DNA from: Branchiostoma floridae
Taxonomy: Eukaryota > Chordata > Leptocardii > Amphioxiformes > Branchiostomatidae
DNA: 64,000 nt
Assembly (NCBI RefSeq): GCF_000003815.2
Contig: NC_049983.1
Coordinates: 472,524-536,523 of the forward strand
Direction: 5' to 3'
Position 1 is the stretch's first letter, and each line of letters starts with the position of its first letter. The position numbers were made by a program, and so were the translations under genes. The notes beneath the pieces were generated by a model. It saw only the letters and a program-made list of their open reading frames with translations, was not told the origin of the DNA and searched no databases. Below are positions 1 to 64,000 of the stretch, piece after piece.

Positions 1-305
1 GAATTAGCTGGCCGTTCAAGGGTGTGGTTTGCGACCCAACTCGTCTGGCATGTTATCTGTTTAGATTTGTCCGATTTGTATTATTTTCCAGCTACCCGTG
101 GAACCTGCTAGAGGCTACGAATTCCACACGGACCTCATGCGGACTTGAACATATACGCACGTGTGACCCCACCTATATACATCACACATGGCCTAAATAT
201 AATATGTAGGCCTTATATAATTTTGTTCAGGGCACTTAGTCCCCCTTGCGGATTTAGCATGTATTATATCACTGGAACGGCCTTCCAAAAAACTTTCCTG
301 TAAAG

Positions 306-360
306 AAACATAAGCATAGACAGGGCATATTGACAATATGCCCTGTCTATGCTCATGTTT
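306..360. repeat. Near-perfect hairpin palindrome
   Basis: Arms 313-332 and 334-353 are perfect 20-base inverted repeats separated by one base. The pairing continues outward to 306 and 360 with one mismatch, giving a 27-bp stem. It contains no obvious promoter. It may be the remains of a foldback element. Confidence 0.8.
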
Positions 361-2282
361 AATTTGAATTTTGTTTTTGACACCGTACACACGGAGGCTT
401 GAAATTCCCATGCGGTAAAAGGAGCAACTTTCCAATGGAGGACATAAAACTTAAAAAAAAAACTTGATGCCAGCAGTCTGTACATGTAGTATCAAATATG
501 TTATGTAACGTTAAATCTGTAACAAATGACATGCCAGCTGCATGTATGTTAAAACAATATGGCTTGCTGTCCATACGTCACTTGTGGCCCCAATGTGTTA
601 AGTGGAAATGCAAGGCACAGAGGAGACACAAATATATGGATGCACATTTGTTGCTGGAAGTATGTCACATACTAGTAAATCCATAACCAACGATATACCA
701 ACATCATATACATTAACACACTCTGCTTCAAGTCTAAACGCCGTTTGGAGTCCCCGTGAAACGTCTTATTTACGCCGGTAGACGTAAAACTTTCACAGAA
801 GACATATGTATGCACATCTGTAGTTGGATTGATTTGACAGTATTCCTAACCAATTGCAATGACATGCCAACTGCATGTATGTAAAGCAGTAGGTTTTCTA
901 TCCTAAAGGAGGTTTCTATCTTTATCAAAAACACACAACACTTTATCAAAAAGGGGATGCCTGCAGTGGCAGGACATATTTGATGTAAATCTGTAACCAA
1001 TGACATGTCAACAACTACTTTGTAAACACACTGGTGTTACTGACCGTAAGGGCACTTGCATTTAATTGCAATCCTTAGCTTGTAATGACATGCCAACTAC
1101 ATGTATGTAAAACAACAGGTTTTCTATCCTAAAGGACGTTTCTAACTTTATCAAAAACACACAAAACTTGCAATCCTCAGCTGTGAAATTGCGGCACTCT
1201 ATATCAATCAATGCAAGAAATAAAATTTTACTTTAAAAAGTGGACGCCAGCACAGTACAATTGACCTATTTTACGTAAATCTATTTTACGTAATTTTACG
1301 CATATTACGGGGACTATTTTACGTAAATCCGTAAACAATAAGATACCTAAGTACGAGGGGTGATCAATAAGTCCCTACCTTACCCAGACATAAGGTGCAC
1401 AACTCAATTTCGGTCACAATTATATATTATGAATCCATTTCTCAATATCCAAATTTCAAATCAATGCGATCTTTACATTTCAGTTGATGCCTTTATAAAT
1501 ATCATTACGAAAAAAACGAAAGTTTTGGAAGAGGAGGTTGGTCTAAAGGACCACAACTTGCTAGCCACCAAGCTAGACACAGATGCATGTTCGGACATCG
1601 TTAATAGCACCTCATATGAGGATGAACTCAACTGAAATGAACGAAAAAAACTGTCTGAACTCTGTTCAAATCTGTATGGGTCGTGTTCCTCAGTCCATGA
1701 CTTTCCCCAGAGCTGACGTTCATCCACAGTTTCCACACGCTTAATGATCAGATGACAGCTCAATCGTCCTTCTCTCTCACCTAACGTTACGAATACTCAA
1801 AATGACTTCGCCTTCAGAGTAATTATCACAATGATTTGAAGTTTGGTGGGTATTCGTACAAAGATCTATGTCTTTTAACTATGTCTTGAGTTATGTACTT
1901 TATTTCTTGGACGAGGCCACGAACTTATTGATCTCGTATTGTAAGGAAATATCATTTTAAAGAACGTAGGGGCGGTTGGTTGTTATCCACATATCTATGG
2001 CACAGTATCAATTGGAAGGTGGAGTTCAACCTTCTCCTCTCACCGCCTTATATCTCCCAAACCGTAGTCAGTTTCCCTTTTTTTTTACACGTAAGTTATA
2101 TTCTATTGGGTGGGCCAACTATACTCTCTCTTGGCAGTCGGGCTGAATTGCGAGGAGCTTACAATAGGCGGGGCTAAATCGCAAGGGTCTGGAGCGAGCT
2201 GCCATTCGGCGCCACTCAGGTGACCTCAATACGGCAGTAATTGCCCCAGGTGCGGCCATGGGACAGTAGAGTTTAAACCACT

Positions 2283-2600
2283 CACACCGGGAAGGTCACC
2301 TACCCTTTTCGATAAGTGTGGTGGGTTCTTTAAAGTGCGAGACCTCCATTTAACGTTCTATCCAAGTAAAGTAAGGAAAGTCGTTTAAAGTGCCTTTTCA
2401 CAGGATCGGTGACATGGCTGGGTTCGAACTTGCGACCTCTCGGTCCTGAGCTGCGCCACGCGATCTCACTTTAAGTGGATTGAGTAACGTAAAGTCCAAA
2501 GGGCACAGGATCTGTAGCACGTCGGGATTGGAACCCAGGACCCCTGGTGTCTGGTCCAAACACCAAGCAGTTGCAACTCCATGCACATGCATGTCCATAA
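2283..2600 (-). repeat. tRNA-derived SINE-like unit upstream of gene A
   Basis: On the minus strand there are two RNA polymerase III B-box-like words (AAGTTCGAACCC near 2427 and GGTTCCAATCCC near 2530), each within about 80 bases of a tRNA-like body. The segment with CTTTTCGATAAGTG at 2307 recurs in gene B intron 22 (about 38510) and after the element at 9973, so it is an interspersed repeat. Confidence 0.55.
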
Positions 2601-2708
2601 GGACTTAAGGACGCTTCCTTATCAGCCACACTGCTTCCTCTTGTAAATCAAATATAATTATAATTATGCAGAAGGTCGTTCTTGTGAAGACATAATCACG
2701 AAAGGCTT

Positions 2709-2714
2709 TATAAA
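2709..2714 (+). promoter_or_regulatory. Candidate TATA box of gene A
   Basis: TATAAA within GCTTTATAAAGG, 59-64 bases before the ATG, the right distance for a start site near 2740 and a short 5' leader. The surrounding 250 bases align with the gene B upstream region. In B the TATA bases are deleted. Confidence 0.5.
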
Positions 2715-2772
2715 GGTGGGCATTTGCTACAAGTGCCTCGCTGGGAGAAACGAGTGATACACGTGCCTTGAG

Positions 2773-2839
2773 ATGTCAACCTGCGTTTCTACAGTAGTGC
2801 TCTTGGGCCTTCTGACTGTGGTCTTGTCGCAGAACCCAA
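2773..2839 (+). CDS. Gene A exon 1: signal peptide
   Basis: Encodes 22 codons plus one base. The peptide starts MSTCV, has a Val/Leu-rich hydrophobic core and ends LSQNP, a typical signal peptide with likely cleavage near the Ser-Gln pair. This is the only in-frame ATG here, and gene B has its ATG in the same aligned position with the same exon length. The donor is AA|GTAAGG, phase 1. Confidence 0.85.
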
Positions 2840-5800
2840 GTAAGGCCAGCTCAAAAGATTCTCATTGACTTTTTGTTTGTTAGAGAACTCTCTCCACTCA
2901 CTCGTTCTATTATGTATTGGCTTTTCAATATCATTATCTTTTGGATAGTGCTAGTCTGTATGGGGTCTTCCGTGTGGTGATATTCTGTACAGTGCTATTC
3001 TAGATCTGTATTTGCTATTCTGTATGGGGCTCTTTCGTGTGGTTATATTCTGTATAATGCTATTCTAGATCTGTAAATTGCTATTCTGCTATTCCCTTAT
3101 TCATGCCGAAAATATTTACGTTAATACGTTAAGGGAAGTAATGGGCAGGAGTTGTAGGGGTTAAGTATTATGTCAAATTGTTTTATAAACACACCACAAG
3201 TGGAATTGCGCCCCAAATAGGCTGATCATGAATTTATAATCTTTTAGAAAATTATAATTCCCCTTCTGGAGTTCAGTGCCCTTTTAAATCAATGATCAGC
3301 TGTGATAAAATTCAATCTATTCGATTTTTGTCATTGATGTATTGGTTACGGGCTCTAGCCTTGTCAAGTTTGATGGACATGAAAGCCATAGCATATTACA
3401 AAAAGACAAAAACATGTCGGAGATATTTCACTACGAGACACTCGTAGATACCCCATGAAATTGGCATGTCTAATGTATACGTCGAATCGTATATTCCTAT
3501 CTTATCCTCCTTAAGTATGTCTTAACATAAAGTTGTTACTGACAGTGCTGTTGGTAGTATTTTCTTTGAACTTTCAATTACAATTTATAGTAACATAATA
3601 TGGATGTATAGGCAAAGGTCATACATTGCTCTGCGCAGTTGTACCGACATGTTAAACAAATATTACGTGGGAACCCAACCAGCTGTGTTTCTACTTCTTG
3701 ATATAAATAAATCTCAAATCATGCAACGTTTAACACCATTTCCTCTTAACGCACTCTCTCTGTTACCTAAATTGACAGAGAAAAATTCATCTTTTAACAC
3801 TTTGTGCTCTTAATTGTTTTTAGCTACGTAATAGACTTTTTTTCCATATTTTTTATGATATACACAATAAAAAATCGAACGTTACACACATCCGTTGAGG
3901 TCGCAGTGAAAGGGCAGCGCGATCTCCTTTTGGTGGAAAGGGGGGTTCTAACTTTGGAGAATGGTGTATGTTATATACCCTCCAAGCAGCGGTTAGGACC
4001 TGGCTTGTGTTAGACGTTTTATATGTGGTTGGGAAAAGATTGTTTTTGCTGGTGTGTTCTTTTCCATTCTTCTTCTGTCGTAGCCAATAATAGAGATATT
4101 AGCTGTTTATAATAGATTTGGGTGCCTACTGGCCGCAAATACACCTGAGATTATATATAAATACACCCGATAATATAATAATATGAGCAAATTTTACAGG
4201 TTCGCTATAGCTATAGGCAAGCCCAATGGTATGCGAGAAGCTTTTGTCATTATTTCTTGGAATGTAAAACCAAAAGATACCTAGCAAAACTGTGTATCCT
4301 CTGTTTGTAGTGTTACTAAGCGTAAGTGAAGTGTAGTGTACTGCCTGCTTGGCTGAAGATCTGCCCAAGGCTATGGAGGATAGGGAAGGATGGAGGAAGA
4401 GAGTCATGTCCATCCGTGCAACCAGCACGCCCGGATGATGATTATGTAGTGTAGTTAGGTCCGAACTATACCTAATTTCAAGCTGGAATATATAATGCTT
4501 TGTGGATGCTTATTAGATAGAATTTCAAACTACTGAGAGAGCATAGTGAAGCCCACACCCACTGACAACTGATAATTTGACATAGAAATAAAATAATCAG
4601 CACTCACACATAAATATGTATCTTTGGAGTGAGTATTTACACAGACTGAAATGACGTCACTTGTTTTACTAGGGTGCCCGGATGTTGACCCTACCCTGAC
4701 CCCATGGAACCCTGGGCATGACCGCAACGCGCAGGTGGTTGTGGGTAGGGGACAGAGCTACTTACTCCAGTCATCCGCCACTTTTCACTCACTGGAAGTC
4801 AAAGACGGGGGTAAGAAGTGGTCTCTACCAGACTTGTAAGAGATATAACATTTCCATCGTCATCAGTAGATTAAAAACATGTTATGCACAAAAGCTATAA
4901 CGGACGTCCTTAATAAGCACGTCCGCGATTCTGAGTATGCATGTGCATCGACAGAAATTTGGGGCAGTATGTCAAAGGTGAAGGCCCCTAACTTGCAAAC
5001 AGTTCTCGTCTCGAAGCATTGCCCTTATTTGCATATTACATTTGCATAAAGCGACCAGAAGTGCTTTGTCAATGTCTGAGGGGCCCTCATCTTTTTACAT
5101 GTGTACTTGGAACCGAACGTGCCTTCCTTCATGTTTCTTAAGTAAATTATAGGAAATGATGACGGCTAACGTTTTGTCGTGCTCTTTCCGTTGTGTCCTT
5201 TTTTTTCCATGAACAGGAAGGCTCGTATTTGCTGACTTGGGATCAACAAGTGATGCAGAAATCGTCCTGAGGTCACGGGAGGTCATCGTGGCCAGCGATG
5301 GGGAGTTCCACGTCGGCAGTGAGACCTGTCCGTACCAGGGGAAGGCCACGGTGTCCCTGTATGGCCGCTCGGACGACCAGAAGAACAGCAAGCAGTTCCT
5401 GGTCATGGCAGGTGGGACACTAGAGATCCACGGGCAACACAAGCTGGCGTGGACTCAGCTCACACAGACAGTTCCGGCAGGGGGACTCCCTAAGGTGGGT
5501 TCTGGTTCTAAGTCGTTGTGTATGGATACTGTCATTGCAGTGAATTTCTTGCCAGTCGTTTGCTTCCACGTGAATGGTTTCAGCAGGTTGTTTTAAAAGT
5601 CACTTAATAACAAGATTCTTTGCACACGTCAACCTAGCGTTTTAGTGACCGCCTGTCAATGACTTATATTGTACTGCAGTAAAGATGTCGCTGCTTACAG
5701 ATATGCTCCCAGACGTAAAACATTATGTACATGTATACTCTAGTAGGTAGTGACGAAGTGTTTACAAAGTGGGTAATCTGCAATATCGTTAATCATTATT

Positions 5801-8800
5801 TGCAATGGATTCTCGTCGAATGAACACGTTAATGGTTACGAATATACACTGAACCAACAGTAAAAGCTAATACAAGTGTACCCCAAACCTGAGAACAGTG
5901 CCCCATCTTATTGTATTTCAGGGTACCTATGCTTGGGATTCGGACACTATGGGAGGGGGCCGCGGAATGCACGTGCACGTCATGGACGAGATATCTGGGG
6001 CCGTGGTGGACTGGCAAACCTTCGACACGTACGGCAGCGAACAGAACAGCATAATCCTGGGGGATTTCATCGACCAAATACCGCCGGGGAGAATCGTGGC
6101 ACTGATAACCAAAGGCGACGCCTCCCGGAAACTAGAGGCAACAGCCCGACAGAAGATCAGTGAAGCGTTGGGAAGCATCGAAATTGCTTCATTGGGATAC
6201 AGGTATATTACAATCAGAATGGCATTAATGTGGTCACGATTTTGACAGCTGAATATGATTTCTGAAGGGAATACATGTATTTATCAGCGGGGGTGTTGAA
6301 CCGAAAAAAGCAACCGCTTTTTTGACATACGCCAAACAATGTCAATATATTGAACTTATACGGACTTGATATGTACACATGTTTGACAACCCTCTAACAT
6401 ATGTACACACCTATGTCATTCTAGGCATCCGTGGGTGTTAGTGGGTGTAAAGGGAGACCCCAGCGCTGTAGTTGAGCAAAGGATCCCATATATCGGTGAG
6501 TACTGCTTTGGACTATAATCTCATTTGTCATGGTCGGTAGGGCCGCCTTTTCTAAATGCTGCGGTCACATTAAAAAATGATAGTTTATGTTTTTTTTTAC
6601 AATCTCTGGTGTGACTCCTGCGTGATCCTTTGGACATCGTACAGGTACCGTGCTATTTTGGGAGCATGGCCGGGCCCCTGGATTTTTTTAAAAACTTGCA
6701 GTTAAAATCAATTCGAGACCCGGCATAGACACCGGCACTTACACGCAAAAACACCGAAAATGACCCACCTCATATCCAGCAAACCTCCTTGACAAATTTA
6801 TTGCTTCAAGGCCGGCCGGGGCCCCTGCATGCGTGGGTACAGCTAGGACAGTGGCATGATGAAGGTCTGCATGACAACAGTCACAATTCTTCATGGCATA
6901 TTTATTCCAACGTGCTCTATATCATGTTTAAGACACACAGACCACCGGCACCGCTGCCATCACAGCCACCTTTGATGCTTTCTTCGGCTCCTTCGGCGTC
7001 ACTGCCACAAGTGCATGGCTGGGAGGTAAGGACAATAAGAACAATGTGATCTGTATTGAAAAACTTGCTTACTAGATAGAAATGTAGTCTAACGTAGAGT
7101 AGCAAAGTTTATTTGGCCCTCGACAATAGCATTGTATACCATTACCTAGCTGGTCTCCTATAATCTTTAATTATCTACCCTAGGAAGATCGTCTTTCACC
7201 TTTTCTGTGGAGGGTGCAGGAAGTGAGTACGTCATCAACCTGAAGGATGACGTGAGTTCCTGGCAGCCTGGGGACCACATCGTGCTGGCCAGCACGGACT
7301 ACAACATGGAACAGGCAGAAGAGTTCCAGCTGCTGCCATGTCAGGAGTGCTCCAGCCATCAGGTCAAAATCAGCGGTACGCGATGCTCCTTTGGACATTC
7401 CTTCTTAACTATCTGGTGTCCTTTTATTCTTTCAAAATATCAATATATTCCCTCAGTCCTTGAAACAGTTAATCACTAGATAGTGCTTAACTCTTTTACA
7501 GGGCAAATCAAGTACACTCATTTCGGCGAGATCTCGGATGAAGTAGACTTGCGGGGAGAGGTCGGTCTGCTGACTAGGAACATCAAGTTCCAGGGGGAGG
7601 TAGAGGACAGCTGCTACGGAGACAACTTCTGTCAGTACTTCGACTACGACACGTATGGAGGGCATGTGAAGGTATTTTTGGACTTAGCATGTTGACATGT
7701 CATAACATACATAGCTTGGCAGAAAAAAAGTCTTTCTAGGTCTTGCTCTGAACAGAATTAGCCCTTTTTTGTGTCTTCCCCCCTCACAATTGTCGTTTCT
7801 TATCACCAGATTTTACCAGGTTTCAAGAACGTCCACTTGTCCGGTATCGAGTTCACCCGCATGGGTCAGCAGGTGGTGGGGAGCTACCCTGTCCACTTTC
7901 ACATGACCGGAGATGTGGACGAAGTCGGAGGCTACAGCCGCCCAACGTACGTCCGAGAGCTGTCCATTCACCACTGCTTCTCTCGCTGTGTGACCATCCA
8001 TGGGACCCATGGACTATTGGTGAGGCATGACCAATTGCTTAAACCACAATATTACTAAAATGAGAAGTCATAACCTAATCTTACTTGATTTTGATATGCG
8101 TTGATATTTCTACGGCAGTTTTCAGACAAATGTGTACTCGTACTTTTGCAGGTCCAGGACACAGTTGGATACGACACACTTGGTCATTGCTTTTTCCTAG
8201 AAGACGGAGTGGAGCAACGTAACGTTCTGGACCACAACCTGGGTCTGGTGACGCGGGCAGGCACACTTTTGCCCACCGACAGGGACGACAACATGTGCCA
8301 GACCATGAGGGACGCGGTCTACGGGGACTATATTCCAGAGTTAACTGACTGTCGGTGAGATAAATTTTCAGCTAATTTGCAATATATGCTTAAAAAATAC
8401 CAGGATTTGAATTACCCTACATCGGTAGATTTGTATAAGATATTGCTTTCAACAGCAACTTGTTCATAGATTTAAATTATTTTATGCAGTTCTCTTCCTA
8501 CATGTGCCTTTACTATGATTTTTTTAATGATGCTATATTGTACAAGACTGCGTCATAAGTTCTTCATATTGCATTTGCAATGACGTAACTCTGTAACTCC
8601 GATAAGCATTTTTAACTCACACTTTGCTATGCAATTCAAAGGGCAGTGACCACTTTCTGGATTACCCATCCAAACAACGTTATCACCAACAATGCGGCCG
8701 CCGGATCTTTGGTAAGCATTTTCTTCCTCCTTTCCTTGGATGTCACAGGACAATCAAATATCAGACTGACGACAAGGATATTTTTCGCTAGCTAATTTGT

Positions 8801-11266
8801 GTAATGCGATCTGTTGTATTTCTCCAGAGTATATATCCAAGCATACCGGTGTGACAGTGATCTCGCCCTTCTTTAGCGTTTTCGCCCCCCCCCCCCCGAG
8901 CAGCTGGTTACTACATATTACAGGTGCGCTACCTGGTACTATACTGCACCTGGGGAGTAACGTATATGGTGTGTTACCTGGTACCTATATGGCACCTTAT
9001 TACCGTACCGTAAGATGTCATACCTGGAAAGTCGATACTATATTGTTCGGTGCAAACATGACATTGAAATGAAAAAGAAAATTTTTGCAGCTGAGGTGGC
9101 ATAAAAACAGTGCTACTGCGAACGTATAAATCAACACTGTCTATGGTACGGAATACGTCAGCTATATGTTTTCAATTTGTCACAATGTTTTCTTTTTTGT
9201 GCTGGAAACATTTCCAAAGCACTAACAAAAACACACGTGAACAATAGTTTCTCATTATAAACACTATCTACGCGCAAGTTGATATAGCTGTTGCTAAATG
9301 CTACACAAACACTTGTAAAGTCTTAAGAAACACGGGTAAATGAATCAGTTCCTAAATACTAGAAAAACAGTCATGTTGGAGGTGAAGATATCCCTTGGCC
9401 AGGTGCATATACCAAAATGTGCGTTATTCTAATTAATACCTAATATTTGCATAATTAATAAAGACATTACATAGTTTTTTTGTGGTCACTTCATGGTAGA
9501 GACTTCATATTGGAGATATATAGGTTGCTTAAGGACAGGTGAACACAATGAAATACATCTTATGTCAAGACTCAGGTATATGCAATAATGGGAATACAAG
9601 GGACCCAACCCTCCTTGTCTGAAACAAGTTCAACTATCTTATTACCATGTAAATACGTTAATATTGATACTATGAATGGAGTTATGTATCAAACTCGTGT
9701 ACTTATATCATTCTGAAACTGCATTTTGTGATTTATACCAATCAACTTCTAAAATGTCATGTAAACCCGTTTTTGGGGGGGGGGGCGAAATCGCTAAAGG
9801 GAGGCGAGGTAGGGGGGCGAGATCACTAGCTGGGGAGGGCGAGATCACTAGTGATTTCGCCCCGGGGGGGGCGAGATCGCTAGTGATTTCGCCCGGGGGG
9901 GGGGCGAGATCGCTAGTGATTTCGCCGGGGGGGGGGCGAGATCACAGGGGGGGCGAGATCGCTGTCACACCGGGTCAACCTTGCTCCTCTCGATAAATGT
10001 GTTCAGTTCCTCTACGTGCAGAGATTTGGTGCTTGGGGCTTATACCTGACGCTCTCTCATACACAACACCCTCCGAAATGTAGAATGTAGTACCTTTACT
10101 TAAAGACAATTTATATCAGTTCAACTTTAATGCAGAATTTTTTTGGGGGAAAACTTTTATTTGGAACGTACAGAAAATGTCTCCGTATATCTACAGCATA
10201 CCGGGATCTGGTACATCTTTCACCGTGAGCCGACCGGCCCGTCAGCGGGCGCCCTCCCGAGGTACCATGCAGAGCGGTCGCCGTTGGGACAGTTCTACAA
10301 CAACAGAGCGCACTCTAACGGAATAGTGGGTATCCTTTTATTCTTTGCAAGAAGCTTGGGCTCAAACAGGCGTGCTTAGAACACCAGAGCATCTCTGAGT
10401 AATCTTACGCAGACAATTATATTTAATATATTGTGTGACTAGACATACAGTAATTTATTAATGTTGAGAACGTAAAAGTGTCATATATACGCATTCATAA
10501 GGCGAAGCTAGCAATTGTTTAGTGTCTTATATAGTATTAAGACAAATGGCACACTATTAGTATTACGTCTGTTGAACATGTTGACAGTATCCATTGAAAT
10601 GGGACAACACTTTATGGTTGGGCCCGCATTTGTATGTAACACTACAGAGTCACCTAGTACATACCTAGTACATACCTGCAAGGGGTACGGACAGTACAAA
10701 CCTGGAAAATGTGATAGACGGTCACCAAAACGTTAGCTCATGTAAACTGTTGGTGGTTGTAAATCAAGACCATGTTTCTAGCAGCTCATTCCCTGAGCAG
10801 AGAACCACAATGCTTTTGTTGTAAACTCACGTAACTGTTGTGTTTGCTCAGGACGGGCTTATGATCGACGGCGGAGTGAAGACCACTCAGCCATCCGCAA
10901 CTGCACCGGAGGAGTACCTATCCAGAACCGGTGCACGGTATTTACTCTTTCCAAACATTTCCTTCCTACGTCATATTCGATGTTGCTTAACCTTTCTCCT
11001 GGGTTGTACATTCATTGTAGCTGCATATGTGGTCCGTATTTGTTTGGATTGATAGAATTTCTCACCTAAATTTGGAATACCATATCAAAGCACACCGGAT
11101 AAGGAAGTAAATGCAGCAGAACAGAAGAGGTGAAATTTTACTGATTTGATGAAGCAATAAGCCTAGGAAACTAACAAATTGACACAAAATTGTGAGCAGG
11201 CCAAGGGTTCTGAATTGAATGATTTGGTATAATAAGTTATGTATCTTAAACAAGCACTCAAGTTCG

Positions 11267-11321
<55 letters not shown>

Positions 11322-14300
11322 ATCGAATATATATATGAGGCTACACAATGAAAAACTATTTGCTTTTTCTATTTGCCTTTTTACGTCTTGTCACCTGCAG
11401 TTACAAGCCACACCAGAACGCTGACCTCCTACAGCCACGTGTGCCGGCAATGATAGAGGGTCTCATCGCCTTCAAGAACCAGGATCAAGGAGCTTGGGTC
11501 CGAGGGGGCGACATCTGGTTCAACAAATGCGCCTTCGTGGATAATGGGAAAGGGCTGACAATGGCAAGGTACCATATTCATCTGTTGTTATGTTCTCATC
11601 TTGCCTCTCTCTTTCTCTCTCTCTGTATGTCTAAGTCTATGCTTGTGTCTCCCTGTGTGCCCATGTCTCTATATCTTTGTCTGGCTTTCTGTATCTCTGT
11701 CTCTTTCTCTCTCCTTCTTGATGTGTTCCTAGATATCTTTTCTCATAGTATGCTTCCTAAACCCCTAGTATGTAGACAGTCATATGATTATAAAAGATTG
11801 AAATCGGCTTGTATGGATGCTTGAATGACTTGTATTCATTCACGCAGTGAAGGCACATTCCCTAACGACGTGGGGTCGAGTCAACAAATCCGGAACAGCA
11901 TCTTCATCGGGGAAAGTGAGAACGTGGGTACTGCTAGCGGGTCCAGTGTCTGGGGGATGGGAGGGGTCAAACCGGTGGCGAGAAGCCTGCCTCACTCCAC
12001 GTGAGTACTCAATACCGGTTTGAAAATCATGCAGAAACCATCAATATCTCTTATGTAATCCAACACAGCTGCTTGCTTGAGACGAAAAATGCACCATAAA
12101 ACTAAACAATGTATAGCCCAGCATAGAAGCTAAGATAGTTTGAGGAAAAGTCGATCTGGTGAGTATCGCCGTTAAAACAGAGGTATTGTTTTCAGATGTG
12201 TGTTCGTTTTGGTGTGTGTCCGCAGATTCTAGTTTACATAATGTATCTATCTATCTGTGTTTGCGAGTGACAGGATGTGGGGTGGAGGTTGGTCAGGAGG
12301 TCAAGGTTGGCTTAGCCCGGGTTCATAGTTTGTCCCACAACTGTCAGGATATGAATGCTGCCTCGGCCATCAGGTCCATCCAAAGTTTTAGTTTCACATA
12401 ATGTTAAAAACAAACAATAAGTCAAGAACCCAGTATTTCAACGATATATGAAATTTATGATTTACTTCTCTTCTTGAATCGTAGAACCTTCCCTATGCGG
12501 GGACTAGAAATCTACGACGGTCCCGTCCTAGCCGAAAGCTGCACCTTCAAGAAGTTCGCCGCCGCCCCGGAGTACAACCGCTGGAGCAGCGCGATCGGAT
12601 ACCTACTGGGCAACAACTGGCAAATGTCACCAAACAACAACGTCACAGGGGCCAAGTTTGAGAATGTGAGAGGAGTTTGTTGTGTTGGTAGTATTTGTGT
12701 AAAACGTGCTCCCCTATCCCTCCCACCCTCTCTTACTCTCCCTCTCCTCTATCAATTCAGCCGACTTTTCGCTACATCTGTCAGGTAGAGACTCTGCCGA
12801 AAAGATTCTGCCAGTTGAGATCCCAATCGGAGGTTCTGTCGACAGATTTCAGATCGGGATCTCTGCCATCACAGTCACCGATTCTATCGGCAGAACTCCC
12901 AATCGAAGACTCTTTCGACAGAAGCTCCGATCGGGATCTCTACCGACTCTACCAGATCTCTACCGACTCGCCGACTCTACCAGATCAGAGTCTGACTGGG
13001 GCACACATTGTGGTACAAATCTAGCATAATTTTAACTTTTCGCTTCGTTAAGAGTAACTTTGGACGGATCTTCCTCTTTTTTTCAGGTCCAAACCCGTGT
13101 GTTCCACGGTGGTAAGAACCTCCCCTGGTTTGGTACGTACGAGAAAGACGGTGATAAGTCACAGATTACGCACGACGTGGACGGTAGTATCACTGGCTAT
13201 CCCGACAGCTACGTAGTCGGACAGAACAACTATCTGGCCAGGAACCCGGGATGTGTGGAGAAGTCTGAGTGGCGAGCATTCGTTTGCAGCGAAAAGTATG
13301 GACAGGTACATAGGTCCGCATGCAATACAGTATACAGCTCAGTCATTGAACTTAATAGTGAAACACAAAATGTGTAGCTTGCTTGGATCACCTGTCAGTT
13401 GTTCAAAGACGTCGCATAACTACCGAAAGACGTGTGCTAGGACTACGAAACTTGGTGACTTTTTCTAAAATTTGGCAACAATTCTGCTAAAAAAAGTTTC
13501 AGTTTATGATTTTTCGTGTTGCCATGGCAACGGGTTTCTGACAGGCATATTCTATCAAATGTACTCATTTCAGTTCGAATTATGAGATTTCATGGTTTTA
13601 TTGCTAGACCACACTTGTTTATTATTAACATCCTGTGTAATTCTAGATAACAGTCATAATTGAATATTCAAAATTAATGCTAATTAGATGACGTCATGGG
13701 TTAACATCCAAGATAGCGGACAATGTCATTAGCAATGGTAAAAACGTGTTATTTCCACGCAAATTCCGTCATTATTTTTTTTTACAAAACACATCACTTG
13801 AACCTTTTCGGTCTACTTCTTTTGGGTTTGGGGGTTATATGTAGAAAAAAATGTATTAAAAAAATTGAAGCTTGTCGATTCAAGATGGCGGACAAATGGC
13901 GTCAATTTTGACGTCATATAGGCGTCAGTGTCGTCGTCATTGGCAACAGAAGACTTGGCAGACTTAGATACCTATAAGATACCCTTTATAGCCATCCTTT
14001 TGTTTAATATCTTTGAGTATAGCGAAAATTCCATATTCAGACGGTTTAGCCCAAAATATGACATTGTGACGCCATAAGTACGTCATATCACGTCATAACG
14101 ATACCAAAATTACAGAAAATATTAAACTTTACCAGTACATCATGCCTACCAAATCTGGTGATCGTAACCCAAGCCGTTTTGAAATTACGAAGGGTGGGGG
14201 GGGGGGTCAAAAGAGCACCCCTCACCGCGCCCCCCCCCCCCTACCCCCGGGCCTAGGAATCCCAAAAAAGCCCGGTCTAGATAGAGTAAAAGTAGAGATA

Positions 14301-17300
14301 GTCTTCATTGCCCTGCGGAGGGTGAAATCAACCGACACTTTGACGCATGGAAATATTGGATGTGGTTGTGAATAAAGAACTTCTTACACAGTCATTCATT
14401 ACCCCGAAGACAATGATATTATTACCTTCGCCAAGAAGGTTATATTTTGGGTAGCGTTTGTTTGTATGTATGTATGTATGTATGTAGAAGACCAGCATAA
14501 CTCAAGAACGCCTGAATGGATTGTATTGATATTTGGTATGTGGATAGGTCTTGTTGTGACCTGAAAACGATTAGATTTTGGGCCCTCTAGCAGCCTGTTA
14601 CGATACTGCAGCGGACATTCCTGGTTTGATATCTCGAGTTCTGAAGATGCTGCGGCTATTAATTTTACATGATAGACAGCTCCTGATGCCGAGAGTAAGC
14701 GGTATAAATTTGGGTTCCCTAGCGGCTTGTTTTGGAACTGCAAGGCAGGTTTAGTGTCAGACTTTAAAAGGGAATAACGCAAGAAGGATTTAACGGATTG
14801 TTATGATTTTTGGTATGTAAATAGCTTATGTGATGCTTCATATAATGACATATTAATTATGTAAATTGGTATCTAATTTGCATAATTAATTAGGAAATTT
14901 CGTAAACACGCTCAGTTCCATTATAGGACCATTGCAACATGTGTAACTGAGAAGGAGAAGAACATTGATAGATATATATTATGCAAAATAGACCTAATTT
15001 GCATAATAATTGAGAAAATGCTATTTCATTGTGGTAATGACGGGAAGTTCTTGTAACATTTGAAAGTTATGTCTAGGTAAACATCGTTGAACATTAATTA
15101 TGCAAATGAGCTCCTCATTTGCATAAATTATCTGAAAATGCGATAAAAGCATTCATTCTTAACAAAGATTGTGTGCGCCTGTTCTCTGGTAAAGGAGATG
15201 ATCTATTGATATAATTCATGCAAATGAGAACCTTATTTGCATAATTAATGACAAACACAATTAACACAGCAGTTGAAAAGGTTAGAATCATTTGGCGAAG
15301 GCATGGAATCGCGGAACTCTAGTTTACTCTGAAACTAGTTGAACACAAAAATTGGAATCACCCATATTTTCGACTGAACAGCGCCAGTCTTTGTCAAGGA
15401 ATGAACAATACACTGCTGCCGTGAGGTCACGTTATGCAGATAGAATACGTGACCCAGTGAGCAGTGGATCATAAGTCGCGCCATAGACTTCCTACAACTT
15501 ATGATCCACTGCTTACTGAGTCAGCTGTACTTTCAAGTTATGACATAATTTACTGGTTACCTTTGGTCTTACCTGTATACAGCTGTATATCCAAGCAAAA
15601 CAGCCAAACACTCTCGTCATGTCGATGGTCCGTGACGAGTATCCCGATCACCCGCTTACAGTGAAGGGGCCTCTGAAGCAGGGTCCTAACGGTATGCAAC
15701 AGTACCAACCTACGGTGATGCTGGAGAAATCCTACACCATCCACTGGAACGGCCGGGCTCCCAGCCTAGTGACCGTCTACCCAATAAACTTCAACAGGTA
15801 CGATTCAAATACCCACTGGAGCTACATTTTGTGATCTTCCATATTTGAGATATTTAAAAAAAAATTGGCAGATCAGTCCGTAATGATTGTCTATAATTGT
15901 AGCACCAGAGTCAGTTGCAAGCTAAGCCTGGACATTGCCACAGGTACGGTTTCACTTGCGCTGCTCGCCAAATGGCGGAGAAGTTTTGATTTCAATGTTA
16001 ATGATAATGTACAACATTCATACGTCTAAATACCCTTCGTTAGATACAGACAAAATAGTCTTAAGAAGAAAAAAACGCAATATCATACTGACATGCATGC
16101 TTCTTCTCACCAGCTCATTTCTTAAAACTTGTAACCACAGTTTTTCCATCACTTTATAAAAGCTGACATTGCCAATGCGAACATTTCTTTAAATGTATCA
16201 AAGCATTTCATTAACAAGAGAATTGAATATATCTTTAAATAGATGAAAAAGAAGACGAATCATTTTCGCCATTGCATTTCTGTTACATTTTAGTCTAACC
16301 CATCATATTCTCATCTCAGTGGAAACTGGGTCCGGCTGGGACTGTGCTACCCACCAGGAACCCTGTTCCGAGTGACGTACCAGTTGGAGAGGCGGTATCC
16401 ACGCGCCGTGCTGCATGACGAGGAGATGAACCCCGTGTCGAGCCTGGCTGCTGTCGATGGTGGAGATGGCAAAGTGTTCTACTTTGAGGAAAACACAGGG
16501 TAAGCGTAACCGTATAGTGAAAATGTGAGTTGAAGTTCTCTGACAACACAACAGAACAGGACAGAATGGAAGCTTCATTGACACAACAAAAAAGCACAAT
16601 GACCTTCGCACGGTTACGTAAAACATGCTTATTCGAAAAACAAAGAAATCTTCAAATTCAAGTAACCTTGTATTATAGGCAATAAACATGACACTAATGT
16701 ATTGATGCAATGAAGTGGGGCTCAAAGGGATTGTCATTATCTTCTCCATAACAAAGAAATCCTTTGAAGTATTTATATATTGTTGACATATGATGACATC
16801 TGAAATACTTTTTTGTAATATTGTAAAACTATTCGCATATCATACATAATGGCAATGTCTGCAAACAGAAAGTCTGAGGATTGTTATTCTGATAAATAAA
16901 AATGCATATTCTCCAGGCATCAGTCCCAATGCATACGTAAACAAAAAAAACACACGTAAACTTAGGAATACGTAAACATGTAACATCTTAGCATCTCTAA
17001 ATAGAAGTAATGAACTAGTTTTCACTTCAAGCCTGCTATTCCTGAACGTTCGTGGTAATTACAATCGGGATGGCTACGACTACTGTTCACACATGGGCTG
17101 TGAGAGGATCATCATCTCAGCCACCATGACAAGTGACGCGGTCAGCGACTGTACGGCAGCAGCTTATCCCAAGTACAGCCTGACACCGACAGAGACTGTT
17201 CCCATGCCGAGCTTTCTGAGTATTATCAACGACTGTACTGGATGTGGTGCTCCGGTGAGCTGGTAGATTTGTTGCGCTCGTTTTAAGTTGCACTGCTGTA

Positions 17301-20300
17301 AAATAGAAGTAATGTAAATATATCTAATACATGACGCTATTCTTATATCTGAGTATTAGCAGCACAGACGAGGCTTTGCCAAAATTCAGGAGAAACTCAA
17401 AATTGTTACTTTGGACGCGTAAACTTACGGACATGAGAGTGAAACAATAGGTCTAAGTTGCCTGGAATGTTGTACCCTTCAACGTATCAATGTCAATATC
17501 ATCTGTTGTAAGATATATATGGACGCAAGACATGGGTTGCTCTTTCGTAAATAAGCAATTGCCACATTGCCCATGTAGCCAACAAGGGTTAGACATTTTC
17601 AATGCCCCTTTCTTTTGATAAATTTGTACATGGCATTCCAAACCTATTTCTTCATATAGGAACCGATCGTCAGCGACGACGACTTCAAATATCTAGAAGT
17701 GACCATCTTGTCCGCAGGGAAAGAAGAATTGGATCTAGGTCATAGGTCTCTTATCGAGGTATTCTGCATTTACTATTACCAATGATACATCTTCATAGAC
17801 TAAGAAGATGAAAATCATGCAAATGTTTCATATTATATATGAATATATAGAGGACCTCCCACAAACCTTTTGTAAACCAAAATAAAGGGCGAGGCAAGTC
17901 TTTTCTAGTTGTGGCTAACTTTGTTGAGGAAAACTTGCCCTCAGGTAGACGGAATCGGGTTCAATTATGGTCCCCGTGGCTTTTGGATCGTCGTTGTTGA
18001 CACAATGACTGGCGCAGCGACGCATGAAGTGACGTTCAACACCAACTGGGTACCTGAAGATGACGCTGCAATGGCGAACTTCATACGTAACGACATCCCA
18101 CAGAAGTAAGCATTACAGAAAGTTCATTTGCAAGCTATGGGAGTGATTAGGTGAGTCACAGTGACATGCCAGCTGGTACATGAAGGCTAATTGCAAGTAC
18201 ATGCTAGAAACATTGGAAAATACATGTGCCGATGGACATGTGCTAATGGACAGTTAGTTGATCTAACAAATGCCTACTGAAATACTAATGAACTACTGGT
18301 TATTCAGACCATCTGTTGCTGTCATTTTGGTCTTTGTTTGTTATAAAGACTTTTTTTGATAACGAAGCATATTCTTATTCTCTTTCTTCTGGTATAAACA
18401 TTGCATCCTATCATAATACTCTTTCTTTACTTTTCAGCTCAATCGTCCTCATCACGGCACAGTTCTCCTGGAGTCGACATGCCCGGGAGTGTCTCATCGC
18501 CATGAAGGAGATAGGAGCTCAGGACCCTGTCCGTGCGGGCTTTGGAGGTGTGCTTTATTTGTGTTGTTCTGGTTCCTAATTGTAACCTGATATAATATTG
18601 TATAACCGTGATTACTTCTATACGTTTATATTTGAATACGATTTGTTATAACGTAACACATTATTTCACCAATTTACATACAGTACATAGCAAGGACAGT
18701 TTAACGTCATATCTTACCTGTAAATGCTGAGTTTTTGTTGTGAAAAAATGATATATAGGAATGCTATCCCATATTACACTAGAATTATTAAGCTACAATT
18801 AAAAAGAAAAGAATACCTAAGATTTTTTAGAATTACCTTAGAACTAGAGTTCGGCGACCTCATACCTCCATGAAAATTTAGAGCTTTCGTAAATTTCATG
18901 CAATTGACTAACACATTAACATAATTTATGCATGGTGTCGTTCATTATTGACTAACGTACACATGTCACAATTATGAAATTCCCATTATCAATCATAAAG
19001 CGGTTTTGCAATTTCTACATAAATTGCAATTTCTACATAAATTATGCAAAGAAGTTCCTCATTACCATATTTGGTATCTGTTTATTTTCCACCTATCATA
19101 ATTAACATGTGTTACATGTATTGAGGTCCAGATATTGAAAACAATGGAATTATGCAATTTCCTCATTAATTATGCAAATTAAGTCCTCATTTGCTTAACA
19201 TGTATATCATTATGAACATCTTTGCCTAAGCTACCTGCATACCTAAAATGCAGGCAATCCGTCGTTCCTTTCTACAGTTATCCTCTTTGGAGTGTCTTGA
19301 CAAAAACACCCCTGCAGTTCCACAATTAAATGTTAGGGGCCTGAAACTTGCCCCACTTTTTTTATGGCACTAAAAGCTATTTACCACCTAAATGTCAAGA
19401 CCATAGCATGTCTGGAACAAGACATACATTGAAAAACTCCTATGATAGAATATTCTCATTAATTATGCAAATGTACTCCCATTTTGCATAATAAGTATCT
19501 TATCTTATAAAACATTGTCTAAGGTACCTATATACCAAAAATCATGAAAATCCATTGTTCCCTTCTTGAGTTATCGTCTTCAGAAGTTTTTGACAAAAAT
19601 GCCCCTGCTATCCCAAAACTAGATGCTAGGGGGGCCAAACTTATGTCATTTCTTCCTGAGCACAAGAGCTATCTAATACTTAAAAATCGTGACCATAGCA
19701 TGTTCAGAACACCGAGATAGCAAAACCGGAAGTTGCGCTGCAGTACCAAGGGTAGCCGCTAGGGGGCCCAAAATCTAATCATTTCCAGCTTTTGTCACAC
19801 ACTACCAACACACCAAGTATGAAACCAATCCACCCAACCGTTCATGAGTTATCTTGTTTACACACAGACAGACAGACACACAGACAAACGCAGGGTAAAA
19901 TATAACCTCCATGACATTTCATGGAGGTAATAATAATCATAAAATACATAAAATAGAATCAGAAAGAAATTATCACACCTTTTCTCAATCATCATGCTCA
20001 CTGGCCTACATAGCTGATCGGATATCTCCTTCATAACTAGCAAATTTTGCGTGACTGTCGGTGACCTTCCTCCGGGCAGTTTACACCCAAGATACAGATG
20101 CGGTCACGATAAGAATGTGGGTGAATGCGAAATTATGTATGATTTGATATATATTTGTAAATGCTATGCTTGCAACANNNNNNNNNNNNNNNNNNNNNNN
20201 NNNNNNNNNNNNNNNNNNNNNNNNNNNNNNNNNNNNNNNNNNNNNNNNNNNNNNNNNNNNNNNNNNNNNNNNNNNNNATGTACGGTAATTTTCTGGTTAC

Positions 20301-22244
20301 CTCCATGAAATTTCATGGAGGTTATATGTTACCCCGCGTTTGTCTGTGTGTCTGTGTGTCTGTCTGTCTGTGTGTAAACAAGATAACTCAAGAACGGCTG
20401 GGTGGATTGGTTTGATACTTGGTGTGTTGGTAGGGTGTGATGAAAGCTGGAAATGATTAAATTTTGGGCCCCCTAGCGGCTCCCCTTGGTACTGCAGCGC
20501 AACTTCCGGTTTTGCTATCTCTGGTGTTCTGAACATGCTATGGTCACGATTTTTGAGTATTAGATAGCTCTTGTGCTCAGGAAGAAGNNNNNNNNNNNNN
20601 NNNNNNNNNNNNNNNNNNNNNNNNNNNNNNNNNNNNNNNNNNNNNNNNNNNNNNNNNNNNNNNNNNNNNNNNNNNNNNNNNNNNNNNNNNNNNNNNNNNN
20701 NNNNNNNNNNNNNNNNNNNNNNNNNNNNNNNNNNNNNNNNNNNNNNNNNNNNNNNNNNNNNNNNNNNNNNNNNNNNNNNNNNNNNNNNNNNNNNNNNNNN
20801 NNNNNNNNNNNNNNNNNNNNNNNNNNNNNNNNNNNNNNNNNNNNNNNNNNNNNNNNNNNNNNNNNNNNNNNNNNNNNNNNNNNNNNNNNNNNNNNNNNNN
20901 NNNNNNTTAATTTAGGAACTGCAGGGGCGTTTTTGTCAAGACATTCCAAAGAGGATAACTGCAGAAAGGATTGACGGATTGGCATCATATTAGGCATGTG
21001 GGTACCTTAGGCAAAGATGTTCATAATGATATACATGTTATGCAAATGAGGACTTAATTTGCATAATTAATGAGGAAATTGTATAATTCCATTGTTTTCA
21101 ATAACTGGACTTCAATAAATGTAACACATGTTAATTATGATAGGTGGAATATAAGCAGATACTAAATATGGTAATGATTAGATTTTGGGCCCCCTAGCGG
21201 CTCCCCTTGGTACTGCAGCGCAACTTCCGGTTTTGCTATCTTGGTGTTCTGAACATGCTATGGTCACGATTTTTGAGTATTAGATAGCTCTTGTGCTCAG
21301 GAAGAAGTGACATAAGTTTGGGCCCCCTAGCGTCTAGTTTTGGGATAGCAGGGGCATTTTTGTCAAAAACTTCTGACGAGGATAACTCAAGAAGGGAACA
21401 ACGGATTTTCATGATTTTTGGTATGTAGGTACCTTGGGCAATGTTGTACAAGATGAAATACTAATTATGCAAAATAGGAGCAAATTTGCATAATTAATGA
21501 CAACATTCAATCATAGCAGTTTTTTCTATGTATCTCTTGTCTTGGACGTTATATGGTCTTGAAATTTGGGTGGTAGATAGCTTTCAGTGTCATAACAAAG
21601 TGGAGCAAGTTTCAGTCCCCTAACATTTAATTTAGGAACTGCAGGGGCATTTTTGTCAAGACATTCCAAAGAGGATAACTGCAGAAAGGATTAACGGATT
21701 GTCATCATATTAGGCATGCGGGTACCTTAGGCAAAGATGTTCATAATGATATACATGTTATGCAAATGAGGACTTAATTTGCATAATTAATGAGGAAATT
21801 GTATAATTCCATTGTTTTCAATAACTGGACTTCTGATAAATGTAACACATGTTAATTATGATAGGTGGAATATAAGCAGATACTAAATATGGTAATGAGG
21901 AACTTATTTGCATAATTTATGTAAAAATTGCGAAACCACTTTATGATTAATAATGGGAATTTTATAATTGCGACATGTGTACGATTGTCAATGATGAACA
22001 ACACCATGCATAAATTATGTTAATGTCTTAGTCATTTGCGTGAAATTTACAAAAGCTCTAAATTTTCATGGAGGTATGAGGTCGCCGAACTCTAGTTTAA
22101 CATTGTTATTCCACCTCCACTATAGACACTTTTGCTATGGTTGGCTTCAAAGGCACCTACTGGCCTACCTGGATCCAGCAAGTCAACCTGCCGTCCGGTC
22201 AGGGTCCGGCACAGATCTACACCAAGATCCCTCTCATGGGCTGA
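2773..22244 (+). CDS. CEMIP-like: Gene A: secreted CEMIP-like (G8 / ILEI / beta-helix) hyaluronan-processing protein, 24 exons
   Basis: Exons: 2773-2839, 4673-4810, 5217-5494, 5922-6202, 6425-6495, 6933-7025, 7184-7375, 7502-7671, 7810-8019, 8152-8354, 8642-8711, 10197-10325, 10852-10937, 11401-11568, 11848-12000, 12485-12665, 13087-13305, 15583-15797, 16320-16499, 17032-17254, 17660-17758, 17945-18105, 18438-18547, 22126-22244. All introns are GT-AG, phases agree, and the sum is 3816 nt (1271 residues plus TGA). Domains: signal peptide 1-20, G8 about 30-160, first ILEI/PANDER (GG) domain about 162-309, beta-helix region about 310-1000, second ILEI/PANDER domain about 1110-1265. Length is close to vertebrate CEMIP (about 1360). 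The R175/D183/D196 spacing matches residues reported as essential in TMEM2. CEMIP-family proteins bind and depolymerise hyaluronan; activity here is inferred. There is no transmembrane helix, which argues against the TMEM2 (CEMIP2) branch. Polyadenylation signal at 22300. Confidence 0.95.
3617..3700. other. Intron-1 block conserved between genes A and B
   Basis: The stretch around TTAAACAAATATTACGTGGG and the following AACCAGCTGT aligns almost base for base with 24657-24738 in gene B intron 1. A second block, 3890-4010, with TCCGTTGAGGTCGCAG, matches 24930-25030. No reading frame is conserved. It may be duplicated spacer or an enhancer. Confidence 0.65.
4343..4437 (+). pseudogene. Decayed LINE ORF2 3' tail in gene A intron 1
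   Basis: The frame reads EDLPKAMEDREGWRKRVMSI followed by RATSTPG and two stops. The DREGWRKRV-x-x-IRA ending is typical of the C-terminus of non-LTR retrotransposon reverse transcriptases of the CR1/L2/Jockey type. Gene B intron 1 lacks it although flanking intron sequence is shared, so it entered A after duplication or was lost from B. Confidence 0.65.
4673..5494 (+). CDS. Gene A exons 2-3: G8 domain
   Basis: Residues 23-161. The region opens with CPDVD, then the TPWNPGHD motif, a Gly-rich beta-strand series with eight conserved glycines (VVVG.GQS, GGTLEIHG, GGLPK) and the SETCPYQGKATVSLYG block. This is the G8 signature shared by CEMIP, TMEM2 and fibrocystin-like proteins. The 406-base intron 4811-5216 lies inside the domain in phase 1. 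Confidence 0.9.
5922..7025 (+). CDS. Gene A exons 4-6: first ILEI/PANDER-like (GG) domain
   Basis: Residues 162-309. It has the FAM3/ILEI-type core: GGGRGMHVHVMDE, then FDTY, a Ser/Gln-rich helix, the PPGRIVAL strand, a basic helix and WVLVGVKGDP. R175, D183 and D196 fall at the spacing of TMEM2 R265, D273 and D286, which I recall as essential for hyaluronan degradation. R175 may also correspond to human CEMIP R187, reported in hearing loss; an alignment would settle this. Confidence 0.85.
7184..16499 (+). CDS. Gene A exons 7-19: parallel beta-helix region
   Basis: Residues about 310-1034. Exon 7 carries WQPGDHIVLASTDY and the Cys pair in PCQEC. Exon 8 carries LLTRNIKFQGE. Exon 9 has GIEFTRMGQQ, PVHFHMTGD and the HHCFSRC block. 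Exon 10 has VLDHNLG and exon 11 WITHPNN. Later exons repeat the pattern of short strands with Asn/His turns (FKNQDQGAWVRGGD, RGLEIYDGP). This is typical of PbH1 repeats as in CEMIP/TMEM2. I assign the fold from motif resemblance, not from a profile search. Introns 11, 14 and 17 hold repeat insertions. Confidence 0.85.
8846..9973. mobile_element. Inverted-repeat-bounded, G-rich palindromic element in gene A intron 11
   Basis: Positions 8846-8868 and 9951-9973 form a 23-bp inverted repeat with one mismatch. The right half (9772-9965) is a tandem array of palindromic units reading GCGAGATCGCTAGTGATTTC separated by runs of 7-12 G. A C-run of about 14 occurs at 8885-8897. It looks like a non-autonomous inverted-repeat transposon with an expanded end. 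No target duplication is clear, and the right edge overlaps a SINE-like sequence. Confidence 0.55.
11263..11327. repeat. (TA)n microsatellite flanked by TTCGATTA / TAATCGAA
   Basis: About 25 TA dinucleotides in gene A intron 13, bracketed by a perfect 8-bp inverted repeat (11263-11270 and 11320-11327). The exon 14 acceptor is at 11400, about 75 bases downstream. It could extrude as a cruciform. Confidence 0.85.
13500..14380. repeat. Interspersed repeat segment in gene A intron 17
   Basis: Non-coding stretch with ACGTCAT-rich words and a G/C homopolymer patch near 14190-14250. The part 14066-14125 is the reverse complement of sequence near 42135-42190 in the B-C spacer (GTTATGACG and TTTTGGTATCG words), so both belong to one repeat family. 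Confidence 0.45.
14421..15325 (+). mobile_element. ATGCAAAT-rich non-autonomous repeat, copy in gene A intron 17
   Basis: Starts at TTACCTTCGCC and ends with CGGAACTCTAGTTT. Internal phrases such as TTTTGGGCCCTCTAGC, repeated ATTTGCATAATTAAT and ATGCAAATGAG are shared with copies at 18842-22097, 50865-51760 and 59241-60037. No open reading frame is present. Confidence 0.7.
15343..15540. mobile_element. Partial copy of a short inverted-repeat element, with an internal hairpin
   Basis: The left end (AACACAAAAATTGGAATCAC) and interior match the complete element at 37786-37982 in gene B intron 21. The right half instead folds on itself: 15451-15476 pairs with 15497-15522 (24 of 26 bases, 20-base loop). 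It ends about 40 bases before the exon 18 acceptor. Confidence 0.65.
17032..22244 (+). CDS. Gene A exons 20-24: C-terminal region with second ILEI/PANDER-like domain
   Basis: Exon 20 (residues 1035-1109) is a Cys-rich linker (CSHMGCER, DCTGCGAP). Exons 21-24 encode a second FAM3/ILEI-like fold: YLEVTILSAG, GPRGFWIVVVDTMTGA, AMANFIRNDIP, SIVLITAQ, ECLIAMKEIGAQ and FAMVGFKGTYWPTWIQQ, ending KIPLMG before TGA. This arrangement is the standard CEMIP C-terminus. The last intron (18548-22125) is stretched by repeats and contains two sequencing gaps, but the flanking phases (1/1) agree and gene B joins the same residues. Confidence 0.85.
20178..20277. other. Assembly gap (100 N)
   Basis: One hundred undetermined bases near the centre of the inverted repeat in gene A intron 23; the round size suggests a gap of unknown length. 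Confidence 0.99.
20588..20906. other. Assembly gap (319 N)
   Basis: A run of 319 undetermined bases inside the right arm of the repeat complex. The second copy of the 722-base duplication (21310-21628) predicts what sequence belongs here, and 319 fits that spacing exactly. Confidence 0.99.
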
Positions 22245-22299
22245 GGCTCCAAGATCCCGCTCGGGCTATAAAGAAGAAGCAGTTCCCTCAAACTCACAC

Positions 22300-22305
22300 A
22301 ATAAA
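22300..22305 (+). terminator. Polyadenylation signal of gene A
   Basis: AATAAA 56 bases after the TGA stop, so the 3' UTR would be very short. Genes B (39497) and C (57976) have AATAAA at similar short distances. Confidence 0.75.
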
Positions 22306-23537
22306 GAGTTTCGTAAAGATGGCGCTTCAGGTATTCATTTTTTATGTTGAAGTATTTCTACTAACTTTTCTTTTTGTGAATCATCCAGAAGTATAGATAA
22401 AACACGACATAGCTAATGCAAGTTATAGTCTTAAACATAGTGGTTTTCCGCGTCATACAAGGATATGAGTGACGTTCTATCTGATTGAAACTTTGCCGAT
22501 AAGTGGGTACCTGTTGTGAATTTGTAGCTGGAAATATGTGAAGTTAAGTCTATCAACAATGACATGCAAACATACGAACGCTTGTTACTTAATCTCTATT
22601 CCTACAATGGTCTCTCTCAGACATAAAACTTTGTCTGAGAGACATAAAACTTTATTTAAAAACTTTAGACATAAAACTTTATCAAAAAGTGGATTCCTGT
22701 ATCATCATAATGTAAATATATAAACAACTTATGAAATGAGAACTCTTCACGTCTTTAAGCACACTTGGTTTGCTAACCACCCGTAGGCTTAAAATCCCCA
22801 CGTGCGAAATGCATATCAACACAATGACAGACTTCTTTAGAAAATATGTCTGCATTTGGATTCTTTTCACGTTTATTCCTAACGAACTGCAATGACATGC
22901 CAACTAAATATATGCAAATGCGGAATATTTGCTAAGCGTACGGACGCTTTCCACTTTATCAGAAACACGCAAAACTTTATCAAAAGAATGCCTGCAATGG
23001 CAGGAAATATTTGACGTAAATCCGTAAGCAATGACATGTAAACATACTGACTCCGCTGGCCGTACGGACACAGTGGAAGCAATTCATATCAATGCAAAAC
23101 ATAAAAAGTGGTGCATGGGTGTCCCAAGTGCAGTGAGATGCCACCCTTATACAGAAATAAGGTGCACAACTCAATTTTGGAGACACTATTTTATATTATG
23201 AATCTATTCATCAATATCCAAATTTAAATCAATGTGATCATTTACTTATTAATAATAACAAACTGTGTGAATTGTGATCATAGCTGTATGGGTCAAATTT
23301 CCTCTAACCATCAAAGCGAATACATTTTTTTTTGTATATTTCAACTAGAAAGAGATGGGTATCGGTAAAACGGCAGGTTTTGAACCCAGGATCCCTCGCG
23401 TCCTCGTGCCTGGGCAGTTACAACCCATACACATGTGTGTAAACTACCCAGGTATGCGGGCTTCCGGAAACTGCCTTATCAGCCAAACCGCTTCCTATTG
23501 GAAATCAAATATATGCAGAAGGCCGTTCTTGTGGAGA
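22306..23537. other. A-B intergenic spacer
   Basis: No coding exon seen. It holds words shared with the gene A upstream region: AATGACATGCCAACT near 22890, GACATAAAACTTT repeats at 22618-22680 and the block 23159-23246. It also has a SINE-like segment at 23370-23440. The promoter of gene B must lie here. Confidence 0.6.
23370..23440 (-). repeat. tRNA-derived SINE-like fragment upstream of gene B
   Basis: The minus strand carries a B-box-like GGTTCAAAACC at about 23374-23384 with tRNA-like flanks. It sits at the place equivalent to the SINE upstream of gene A, so it was probably present before the duplication. Confidence 0.5.
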
Positions 23538-23543
23538 TATAAG
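23538..23543 (+). promoter_or_regulatory. Candidate TATA-like element of gene B
   Basis: TATAAG about 75 bases before the gene B ATG, at a place where gene A reads CATAAT. The gene A TATA position is missing in B. No experimental start site is visible, so this is a guess from position. Confidence 0.3.
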
Positions 23544-23615
23544 TCACGAAAGGCTTAGGTGAACATTTGCTTCAAGTGCCTCGTTGGAATAAACGAGTGA
23601 CACACTTGACTTGAG

Positions 23616-26600
23616 ATGTCGCCGTGCGCTTTTGCAGTCGTGCTCTTCGGCCTTCTGCCTGCAGTTCTGTCGCAGAACGCAGGTAAGCTATTCTTGAACA
23701 GTTCTAATTGGATTTTTGTTTGTTAAAGGAACCTTAGACGTCTGTTCGGGCTCTTTTGTGTATTGAATATTCAATATCATTATCTTTTGGATAGTACTAT
23801 TCTGTTCGTTTATGTTCTGTATGTTGCTATTCCGTTTGGTGATATTCTTTATTGTGCTACTATAGATATGTAGGTTGGTATTCTGTTCTATACGCGGATA
23901 TTCTGTACAGAGATGTTCTGTATAGTAGCATTTATCCCAGAAACTATTCTAGTGCAGACTTTGAATTCCTAAACTCCAAAAAAAGCTGTATTTTCCTATA
24001 ATTTTCAATTAAATGAAGCAACAAGCTACACACTAATTCACATTATACGATTAAAGTAACCACTAGCCCCAAAACATCTCTAAGTACCACTAACTAAATC
24101 AAGTAATCTCACCATATGGCTGAATACAATATGCATGACAACTCCTAACAACAATTTAATGATGAATTAAAAGTTGAATGATGAAACAAAAGTTCTCTAA
24201 TGAACAATTGACCTTCTTACTTTGCTTATCGCCCTCCCCCCATTTATGCCGAATTGAAAAAAAAAGTATTCACGATAAATGAACTGACTAAACGCATAGG
24301 GAATGCTTGGGTTTAGTGAGCGACATATTGTTTAGAGAACCCATTAAAGGGAAAGTCATCAAAAAGTGGATTGACCATTTATCGATATGTAATCTATTGA
24401 AAAATAACACTTCCTTCTGCAGTTAAAAGTAGAGGAAACCTTTAAATGAAAGGCAGGCTATGAGGCAATGTTCACAAGTTCTATATAAGACATTTACCTT
24501 TGACAAATTTGGTCATAAAAGCCTGCATAAAAAAATCTAAAAACATGTCGGATATTTTTTAGTGCGAATCGTATATATTTCTGTAAAATCAATTAACAAT
24601 TTTTGCATTTTCCATAGTAACATTTTTAAGTAACATGTGTATAAAGAGTGTATAAAGGTCATGTATTGCTCTGAGCAGTTATACCGAAATGTTAAACAAA
24701 TATTACGTGGGGAACCAACCAGCTGTATTTCTATAAAATATATCAAATGACGTTATATCCCCTTTACACTACGATGGCGACCTAATTTGGGCAGATTTTT
24801 ATTTTAGCTGTACAGAAAAAAAAGGAATATTTTCTTTAAAAACACACAAAGCGGGCCGAGGAAGACAATTAAACTTGTCTTTTCAGTCACACTTCTACAT
24901 TTGTCCGATATACCCATTTTGAGATCTAAAGTTACATCCGTTGAGGTCGCAGAGAGAGCCCAGCTTTATCGCCCTTCAGTGGAAAAGGGGCTTTTTGTAT
25001 GGCTTACTCTCCAAGCAGTTATTAGCCGGCTTATGACTTTTTATGGGTTCTTGTCCTTTTAATTTGTCTTGCCACTTCGTATATAAAACCATGATATACT
25101 CTACAAAGCTGACAAAATAGAAAGGCCGACAAAATAAACGCGGAAAGTCATTAACAAGCCGCCTCCTCATTTCTATAGACTAACTAGTGAGGTTAGGCCC
25201 TGATTTATACTTGATTTGAACATGGAAAATGTATGCATTTGTTATTGTAAAATACTGTAAAATAGATTAAATCCCTAAAACTCCTAGGAGAGCAAATTGA
25301 AAACTATAAGAACTGTGGCTAAAAATTAAATAAACAGCTCTTCAATGAGAAAAGGCAAAATCATTATACAAACGAGCAGCAAATAGAGATATCAGAAAAA
25401 TGTACATATGTAATTTGAATTGACGTCACTTGTATTACCAGGGTGCCCGGATGTTGACTCTAGCTTGACCCCGTGGAACCCGGGGCATGACCGCAACGCG
25501 CAGGTGGTTGTGGGTAGAGGTCAACACTACTTGCTTCAGTCGTCTGCAACGTTTTACTCACTGGAAATCAAAGACGGGGGTAAGTAGTGTTCTGGACCAT
25601 ATTCTTTGAAACATTGAAACTGTGGTAAACATCACGAAAAGCACTTCGATAATCAGTAAATAAAAGTGGTATACCATTATGGATGTATACGAACTTTTTT
25701 TGACGAAGTACATATGAAGTACGCATATGCAGCGTCAGGAATTGTTGGTAAGTTGTCAAAGGTGAAAACGAAGGCGCATCACTTGTAAGCAGATATCGTC
25801 TGGACCATTGTCTTCAATATCCTAAAAAGTGTGCAGACGTGCTTTCAATAAATATTGTTTTTGTCCCAAGGGGCTTCACCTTTGACATATTACCCATAAT
25901 TTTTGTCGCCCTAGATGCGTACTTGGAAGAATGACTGGTTATGCTACACTTCCTTAATAGTGCAAAGAATGAAATGTTAAGAAGTGATAACGGCTACGTC
26001 CCATGCTTTCTCATTTTTTCTACAGGAAGACTTGTATTTTCTGACTGGGGATCGACAAGTGATGCAGAAATAGTCCTGAGGTCACGTGAGATCATCGTGG
26101 CAAGCGATGGCGAGTTCCACATCGGCAGTGAGACCTGCCCGTACCAGGGGAAGGCCACGGTGTCCCTGTACGGCCGCAAGGACGACCAGAAGAATAGCAA
26201 ACAGTTCCTGGTCATGGCAGGTGGGACACTGGAGATCCACGGGCAACACAAGCTGGCGTGGACACAGCTCACACAGACAGTTCCGGCAGGGGGCCTTCCT
26301 AAGGTGGGTTCTAGAACTTAAACTTGTACGGCACCACGTTTAAGCAATGATAGATAGACACAGTCAGTGAATGTCTTCTTGTTTCTTTGTCCGATAGTCT
26401 GTCACCTTCTCCAGATATTCAGATAAGATTCTCTTACAGATATCGAACGTACAGAATTACATGTATACATCTACATGTATACATTAGGTAGTTAATAGTT
26501 ATTTTACTATGCGGGGGTTCTCAATATTGTTTACGATAATAGTATACTGCAACAATCCCTGATGTCACGGTGGCATGGTAGTGAGTCAAGTCAAGGATCA

Positions 26601-29600
26601 GGACAGAGGCATGATGTTGCGGAGATGATAACTTTATTCAGGACAATCTGGACACGTCCTACCCTGTCGGTGTCTCTAGCTGGAATCCCCCTCCCTTACC
26701 ATGTGTAACTTACCCCCGACCCCTACATCTGGTCCTACTTAGTCCGGTGACATTCCCCACACCAGGGGTTAACAGTGACTTAACACGCTGTCACCTCGTG
26801 ACACCCTCGTGACACCTCACCCCTCATTTTTTTAAAACAATTTTCCCGAAGGTAAAAACATTTCCACATTTCCTGTACAATAGGGTACCTACGCTTGGGA
26901 TTCGGACACTATGGGAGGGGGCCGCGGAATGCACGTGCACGTCATCGATGAGATATCGGGGGCCGTATTGGACTGGCAAACTTTCGACACGTACGTCAGC
27001 GATCAGAACAGCCGGCGTCTGGAAACCTTCATTGACGAAATACCGTCGGGGAAAATCGTCGCACTGATAACCCAGGATGAAGGCTCCCGAAAACTGGAAG
27101 CATCAGCCCGACAGAAGATCAGGGAAGCCTTTGGAAGCATCGAAGTGGGCTCGTTGGGGCACAGGTATATCAACGATGACATAGAAATATCTAATAAATA
27201 GGTTTCTGATAGCTGAATACGATCTATGAATGAAATGAGTGGGATTGTTAATCTGTCATGATAACGCTTGTAAGAGGCAGGTATTAGTATACGTATTGAC
27301 ATTTTTGCTCACATATATAGCTTGTGCTGCCGATAAAGTCGTTTTTACTTTGACCCACCATTTTGCAGCGTGGTTATGGAACAGAAAAAACGACTTCTTT
27401 GACAAACTTTAGCATACGTTTGACAATATCAATACGGAACTCATACGGGCTTGATATGATATGCTCACAAGTGGGACCCTCTGACATATGTAAACACCTA
27501 ATATATGTACCTTTAGGCAGCCCTGGGTGATGGTGGGTGTGAAGGGAGACCCCAGTGCTGTAGTTGAGCAAAGAATCCCATATGTCGGTGAGTACTGAAT
27601 TTCTTGTATCCTGTTCGGTATGGTCACTGTCTTGATAATAAGTAGTTGGATCATTTCTACATGACAACAGACATAATGGTTTCATGGCGTACTCAAGCAT
27701 ACATCATCTGAGTAATATTCAATATTGTACTAACTGTGCTTATAATGATGAAAAATCCTATTTAGTTATTTATAGAAAGTAAATTTCCCTCTAAATAGAC
27801 ATATACATTGCATTGACACAACCATATCCCTCCTGCCCGTTTACAAACCGACTACTGTGTTGATATACCCATGGATTTTGAACATTACCAACAAGCGAGA
27901 AGCTTAAACTATGTGCTAGGCTATATGTGTACATTTTATCCTTGTTGTTACCTGTACACACTAGATAGGTCGGAATTGGAAAAATATGTGCATTTACAGT
28001 GTTCATTCATTCATTCATTCATTCATTCATTCATTCATTCATTCATTCATTCATTCATTCATCTTCAAGACGAACAGAGCACCGGCACCGCTGCCATCAC
28101 AGCTACCTTTGATGCCTTCTTCGGCTCCTTCCAAGTCACTGGCACAAGTGCATGGCAGGGAGGTAAGAGCAATTCTGACTGTTTATTTAGGAAAAATCTA
28201 TAGACCGACGATGAGCGATGCAATCTGTCTAGAATACAGCATAAAATGTTTTTAGAAACTTTGTATTCGCTTCTGAACAAGTTCATTGTTCCTTCTTAAT
28301 CTTAAATGATTTACGAAGATTGAATTATCCACTCTAGGTCGATCCAAGTTCACCTTTGCCATGGAAGGTGCAGGTGGTGAGTACGTCATCAACCTGAAGG
28401 ATGACGTCACTTCCTGGCAGCCTGGGGACCACATCGTGCTGGCCAGCACTGACTACAATATGGAGCAGGCAGAGGAGTTCCAGCTGCTACCATGTCAGGA
28501 GTGCTCCAGCCATCAGGTCAAAATCAGCGGTAAGAGGCTCCATCGGACACTATCCACAGTATCTCGAGTTCTATGTATTCAATCCACTTGGGCCATGTTG
28601 ATTTGGTTATATGGATGAAATTCGCGCATCAATGTTCCAAAGAAAAAAAAAAAGAAGAGTTTTCAACCACGCTGACAAATGTCGAAAAACGGCTACTAAT
28701 GTCATAGAATGCCAAAAGTAATTTCAAAAGTCAAAGAAGAAATGTGAAGGAACAAAAATGAAGAATATTACTTGGCATACCATACCCGGTGTGTTGACGT
28801 ATTTGTTAAGACTTCCTGACCACTTAAATTCCCTAATGACGGCATTTTTTTGCCATTTTTTTCACATGAATCAGTATGGGAGTTCCCAGACGATGTTATC
28901 CATGCAATCAAATCAACATTTTCTTTCAAAATGCGGATACACACTCCTCAAATCGCTCTTAAAAGGGCTGATAACTACATAATAAAAACTCTTGCTTTAT
29001 TTCCTCTGACTTTTTGTAACCGTCCTGACTTTTTTCAGGAGAATAATGATTGGTTCACACAAACAATGCAGCTATAGAATTTCCTGAGTAACGATTAGGT
29101 CACATACGTAAAGTACCTAATACATACATACAGCGATTGTTTTATGCGATGTTTACGGTGCCAAAGCGTAGCAGTAAGCAGCGCCACACATAGCTACAGT
29201 TCAATGACAACCAGTCAGTAAGCTTGCAGACGGTCACCGAAACGTAGGTAAAAATAACGCAAATGTGAATGAAGAGTCTCACTATTCGGTGACGTACAGA
29301 CCTGATTGAACTATTCACGGAAGACTAATTTTGACAGGGCAAATCAAGTACACCCATTTCGGTGAGATCTCCGATGACGTAGATCTGAGGGGTGAGGTTG
29401 GTCTGTTGACCAGGAACATCAAGTTCCAGGGGGAGGTAGAGGACAGCTGTTACGGGGACAACTTCTGTCAGTACTTTGACTACGACACGTATGGCGGGCA
29501 TGTGAAGGTACTTTTGGACTCAGTATATGGTGATCAACATATCTTAATATTTCGATAACATTATCTATTTGTTCAGACTCAAATTACGTACTATTTAAAG

Positions 29601-32600
29601 AATTCAGTCTTTGGTAGAACACGCCCCTTTATAAATGGAGTCATCTTGATGTAAAATATGTTAAAATGATTGTGTAGTTTGACAACTTACCAAACTAAGT
29701 ATAAAGCAATGCTAGCACAAATGCCCTAAAGTTTGTATTCTAACCTCCCTTGACACAATATCTGAGGCATGAAGACATTGCCATGAACATCTGAGTCCTT
29801 TAAAAAACCCCATACAAAGATGGGCAATTCCAAATGCGAAAACATACGATTCAAAACTCTCAACATCTCCAAACTTCAAGGGGTAACGCCCAATGTTTGT
29901 GATTTCCGAGTGTCGATAGACCGCCTTCCATATTCAAGAACGCGTATTTAAAAAAAAGGCTAATACACCCTCACAACTCTTGTTTCTTACCACCAGATTT
30001 TACCAGGTTTCAAGAATGTCCACTTGTCTGGTATCGAGTTCACCCGCATGGGCCAGCAAGTGCAAGGCAGCTACCCTGTCCACTTCCACATGGCCGGAGA
30101 TGTGGACGAGGTCGGAGGCTACAGCCGCCCAACGTACGTCCGAGAGCTGTCCATTCACCACTGCTTCTCTCGCTGTGTGACCATCCATGGGACTCACGGG
30201 CTGCTGGTCAGTCTTCCCTTTATTCCGGCGCTTACGAAACGTTTTTGTGGCAATAACGTCAGTGGATATATCTTTGATGGGGCATCACGGTTACGGTTGC
30301 ACCATTCTTTCGGAAGGGACTTAAGATGGGGGTTCCGCGTATGAGAAGATGAATCGAGCAAGATAAAAAGGAAAGGCAACGAAATGAGTTCTGCTACAGA
30401 GACAAGGAAACTTGCTTGCCAATGTGCCAATAGGTACTGCAAGGTGATCACAGCAATATGTCCTTGACAATCCTGTGCCGAGAACAGCAAAAATGCAAAA
30501 CCATAGAATTTGAAAGATAAGGCTCTACAGTCATAACGTATTGACGTTTGCCCCTGACTAATGTTGACATCTTCACGAGAGTTGAAGACAAATGTACTCT
30601 GGTACGTTTGCAGGTCCAAGACACAGTTGGGTACGACACACTTGGCCACTGCTTTTTCCTCGAGGACGGAGTGGAGCAGCGTAACGTTCTGGACCACAAC
30701 CTGGGCCTGGTGACGCGGGCAGGCACGCTCCTTCCCACCGACAGGGACGACAACATGTGCCGGACCATGAGGGACGCGGTCTACGGGGACTACGCTCCAG
30801 TTGTAGGCGACTGTCGGTGAGGGGATCGTTCAAGCTCATTACATACTGCTGCTGAAAAGTCCTTTCTTTATCACTATTTGAATGGCACAGATTGACAAAT
30901 GTTAAGCATGATTTTGTTTGCATTGCTGAAGCTTAAATATTTTTAGCATGTAACTTTATTTTTTTTCCAACTCACACTTGACTCTTGTTGTACACAAAGG
31001 GCAATATCGACTTTCTGGATTACCCACCCGAACAACATCCTCACCAACAATGCGGCAGCCGGATCTCTGGTATGCACGTCTTCTTAGCTCTCTTAGGATG
31101 TCAGAGTGACAAGTAAAATTTGTTATCAACTTTATCCATGTCAGTAGTCATCTGGTTCAAGGCTGAACAACAATGTCGAACACGAATAACCTTCCAATGT
31201 TTCTACTGCCGAACTTCAGTTTTTGTCACGGAAAAAAAATTCTTCCGTTTCGGTGACTTCTCATGTCCGTACAAAACAAGTTTCGTTGAAAAGACCGAAA
31301 TTCAAGACAGGTTCAACAGCCTAGTAAGTTTCGTAACACATCCATAGAGTCACTTGGGCACTCTGTACAAAGTGGACAATATCTAATTAGAATCCAACAA
31401 GAGGAATAAAAGAAACCATCTACATACAAACCTCAACAATCCAAATTTGAGCCCCAATATTTGCCATGTAAAACTTACATTTGACCCGAAACTTATAGAT
31501 AATGTCTCTGTATATGTACAGCATACAGGGATATGGTACATCTTCCACAGTGAGCCGACCGGCCCTTCAGCGGGCGCCCTCCCGAGGGGTCAGGCACAAA
31601 AGTCCCCCTTAGGACGGTTCTACAACAATAGAGCGCACTCCAACGGAATAGTGAGTATTGTTTAGGATTTTCAAGAGCCTTTGGGTCCACATAGACGTTT
31701 TCAATCATTACATCATATATTCACGTTTAGGACTGCATTCTTGAAAGTAGCTGACAACTGTTTAGACTATTTGTATTGGTTCTAATGAACAATTCATTCC
31801 TGTATATGTGCCAAAACTTTATGTACACAATGTAGCGACAGCTTGCTGCATTGGAATTCAACATCGACCCGAATTCGAAGTCTTTGGCAAATGAATGTTA
31901 AGTACATGTTTGTAAATAAAGCACTTTTTATTGGCTTATCCTTTGGTTGTGGTATTGAATGGCCTCATGTTTGTGTTTGCTCAGGATGGTTTTATGATCG
32001 ACGATGGAGTGAAGACCACTCAGCCGTCGGCAAATGCACCAGAAGAGTACCTGTCCAAAACCGGATCACGGTATTTTTTGGGCTAAATTCTAAACATTTC
32101 TGTTTAAGTCTTGTTACATCTTTCTAATGTTTTCTTCCCTTTACATCATATTTGATCCATTTGGTAATACATTGTAAAGCTTGATTTTATTTTACAATTT
32201 CAACTCTATATGCTTGCTTACTCTATATTCGTACTCTATATTCGTATATAAAATAAAGCGCTTACCAACAAGCTTACCAAGTTGAAATGACCCAAAGCCT
32301 AAGTCACATCCAAACCAGAAGTGTGACGTCAGCAAAGGGTCAAAGGTGCATGAAAGTCGGTATCGGCCCCCGTCTCGGTTGAGGGAAGGTTGGTGGGCTC
32401 TGATATAAATGGCTCACTTCCCCGAGAAAGTAATCCTCTTCGGAATCCAGTATCTTCACCTTGTCCAAATCAAAGTGTTCTGGCGATTCTATATGAATTT
32501 GTTACTAAACTGGGGCTAAACAACTATTTTATGTTTACATATTTGCTTATCAACATCTTGTCACTTGCAGTTACAAGCCTCACCAGAACTCTGACCTCCG

Positions 32601-35600
32601 GCAACCACGAGTGCCGGCAATGATAGAGGGTCTCATCGCCTTCAAGAACCAAGATCAAGGAGCCTGGGTCCGTGGGGGAGACATCTGGTTCAACAAATGC
32701 GCCTTCGTGGATAATGGGAAAGGACTGACAATGGCCAGGTACCATATCCATCTGTAGTTTTCAATCAAAACAAAGCTTTTCAGTGTCATTGTTGTCGTAG
32801 AGTTTAAGGACGGATTGCCCTAGGACAGATTGGAATTTGCGCCCTTCCTAGGACCGATTTAAATCGAGGTTCTACTGGCACAGATTGTGATCATCATCTG
32901 TCCAAGGACAAACTAGGATCTGATTTGATTGTGATTTCTCCTAGACGTATTACAATCCAAGATTTTACTACATCAGATTGTGTTTGCGTTAACCTAGCTC
33001 TACTGACCCCAAATCTAACCCATTCTTTATTAGCAGAATCGCGGATTGTCCTTGGCCAGATCCCATTCGCACTAAAATCAAAATAGAAAACGTTGTTTTT
33101 CCATTATCATAGATTGTTCTACCATTGTGTAAATCTACAATTGAATTTGAATTGGATGTGTTTCTACAGCGAGGGCACGTTCCCCAACGACGTGGGGTCG
33201 AGCCAGCAGGTGTGGAACAGTATCTTTATCGGGGAGAGTGAGAACGTGGGCACTGCCAGCGGGTCCAGTGTCTGGGGAATGGGAGGGGTCAAACCGGTGG
33301 CGAGGAGCCTGCCTCACTCGACGTGAGTAATGGTTTGAAAGACAGCTGGAGAACTTCAATTGCAATTCTCTTTTATATAATTCAAACCGCTGCATACGAC
33401 GAAAAACACATCATTTAATGTGTAAACATAACTCATCGTTGAAATTAGACCCGATTTCAGGAAAAGATGATCAATTGTGAATATTTCCGTAAAAATAGAG
33501 GTATTGCGTGTTAATTTGATTGTCTTGATGTGAACCAGTTGTTTGGAGTGACAGAATGCGAAAGTAACGTTGGTGTAACCGGGAGAATGACACGAGGGGG
33601 AGATTGGCTTTGCCCGGATCTAAAGTTTGTCCCGCCGCGATCAAGATCTGAAGGATAGCTCGGCCCGGGTCCAAAGTTTGTTCCACATAGATTGAACTAG
33701 CTAGAAATTCACAATGATGAATATAAGAAATTAATTTCGCAAAAACTAAATATCTCAAAGAGGTATGAGATCTCTTTCTTTCCTCTTGAATCGTAGTACC
33801 TATCCGATGCGAGGACTGGAAATATATGACGGTCCCGTTCTAGCCGAAAGCTGCACCTTCAAGAAGTTCGCCGCCGCCCCGGAGTACAACCGCTGGAGCA
33901 GCGCGATCGGATACCTCCTGGGCAACAACTGGCAAATGTCACCAACCAACAACGTCACAGGGGCAAAGTTTGAAAATGTGAGATGAGTTGAATGTGTTGA
34001 TAGTCTTTTTGGAAAATATGTTGTCCTTGATCTCCCCACTCTTCCTTACCATACCCCTACCTTTTTTCTCTATCCCAAAAGAGAGGGACAGAGAGAAAAG
34101 GCTACCATATTAATGAAAACGGTAAGGTACAGCAAGTATGAAAAATGACAGCGAATGAAGACTACGAGTTTGCCATACATACTGTGGTGAAAGTCAAACA
34201 TATCTACAACCTTTTTTCCGTGAAGACTCTAATTTCGGATACTCCTCTGTTCCCAGGTCCAGACCCGTGTGTTCCACGGCGGTAAGAACCTGCCCTGGTT
34301 TGGTACGTACGAGAAAGACGGTGATAAGTCACAGATTACGCATGACGTGGACGGCAGTGTCACCGGCTATCCTGACAGCTATGTAGTAGGACAGAACAAC
34401 TATCTGGTCAGGAACCCGGGATGTTTAGAGAAGTCTGAGTGGCGAGCATACGTCTGCAGCGGCAAATATGGACAGGTTGGCATGCAATATACCTCGGTCA
34501 TTGTACCACATAGTCCCTTGACTTTAAGGTCGTTGGTGGGACAACGCATACATGAAGATTGCACTAGGTAATAAAGCACAAAATGCCTATTTCCTTGTAT
34601 GTTTAAAGACAAAGGTCACGCACTGTGCTGTGCAGTTGCTATCATTGCCAAACAGAGGATGTAGATGTCACAGTCCTTTTGTTCCCATTGACGATCTTAA
34701 GTTTGTCTTTACCTCATTTTGCTATCTATTCATAGTTCTCGATATACATGATGGTTTAGTTCAGCTTTGCAGTCACTACCGAAAAGTTTTGGACGTTACC
34801 TTTTCCTATTAGATTCTATGCAGTTGTTTGAGTAACTAACTGTTACATCTTTTCTTCGGGTTACTCGTGAAACGTCAGTGGTTTGAGGACTTGTTGGGAG
34901 GGTGTGGGTGGGAAGGGTATCCTGTTGTTTGGTTTGGAGGGAATGTTTGCAATTTTTTGTATTTCGGTATTGTTTTGGATCTGGGGAGCCAATGGCTTGC
35001 AGGCGTCAAGCTCTGAAAGGCAGGGGCGCTACAGCCTGTTCACCACCATGCAGCTGGGTGATGGTGTCCCATGACCTCGTGTATCTTATGTTCTTGATAT
35101 CTGACCTTCATCATCAACATGAAGAATTTCTTTCCTACACACAGCTGTATATCCAAGCAAAGCAGCCTAACACCCTCGTCATGTCGATGGTCCGTGACGA
35201 GTATCCCGATCACCCACTTACAGTGAAGGGGCCTCTGAAGCAGGGTCCTAACGGTATGCAACAGTACCAACCTACGGTGATGCTGGAGAAGTCCTACACC
35301 ATCCACTGGAACGGCCGGGCTCCCAACCTAGTGACCGTCTACCCTGTAAACTTCAACAGGTAGTGCAAGCAAATAAAAGAATATTGGGATTGAATCGCTT
35401 CTCTTTGGTTGTAGCAAGTTAAACTACAATACTGCATTAGCTTGAGAGTTCATCTGTGTTGGTGAAGTTTGATAATTTTGTTCAACGTAAACAAGTGTAG
35501 TTCACTCGCTCTTGCGTCAGCCTTCTTCATCCAATTACTATTTGTTTCTCAATTCACGTGTCCCTAAGGTCAAACACTCAGGATATTTAATCAGCATCAC

Positions 35601-38600
35601 TCCTGAAGAAGGTCGACATAATAGTGACTGAAAATTCGAGTTGAGCTACATTTGTTTGAGTTGAACGAAAGTTCATCAATTTCAGCATTATGATAGTTTT
35701 CGTCCACAGACTTAATGTTTCGACCATCATCAGTGTGAATTCAAAATGTGTGTACTCTTCCATTGATGGGAAAGCTTACTTTGCACTTATAGGACAAGTT
35801 GTACAGATGAAGACAGCAGACATAGATTCGGCTTTCGAAATGTATTTGAACAAAAAATAAGGTTGTGTAACTGAACTAAGTTGCATCGATTTACTAACCT
35901 ACCTTATGAGGCTATTCATGGATGTATTGTTTAAATTCTGAAGTATTCATGGCAGAAGTAAATTAAACTTCGTGATAGACCCTCGTGATAGTTTTTGTCC
36001 CAAAATGTAGTTGATATATTCTAGTATAAACCTTACTTATCCCATTATCACCCAGTGGAGACTGGCTCCGGTTGGGACTCTGCTACCCCCCAGGAACCCT
36101 GTTCCGTGTGACGTACCAGCTGGAGAGGCGGTATCCACGCGCCGTGCTGCATGACGAGGAGATGAACCCCGTGTCGAGCCTGGCTTCTGTCGAGGGTGGA
36201 GACGGCAAGGTGTTCTACTTTGAGGAAAGCACAGGGTATGCGAAACCCGAGTGAACGTATGAATTATACGTTGTATTTCGCATACAATTGCAATATTGCA
36301 TATCTATCATTTAGCTGAAACATTGAAGTATTATTTTTTTAAAATTCATTTGCGTTTGCGGGGATTTCTCTTTCGCGGTAGCGGGAAAATGAAGTGTTCG
36401 CAGTGGTTTTGAGTTCGCGGTAGCGCTATAGACCGCCATCGTTGACGCGAACATAAAACCACCGCGATAATTTCTGCATGTGCAGTATTATCTCAACAAT
36501 ATCTACAGATCAATAAGTTCCCATATGTTTTTATTTGTAATACTGTAGCAGCACCCACGTTAATAGTTTTTAACAATTCTTACAGCTATATGTGTGAAGG
36601 TAAGATGTGGCATGTACTTAAATGTAATATAACGAGTTACTGCAACCCCGCGAACCTATATAGATGCAGATATTAGTACATTAAGTCCAAAGAGTAGACG
36701 AAGGCCAAAGAAAGATTATTGACAGTGACAATGAATTTTTTGCATATTCATACCCCATTGGGGCTAGATGCAGTCAGTTTGGTACATAGGCAGTAATAGG
36801 AAAGCTATATACATATACTACAGTTTACATGTTTCGTCTCGAGCTCTATTCTTAAAACATGCGTAGACGAGCTTACAGAGTTTTTCCAGTATATCGTAGT
36901 TAGATGATGACATAAGGTATTTGAACATATCTTCCTTCGTTAGGTGCGCATATTTTTTATCTATATGTGTAGCATTAGCGAATGCATTTCACAGATCTTT
37001 GTACAGTGAACACTCTAAACAAAGTCCTTTTCTCCATTTCAGCCTGTTATTCATGAAGATACACGCTAGCTACGATCGGGATGGCTACGACTACTGTTCA
37101 CACATGGGCTGTGAGAAGATCATCATCTCAGCCACCATGACAAGTGACGCGGTCAGCGACTGTACGGCAGCAGCTTATCCCAAGTACAGCCTGACGCCGA
37201 CAGAGACTGTCCCCATGCCGAGCTTCCTGAGCATGGTCAACGACTGTTCTGGATGTGGTGCTCCGGTGAGTTGGCACATTGCAAGAAATGGCGGCTGACG
37301 TTGTACAAATCACACCACAAATCACAAGACTAGTACAACACGTGAAAGATACATTCTGCATGGAAAATCATAGATTTTTTGACATAATTTAAAGTCAAAT
37401 TCAATACGGCTGGTCCACTTATCTGAAATCGTTGTATCACTAAAACGTGAATCAAGTGGTGGGCAAATGCGGTGACCAGAAGTTAGCATCACTGACGTTG
37501 CTATTGATATGTGACTAATGGACTTGTATTTTTCTAAAGGAGTCGATCGTCTATGACGACAACCTGAAGTACCTCGAAGTGTCCATTCAGTCTGCAGGAT
37601 GGGAGGAATTGCAGCTGGGTCACAGGTCCTTCGTAGAGGTGCGCTTGTATGCTTCTCTATCATATAGAATTATTTAACGCTCAATATGAGTAGAGGGTTT
37701 GAGAAGTAATACAAAATGCGACTTCAGACATGAACATTGCGTGAATCATGCTAGTTTTATGACAAACGGAGTTCTTGAACTAGTGTAACTGTAATATCCA
37801 ACACAAAAATTGGACTCACCCAATTTTCGACTGAACAGCACCAGTCTTTGTCAAGGAATGAACAATCCACTGCTGTCGTGACGTCACGTTATGTAGATAG
37901 AACACATGACTCAGTGAGCAGTGAATCATAGGTTGCAGGTAGTTTATGGTGAGTCCAATTTTTGTGTTGAATATTACAGTTAAAATAGCTCAAGAATGAC
38001 TTCTACCAAGACAGATGAACTTTCAAGTTAAGACAAACGGAGTTGTTTGACAAAAAATGAGTTGTTTGACGTATATGATGATTGTATAATTCAATGTGTT
38101 TTCCGACGCTCTTGAGTGGCGAGCGCATTATTAACTTAAAAATAATCCAGCTATAACCAACTTGATCAACGCTGTGCGTTGCTTTCAATCTTAGATAGGC
38201 GGAGTGAGGTACAATGGTCACCATCGTGGGTACCTCGTCATGAGTGTTGACGCACTGACTGGTGCCGTGGCGCACCGAATGACGTTCGACACCTACGGGC
38301 AACCTGAGTCTGATGCCGCAATGGCGAGCTTCATTCGAACCGTCATCCCACACAAGTAAGCGTGGACAAAAATGTATTTAGACAAAAGCTTTGTTATGAT
38401 ATGATGTTTGTATTGTGTACCAGGTACACCGCATCATGGCGTAACACACCAAATTTGTACTGAAGTGTACAATCCGCATATCCGGACCGATTTATCATGA
38501 CCTCTATTCTTTTCGATAAGTGCGATGAGTTCCTTAACGTGTTCGAGGTGTCGCTGTCCTCTCAAACTGGACCTCCATTTAACACCATAAACGAAGGACG

Positions 38601-39472
38601 TCTAACTGAAGTTAGGTACTCATTTATATCCGAGTGAAGTGAGGGAATTTGTGACATCGGGATCTTGGAGGGACACAAACTCTAAACCTTCAGGTTTTCA
38701 ATCAACAACACTGACCACGTGGCCACTGTGCCACCATGAATCAAATGAAGCACCTACAAAATGCCACATGAACTTTGAATAATTCACATGGTTGTGATTT
38801 GCAACTTTGAAATGTTCACTAACTGTAAACATACTGATTTTGTCTAGCTCCATCGTCCTTGTGTCGGTACGTGACGCAGCACACGTTCATGCCCAAGAGT
38901 GTCTGAACGCTTTGAAGGAGATCGGGGCACAGGAACCTGTCCAGACGGAATTCAGAGGTGGGGTCTCTATTTTCTACGGCCTAGTAGAGCCATGAGTGTT
39001 TTGGTATCGCTAACTAATGGTGCAGCCACACAACCGTGCATATCAAGTATGTGTGTATTGGCATTTGTTTCATACGCCGTCCTGCGCACAATACGCACCT
39101 TATTCGCATCTCAGGCTTGCGTAGAGTACTGTCAAGTATGCGTACCTAAAACGATTTACATGTAAAAAAAAAACGATTGAGATGCATATGATTATGAGGT
39201 GCCTATTAGGCGTATAACTTATATCACGCCACATCACAAGAAAATATATTCAAATTCTTTAAGTTTAAGAGGCTAGGCCTGCATACAAACTCCAGAGAAA
39301 ATTAAAGAAAACTACCTACGCCTAATCCGATCTTATTCTATTGATTGTTACAGGCAATTTCGCCATGGTTGGTTTCAAGGGCACCGTGTGGCCAAGCTGG
39401 GTCCAGCAAGTCAACCTGCCGGCCGGTCAGGGTCCGGCACAGATCTACGCCAAGATCCCGCTCATGGGCTGA
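23616..39472 (+). CDS. CEMIP-like: Gene B: secreted CEMIP-like hyaluronan-processing protein, 24 exons, close paralogue of gene A
   Basis: Exons: 23616-23682, 25442-25579, 26026-26303, 26884-27164, 27517-27587, 28070-28162, 28338-28529, 29338-29507, 29997-30206, 30614-30816, 31000-31069, 31522-31650, 31985-32070, 32571-32738, 33170-33322, 33797-33977, 34257-34475, 35145-35359, 36056-36235, 37043-37265, 37540-37638, 38195-38355, 38848-38957, 39354-39472. Each exon has exactly the length of its gene A counterpart (3816 nt, 1271 residues), with no indels in coding sequence. Domain order and residue numbers are as in gene A: signal peptide, G8, ILEI-1, beta-helix, ILEI-2. The R175/D183/D196 pattern is intact. 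It lies 1.4 kb downstream of gene A on the same strand, and upstream and intron-1 blocks are shared with A, so it is a tandem duplicate. Polyadenylation signal AATAAA at 39497. I see no disabling mutation, so it is probably functional. Confidence 0.95.
25442..28162 (+). CDS. Gene B exons 2-6: G8 and first ILEI/PANDER-like domains
   Basis: Residues 23-309, aligned without gaps to gene A. G8 motifs TPWNPGHD, SETCPYQGK and GGTLEIHG are intact. The ILEI-1 core differs by conservative changes (HVIDE instead of HVMDE), and the R-x7-D-x12-D residues are kept at 175, 183 and 196. The acceptor of exon 6 follows an ATTC microsatellite directly. Confidence 0.88.
26565..26835. repeat. Gene B-specific segment in intron 3 (possible insertion)
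   Basis: GC-richer than the surrounding intron, with repeated GTGACA words (CTCGTGACACC twice near 26800-26820) and a C-rich core. Gene A intron 3 has no counterpart. I found no terminal repeats or frame, so its class is unknown. Confidence 0.3.
28002..28062. repeat. (ATTC)n microsatellite adjoining gene B exon 6
   Basis: About 15 tandem ATTC units ending 7 bases before the exon 6 acceptor (CTTCAAG, exon from 28070). The repeat takes the place of the polypyrimidine tract; gene A has ordinary intron sequence there. Confidence 0.9.
28338..36235 (+). CDS. Gene B exons 7-19: parallel beta-helix region
   Basis: Residues 310-1034, the same exon lengths as in gene A (192, 170, 210, 203, 70, 129, 86, 168, 153, 181, 219, 215, 180). 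Motifs WQPGDHIVLASTDY, GIEFTRMGQQ, HHCFSRC, VLDHNLG and GLEIYDGP are conserved. In exon 8 the DNA differs from A at many synonymous sites where A matches C. Confidence 0.88.
36350..36485. repeat. Interspersed CGCGGT repeat in gene B intron 19
   Basis: Contains TTCGCGGTAGCG twice and GCGAACATAAAACCACCGCG. A related copy lies in gene C intron 24 at about 56700-56785 (GCGAACATAAAACCATCAAG), so it is a mobile repeat and not a conserved intron element. Confidence 0.55.
37043..39472 (+). CDS. Gene B exons 20-24: Cys-rich linker and second ILEI/PANDER-like domain
   Basis: Residues 1035-1271. Cys motifs CSHMGCEK and DCSGCGAP are followed by YLEVSIQSAG, GYLVMSVDALTGA, SIVLVSVRD, ECLNALKEIGAQ and FAMVGFKGT, ending IPLMG. 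This domain has more amino-acid differences from gene A (for example in exons 22-23) than the beta-helix exons do. Confidence 0.88.
37786..37982. mobile_element. 197-bp MITE in gene B intron 21
   Basis: Terminal inverted repeats 37786-37820 and 37948-37982 match over 35 bases with one mismatch; the inner 22 bases are perfect. The ends read TAACTGTAAT and ATTACAGTTA, compatible with a TA target duplication as in Tc1/mariner-type MITEs. The interior is non-coding. A partial relative is in gene A intron 17. Confidence 0.85.
38480..38740. repeat. SINE-like repeat in gene B intron 22
   Basis: Shares CTTTTCGATAAGTG, GACCTCCATTTAAC and the tail with the unit at 2283-2600. The end near 38705-38735 (ACCACGTGGCCACTGTGCCA) resembles a reversed tRNA-like head. 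Confidence 0.5.
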
Positions 39473-39496
39473 GTCATGGAACGATGGAAATTCATC

Positions 39497-39502
39497 AATA
39501 AA
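39497..39502 (+). terminator. Polyadenylation signal of gene B
   Basis: AATAAA 25 bases after the TGA stop at 39470-39472. Confidence 0.75.
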
Positions 39503-42348
39503 GAAATGATGGGTGTACATGTGTCTTGTAATCTTGACCGATTGACTGGTTCATTGTCGCAAAGATATTTCAATAGCTATTATATTGTAGGCAGTTATTG
39601 TATTCAGAAAACATATAACCATTGGTTTTTTTTTCAAAGCAACGAAATAAGGACAAGGCTGTATCGCCGTCTTTTATTTGTTGCATAGTCGCACTACAGA
39701 GATACCAACCTAGGTTAGAGTTACTTGATGTGTTCAAAAATTCGTCCTTTCCCAGAACTATCGTAGAGTGAGTGGAATTTGATATTACCAAGCATAGTAG
39801 GGGCATCTTCTCTGGATATTTTCAAAGAACGCTTGCAGATGGATGTGCTAAAGTTAGGTGTAACGGGTCGTACGGTGTAATATAACCAGCTGATGCCGCG
39901 CTGCGTGCCTGCGAAGGGCGATTATACCGGCTATATAAACTCGGCACAAAAAGTTTGGAATATTAACTTCGGTTGATCATTCTGCATTCTGCTCATTCTG
40001 CATCAATTGCAATATATTATATATCTATAGAAAGCTTGAATGATTTTCTTTCTTTTTTCACCTGACGTTTGGTATACAGAACATCCAAGTTTATTTTTAG
40101 CATATCTGAGTAGAGTATTTTATGATTGTAAATTCATGGAACGAGCACCAGGCCTACTTACGTACTGGTGGTCACAAAGATAAAGTGCCAAAATTACCCT
40201 ACTAAAGTCAAAAACTCCATTCAGCTCATTTTTCTTCCGTCGGTCTTTACTTGTGAATGAAGGCAAGTTTGATAAACAGGACATGTCAATCAAAGCTACT
40301 GTTACTCTTTATTCGAGCAAACAGTTTGAACCAAAAGGTGATCAATCGAGTGCTAGCCATAAGCTGTGGGAAGGCTATTCCATCCTAAGACTGTGTTCCA
40401 GCATCCAATGGTCCTTGCTCTGTGTGGACTGGTGTTGTAATCTTGCAGAATGGCATTTGGTCCAATATTGAAGAGGTAGAATATTGCGACTGGATGGAGG
40501 ATGGTGTCCTTCACTATATTGAAGTTGCCTGGAATGATGATGATACTTGTTTTTTCTATCAGGACGTCTTTCTGGAAAAAAATTCAAAAGGCGTGGCCAA
40601 ATGTAATACTAGTTTAAGCAAACTCAACAACATGACATTCATGTCGAATAATAATAAGAAACTTTATCTGAACATGTCTTCTTCATTGAACGCTAAATCA
40701 ATTGGCTAGTACAAGTTCAGGCGTCTTACCTGTAGCTGTAGCCAGTGGTGGACGAGAAGAGAACAGGCCAAGTAATACTATCGGAAGACTTAACGCTGAC
40801 GTCCCGCACGACGTACACTATCAGCGTTCCCTACCTCTGAAGTACGATTATGTAAACCGACCTCCCATTGATCACAATTTATACATCTCTGTCACACCTA
40901 ACCTACATATGCTGTGTTTGCTGATTATAGGAAGAGGGCGCGACCCGGTGGACAGGGTATGTAATTAGTGCTAATGTTTGCGATTCTGTCAAGGGAGGAT
41001 GGAATTTTGATAAAGTTGTGCTGAGTAAGAAGCTATGGTATGTCCCTTTTATGGCGACGCCAAAGGGGTGGAGGGTTTGTTATACAGTACTATGATCAGT
41101 CTGGAAATATTCTAGAAAATGCATGAGCGCATATCACCATAATAATAGATAATTTTAGAATTCAGTAACTCAATAAGATGTTGATGGATCTGTTCTGTGT
41201 GATAATAGTATTTGGTGTGTGGGTAGGTGTCAGCATTTCAAACAAAGCGCGATCTTGAGATTGGTAGCGGCTTTCGATAGTACTGCAGCAGAACCCCATT
41301 TTTATATCTGGACATACTGTGATGTTTTTCTTAGGTGACATATAGGCTATTAGGCTGTACAAGCATGAAGTGACTTTTGTTGGCCTTTCGTGAAGAATGT
41401 AAAATTACTTTGGTGAAATATCGATATATATCCTGTGCCCCATACTTAGCGCGTACCTGTAATTATAATGTATTCTTGATACTTAAATTATACCCCGTAT
41501 ACTATTACATCAAATCCCTTCATGACACAAATTATCACAGTTGACAAGCTAGCAGTTGTTATAATTCAGATATTTCTGTAGACTGAGTACAATTTGTATT
41601 GTTGCAAAAGCTGTTTTTGCAGGCAATGTCACCCAAGCAAACATACGCATGCCCTACTTGTTGAATAGCCATTATTGTGTGTTCAAAGATAGTTAGAGGA
41701 TGTTCATATTGGGTTTTGAGTGCAAAACATCATGGCGACAGGCGAAAGGTTATGTGAAGGACCCCAGCTGTGTGTAAAATGGCGTTATAAAAAGACATAA
41801 CACGTAGTATTTCAAGGCCACAGCTAATTGGATGGTAAACAATTTCAAATCTTACTTTAGGTTGCTGCATGAGGCAATACTCTTAATTCACTCCACCCTG
41901 AGTGAAATTTCAAATATGGTCTAGCTGGCAAGATGGTCAATGGTTAATGCTGCTGACTTAGAATCTTAATGTTCTGGGTTCGAATCCCTATCAGGTTCCC
42001 ATGTTGTGCCATTATGAAATGTACTTTAAACCTACTTCCTAACCTTATCTAGAGTCTGTTTTTTTTTTTTTTTTTTTACTGGGGAGGGGGTGGGGCCTTC
42101 TAAATTTCCAAGGGATTCAAGTGCTTGTAAATCTCAATCACGTCTGTAATTTTGGTATCGTTATGACGCAATATGATGCGATTAGGACGTCTTTAATGTA
42201 ATTGAACTAGCTAACACCGTCTAACGTTGGAATTTCCGTTACTGGTCTTAAGATGGTGGACCTTAACGGTGTAAAAAATGAGCAAACATGCCAAAGTTGC
42301 TGACAACAGCGAGCCATCCGTGTCCTATCGTATGGTAAACAAAACCGT
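39503..42348. other. B-C intergenic spacer
   Basis: No gene assigned. Short unlinked open frames at 40253-40968 (for example one reading NGIWSNIEEVEYCDWMEDGV) look weakly protein-like but do not connect into a gene, so they may be a decayed exon or transposon. A fragment of the ATGCAAAT repeat family lies near 41160-41400, a tRNA-like sequence at 41927-42000, and a G/T-rich repeat at 42055-42260. Confidence 0.5.
41927..42000 (+). repeat. tRNA-like, SINE-type sequence
   Basis: An A-box-like TGGTCAATGGTTA at 41934-41946 and a perfect B-box GGTTCGAATCC at 41977-41987 at tRNA spacing. The acceptor stem does not pair well and no clean anticodon arm forms, so I call it a tRNA-derived SINE head and not a functional tRNA. 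Confidence 0.5.
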
Positions 42349-42358
42349 TAAATAAAAG
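42349..42358 (+). promoter_or_regulatory. Candidate TATA-like element of gene C
   Basis: TAAATAAAAG followed by a G run, about 80 bases before the gene C ATG. The context resembles a TATA box with a downstream GC stretch. The upstream sequence has no similarity to the A/B promoter that I can see. Confidence 0.3.
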
Positions 42359-42435
42359 GGGGCGACAGATGTTCAGAATGCGCCATTTTCACGTTATTCG
42401 GCGACAGAGGAGGGTCTAGAATCAATCGAAGAATT

Positions 42436-42490
42436 ATGGAATTCTTTCTACTCCTGTGTCTAGTAGCAACTGCGACATCGGAAAGAACAG
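42436..42490 (+). CDS. Gene C exon 1: signal peptide
   Basis: Eighteen codons plus one base. The peptide starts MEFFLLLCLVATATS, a short basic-poor hydrophobic signal with likely cleavage after Ala or Ser near residue 15. It is unrelated in sequence to exon 1 of genes A and B but ends in the same phase (1), so it can splice to a phase 1 lectin exon. Confidence 0.8.
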
Positions 42491-45400
42491 GTCAGTTATC
42501 AAAGTTGATGTACAGATGACCACATTCGTCGAGTTTCATCCGTTTTAAAAATGGCAATAATGTATATCATACCAAGCAGCTGTTAGATGCAAATTACATG
42601 CCATTAATTATAATAATTAAGAAAATAGAGTGACTCACGCTATTTAAGTACTACTCCTGTGAGTTGCGTATTGACAGATCTTTGCGGGGAAGAAGTTTCA
42701 TGTCACAAAAATATACTTTGCCCCTACTTTACATAAACCAATGTCAATACGGAACTTTCTCGGAGTTGAATACAAGTGCACATACGTACATCCACTGTAC
42801 TTTTATTGTTTACGTATTGTCACAATTAACAATGTTGTGTTGCACTCTATATGCTTTAGGTCAGAGCGATGGGTCCACCAACATAGCCTTGCTAAAGCCT
42901 GCCTACCAGAGCAGTGTGTCATTCGACGGTGAGCCAGCACGTGCCGTGGACGGCAGCACAGGCGGTGTCTATGACAAAGGCACCTGCACACATACAGCAG
43001 TTCATGGGGAGGACAGCCCCTGGTGGTACGTCGACTTACAAGAAACATTTGAAATCGGCCGCGTTGCCATCTTTAACAGGATAGACTGCTGCCCCGAGAG
43101 GATAAACCCGTTCAACCTACACATCGGAGACAGCAGTGACGTGACGACAAACCCGAAGGTTGGAGGAGATTGGAGTTTCTCTTCCGAACAGGGTCAGCAG
43201 CTGGTTATCCATGTCAACGGGACGAAGGGACGGTACGTGGGGATCAGTGCGCCTGGCAGCTACCGGTTTCTCACTCTGTGCGAAGTCCAGGTTTTTGAAG
43301 GTAGGTACGATACAGCCTACCATAGAAACAAATAGTAAGACCACAACAAAACTATCATAACATTAAACGTCAAAGTTGACTAATCAAAATGGGCATCAAA
43401 CACCTCTTCATTGGGAAAAATGGCGGCGCCCATAGACGAGAGCGAAGTCAATAAAGGTAGCATTCAGAAGTCACTCAGCTTTCGGAGACCAGTTTCGAAA
43501 ATTCAGCATTGCATGAAGATGTGTTTGAACCGTGGTGTTTATAAACAGTTAACGCCTGAGTCTAAATCAAATGCGACGGTATCTTAAATACTCCTGTCGT
43601 AACCAAGGTGTGAAGTAGGTACTAGTACGTAAATTCGTTCAACAAGTCTCTGAGTAACCAAAACTGCTATTGTTGGTCAAGGTAGCCTTTGTAAGAACAA
43701 TTAGAGATAAGTGAATGGTTAGACATTTCACGTATCATCCACTACCGTTTGCTAGTGAAACTAAGCTAGATGTGCAGATCAGCTGGCCTTTTACGAAAAA
43801 CTAGTCAGAATGAAGTATGAAAGCAGACCGAACTTAAGAATTCAAAGGCCATTTTCGTACAAACACTTTGGATATTACAGTGAAGTGATTCATCTTTTTT
43901 CCTTCCACCTCCCTCACTATCCTCCTGTATCGCTTTACATCTTCATTAACCTTTACCTTCCTGCCTGACCCAAAACCCTACTGATTTGGTGCCAAAAGAC
44001 TACCTATAAGCAGGGGAAGGGTTAAGATGGCCAACACTTTGAAGACATTGGGACTTGACACATGACCTGTGTCGTCCCCCGTCTCTGTCTGTCGGTGGAC
44101 TCGAATGAATGCGCCCATGATTTGACCAGAATTAAAAGTTGTTCATTTTTCTCATTGTTTAGTCCAAAGGGACATCGTTGCGAACCTGGCATTGAGACAG
44201 CCGACTTCCCAGAGTAGTTTGGACTGGAGCGGTCCGTCAGGGCTTGCAGTGGACGGTGGTCGCAGTGGGTCCTACGATGATGGTTCCTGCACACACACGG
44301 CCACAGAAGACAACCCATGGTGGTACGTCGACTTAGGAGGAACCCAAGAGGTCGACCACATCACGATCTTCAATAGGGTAGACCACTCTCCCGACAGAAT
44401 CAACTACTTCAACCTGCACATCGGAGACAACAGCGATGTGACGGCAAACCAAAAAATCGGAGGAGACTGGACTTTCGCTCCGGGAGAGGCCGAGAAGACC
44501 ATACAAGTCAGCGGAACAAAAGGGCGGTACGTCGGCATCATTTTGCCTGGCAGCAACCGGATTCTTACCTTGTGCGAAGTGGAGGTTTACGGAGGTAAGG
44601 CCGATTATTTACACCCATTTTCAACTTCACACACTCCAACCGTTGAGGAATGATAGGAATGCACTTTTCTCACACTATGTTGAGTAATCATTTCAAAACA
44701 TTTATGCTCGCTGTATAGAGAAATATGTTTGCCTTCCATGTTTATCATGACACGTTTGATATCTCCTTGTGTAGTATGGAGATGCCCGGATGTACTGCCG
44801 ACCCCTGTGACCGAGGACCACCAGTGCCCGGATGTAGACCGGACGTTGACCCCGTGGAACCCCGGGCATGACCCCACTGCGCAGGTGGTTGTGGGTGGAG
44901 GGCAGAGCTTCCTGCTGCAGTCGTCTGCAACGTTTTACTCGTTGGAGATCAAAGATGGAGGTATGTTGCTTCTATGAAGATATGTGCGATTTTGTGACGC
45001 CTTAGGAGCGGAGCAATTGGCTTGTCACTGCCAAATATCTGCAATTTCTACATACACATGCTGTAGGGGATTTGTTTTTTTGGCAATGCCTTATGTTCGG
45101 TGCCCTATTATATCTATGAAGTTGATAATTCTGTTTTTGTGATGATAAATCGATATCCGCAAAAGCTACTGCTGAATTCGCGCAAAAACATTAGGCTGAA
45201 AAATACGTCACTCAACCGAAAAGAGACAATAGTTGATACGGTACTGGATCACTTTGAGTTGTAATATACTAATCCCCATTCTTTTTTGTCCCAGGGCGGG
45301 TTGTATTCGCCGACATGGGCTCCACAAGTGACTATGAGATTTTCCTGAGGGCCCGTGATGTAACAGTGGGAGATGGCGGCGAGTTGCACATCGGCAGTGA

Positions 45401-48400
45401 GACCTGCCCGTACCAGGGGAAGGCCACGGTGTCCCTGTACGGACGCTCGGACGATAACGTCAACAGCACCAAGCAGTTCCTTGTGACGTCAGGCGGGACT
45501 CTTGAGATCCACGGGCAACGCAAGGTGGCGTGGACACAGCTCACACAGACAGTGCCACAAGGTGGACTTCCTAAGGTTCGTGTAGACCTAGACTACGTAT
45601 ACATGCATTCATTAGTTCATAAAGAACGCCCATTAATTGGTGGATGAAGAGCGTCCATTTGACTACATGTCATATAGTGCGTCAATGAAGATTAAATACC
45701 CAGGTAACGAGGTCATCAATACAAAAGTTTCTCAATTAACTGGATATTGTTTTGTATATATGGTCAGACGTCTCGTCTAGCCTCCGTTTTCTTTCCTCTA
45801 TTAGTGTGCAACATTTACAAAAAAACAGCAATTGATCAAGAACATCGTATTTAATAGGGTCCATATTGGTGGGACTCGTTGAGAAACACATGGCATCGTG
45901 GCATCAACGTTCGCGTTATAGACGAAATAACAGCGGCTGTGGTTGACTCGGCAACTTTCGACACTTCGCTCAACGAAGAAAACAGTCGAAGTTTGGCGAC
46001 TTTCATCGACCTAGTCCCCTCGGGAAGAATCGTGGCGCTGGCTGTGCAGCAGCATGCTTCCCTGGAGGCCTCCGCCAAGGAGAAGCTCAGGGAGTTGGGT
46101 AGCGTGGAGGTGGATTCACTGGGAGCATGGTAAAGAAGCCGTAAACTGTTCAGATAAGAAATTTAATTTTTCTTCTGTCTTGGTCTAATATAACTGTACA
46201 TCTATCCATCCTGTGCCTCTCGCTAGCTGAGCCAATACCTGAATCAGGGTGAAATAAGTGTGATAATTTGTAAGCCGGGGTACGCTCCAGCAGGACATTA
46301 ATAGCATCCTATCTCGCAGACTGCTAGCATCTCTGGCCTTTATTCCATAGAGAAGCGCTGGTTCCCGATCTCCAACGTTGCCTAACATATTCTCATACTG
46401 GAAGAGGGAGTGACCTAGTTAGAGAACCTATTGGTAAGGCAATTTTTAAAATTGCGATCAAGCCTTTCTTTAAAAATTAAATCTCAGAGATACCAGAAGT
46501 CTGCGAAGGAGGCTAATGAGTTAAGACCATTGGCACCATACTGAATGATGCAAGCCACATATATGCTTCAGGGAACCTTGGGCATTTGTGGGAGTTAAAG
46601 GAAAACCAGGGACTGCTGTGGAACAGAGACTTCCACATATAGGTGAGAACTCATTTCTTAGTGGTACCACCTGATTTTTTTCTCCGCTGCAATTGCATGT
46701 GCGTATCTATCTAATAGAATAGACCTATTGCTAATGATGGCTTATCCTTTGTTTACAAATAATCTAGATGCACAATCCACGGGTACGGCGAACGTCACTG
46801 CTACGTTCCAAGCGTTTTTCGGCGACTTTGACGTCATTGCCACAAGTGCATGGGTTGGAGGTAACCGTTGCAATAGTGCTTTTTCATTATTGCTCAATTG
46901 ATTTCTTTTGACAGGTCCCAATGTGAATATGTACTATGTTACAAGTCACGGAATCCCACACGTTATTTACATTCAGGTTCATAACTTCACGTTTATCTTC
47001 AGGCTCAGCGCGAAGCACATTTTCTGTGGGCCGACATGACGATGGGTACGTCATCAACCTGAAGGATGACGTCAGTTCCTGGCTTCCTGGAGACCGCATC
47101 GTCATGGCCAGCACGGACTACAACATGGAGCAGGCAGAAGAGTTCCAGCTGCTGCCGTGTCAGGAGTGCTCGAGCCACCAGGTCAAAATCAGCGGTAAGA
47201 TACCGTCATCTAAGTTTCTTAGCAAGACACTTCTGGACGATACAAGTCAAGGAGCTTTTCTCTGACATGCCAGACATGGACTCGTGGCGACTGTAGTATC
47301 ACCTCTCTGAGGAGGAAGTTTATAGAAAATCCTTACAAAATCTGTTCTGTTACATGATAGCTTGTATTAATTCAGAAGTTCTTGAATATACAAATACAAA
47401 TACTTGAAACGCTTGTACGTTTGCCAGAAAAGTCGGTCAAAGATGCGACCAACCACTTTTCTAATTCATCAATATTGTGATCTTAAACGCTACTGGTATG
47501 TTTTTTTCCAGTACTACCAATAAAGGCTACCCTGAAGTACACGCAATCAAAACAAAAAACAAAAACAATGATTTGTATTATTTGCCTGTACGATCTGCTG
47601 TCGTACAGGTGACATCAGGTACATGCATTTCGGAGAGATCTCGGATGAAGTAGACTTGCGGGGAGAGGTCGGTCTGCTGACCAGGAACATCAAGTTCCAG
47701 GGGGAGGTAGAGGATGGCTGCTATGGCGACAACAAATGTCAGTTCTTCGACTTTGACACATATGGAGGACACCTTAAGGTTTGTTTTGCAAATTTTGACT
47801 TTTCATTAATAGACACATTTTTGTTGAATTTTCTGTTGTTTTGCATGAAAACGTAATTATAAGCGTCCGGGCTGTAAAATTGGAACTTTAATTCCTTTCT
47901 TGCAACAAGAAATATGTTGAAAAAATTCCCCGTTACAGATTCTGAGAGGTTTCAAGAACGTCCACTTGTCCGGTATTGAGTTCACCCGCATGGGTCAACA
48001 GATCTTGGGCAGATATCCTGTCCACTTCCACATGACGGGAGATGTGGACGAGAAGGGATGCTACAGCCGCCCAACGTACGTCCGAGAGCTGTCCATTCAC
48101 CACTGCTTCTCCCGCTGTGTGACCATTCATGGCACTCATGGACTGCTGGTCAGTCTTTCCTTTATTCTGTTTCTGACGAGACCTTTGTGTGGCAGGCAGA
48201 TAGTATAGTGAAAAACCTCAAGCCAACCCTACACATTCCTGCCATATATTCAGAAAAGCCACTGTATCCACATAGTTCCCGTGTAAAACTTTATTAAAGC
48301 CCTCCACCAGACTAGAAACCTTTGTGTGGCAATTTTGTCAGTGCCTATGTCTTTGGCCTTGGCAATGTTGCGGCTGCACCTGTCTTTCCAAAGCGACGTA

Positions 48401-51400
48401 AAATCAGCGTCCCGCGTTCAAGATTCCTCAAGCACGTCAAAGGGAAAGGGCTAGTAACACTTAGAAACTCTTAGAAAATACCATGCTTCTGAAACAGCAA
48501 GGAAACCAGCCGACATATGTGTCCGTAAGTAGTAAGTATTACAAAGTGAATAGGAACAACAACAATGTGTCAAATAGTAACAAATTTTAACAAGACGGTT
48601 ACTTTTTATCAGGTACAAGACACAGTCGGTTACGAGACCCTCGGGCATTGCTATTTCCTTGAGGACGGAGCGGAGCAACGCAACGTTCTTGACCACAACC
48701 TCGGAATGTCGACCCGATACGGCACTCAGCTGCCCACCGACAGGGACGAAAACATGTGCCGGAACATACTGGATGGGGTGTACGGCGATTACACTCCCAA
48801 TGTGTATGCGGACTGCATGTAAGAACAAAATGCTTTTGTAAAGAGACATTTGCCACAATGGAGGAATAAACAAAGAAAACTAGTTTTCAATAGTCTACTA
48901 GATTCTACTTAACATGCAGATTTTCTAATCATGCAGCTTTGTTTCCATTCTTCGACATTTAGGATGCTCAGCACGTTTTGGATCTCCCACCCCAACAATG
49001 ACCTCATCAACAACGCGGCTGCCGGCACCCCGGTATGTTTTTTTTGTCATCACTTTTCCATACAGAAAGCATGCAGTAACTGTGCTATTCGTCTTACGAA
49101 GAATGCAGTCTTATTTTAAAAGATTTTGACTGAAGTCTTCGTTGATGCGCTTATAAATCTGTCACTTATCTAACGATATTTGCAAATAATACTATGCAGA
49201 TCATGAGTCGTGACTCTTGCAGAGAATTCAATGTGGCAGATAGCTTATGACATTGGCTATTGCAATATCAGCTTTAAAAACAGTTTTGTCTCAACTATTA
49301 TACTTCAAGTTCAGTCTGCTTTATCCATACATTTTCGGTTATAAAAGACTGTTACCGTTGGGGAATATCCACAATTGGATAATATTTGTATTCCATTCTA
49401 ACGTATGCCTGTATGCAATCACAGGGCATTGGTATCTGGTACCTCTTCCACCTGGAGCCATCAGGTTTATCAGCGGGGGCACTTCCCCCTCTACAGTCAT
49501 CGTTCGCTCCCATGGGGCGGTTTTACAACAACAGGGCGCACTCTAATGCACAAGTATTTATCATAATTTTTACTGTTTTCACCTGACCGACTGCTGTATC
49601 AGATATTATGTCTTTCAAGTTTATAAGCGTCAAACCAAGACAAAGTAAGAAGCTTGTACGCATTTATGTCACACGAAACATTACATGTTGTCTTATTTCT
49701 CTCACGAAATTAGCTGTTACATTGCTCGACCATGACTACTCGATCAAACTGACACAATCGAATGATGTTCGTATGTTTATTGCAAAGGCAACGATGATTT
49801 ATTATTGTCCATACAAGCGGCGTCGCTTGGTTTAATATCAAACTAAAAAGAAGTCCAGTGTGGACAGCTTGTCCGAAATGAACACGTTTTTTGTGTCTTT
49901 TTAGGGGTTGCTAATAGAGGGTGGGGTCAAGACCACACCCTCAACGGCGTCTTCGCCGGCTGAATTCCTGGCCAAGTTGGGTGGAAGGTAATTGTCTTTG
50001 GAGTTTTGGGAGAAACCCAACTTGAACTTCAATCACACACCGTAGACTTTGGATACGTAGATACTTTATTCAGCCCAAAAGGTATACACCAATTTGCAGG
50101 TAAAATGACGTAAAACTTCATAGAATTTTATCAGTCAGTACTAAGAGACCAAAACTTGTTGTGTTATATAGGTGCAAGTCTCAAAAGTACTCATATTTGC
50201 CAAACAAAACAACGTGTTAATGCCACATAGGTACAAGCCTCACCAGAACTCGGACCTGCTACAGCCCCGTGTACCGGCCATGCTGGAAGGGTACACCGCC
50301 TTCAAGAACCACGTATGGGGTGCCTGGGTCCGCGGTGGTGACGTGTGGATCGACAAGAGCGCGTATGTTTATCTCGATAGACTTTTGATAGCTACAAGAG
50401 TGCGTATGCGACATCCAGAAGCATTTATAAAGGCTGCGATATACATGTTATGTAAAACGTATCTTTTCGAGGATCTTTGATTTAAAAGGAGTTGTCCTTA
50501 GAGAATCATGATGACGTAAGATTGGTTTTCATGACAGATATCTACTGCCATACAGACATACATGTATCTCAGACCTGCGGCCAGATTAAATTCTTTAACA
50601 TAAAAGGGTAATGATATGACATGTTAAAAGAAAATGTTTAAAGTCATTTTATTCCGATTTTGTTCTATGTTCAAGGTTTGCTGACAATGCTATAGGCCTA
50701 GTGATGGCAAGGTAAGTCATTGAGAATAGACACACAATTTAGGTTAAATAGCGGTAATAAGTATACAACATTACTAATGAAACCTTGCCGTATTGCAATA
50801 AACACCACATCAAAAATGACAAACATGAGCAGAAACATCTATGTAATAAATGATGGTATCTACAAACTAGACTTCGCCGACCTCAAACCTCCATGATTTT
50901 ATGCAAATGGCTTATATGTTTGCATAGTTGTGCATCGTAATGTTCACCTTCAACTAACACATATCACAAGTATACAGTTCCCACCATTTATCATTGAGAG
51001 ATTTTTGCATTAATCATGCAAATCAGTTCCTCGGTTGCATGTCTGGTATCTGTCTATTAAGGTTCAGTTATGGAAAACAATGAAATAATACAATTCCCTG
51101 ATTAATTATGCAAATTAAGTCCTCACTTTCATAATATTCATATCATTGTTTATATCTATGCCAAACTACCTGCCCAAAATGTTTTGACAAAAATTCCCCT
51201 GCAGTTCCAAAATCAAATGTGTGTGTGTGTGTTGGGGGGGGGGGGGGGTCGTCAAACATGTCACACCGTAAAAAGCCAACCGAATGTGGGTGTTTCTCCG
51301 AAACAAGAGATACATCGAAAACATTGCTATGATAGTAAATTATATATATTACATATATTAAGCAAATGTGCTCCTATTTTGCATAATTTGTTTTTCATTT

Positions 51401-54400
51401 TGTATATCTTTGTCTAAGCTTTTTCTAAGCTTTGTCTTCAAGCTAAAGTTTGTCTTATCCTCTTCGCTTTTACAAAAATGCCCATGCTTCTCCAAAAATT
51501 TCCCTTGGAGGCCTAAACTTCTTTCCGAGCACGACAGCTACTCGTAGATGACACCAAAGAAATAGCGGCTTGTGCAGAATATAAGATAACAAACCCAGAC
51601 GTTCCACAAAATCTAATAATTTCCAGTTTTTGTCAGACCCTACGAACACAGCAAGTATTGAACCAATCCATACTGACGTTCTTGAGCTGTCTTGTTGACA
51701 AACACCCAGAAAAACTCTAGTGAAAATATAATCTCCATGACATACTTCAGGGAGGTAATTTACATCCATGCGTCACCTATTGGGGAACAGCAATGAATAC
51801 TTCCTTATTCCTATTCAACGCAGTGAAGGAATATTCCCTGGCGACGTTGGGTCGACCCAGCAGGTCTGGAACAGTATCTTTATCGGAGAGAGTGAGAACG
51901 TGGGCACGAAGACTGGATCCATGCACTGGGGCATGGGGAGTGTCAAACAGGTGGAGAGGAGCTGGCCCCATTCTACGTGAGTGTACATGTGCAAATTTTG
52001 TTTGTATTTGCCTTGTTGTCTTCAGAGCTAATCTGGCAGTAATCTTACTGATTGCTTTAACGTTGTCTATACCAATAGTGCATTTTGTTGCGTCGATATA
52101 GTTTAGACATCCAGGTAATACGATATGCCAAAAAGCAGTTACTCATGCCTTGACAAGCTACTGGATATGATTTTGGAAACGGTCAGATGTTTCAACTGGA
52201 ATCCACCAGTTTTCGTCAGTGACACTGACAGTGACACTACTGCCAGTTTGTTGAATGAAATCATATGGTGCATTGAGGAATGATGTTTTGTACTGAACAT
52301 ATCCATGCAAAATTTTAGCAGGCTAGTCAAGACTTCTTTCGTGATCATACTTCAGCCTTTTCTGATTCCTGTATCTCATTTCACTCTCTGATGTACTCAC
52401 TAACTCAATCACACAATCATTCGCTCACTCTCATTCTTACTCTGTTATGGCAGACCCTTGCAATTGTCAAAGAAAGATTTTGCACCACAATACGGTTAAA
52501 GTTATCCTATTCGATAACAATGTTGAATATCATTTGATATCATACGTGAATGTACAGATTTAAAATTTGTAATGACTGTTCGAAATAACGCAATTCAGCA
52601 TAGAGCTTCAAATATCTTTCAAGTTCAATAATTCATTTATTAACTTATTCATTGATGCATTCATGAGTTTATTCATTCATGCATTCATTCATGCATTCAC
52701 GCATTGTAATTTTAAATCAATTCATATGTAAAATCTTGTGAACTCACTTATAGAGAGACCAACTTACGAGGCATTGACATCTACGATGGCCCCATCTTCG
52801 TGGACAGCTGTACTTTCAAGAGGTACGCCAAACTACCCGAGGCCGATCGGTGGAGCAGCGCCATTGGGTTCCGCGCTATGAATGTCTGGCAAAATACGCC
52901 AAAGAACAACTTTACAAGGTCAAAGTTTGAGAACGTAAGTGCCTTCCGTAACTCGTATATGTGCTATGCCTTGGGTTGAATTCGATTATATGGAATTCCA
53001 TTACGTTCCACATTGACTTCGCTCGTTTCAAAACATACTGTAAATCGTACAAGAATTTGTACAATGAGCAGATATTTTCCGTAAACTGCCAAACAATTCG
53101 GAAAACAGTAATTTCGCAAACAAAGTCAATTCAAGGAAGACCTGATTACAAATAATAAAGAATCATGATTGTTCTTTACATCACACTCTGTCAAACTTTC
53201 TGACCAGTTAGATTTAAAAACGATGGCAACTTTTTTTCTGCCAAACGTTCCTTCGCACGTTCTCATCAGTTCTGGGGTTTCCAATGATGTCATCGACATA
53301 TTCGAGTCTTGGCCTTAACAACATTCTTTATCATTCTGTCTGTTATAGCATATATTTTATTTGGTAGTGGTATTGAAGTTATCTTAAACTACTGTAATAA
53401 CAATTTTGCACTATGTTCCTAACAGCGTTTTCTGGAATTAATGCAATTTCTTTTTGATAAAAAGAACTTGTTTTCATTTGTCTAATTTTCCTATCAGGTT
53501 GAAAGCCGTATTTTTATGGGCGCGGCGGGATTGTCAGGGTTCGGCGAGCACAACTTAGACGGCGACAAGACCAACATTCTGCACGACATGGACGGGAGCC
53601 TCACCGGCTACCCGGACAGCTACTTAGTCGGGCCGGATAACTACCTGGTCAGGAACCCCGGCTGTGTGGAGAAGCCTGACTGGATCGGTCTCGTCTGTCG
53701 TGGAGAATATGCATCGGTTAGTACAGACACCATCAAAGATGTGGCGTCAGTGTGGCGTAATGGTTGGGTGCTTGACCCAGACCCTCTAGGTCAGGACCTC
53801 AGTGGTCTGAGCCAAACATTCTGCCATTTATTATAAGCCACAGTTCGAATCTATTGACATGCTCGGTTGACAGTGTACCATTGGTAAAAGCATTTTAGTA
53901 GTCTTCCTTTTTTCACTCAGGTGAAAATGAGTTCCTGACTGCGGTTAGAGACGTTCCTCGTATAGGAAGTCCCGTTTTTGAGGATAGCCTCACTCCGAGC
54001 ACATTAGATATCCCACCACGCTTATGAAAATGAGTTATGTTTTTTCCCAGTGTGTGTATATAAAAAAACCTGTTCGGATTCCCAGCCTCTTCGGAACAAA
54101 TCTTGTGTGTTACGCCACGAACCGATTTGCTGTTTCTGCAAAACAAACAAGACTTAAGTGACCAGAAAGTCACAGGGGTCATCTCAAATAACATTCGAAG
54201 AAAGCAGTGTCTCTCTGAGAAAAGCTCGCTCCATGAAAGCAGCCTCATCTTTGACTCTTGTTTTTTCATGCATTCATCCGCAGGACCCAACATATCAAAT
54301 CCCCCACTGTTAGACTCCTTACGTCAATGAAACTGCTAAACGGAACAAACTTGGACCAGGATGGGAAAGCTTAGAACCTACCTGTTCCTTCTAGCAAAGA

Positions 54401-57208
54401 AAGTATCCAAACTGGGCAAAAATTATCAAGAAAAAGGAGGAATTTTAAGACTTCTAGCCGCTATAATCGTAGTCCCATTTGAGCCTACTGCGCAACTCAA
54501 CTGTGTGTGGTATCTGCCCTTCTGTCCACAGTTGTTCATCAACACTAACCATCAGAGGAACCGGATGTCCATGTACCGTGACGAGTATCCGGACAATCCG
54601 GTTACACTAGAAACTCCTTTTACGACAACTTACTACATGCCCGTGGTAATGTTGGACAAGTCCTACACCGTCCACTGGGATGGAAAGGCTCCAGAGGAAA
54701 TAAATGTCTACCCCATTAACTTTGACAGGTTGGTTTGCTTTAGTTTGTTTCCAATACAAAATAAAATACATTACATTAAGGCCAGTTAACAAAAACAATA
54801 CTTCAGTCCTTCACATCTGAATACATGCTTAGATTAATGACCAATTACAAGCTGTCTTTATTAAACTAGTATTCGTGAAGTATCCTGAACTCAGACCAAC
54901 GCTGCTTCCTGAAACTGTGTAAACAGCTCTGACCTCCAGCCAACTCTTGCAACCTTTCTCAGACCTCTCTTCTTGCCTAATTAGCATGACTACGGTTCAG
55001 AGTACGTATGTGCAACGACAGTGATTTTGGTTAATGTGTCAAAGGTTAACGTGCGTGACTTTTAAACTCGATTTGCATAACAGTATCAAGATGCGATTTG
55101 TTTATAACTTAGGGACCTTCACTTTGACATATTACCCATCATCCCTGTCGCTGCTCATTGAATTGATATTTTATTACAGTGGCGACTGGGTCCGAGTGGG
55201 CTTCTGTTACCCGCCGGGAACCAACTTTAAGGTGACGTACCAACTGCGGACTCAAGTCCCATGGGCCATCGTGTACGAAGAGGACGTCAGTTCTGTGTCA
55301 AGCCTTGCTGAGATAGACGGTGGTGATGGAAAACTCTACTACTTCGAAGAAAGCACAAGGTATGAGGAGGTCATTCCCCAAGCAGAGGTTTCTGTCGGGG
55401 CTATAGTTGTGACGGGATCACTTACGGTTGCCTACTTCCAATACTATCTCCCCAAAATGAAATCTCTGATCATTATAGAATAAATGTAGAATACAACACG
55501 GTGTATTCAGTATCACCCGAGGTACAAGCCCGACCGCGGGAAGGATCGCCCGACGGCTGAAGGCTATGCTATACAGCAGTTTCATTGACTTGATGAGTCA
55601 AAGTCACCTGAGAAAACTCATGTTTTGATATGAATGCACCGGAAATTGAGAAAATGATGTGTACTCGAACAAAACATTGTAACAATATCAATTCTAACAT
55701 CCAAATCCGCTATTAGAATTTTCAACCTTGCCACACTCGGCCCGCTCGAAATAGTTCGATTTACTTGAAGGAAGCCCGTGTGATACAACTTCGAAGCCTG
55801 TGTGATATAGAAAGTTATCACACGGTCCGGAACACCTGTAGGCTGTATCGAACGTTTTCGCGGCAAGTATGACATAAAGGTCTTACAGGTCTGAGGCTGC
55901 ATTGCTTAACACTACGTGTCATGATTAAGTATAACATGGTCATCAATAAAACACAGTTATCTTGGGAGCTGATTTCCTCAACTTCGATGGTTTTTAATGG
56001 TATTTAAAGAGTTACTATTCAAAGTAAACTGCATTAAGTTTTGTTGCATGTTGTAGTAACATTTTTTGTATAGCCTTCTGTTTCTGAAAGTCCGAGCTAA
56101 CTACGATCGGGAAGGCCATGACTACTGTTCACACATGGGCTGTGAGAGGATCGTCATCTCGGCCACCATGACAAGTGACGTGGTCAGCGACTGTACAGCA
56201 ACAGCTTATCCCAAGTACAGCCTGACGCCGACAGAGACTGTTCCCAGCCCGACCTTCATGAGTATGGTCAACGACTGTACAGGATGTGGTGCTCCGGTGA
56301 GTATACAGGACAATAAATAATCATGGCTTATTGTTTATTTTATGCACATTTTATGCAGATCTGGTACATTGTTTCAACGTCGTATGAATTGTAAGTAGAA
56401 TGTGATAAACATAATGCGTGTACTCTTTGTGTGTACAGGAGCCAATTGTGTTTGATGAAGGCAAGACGTTCGTTGAAGTGACGGTTGTGTCATCCGGGTC
56501 TCGCGAGATGCTACATGGCCACGGATCCTTCGTCCAGGTATACATCACTTCCTAATGAATATGTATTGAATATTCAAAGATTGGGGCCTATCTTGGTAGT
56601 ACTTTCGCGTCTTCACCGTAACAGGTGTGCTAAACATAATATTATCTTAATACTGTACAACGTGTAGTGCGATTAGGCAAAGGGGTAAGTGGTAAGGAGA
56701 GAGAAAGAAAATCGTGGTGGATTTCAGTTCACGGTGAAACGGTCAGAGCGAAAATCGCGAACATAAAACCATCAAGGACTATGTATATTGTTTGCCAGAT
56801 GGCTAATGTTTTTTCGCACTTCAGATAGACGGTGTCCAGTTTGATAGCCATCACCATGGCCACCTGGTCATCAGCGTTGATGCCGTGTCTGGCTCGGTCA
56901 CACATGAAATGACGTTCCACTCTGGCGCTGAGCTGGCCATGGCAACCTTCATACGCCACATTATCCCTCAAAAGTAGGTATTATAGCGTCAACAAAAACT
57001 CCATTAACTAATCATAGTAGTAATTACATATTAATTTTCCAGTTTTATTGATAGGGCTTTAGGTTCCAGATAAGAGATTCTGAAGCAGGTTTGATTATAC
57101 TTATACATTTCCTGGAGGTATAGTTTTGGGTTTTCCGCGTGTGTGTACGTGCGTGCGTACGCATGTGCGTGCGTGCGTAAGTGTGTGCGTGTGTGTGTGT
57201 GTGTGTGC

Positions 57209-57239
<31 letters not shown>

Positions 57240-57943
57240 TGCGTGTGCATGTGTGCATGGTGACTGACCCTCTTAACAAGACGTTGATTGCAACATTGCA
57301 GCAAAGTTATTGGACAAAAGCCTACAACTCATTTCTCACGAACTCTTTCCGTCCGTCTAGCTCCATAGTCCTGGTGGCAGCTTCTGACGCCTCTAGTCTG
57401 ATTGTGAACTCACAGGAATGTCTGTCAGCTCTGAAACAGCTCGGAGCGCAGGAACTTGACAACATTAACGTCGGAGGTTAGTTGTCCCCGTTGTCTTCTG
57501 TTCTAAAAAGCTTTTAAAAAACAAGAATGATTCACAGTTGAGATCATGGATCTAACTACTCAGTAACCTGGTAACTGGGGGACTCAAAGTAATGGCTACT
57601 GGGTTGGAACTGCACTCGTCTTTCGGAGGGGGTGATTGTGGTCACGTGTTTGAGAAGGTGCACGTTAAAGGAAGGGCTAACAACTGCTGCCTTTCAAAAT
57701 ATACCCTGCAACTCTTCCCTATGAAAAAAAAATACCCTGTGGCGGAAACAACAAGGAAAATTTGTCACAAGGCAGTACGTTGTGAATAACAAAAATTCTT
57801 ATTTGATCATCAATCTTCCCATAGGGACGTTTGCCATGGTTGGCTTCAAGGGCACCTTCTGGCCCAGCTGGATCCAGCACGTCAACCTGCCGTCCGGTCA
57901 GGGTCCGGCACAGATCTACACCAAGATCCCGCTCATGGGCTGA
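42436..57943 (+). CDS. Gene C: CEMIP-like protein with two N-terminal F-type lectin domains, 27 exons
   Basis: Exons: 42436-42490, 42860-43300, 44163-44594, 44775-44960, 45295-45575, 45858-46129, 46572-46642, 46768-46860, 47003-47194, 47609-47778, 47939-48148, 48613-48818, 48963-49032, 49425-49553, 49905-49987, 50231-50362, 50676-50711, 51824-51976, 52754-52934, 53498-53716, 54532-54728, 55180-55359, 56074-56296, 56439-56537, 56825-56973, 57361-57476, 57825-57943. The sum is 4695 nt (1564 residues plus TGA). Domains: signal peptide 1-15, F-type lectin 1 about 19-165, F-type lectin 2 about 166-309, G8 about 322-465, ILEI-1 466-610, beta-helix about 611-1300, ILEI-2 about 1405-1560. R479/D487/D500 match the R-x7-D-x12-D pattern. 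From G8 onward it is homologous to genes A and B but more diverged, with small codon indels in several exons and one extra intron. Fucose targeting of a hyaluronidase-like core is inference. Polyadenylation signal at 57976. Confidence 0.94.
42860..43300 (+). CDS. Gene C exon 2: F-type lectin (fucolectin) domain 1
   Basis: A phase 1-1 exon encoding a complete domain, residues 19-165. It starts NIALLKPAYQSS and runs through AVDGSTGG, CTHTAVHGEDSPWWYVDL, the RIDCCPER motif, FNLHIGDSSDV and TLCEVQVFEG. H67, R92, D94 and R99 fit the F-type lectin consensus H-x24-R-x-D-x4-R exactly, and the vicinal Cys95-Cys96 pair that contacts fucose in eel agglutinin is present. The family binds terminal L-fucose; binding here is predicted. 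Confidence 0.92.
44163..44594 (+). CDS. Gene C exon 3: F-type lectin domain 2 (partly degenerate site)
   Basis: A phase 1-1 exon, residues 166-309, with the same fold signature as domain 1: NLALRQPTSQSS, AVDGGRSG, NPWWYVDL, RVDHSPDR, FNLHIGDNSDV and TLCEVEVYGG. It is one residue shorter before NPWW, which removes the His of the H-x24-R motif, and the Cys pair is replaced by His-Ser. The two basic residues and Asp of R-x-D-x4-R remain. Weaker binding, altered specificity or a structural role are all possible. Confidence 0.9.
44775..46860 (+). CDS. Gene C exons 4-8: G8 and first ILEI/PANDER-like domains
   Basis: Residues 310-610. Exon 4 is 48 nt longer than in A and B because the CPDV lead-in occurs twice before TPWNPGHD. 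G8 motifs SETCPYQGK and GGTLEIHG are conserved. Exon 6 (ILEI-1) is strongly diverged from A and B, yet R479, D487 and D500 keep the R-x7-D-x12-D spacing, consistent with retained function. The exon 5 donor is GTTCGT, a weak site that still keeps the frame. Confidence 0.88.
47003..55359 (+). CDS. Gene C exons 9-22: parallel beta-helix region
   Basis: Residues about 611-1330. Exons 9-11 are almost identical in sequence to A and B, while exons 15-21 are diverged and carry codon-sized indels (83 vs 86 nt, 197 vs 215 nt). The 168-nt exon 14 of A and B is split here into 50231-50362 and 50676-50711 by a 313-base phase 2 intron. Motifs GIEFTRMGQQ, HHCFSRC, VLDHNLG, WISHPNN and GIDIYDGP mark the helix repeats. 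Confidence 0.87.
50865..51760 (-). mobile_element. ATGCAAAT-rich repeat copy in gene C intron 17
   Basis: Begins ACTAGACTTCGCCGACCTCA and ends near CAGGGAGGTAATT, reverse orientation relative to the copy at 14421-15325. It shares the ATTATGCAAATTAAGTCC and CAAAAATTCCCCTGCAG phrases and has a GT/G-run at 51219-51249. It ends 64 bases before the exon 18 acceptor. Confidence 0.65.
53751..53855 (+). repeat. tRNA-derived SINE-like sequence in gene C intron 20
   Basis: An A-box-like TGGCGTAATGGTTGG at 53753-53767 and a B-box-like AGTTCGAATC at 53842-53851. It lies 35 bases after the exon 20 donor. The distance between boxes is longer than in a tRNA, as in some SINEs. Confidence 0.45.
56074..57943 (+). 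CDS. Gene C exons 23-27: Cys-rich linker and second ILEI/PANDER-like domain
   Basis: Residues 1330-1564. Motifs: CSHMGCER, DCTGCGAP, HGHLVISVDAVSGS, SIVLVAASD, ECLSALKQLGAQ and FAMVGFKGTFWPSWIQH, ending KIPLMG. Exon 25 is four codons shorter and exon 26 two codons longer than in A and B. The last exon is nearly identical to that of gene A, including synonymous sites. Confidence 0.88.
57139..57257. repeat. Alternating purine-pyrimidine tract (GT/GC)n in gene C intron 25
   Basis: Almost 120 bases of alternating TG and CG, with a pure (CG) core of about 16 bases near 57207-57223 flanked by (GT)n. This composition is prone to Z-DNA. It lies about 100 bases before exon 26. Confidence 0.9.
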
Positions 57944-57975
57944 TACTAAGCTACGCACCAAGGGTCTGCTCATTC

Positions 57976-57981
57976 AATAAA
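57976..57981 (+). terminator. Polyadenylation signal of gene C
   Basis: AATAAA 33 bases after the TGA stop at 57941-57943. Confidence 0.75.
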
Positions 57982-59240
57982 CGCACTAGTCAAAACGAAT
58001 GAAATTTTGTGTTCTTTTCAAATATCGTCATTCGTTACTAAAGGACAGTTAGAGTCACAGATTAATCTATTGCAATGGAGTTATCTCCTTGCTGAAGTTA
58101 CGCGCCGCGACCTCGCTGGCGCTGAGACGTAAATCGAATTTGAGCAAAGGTGCACCAGCAGTGACGCAAGCGTGACGTAAGTGTAGTGAGCTTGCATCAC
58201 TTGCGTCATGCTTGCTTTGCAACGAATTTCAGAGATAAAGAACGAAGTTTCTTACTTTTTGTCGTCTTCTAAGTCATACTTTTACGTATTACGCAATGTC
58301 TAAATTACAAAAAATAGGAGAAAATAACAAAACAGTGATGCAGTGAACGCAGTGAAGCAAGCTGGACGCAAGTACGGTGAGAGTGCACATTCACCCTTTA
58401 CTGCATGATATAGAAAATGTGATGGAAAACGGTAAAGTATGACTGAAAGGAGGCCAAAGACACAAAGCCTGAAATGATTCGTGAAATTCTATGAAACTAG
58501 CTTGTTTTGCGATCCATCAAATTGCTTGGTCGCAGCGCGGCCGCTGTATAGTGGAATGTGGGTGTAACTTTCTATCTATAAGATAATATGTGTTTTACTC
58601 CAGATGTTGTCTTTCACATACATTCATCTTATCAACAGTTTACATGGGCTAAGTGCCACCCTATGATGACACTTAGCATATATCATAGCGTCACCCTAAG
58701 GATATTTATAAAAGGCAAACACCAAAATCAGTACATATAATCTACTTTACCAGAGAGCATTCTAATTATGATGCCGAGCTTAATTTGCAAAAGGAAATTA
58801 TGGATTCTGTTATCGAGTCTTAAAATTGGGGCTCAAGATAGATGAATATAGTATAACACATGCTTAAAACAGACTTTTATGGTTCAAATCCCCTATTAGG
58901 ATACATACCTAAGTGGTAGTTGAGTACTAGCATTTTTTAAGCCTTAATATAGCAACATAAATGACGACATCAAGGAAATAGAACAATGTCATATTTGCTC
59001 ACAACATTCAGTCCTCTCACTTCCTATCCACAGTATCTTATCAACTGTTTACATTGATTAAGCCTAAGTGCAATCGTATGATATTAATCAAAGGCAAACA
59101 TCAAAACACATTTACATGACCAACTAACATCGCACTTTGCAAACTGACCTAGAGTTCCACAAACACCTACCTTCGCCAAATAAACCAGGCTTGTTATGTA
59201 GAATGATGTCTGTAGGCATCAATATGTTACTCATTACATT
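57982..59240. other. Downstream of gene C: no feature recognised
   Basis: AT-rich sequence with no convincing exon on either strand. I see only short shadow frames and no RNA gene. Confidence 0.5.
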
Positions 59241-60037
59241 TATTACCTCCATGAAAAAATGGAGGTATAGTTTTTGGTCTGTCTGTGTGTCTGTGTGTCT
59301 GTGTGTCTGTCTGTGTGTGTGTCCGCATATTTGTGGACATCATAACTTGAGAACCTCTCGATGGACTACGATGATATTTGGTATGTGGGTAGGGGTTGGG
59401 AAGACGAAGGTCAAGGTCAATTTTGGGCCCCCTGGTGTGTGACCTTGGTACTGCAGCAGAACTCCAATTTTTTGTATCTTTTTATCTGGACATGCTATGG
59501 TCTTGATTTCTTGGTGGCAGATAGCTTTTGATGTAAGGAAGAAGTGGTGTATGTTTGGACCCCCTAGCAGCTTGCTCTGGAACTGCAGGAGCATTTTTGT
59601 CAAAATCTTCCAAGAAGCATAACGGAACATAGGAACGATGAATTTCCATGATATTTGGTATGCAGGTACATGTAGCAGAGATGTACATAATGAAATCAAA
59701 ATTATGCAAATTTGGACTTCATTTGCATACTTAATGAGGAAAATGTATATTTACAGTGTTTTCCAATATATCACTCAAATACATGTTACATATGTAGTTT
59801 GTGGCAGGCGGAAGTTAAGCAGATACTAATTATGCAAATAAGTCCCTAATTTGCATAATTAATTTGAAAGTGTCCTAATTTTTCTTATTTCGTGTAGTAA
59901 ATGATTGGTCTATCAACACTGTGACCTGTGTACGTTAGTTAAAGGTGTACATAAGCAAGCATAAATTATGCTAATGTGAAAGTCATTTGCATAATCAGAA
60001 TATTTCATGGAGGTATGAGGTCTCCGAACTCTAGTTT
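59241..60037 (+). mobile_element. ATGCAAAT-rich repeat copy downstream of gene C
   Basis: Starts TTACCTCCATG and ends TATGAGGTCTCCGAACTCTA. It has a (TCTG)n/(TGTG)n stretch at 59277-59322, the GGGCCCCCT phrase and several ATTATGCAAAT words. A truncated opposite-facing piece follows at about 60078-60140 and a more decayed one near 60600-60900. Confidence 0.7.
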
Positions 60038-60975
60038 CATATGTTATTTGATAAAGTCACACAAACTCTTATCAACTAGAGTTCTGCGACCTCATTAGAT
60101 ATTAAGAACTTTTGTAAATGTTATGCAAATGACTTACTAGGGGGCTCAAAATCTGATTATTAGTCTCAGGCAATACCAACCAGTTTCTGACGTTGTATCA
60201 TAAATATCAAAGATCTCTGGCGAGAAGCAGTCCCCTGAGAATCTAACAGGAGTCAGAGCAACCCTACAGAGGTGGAGTAAAGATAACCTTTTTAATGCGA
60301 GAATCTCATACTCTTTATTTATACGTCTCTAAGAGTCTGTGTATTTTAAGTACTTTTAAATTTTCACCTTTCTCTCCCTCACATCAACTTTGCGCGCCTT
60401 CCCTTTTTGACCTTCCCTCTTTTTATTCCTTACCTTTGTTTCCGTGTTTACCTTCTTTTCATTTTTACCCTTCGATGGTACACTTGAGTACTTGTCTATT
60501 TATACTAGGTCGTATTTTGCATGATTAAAATGCATTGGAATTTCTCTCTTTCTCTACATATGTAACAAGTTTGAAGTCATATCATGGAATTCAGTACATT
60601 TATAAACTTTCCTCATTAATCATGCAAATCATCTTTTGATTTGTATAACTAGTCTCTCATGATGTAAGTCATCACTGGCTATCTGCTTAGCAAATGTCAG
60701 GAAGATCCGTCAACACGATCTCGAGTTATTCCCGTCCGTAGTTTGGAAGGAAGTATCGGCCCCTGCAGTTAACGCTAAGGGACCCAAAACGCTACTTAAG
60801 GGGCCGAAACAAACAGACCATACTCTCTGCCCCAAGCGCTATTTACCAGTCAAATATCACAACCACGGCGTGTACAGAACTTGAGATATAAAATGCATTG
60901 TATCAAATTTCATCAAAGACAAACACGTAATGCATGTATTTGAAACTTATCTTAGCACCTTAATTTACCCCTTAC

Positions 60976-61148
60976 ATCGGGTCTTCCTTCTCCACTTATA
61001 CGTAGTGAGATGCTGTGCTTCCCTCATTGCTCTATACCAAGAGCTTCCAGCGGCTTCAAGATCTCTTTCCGCATTTGCCCTCAGTATGTCATTCTTGGCC
61101 TTCCTCTCCTTCTTCTTACACCAAATGGCTTCCAGCCTAAGATCTTAT
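60976..61148 (-). pseudogene. Decayed LINE reverse-transcriptase C-terminal fragment
   Basis: On the minus strand the frame reads ILGWKPFGVRRRRGRPRMTY, a stop, then GQMRKEILKPLEALGIEQ and another stop. The RRRGRPRxTY/W motif with a following basic helix is characteristic of the C-terminal end of non-LTR retrotransposon ORF2. Two in-frame stops show that it is dead. Confidence 0.65.
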
Positions 61149-61748
61149 TATAATTCGCTGTTTTTACTCATGTATGTATCTCGACAGCTTTTAAACCGTA
61201 AAGGTCTGTTCAAAACCTGTCAGTATATTTTTTGACATGTTTTAAGGAAAAAAAATCAACTTTAACTGGTTAATCCAGATACGGCATGAACATATTTTCT
61301 TAAAAACTGTGATGTACTGTATATTTGAGTGAGACTTTGAAAGTTGGAAAGTGCGACAATACAAGATCCTGTCTGGATTTCTACGTCGTGTGTACGTGAT
61401 ATGTATTTTTTAAATAAAATTTGATATAACGTAGGTACAACAATATGACATATTCCTTGACATCATAGAAAACCATTATCTAAAGGTCTGAAAAGCGTTG
61501 AACAAGTCGTACCAAAGCACTGCTCAAGTACGTATTCTGGCACAACCGTCAAATGTGAATAATTTGTATAAATTCTGTGTTGTATTGATCTATTTCAAAA
61601 TTTCAATCAATATATACGTGTGGCATCACCAATATAAAGCTGTCTGGTGTAGTGGGTTATATTCTGATGTTGGCCTTTCATTTAATGTCATGGGATAGAA
61701 CTTAGGCTATATAAACTGAGATAAAGTAAGCAGTAGTGGCAAAATATT

Positions 61749-61848
61749 NNNNNNNNNNNNNNNNNNNNNNNNNNNNNNNNNNNNNNNNNNNNNNNNNNNN
61801 NNNNNNNNNNNNNNNNNNNNNNNNNNNNNNNNNNNNNNNNNNNNNNNN
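61749..61848. other. Assembly gap (100 N)
   Basis: One hundred undetermined bases, immediately before a 49-base tandem repeat; probably a gap of unknown size caused by that repeat. Confidence 0.99.
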
Positions 61849-61861
61849 ATAAAAAAGATGT

Positions 61862-62009
61862 TTAAATGTACGCACGTGTTTCTTACAATGTTACGACTAG
61901 AACCCAGTGAGTTAAATGTACGCAGTGTTTCTTACAATGTTACGACTAGAACCCAGTGAGTTAAATGTACGCAGTGTTTCTTACAATGTTACGACTAGAG
62001 CCCAGTGAG
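61862..62009. repeat. Three copies of a 49-base tandem repeat
   Basis: Units begin TTAAATGTACGCA at 61862, 61912 and 61961 and end ACCCAGTGAG or GCCCAGTGAG. They are nearly identical; the first has one extra base. The array abuts the gap, so more copies are likely. Confidence 0.9.
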
Positions 62010-62297
62010 TTAATCCCCCCACACACACACACACACTCACCGAGTACATTATGTTAGTGAAGGTGAGAGTATGGGAGCCCTGCGGTAAGGGGTTACCTCA
62101 CTGAAGCTGCGGCATGTTGGCGGCGACGCAGCGGCTAGCTGAGAGATTTGAACAGATCGCTCAACGAATTTCGTCGATAGAAAGCGAATCATTCACGCTT
62201 TTTGTGTTTTGTTGTCTTTTGTTGGTGATACATGTGCATTTTGCACGATTTTCCCATCATAAAATAAAGGGCAACATAAAAGTTAGTCAGGAAGCAA

Positions 62298-63056
62298 CTA
62301 CGCCGCCAACGTACCACAGTCCAGTGAAATAAATGACTGGAAGGATAGTTTCAACAAACCTGGCGGCAGATCTAGGTCCGCGCCGTACATCGGGTTCAGC
62401 GGCAGGTTCACGATGTCTTCCTCCCGCAGCCAGTAGACACCGGCCCTCTTGGCGTTTCTCCGTTTGGGGAGGAGAATCCGCGCCGCCGGAGTCTGTCCGG
62501 GGGGATGAGACGGGTTCCCTGGAGTCTGTCCGGCCGGACGAGACGGATCCCCTGGAGTTTGTCCGGAGCGTCGAAACGGATCTTCCGGATTCTGTCCGGG
62601 GGCAACAGGCGGTTCTTCTGAAGTTTGTCCGGAGGGACGAGATGGTCCTCCCTGACGACGACGGTTCATTTTCGGGGGAAGAGGCGGCGGCACCTCAGAA
62701 GCCTTTTGGAGAGAAGCCATCGGAGTATAGCCGTTGTCTACGATAGCTGACATAGGGGTGTAGCCAGTGTCTACGAGAGAAGCCATTGGTGTATAGCCAT
62801 TGTTTACGATCGAAGCCATTGGCATGTAGCCATTTCCCTCACGTGTAGACCCTCCTGGGTCAGTCAACTCTGTCGGGCTGTTTGCTGTTTGGGTCTGCTG
62901 AAGTTCGTTTCCCGGACCCTCCGCCATCTCGCACTCGGACCGCACCCAATCTGGTGCCGATCGCGAAATGCGCTTTCTCCGCTGTGTCGTGTGGGAAAAA
63001 GCCGATTCCACTAATTGTCTAGAAATCGGATGTGGCATGTCATAAACATTCAACAT
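62298..63056 (-). CDS. Minus-strand coding exon: Pro-rich protein with four YxxM motifs, SH3-type PxxP and NPMY motif (partial or single-exon)
   Basis: Open for 252 codons. The better start is probably the Met at residue 44 (MAEGPG, ATG at 62927-62925), which has a strong Kozak context (G at -3, G at +4). Residues 76-119 are four 11-residue repeats with YMPM or YTPM at 77, 88, 99 and 110. These match the YxxM consensus for PI3-kinase p85 SH2 binding. PPPLPPK at 123-129 is an SH3-ligand type motif. Residues 141-190 are a second 11-residue repeat around GQTP, and NPMY at 221-224 is an NPxY-type motif. A possible donor after LPP (exon end 62360) suggests that the true exon may stop there, and lancelet type II membrane proteins often have such cytoplasmic tails with NPMY. 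I find no membrane segment nearby and do not recognise the gene. Confidence 0.5.
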   Translation of the reverse strand: MLNVYDMPHPISRQLVESAFSHTTQRRKRISRSAPDWVRSECEMAEGPGNELQQTQTANSPTELTDPGGSTREGNGYMPMASIVNNGYTPMASLVDTGYTPMSAIVDNGYTPMASLQKASEVPPPLPPKMNRRRQGGPSRPSGQTSEEPPVAPGQNPEDPFRRSGQTPGDPSRPAGQTPGNPSHPPGQTPAARILLPKRRNAKRAGVYWLREEDIVNLPLNPMYGADLDLPPGLLKLSFQSFISLDCGTLAA

Positions 63057-64000
63057 CCACAGCAGCCACTTTTTTTATGTTTAGGAGGAATTTTCCAATT
63101 TACCCTGAGTTATCGCTGCTTTGACGTCAGAGACCTGTGATATTATAATATGCATGGTGTATTGCTGTGTATTGTTGTAGTCAGTACTCTTTTTGCCATT
63201 ATCGTTGCAAGATTAAGTTTACACTGTAAAGAAAATGTTTAAAGTAAAATTGTAAAATCGTCTTACATCGTCGCAACTTAGATTTATAACGCGCAAATCG
63301 CAAATTTAGCGTCAGCGATCGCGAGTAAATATTCAAGAGATACCAAGGACTTTACATAACGTATTTGGAGGAACCATGCAGTATGCACAGGGGTTGCTTA
63401 CCTCGTATTTGGCTAAAATTTCTCATTTGCTATAACATATTGATAAGAGACCGCCGAACTAATTCATCATTGAAGAAACCTCAATATTGTGTCGGCTGTT
63501 TTCTTGTATAGAACATTTTGTCACTCACACGAGTGGTAAATAACGGCATAGCGCAGACTTCTTTTTCTTGCATACCGGATAGATTGAGTCTGAGTATTTA
63601 ATAGTGGACGTAGCAGATGAATATTCAAGAAAGCTATACGAACTGTGAACTGTGTGTATTTTGACAAAGCGCTATACAAGAGTGTAGACCTATAGCTATG
63701 AATTATCCTGCTGTGCTGTAACTTCTTCACAACTCGCTTTTAACACCGACGTATGGAAGACAATGTTTTTGATAACCAATCTAGACAATTGCACGCCAAG
63801 TAAAGGCCATTTGCAAGGTTGTTAGGTCCCACAACTGTTTATTTGATGGACAATACTCATATTTAGATGCTACCAAAGAGAGTAAGATGTAAAAGGAACA
63901 AAAAATGAGTGTTATTCTGATGTTTCGGATCAACCTCAACGTTAGACCATAATAAAAAAAAAAACACCCAACAACCAGGTTCACTGCTGAACCAGCCAGT
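63057..64000. other. Window end: nothing recognised
   Basis: AT-rich sequence with no coding exon, RNA gene or clear repeat that I can support. If the minus-strand gene at 62298-63056 starts within its exon, its promoter would be here. Confidence 0.4.

Follow-up and report, generated by a model that had tools for sequence, protein, structure and literature searches.

Genomic locus and gene structure

The window, i.e. the whole 64,000-nt stretch of Branchiostoma floridae DNA analyzed here, contains the tandem CEMIP-type genes A, B and C on the forward strand. Gene C (42436-57943, 27 exons, stop codon at 57943) was assembled by in silico splicing. The predicted product comprises 1564 residues in a single phase-consistent frame, which reproduces the continuous frame and the length proposed in an earlier note on this DNA. 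Its domains are arranged in the order signal peptide, two F-type lectins, G8, ILEI, beta-helix, CEMIP domain X and ILEI. The note had located the fusion at 42436..46129; the fusion features are found there, but this interval spans only the first six exons of the modelled gene.

2773..22244, + strand: gene A, tandem CEMIP-type paralog, 24 exons, 1292 residues
23616..39472, + strand: gene B, tandem CEMIP-type paralog, 24 exons, 1271 residues
42436..42490, + strand: gene C exon 1, start codon and signal peptide MEFFLLLCLVATATSERT, phase 1 end, GT donor
42860..43300, + strand: gene C exon 2, F-type lectin 1, phase 1-1, 441 nt (PF22633, 5.8e-19; FBP32 3cqo, 2.9e-46)
44163..44594, + strand: gene C exon 3, F-type lectin 2, phase 1-1, 432 nt (PF22633, 2e-18; FBP32, 4.4e-56)
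44775..44960, + strand: gene C exon 4, linker and first part of G8/beta-helix
45295..45575, + strand: gene C exon 5, most of G8 (PF10162, 1.5e-18 on the exon; product residues 339-455)
45858..46642, + strand: gene C exons 6-7 (45858-46129, 46572-46642), first ILEI (GG, lectin-like domain 1; ILEI residues 479-566)
46768..49987, + strand: gene C exons 8-15, first and central parts of the CEMIP beta-helix (PF24606, residues 725-937, 9e-87)
50231..53716, + strand: gene C exons 16-20, remaining beta-helix region, from homology to A and B, and to TMEM2 (8c6i) via B
54532..56296, + strand: gene C exons 21-23, bulk of CEMIP domain X (PF24605, residues 1202-1378, 1.5e-73)
56439..57943, + strand: gene C exons 24-27, C-terminal ILEI (lectin-like domain 2, placed by the domain order of relatives) and stop

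Splice sites were chosen by a simple script with splice-site matrices around hand-picked homologous cores. Since the script takes only stop-free exons around these cores, the openness of gene C is partly a matter of construction, and several of its donors score near or below zero. Exons 1 to 4, with the borders listed above, are flanked by GT/AG and joined in phase 1. The fusion exceeds what chance would give, as the joint recurs in two further genes (see below) and the body exons of gene C mostly equal those of A and B in length and phase.

A Pfam search of the gene C product supported the domain identities suggested previously. PF22633 is found in two stretches (2.5e-36), together with G8 (2.3e-23), ILEI in two stretches (1.7e-33), CEMIP_beta-hel (9e-87) and CEMIP_X (1.5e-73). 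G8, both ILEI/GG domains, the beta-helix and domain X all exceed the curated cut-offs, and the PF24606 match falls within exons 10-15. The proposed signal peptide corresponds to a hydrophobic start in exon 1. When 41500-44774 was screened with a crude rule that requires an ATG, a hydrophobic core and a phase 1 donor, this start was the sole candidate. Unlike in the anchored TMEM2, no C-terminal hydrophobic tail was seen by eye. At the level of the predicted product, the fusion in gene C is thus confirmed.

Genes A and B are full-length and open. Gene B aligns with TMEM2 (8c6i) over residues 19-1269 (E=0). No F-type lectin was found in A or B, and within the window the lectin exons of gene C match only each other. 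Since the gene B product lacks PF22633 in the Pfam search and the gene C product has two matches, gene C represents a CEMIP body in a different architecture.

F-type lectin domains

For both lectin exons, the top match is the solved lectin FBP32 (3cqo). The eel lectin 1k12 is matched at 7.9e-16 (lectin 1) and 1.9e-15 (lectin 2). In total, six distinct PDB sequences match at E up to 0.001, namely FBP32, two fucolectin-related proteins, 1k12 and two chains of the platelet aggregation factor Sm-hPAF, which are F-type lectin modules. A generic F5/8 discoidin domain was ruled out, as PF22633 outscores PF00754. Together with the two PF22633 stretches, the FBP32 match bears out the assignment of two fucolectin domains. 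The predicted fold of lectin 1 was poor (mean pLDDT 57, two sequences) and was left out of the conclusions.

Lectin 2 is 58% identical to lectin 1. The triad segment reads RIDCCPER in lectin 1 and RVDHSPDR in lectin 2, where the Cys-Cys pair is absent. Most tandem duplicate F-type lectins likewise have one of two domains without this pair (PMC5712786). Both gene C lectins have a His aligned with that of FBP32, the spacing by eye being HX28R in lectin 1 and HX26R in lectin 2. The literal X24 of the fucose motif H-X24-R-X-D-X4-(R/K) is present in lectin 1 only via a second His and is not found in lectin 2, and FBP32 domain 1 also departs from it with HX26R. The cation motif of F-type lectins is h2DGx, with x being N, D or S (PMC5712786). 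It reads AVDGS in lectin 1, in agreement with this pattern, and AVDGG in lectin 2, which deviates from it. The DGG and the missing Cys-Cys pair of lectin 2 count against the explanation favored below. The gene C lectins are likely to bind fucose.

The basic triad is shared with tandem-domain F-type lectins such as MsaFBP32 of striped bass (3cqo), and with AAA of eel (1k12), from which the gene C lectins differ in the His-Arg spacings and in being joined to a CEMIP body. They are also homologous to the fucolectin-related modules 2j1r and 2j22, presumably CBM47 modules of streptococcal origin. Streptococcal fucolectin-related modules attach to glycoside hydrolases. In contrast to gene C, these modules are bacterial and are not located on a G8/beta-helix protein; they provide a working model for targeting.

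A subfamily of lectin-CEMIP genes

The same fusion is carried by two further genes of this genome, D and E, about 25-70 kb beyond gene C. The reading frame of gene E, with a signal peptide and one lectin, stays open from its start as far as exon 14 (797 residues), the limit of the sequence examined. Gene D has a signal peptide and one lectin ahead of G8; an additional 1-1 lectin exon sits in a further phase 1 intron, the one separating exons 7 and 8, directly downstream of the first ILEI. Its exon 11 (beta-helix) contains a frame change in this assembly, so one of the three members may be decaying. By eye, each of the five fused lectins in C, D and E contains the triad segment RXDX4R, and the D and E lectins share the AVDGG of lectin 2. 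In exon 4, gene C has an extra VWRCPDVLPTPVTEDHQ ahead of CPDV, which is similar in D and E and absent from A and B.

C, D and E form one clade in the phylogenetic reconstruction (support 100/99). In a tree with 24 other sampled lectin rows, the five fused lectins likewise group together as a single clade (99/99). The dN/dS values of 0.15-0.32 for the lectin exons and 0.19-0.22 for the CEMIP parts indicate that the lectin exons are under constraint. The shared fusion, the single clades and the lectin dN/dS thus establish a real, inherited subfamily. The fusion had been described for one gene; it holds for gene C, which is not single but a member of a three-gene subfamily.

The lectin exons could alternatively belong to a separate upstream gene, or be cassette exons that are mostly skipped, leaving gene C often as a plain CEMIP. 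Plain CEMIP paralogs do exist (A and B), and skipping would keep the frame because the lectin exons are symmetric (1-1). Three polyadenylation hexamers are located in the intron between lectin 1 and lectin 2. However, the 180 bp between lectin 2 and exon 4 contain neither a polyadenylation hexamer nor a second signal-peptide candidate, the same lectin-then-body order is found in D and E, and of the genes with a matched exon 4, none but C, D and E show its CPDV-repeat extension. Taken as a whole, this alternative is very improbable. A separate lectin gene is judged unlikely from the short gap, the sole signal-peptide candidate and the order in D and E; some skipping of the lectin exons in gene C may occur.

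Origin of the fusion

Each lectin had been interpreted as a phase 1-1 exon inserted in the phase 1 intron between signal peptide and G8. This agrees with the first intron of A and B, which is the same phase 1 intron without an insert. In lancelets, 1-1 exon shuffling is known to be extreme. The common ancestor of C, D and E would have acquired a 1-1 F-type lectin exon in the phase 1 intron that follows the signal peptide. This exon may then have been doubled in C, or doubled before the split of C from D and E and later lost, as the tree does not choose between these orders; in the lineage to D, a copy would have been placed in another phase 1 intron. The genes display exon shuffling in steps within about 130 kb of one contig: no insert (A, B), one lectin (E), two in tandem (C) and a second intron (D). 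A contaminant origin of the lectin exons was not supported, as they are spliced and sit in a tandem animal gene cluster.

Compared with vertebrate CEMIP (HYBID, KIAA1199) and CEMIP2 (TMEM2), gene C shares the full body of G8, ILEI, beta-helix, domain X and ILEI, and with CEMIP also the signal peptide. It differs in the two F-type lectins ahead of G8, in the extended exon 4 and in the residues at TMEM2 positions 248 and 303. It thus departs from the described CEMIP make-up (signal peptide or anchor, G8, GG, PbH1), which is without an F-type lectin. The earlier statement, made for the CEMIP-type proteins known to the author of the note, that they have no lectin domain needs amending, as PMC10206443 describes the ILEI/GG domains as lectin-like and predicts that domain 1 binds sugar; what is new is the F-type kind. 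According to Bishnoi 2015 as cited in PMC5712786, B. floridae F-type lectins comprise more than 70 sequence clusters in varied domain combinations, and such mosaic proteins join a lectin to diverse other domains, as gene C does. In the literature searched, apart from Bishnoi 2015 itself (Glycobiology 25:888), no description of a fusion between an F-type lectin and CEMIP was found.

Possible function

Overall, C, D and E probably constitute a subfamily of secreted CEMIP-type proteins that gained lectins via exon shuffling, the lectins tethering the body to fucosylated glycans. The lectins would bind alpha-L-fucose-bearing glycans and anchor the secreted protein, in the manner of the carbohydrate-binding modules of bacterial glycosidases. 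Anchoring would give the beta-helix and the lectin-like ILEI domain a high local concentration on a polymer of the GlcNAc/uronate type, e.g. hyaluronan, which one review assigns to all chordates from Amphioxus (PMC10939387). A single gene may in this way direct a matrix-processing protein to fucose-rich surfaces.

The least certain step is that the beta-helix would cut such a polymer. The residues aligned with R187 of CEMIP and R265, D273 and D286 of TMEM2, which are required for hyaluronan loss, are retained in A, B and C; in gene C, the equivalents of R265, D273 and D286 lie in exons 6-7. At TMEM2 position 248 the alignment, read by eye, has Pro; at position 303 it has Leu in C, Gln in A and Glu in B. 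In active forms, position 248 is His (mouse TMEM2, HYBID) and position 303 is Ala; human TMEM2, with Asn248/Phe303, is reported to be non-catalytic, and loss of activity was demonstrated only for the double change to Asn/Phe (PMC10276149). Given Pro and Leu at these positions, hyaluronan degradation by gene C may be absent. TMEM2 is called a bona fide hyaluronidase in PMC10474455, while PMC10206443 reports no detectable hyaluronan binding or cleavage by its ectodomain and an active site that is not assignable. Because CEMIP/TMEM2 catalysis is disputed and two activity-linked positions differ, cleavage by gene C, and any action of its product on hyaluronan, is uncertain.

The body might accordingly be non-enzymatic, and the protein a secreted multivalent binder such as an opsonin, mucus cross-linker or adhesion protein. 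This is a serious possibility, held tentatively. It is in line with the missing TMEM2 cleavage and unassigned active site, with the non-catalytic human TMEM2 and the deviating residues of gene C, and with the role of some F-type lectins in immune recognition (PMC5712786). On the other hand, the equivalents of R265, D273 and D286 are kept, the whole beta-helix body is strongly conserved (dN/dS about 0.2), and for the related HYBID, hyaluronan depolymerisation in cells has been reported (PMC10276149). Such a binder would carry its F-type lectins and the ILEI lectin-like domain on a beta-helix rod.

It appears rather unlikely that C, D and E act as a lancelet effector system, in which the lectins pick out fucosylated mucus, matrix or microbes, the avidity-held beta-helix cuts the polymer, and lectin exons shuffle between the phase 1 introns of these genes. 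In such a system, the lectins of a product could occupy two separate places along the body. Improbable, too, is that lectins and body share one fucosylated polymer (a glycosaminoglycan, mucin or microbial exopolysaccharide) in place of a lectin anchor combined with hyaluronan. That lectin exons were recruited repeatedly, in D even within the body directly after the first ILEI, would suggest one ligand; however, this repetition needs no common substrate, since F-type lectins in B. floridae are so numerous and variably combined.

For the tethered protein favored here, the dispute over whether CEMIP/TMEM2 degrade hyaluronan on their own is relevant. Weak affinity and a possible need for clustering are one reason offered for the failed TMEM2 assay (PMC10206443). 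Gene C, with lectin anchors beside lectin-free paralogs, represents a natural test of this avidity idea.

Gene structure and domain architecture

The exon structure of gene C, which encodes a signal peptide, two F-type lectin domains and a CEMIP-type body, was modeled with a splice-chain script that relies on coding cores hand-picked by homology, allows stop-free exons only and applies splice matrices. The model comprises 27 exons and a product of 1564 residues, the length given in an earlier note, and several of its splice donors score near or below zero. The interval of that note covers only the first six exons; its observation of a fusion is confirmed and enlarged. The splice borders of exons 1-4 (signal peptide, lectin 1, lectin 2 and linker/G8 start) are GT/AG and their junctions are phase 1, in agreement with the proposed phase-consistent frame. 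The multi-domain architecture is recovered by a domain search of the product, with all Pfam models above their curated cut-offs: PF22633 (two stretches, 2.5e-36), G8 (2.3e-23), ILEI (two stretches, 1.7e-33), CEMIP beta-helix (9e-87) and CEMIP domain X (1.5e-73).

CEMIP-type genes in the window and lectin fusions on the same contig (C5, of which the window is C5:472524-536523)
2773-22244, plus strand: gene A, lectin-less, 24 exons, 1292 residues, full-length and open, in tandem upstream of C
23616-39472, plus strand: gene B, lectin-less, 24 exons, 1271 residues, full-length and open, in tandem upstream of C
42436 to stop at 57943, plus strand: gene C (about 514.96-530.47 kb on C5)
within C5 553,090-564,500, minus strand: gene D, signal peptide, one lectin before G8, second lectin exon internal
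within C5 591,478-601,400, minus strand: gene E, signal peptide, one lectin, G8, body

In genes A and B, the signal-peptide exon ends in phase 1 and is directly followed by the CPDV..G8 exon; both genes represent the un-inserted state of the fusion intron. No lectin-like sequence was found in either of them by tblastn of the window against itself, in which the two lectin exons of C match only one another. The alignment of the gene B product to the TMEM2 ectodomain structure (8c6i) spans residues 19-1269. An exon left whole in A and B (168 nt; 11401-11568 and 32571-32738) is divided by an intron in C (exons 16/17, 132 + 36 nt; 50231-50711), reflecting either intron gain in C or loss in A/B.

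Identity of the lectin domains

By sequence comparison, both lectin exons of gene C are assigned to the F-type. Their top match is the two-domain lectin FBP32 (3cqo; 2.9e-46 and 4.4e-56), followed by fucolectin-related proteins, eel AAA (1k12) and Sm-hPAF. In both, the triad segment RXDX4R is present, and one His lines up with the FBP32 His. The Cys-Cys pair is found in lectin 1 (RIDCCPER) and is missing from lectin 2 (RVDHSPDR). According to PMC5712786, tandem duplicates among the F-type lectins, MsaFBP32 for example, mostly keep the triad in both domains and have lost the Cys-Cys pair from one; gene C shows the same pattern and its asymmetry is therefore usual. Lectin 1 conforms to the cation motif (DGS), from which lectin 2 deviates (DGG).

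A family of fusions on C5

The 513-Mb genome was searched with profiles of PF22633 (150 of 647 candidates scored), G8 (33 matches among 38 scored) and the CEMIP beta-helix (77 among 83). The fusion in gene C is borne out and is not restricted to this gene: lectin exons adjoin G8 exons in D and E as well. Outside the C5 cluster, no lectin among the matches listed lies <100 kb from any G8 match. For the lectin-less Z, A, B and F, the nearest lectins among the matches listed belong to C or E, at distances of about 17 to 60 kb.

Gene E is open for 797 residues, through exon 14 at the end of its stretch. The internal lectin exon of D is phase 1-1; it follows exon 7, with which the first ILEI ends, and precedes exon 8. 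Exon 11 of D, a beta-helix exon at about 554.6-554.8 kb on C5, contains a frame change (..RNVHLARIEV.., then RMGQQILG.. in another frame) in which it differs from C and E, due to either decay or an assembly error. Exon 4 is extended by a partial repeat of its CPDV start in C, D and E, but not in A and B. The exon 4 match starts at CPDV or CPDA in Z, F, C17a, C3a and C3b, and is preceded in C13 and C5c by residues unlike this extension.

Seven CEMIP-type genes are clustered at 446-626 kb of C5 (Z -, A +, B +, C +, D -, E -, F +), and nine more genes or parts are found elsewhere in the genome. Compared with the two human CEMIP-type genes, the family is thus expanded. The bacterium Deinobacterium chartae is the only one of 14 control genomes to match both the G8 and CEMIP beta-helix models, and CEMIP-like proteins may therefore occur outside animals.

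Evolutionary history and selection

In the body-exon tree (15 rows; a 16th gene was too short and omitted), C, D and E form one clade (support 100/99), adjoined by the lectin-less gene F (83/85). The lectin tree combines the five fused lectins with 24 others from the best loci of the genome. The fused lectins form a single clade (99/99), within which the lectins before G8 of D and E are paired (98/94) with the internal lectin of D as sister (96/91); the tree gives no firm branching order for the two C lectins. On the simplest reading, a CEMIP-type gene gained a lectin once. This lectin would have been doubled either in C or ahead of the separation of C from D-E, in which case D and E would since have lost one copy. 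A copy would also have entered a second intron, near the D/E split or earlier, and E would then have undergone loss or gene conversion. The synonymous divergences are compatible with this history: 0.296 between the D and E lectins before G8, 0.363 between the two D lectins, 1.273 between the two C lectins, and 1.155 between C lectin 2 and the D lectin before G8. The dN/dS ratio is 0.15-0.32 for lectin exons, by which the fused lectins appear to be maintained by selection, and 0.19-0.22 for the CEMIP parts.

Predicted function

The gene C protein is predicted to be secreted, and its lectins would very likely bind fucosylated glycans. As a whole, its description as a lectin-tethered polymer-processing protein is considered fairly probable, while polymer cutting has near even odds. 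The residues aligned with TMEM2 R265, D273 and D286 are kept in the first ILEI domain. Changes in them are reported to result in loss of TMEM2 activity (PMC10276149). In the TMEM2 structure (PMC10206443), all three lie within lectin-like domain 1, with R265 at the position of a POMGNT1 residue that binds sugar. The earlier interpretation is partly supported: the fusion and its phase joins hold, but its claim that CEMIP-type proteins have no lectin domain needs correction, since lectin-like domains of another kind are present. In favor of catalysis, HYBID and mouse TMEM2 are reported to be active in cells (PMC10276149), and PMC10474455 claims that TMEM2 is a bona fide hyaluronidase. Against it count the positions of TMEM2 His248 and Ala303, which are Pro and Leu in C, and, from PMC10206443, an active site that could not be assigned and a negative assay.

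Relation to published work and further features of the window

Over 70 F-type lectin sequence clusters are counted for B. floridae in PMC5712786, a background that makes a lectin-CEMIP fusion expected in kind. In the open-licence literature, no description of an F-type lectin paired with a G8 domain was found, nothing relevant on amphioxus and CEMIP, and nothing on Branchiostoma and the G8 domain; none of the matches listed from broader searches of it pairs the F-type lectin side with the CEMIP side.

By translated search within the window, 14460-14768, 19074-21822 and 59275-59834 share similarity with one another on either strand and are a repeated sequence, perhaps transposable-element-like. 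At 62298-63074 (minus strand), a 258-residue frame open from stop to stop contains four imperfect copies of GYTPMASL and a proline-rich segment; it could be where another gene ends.
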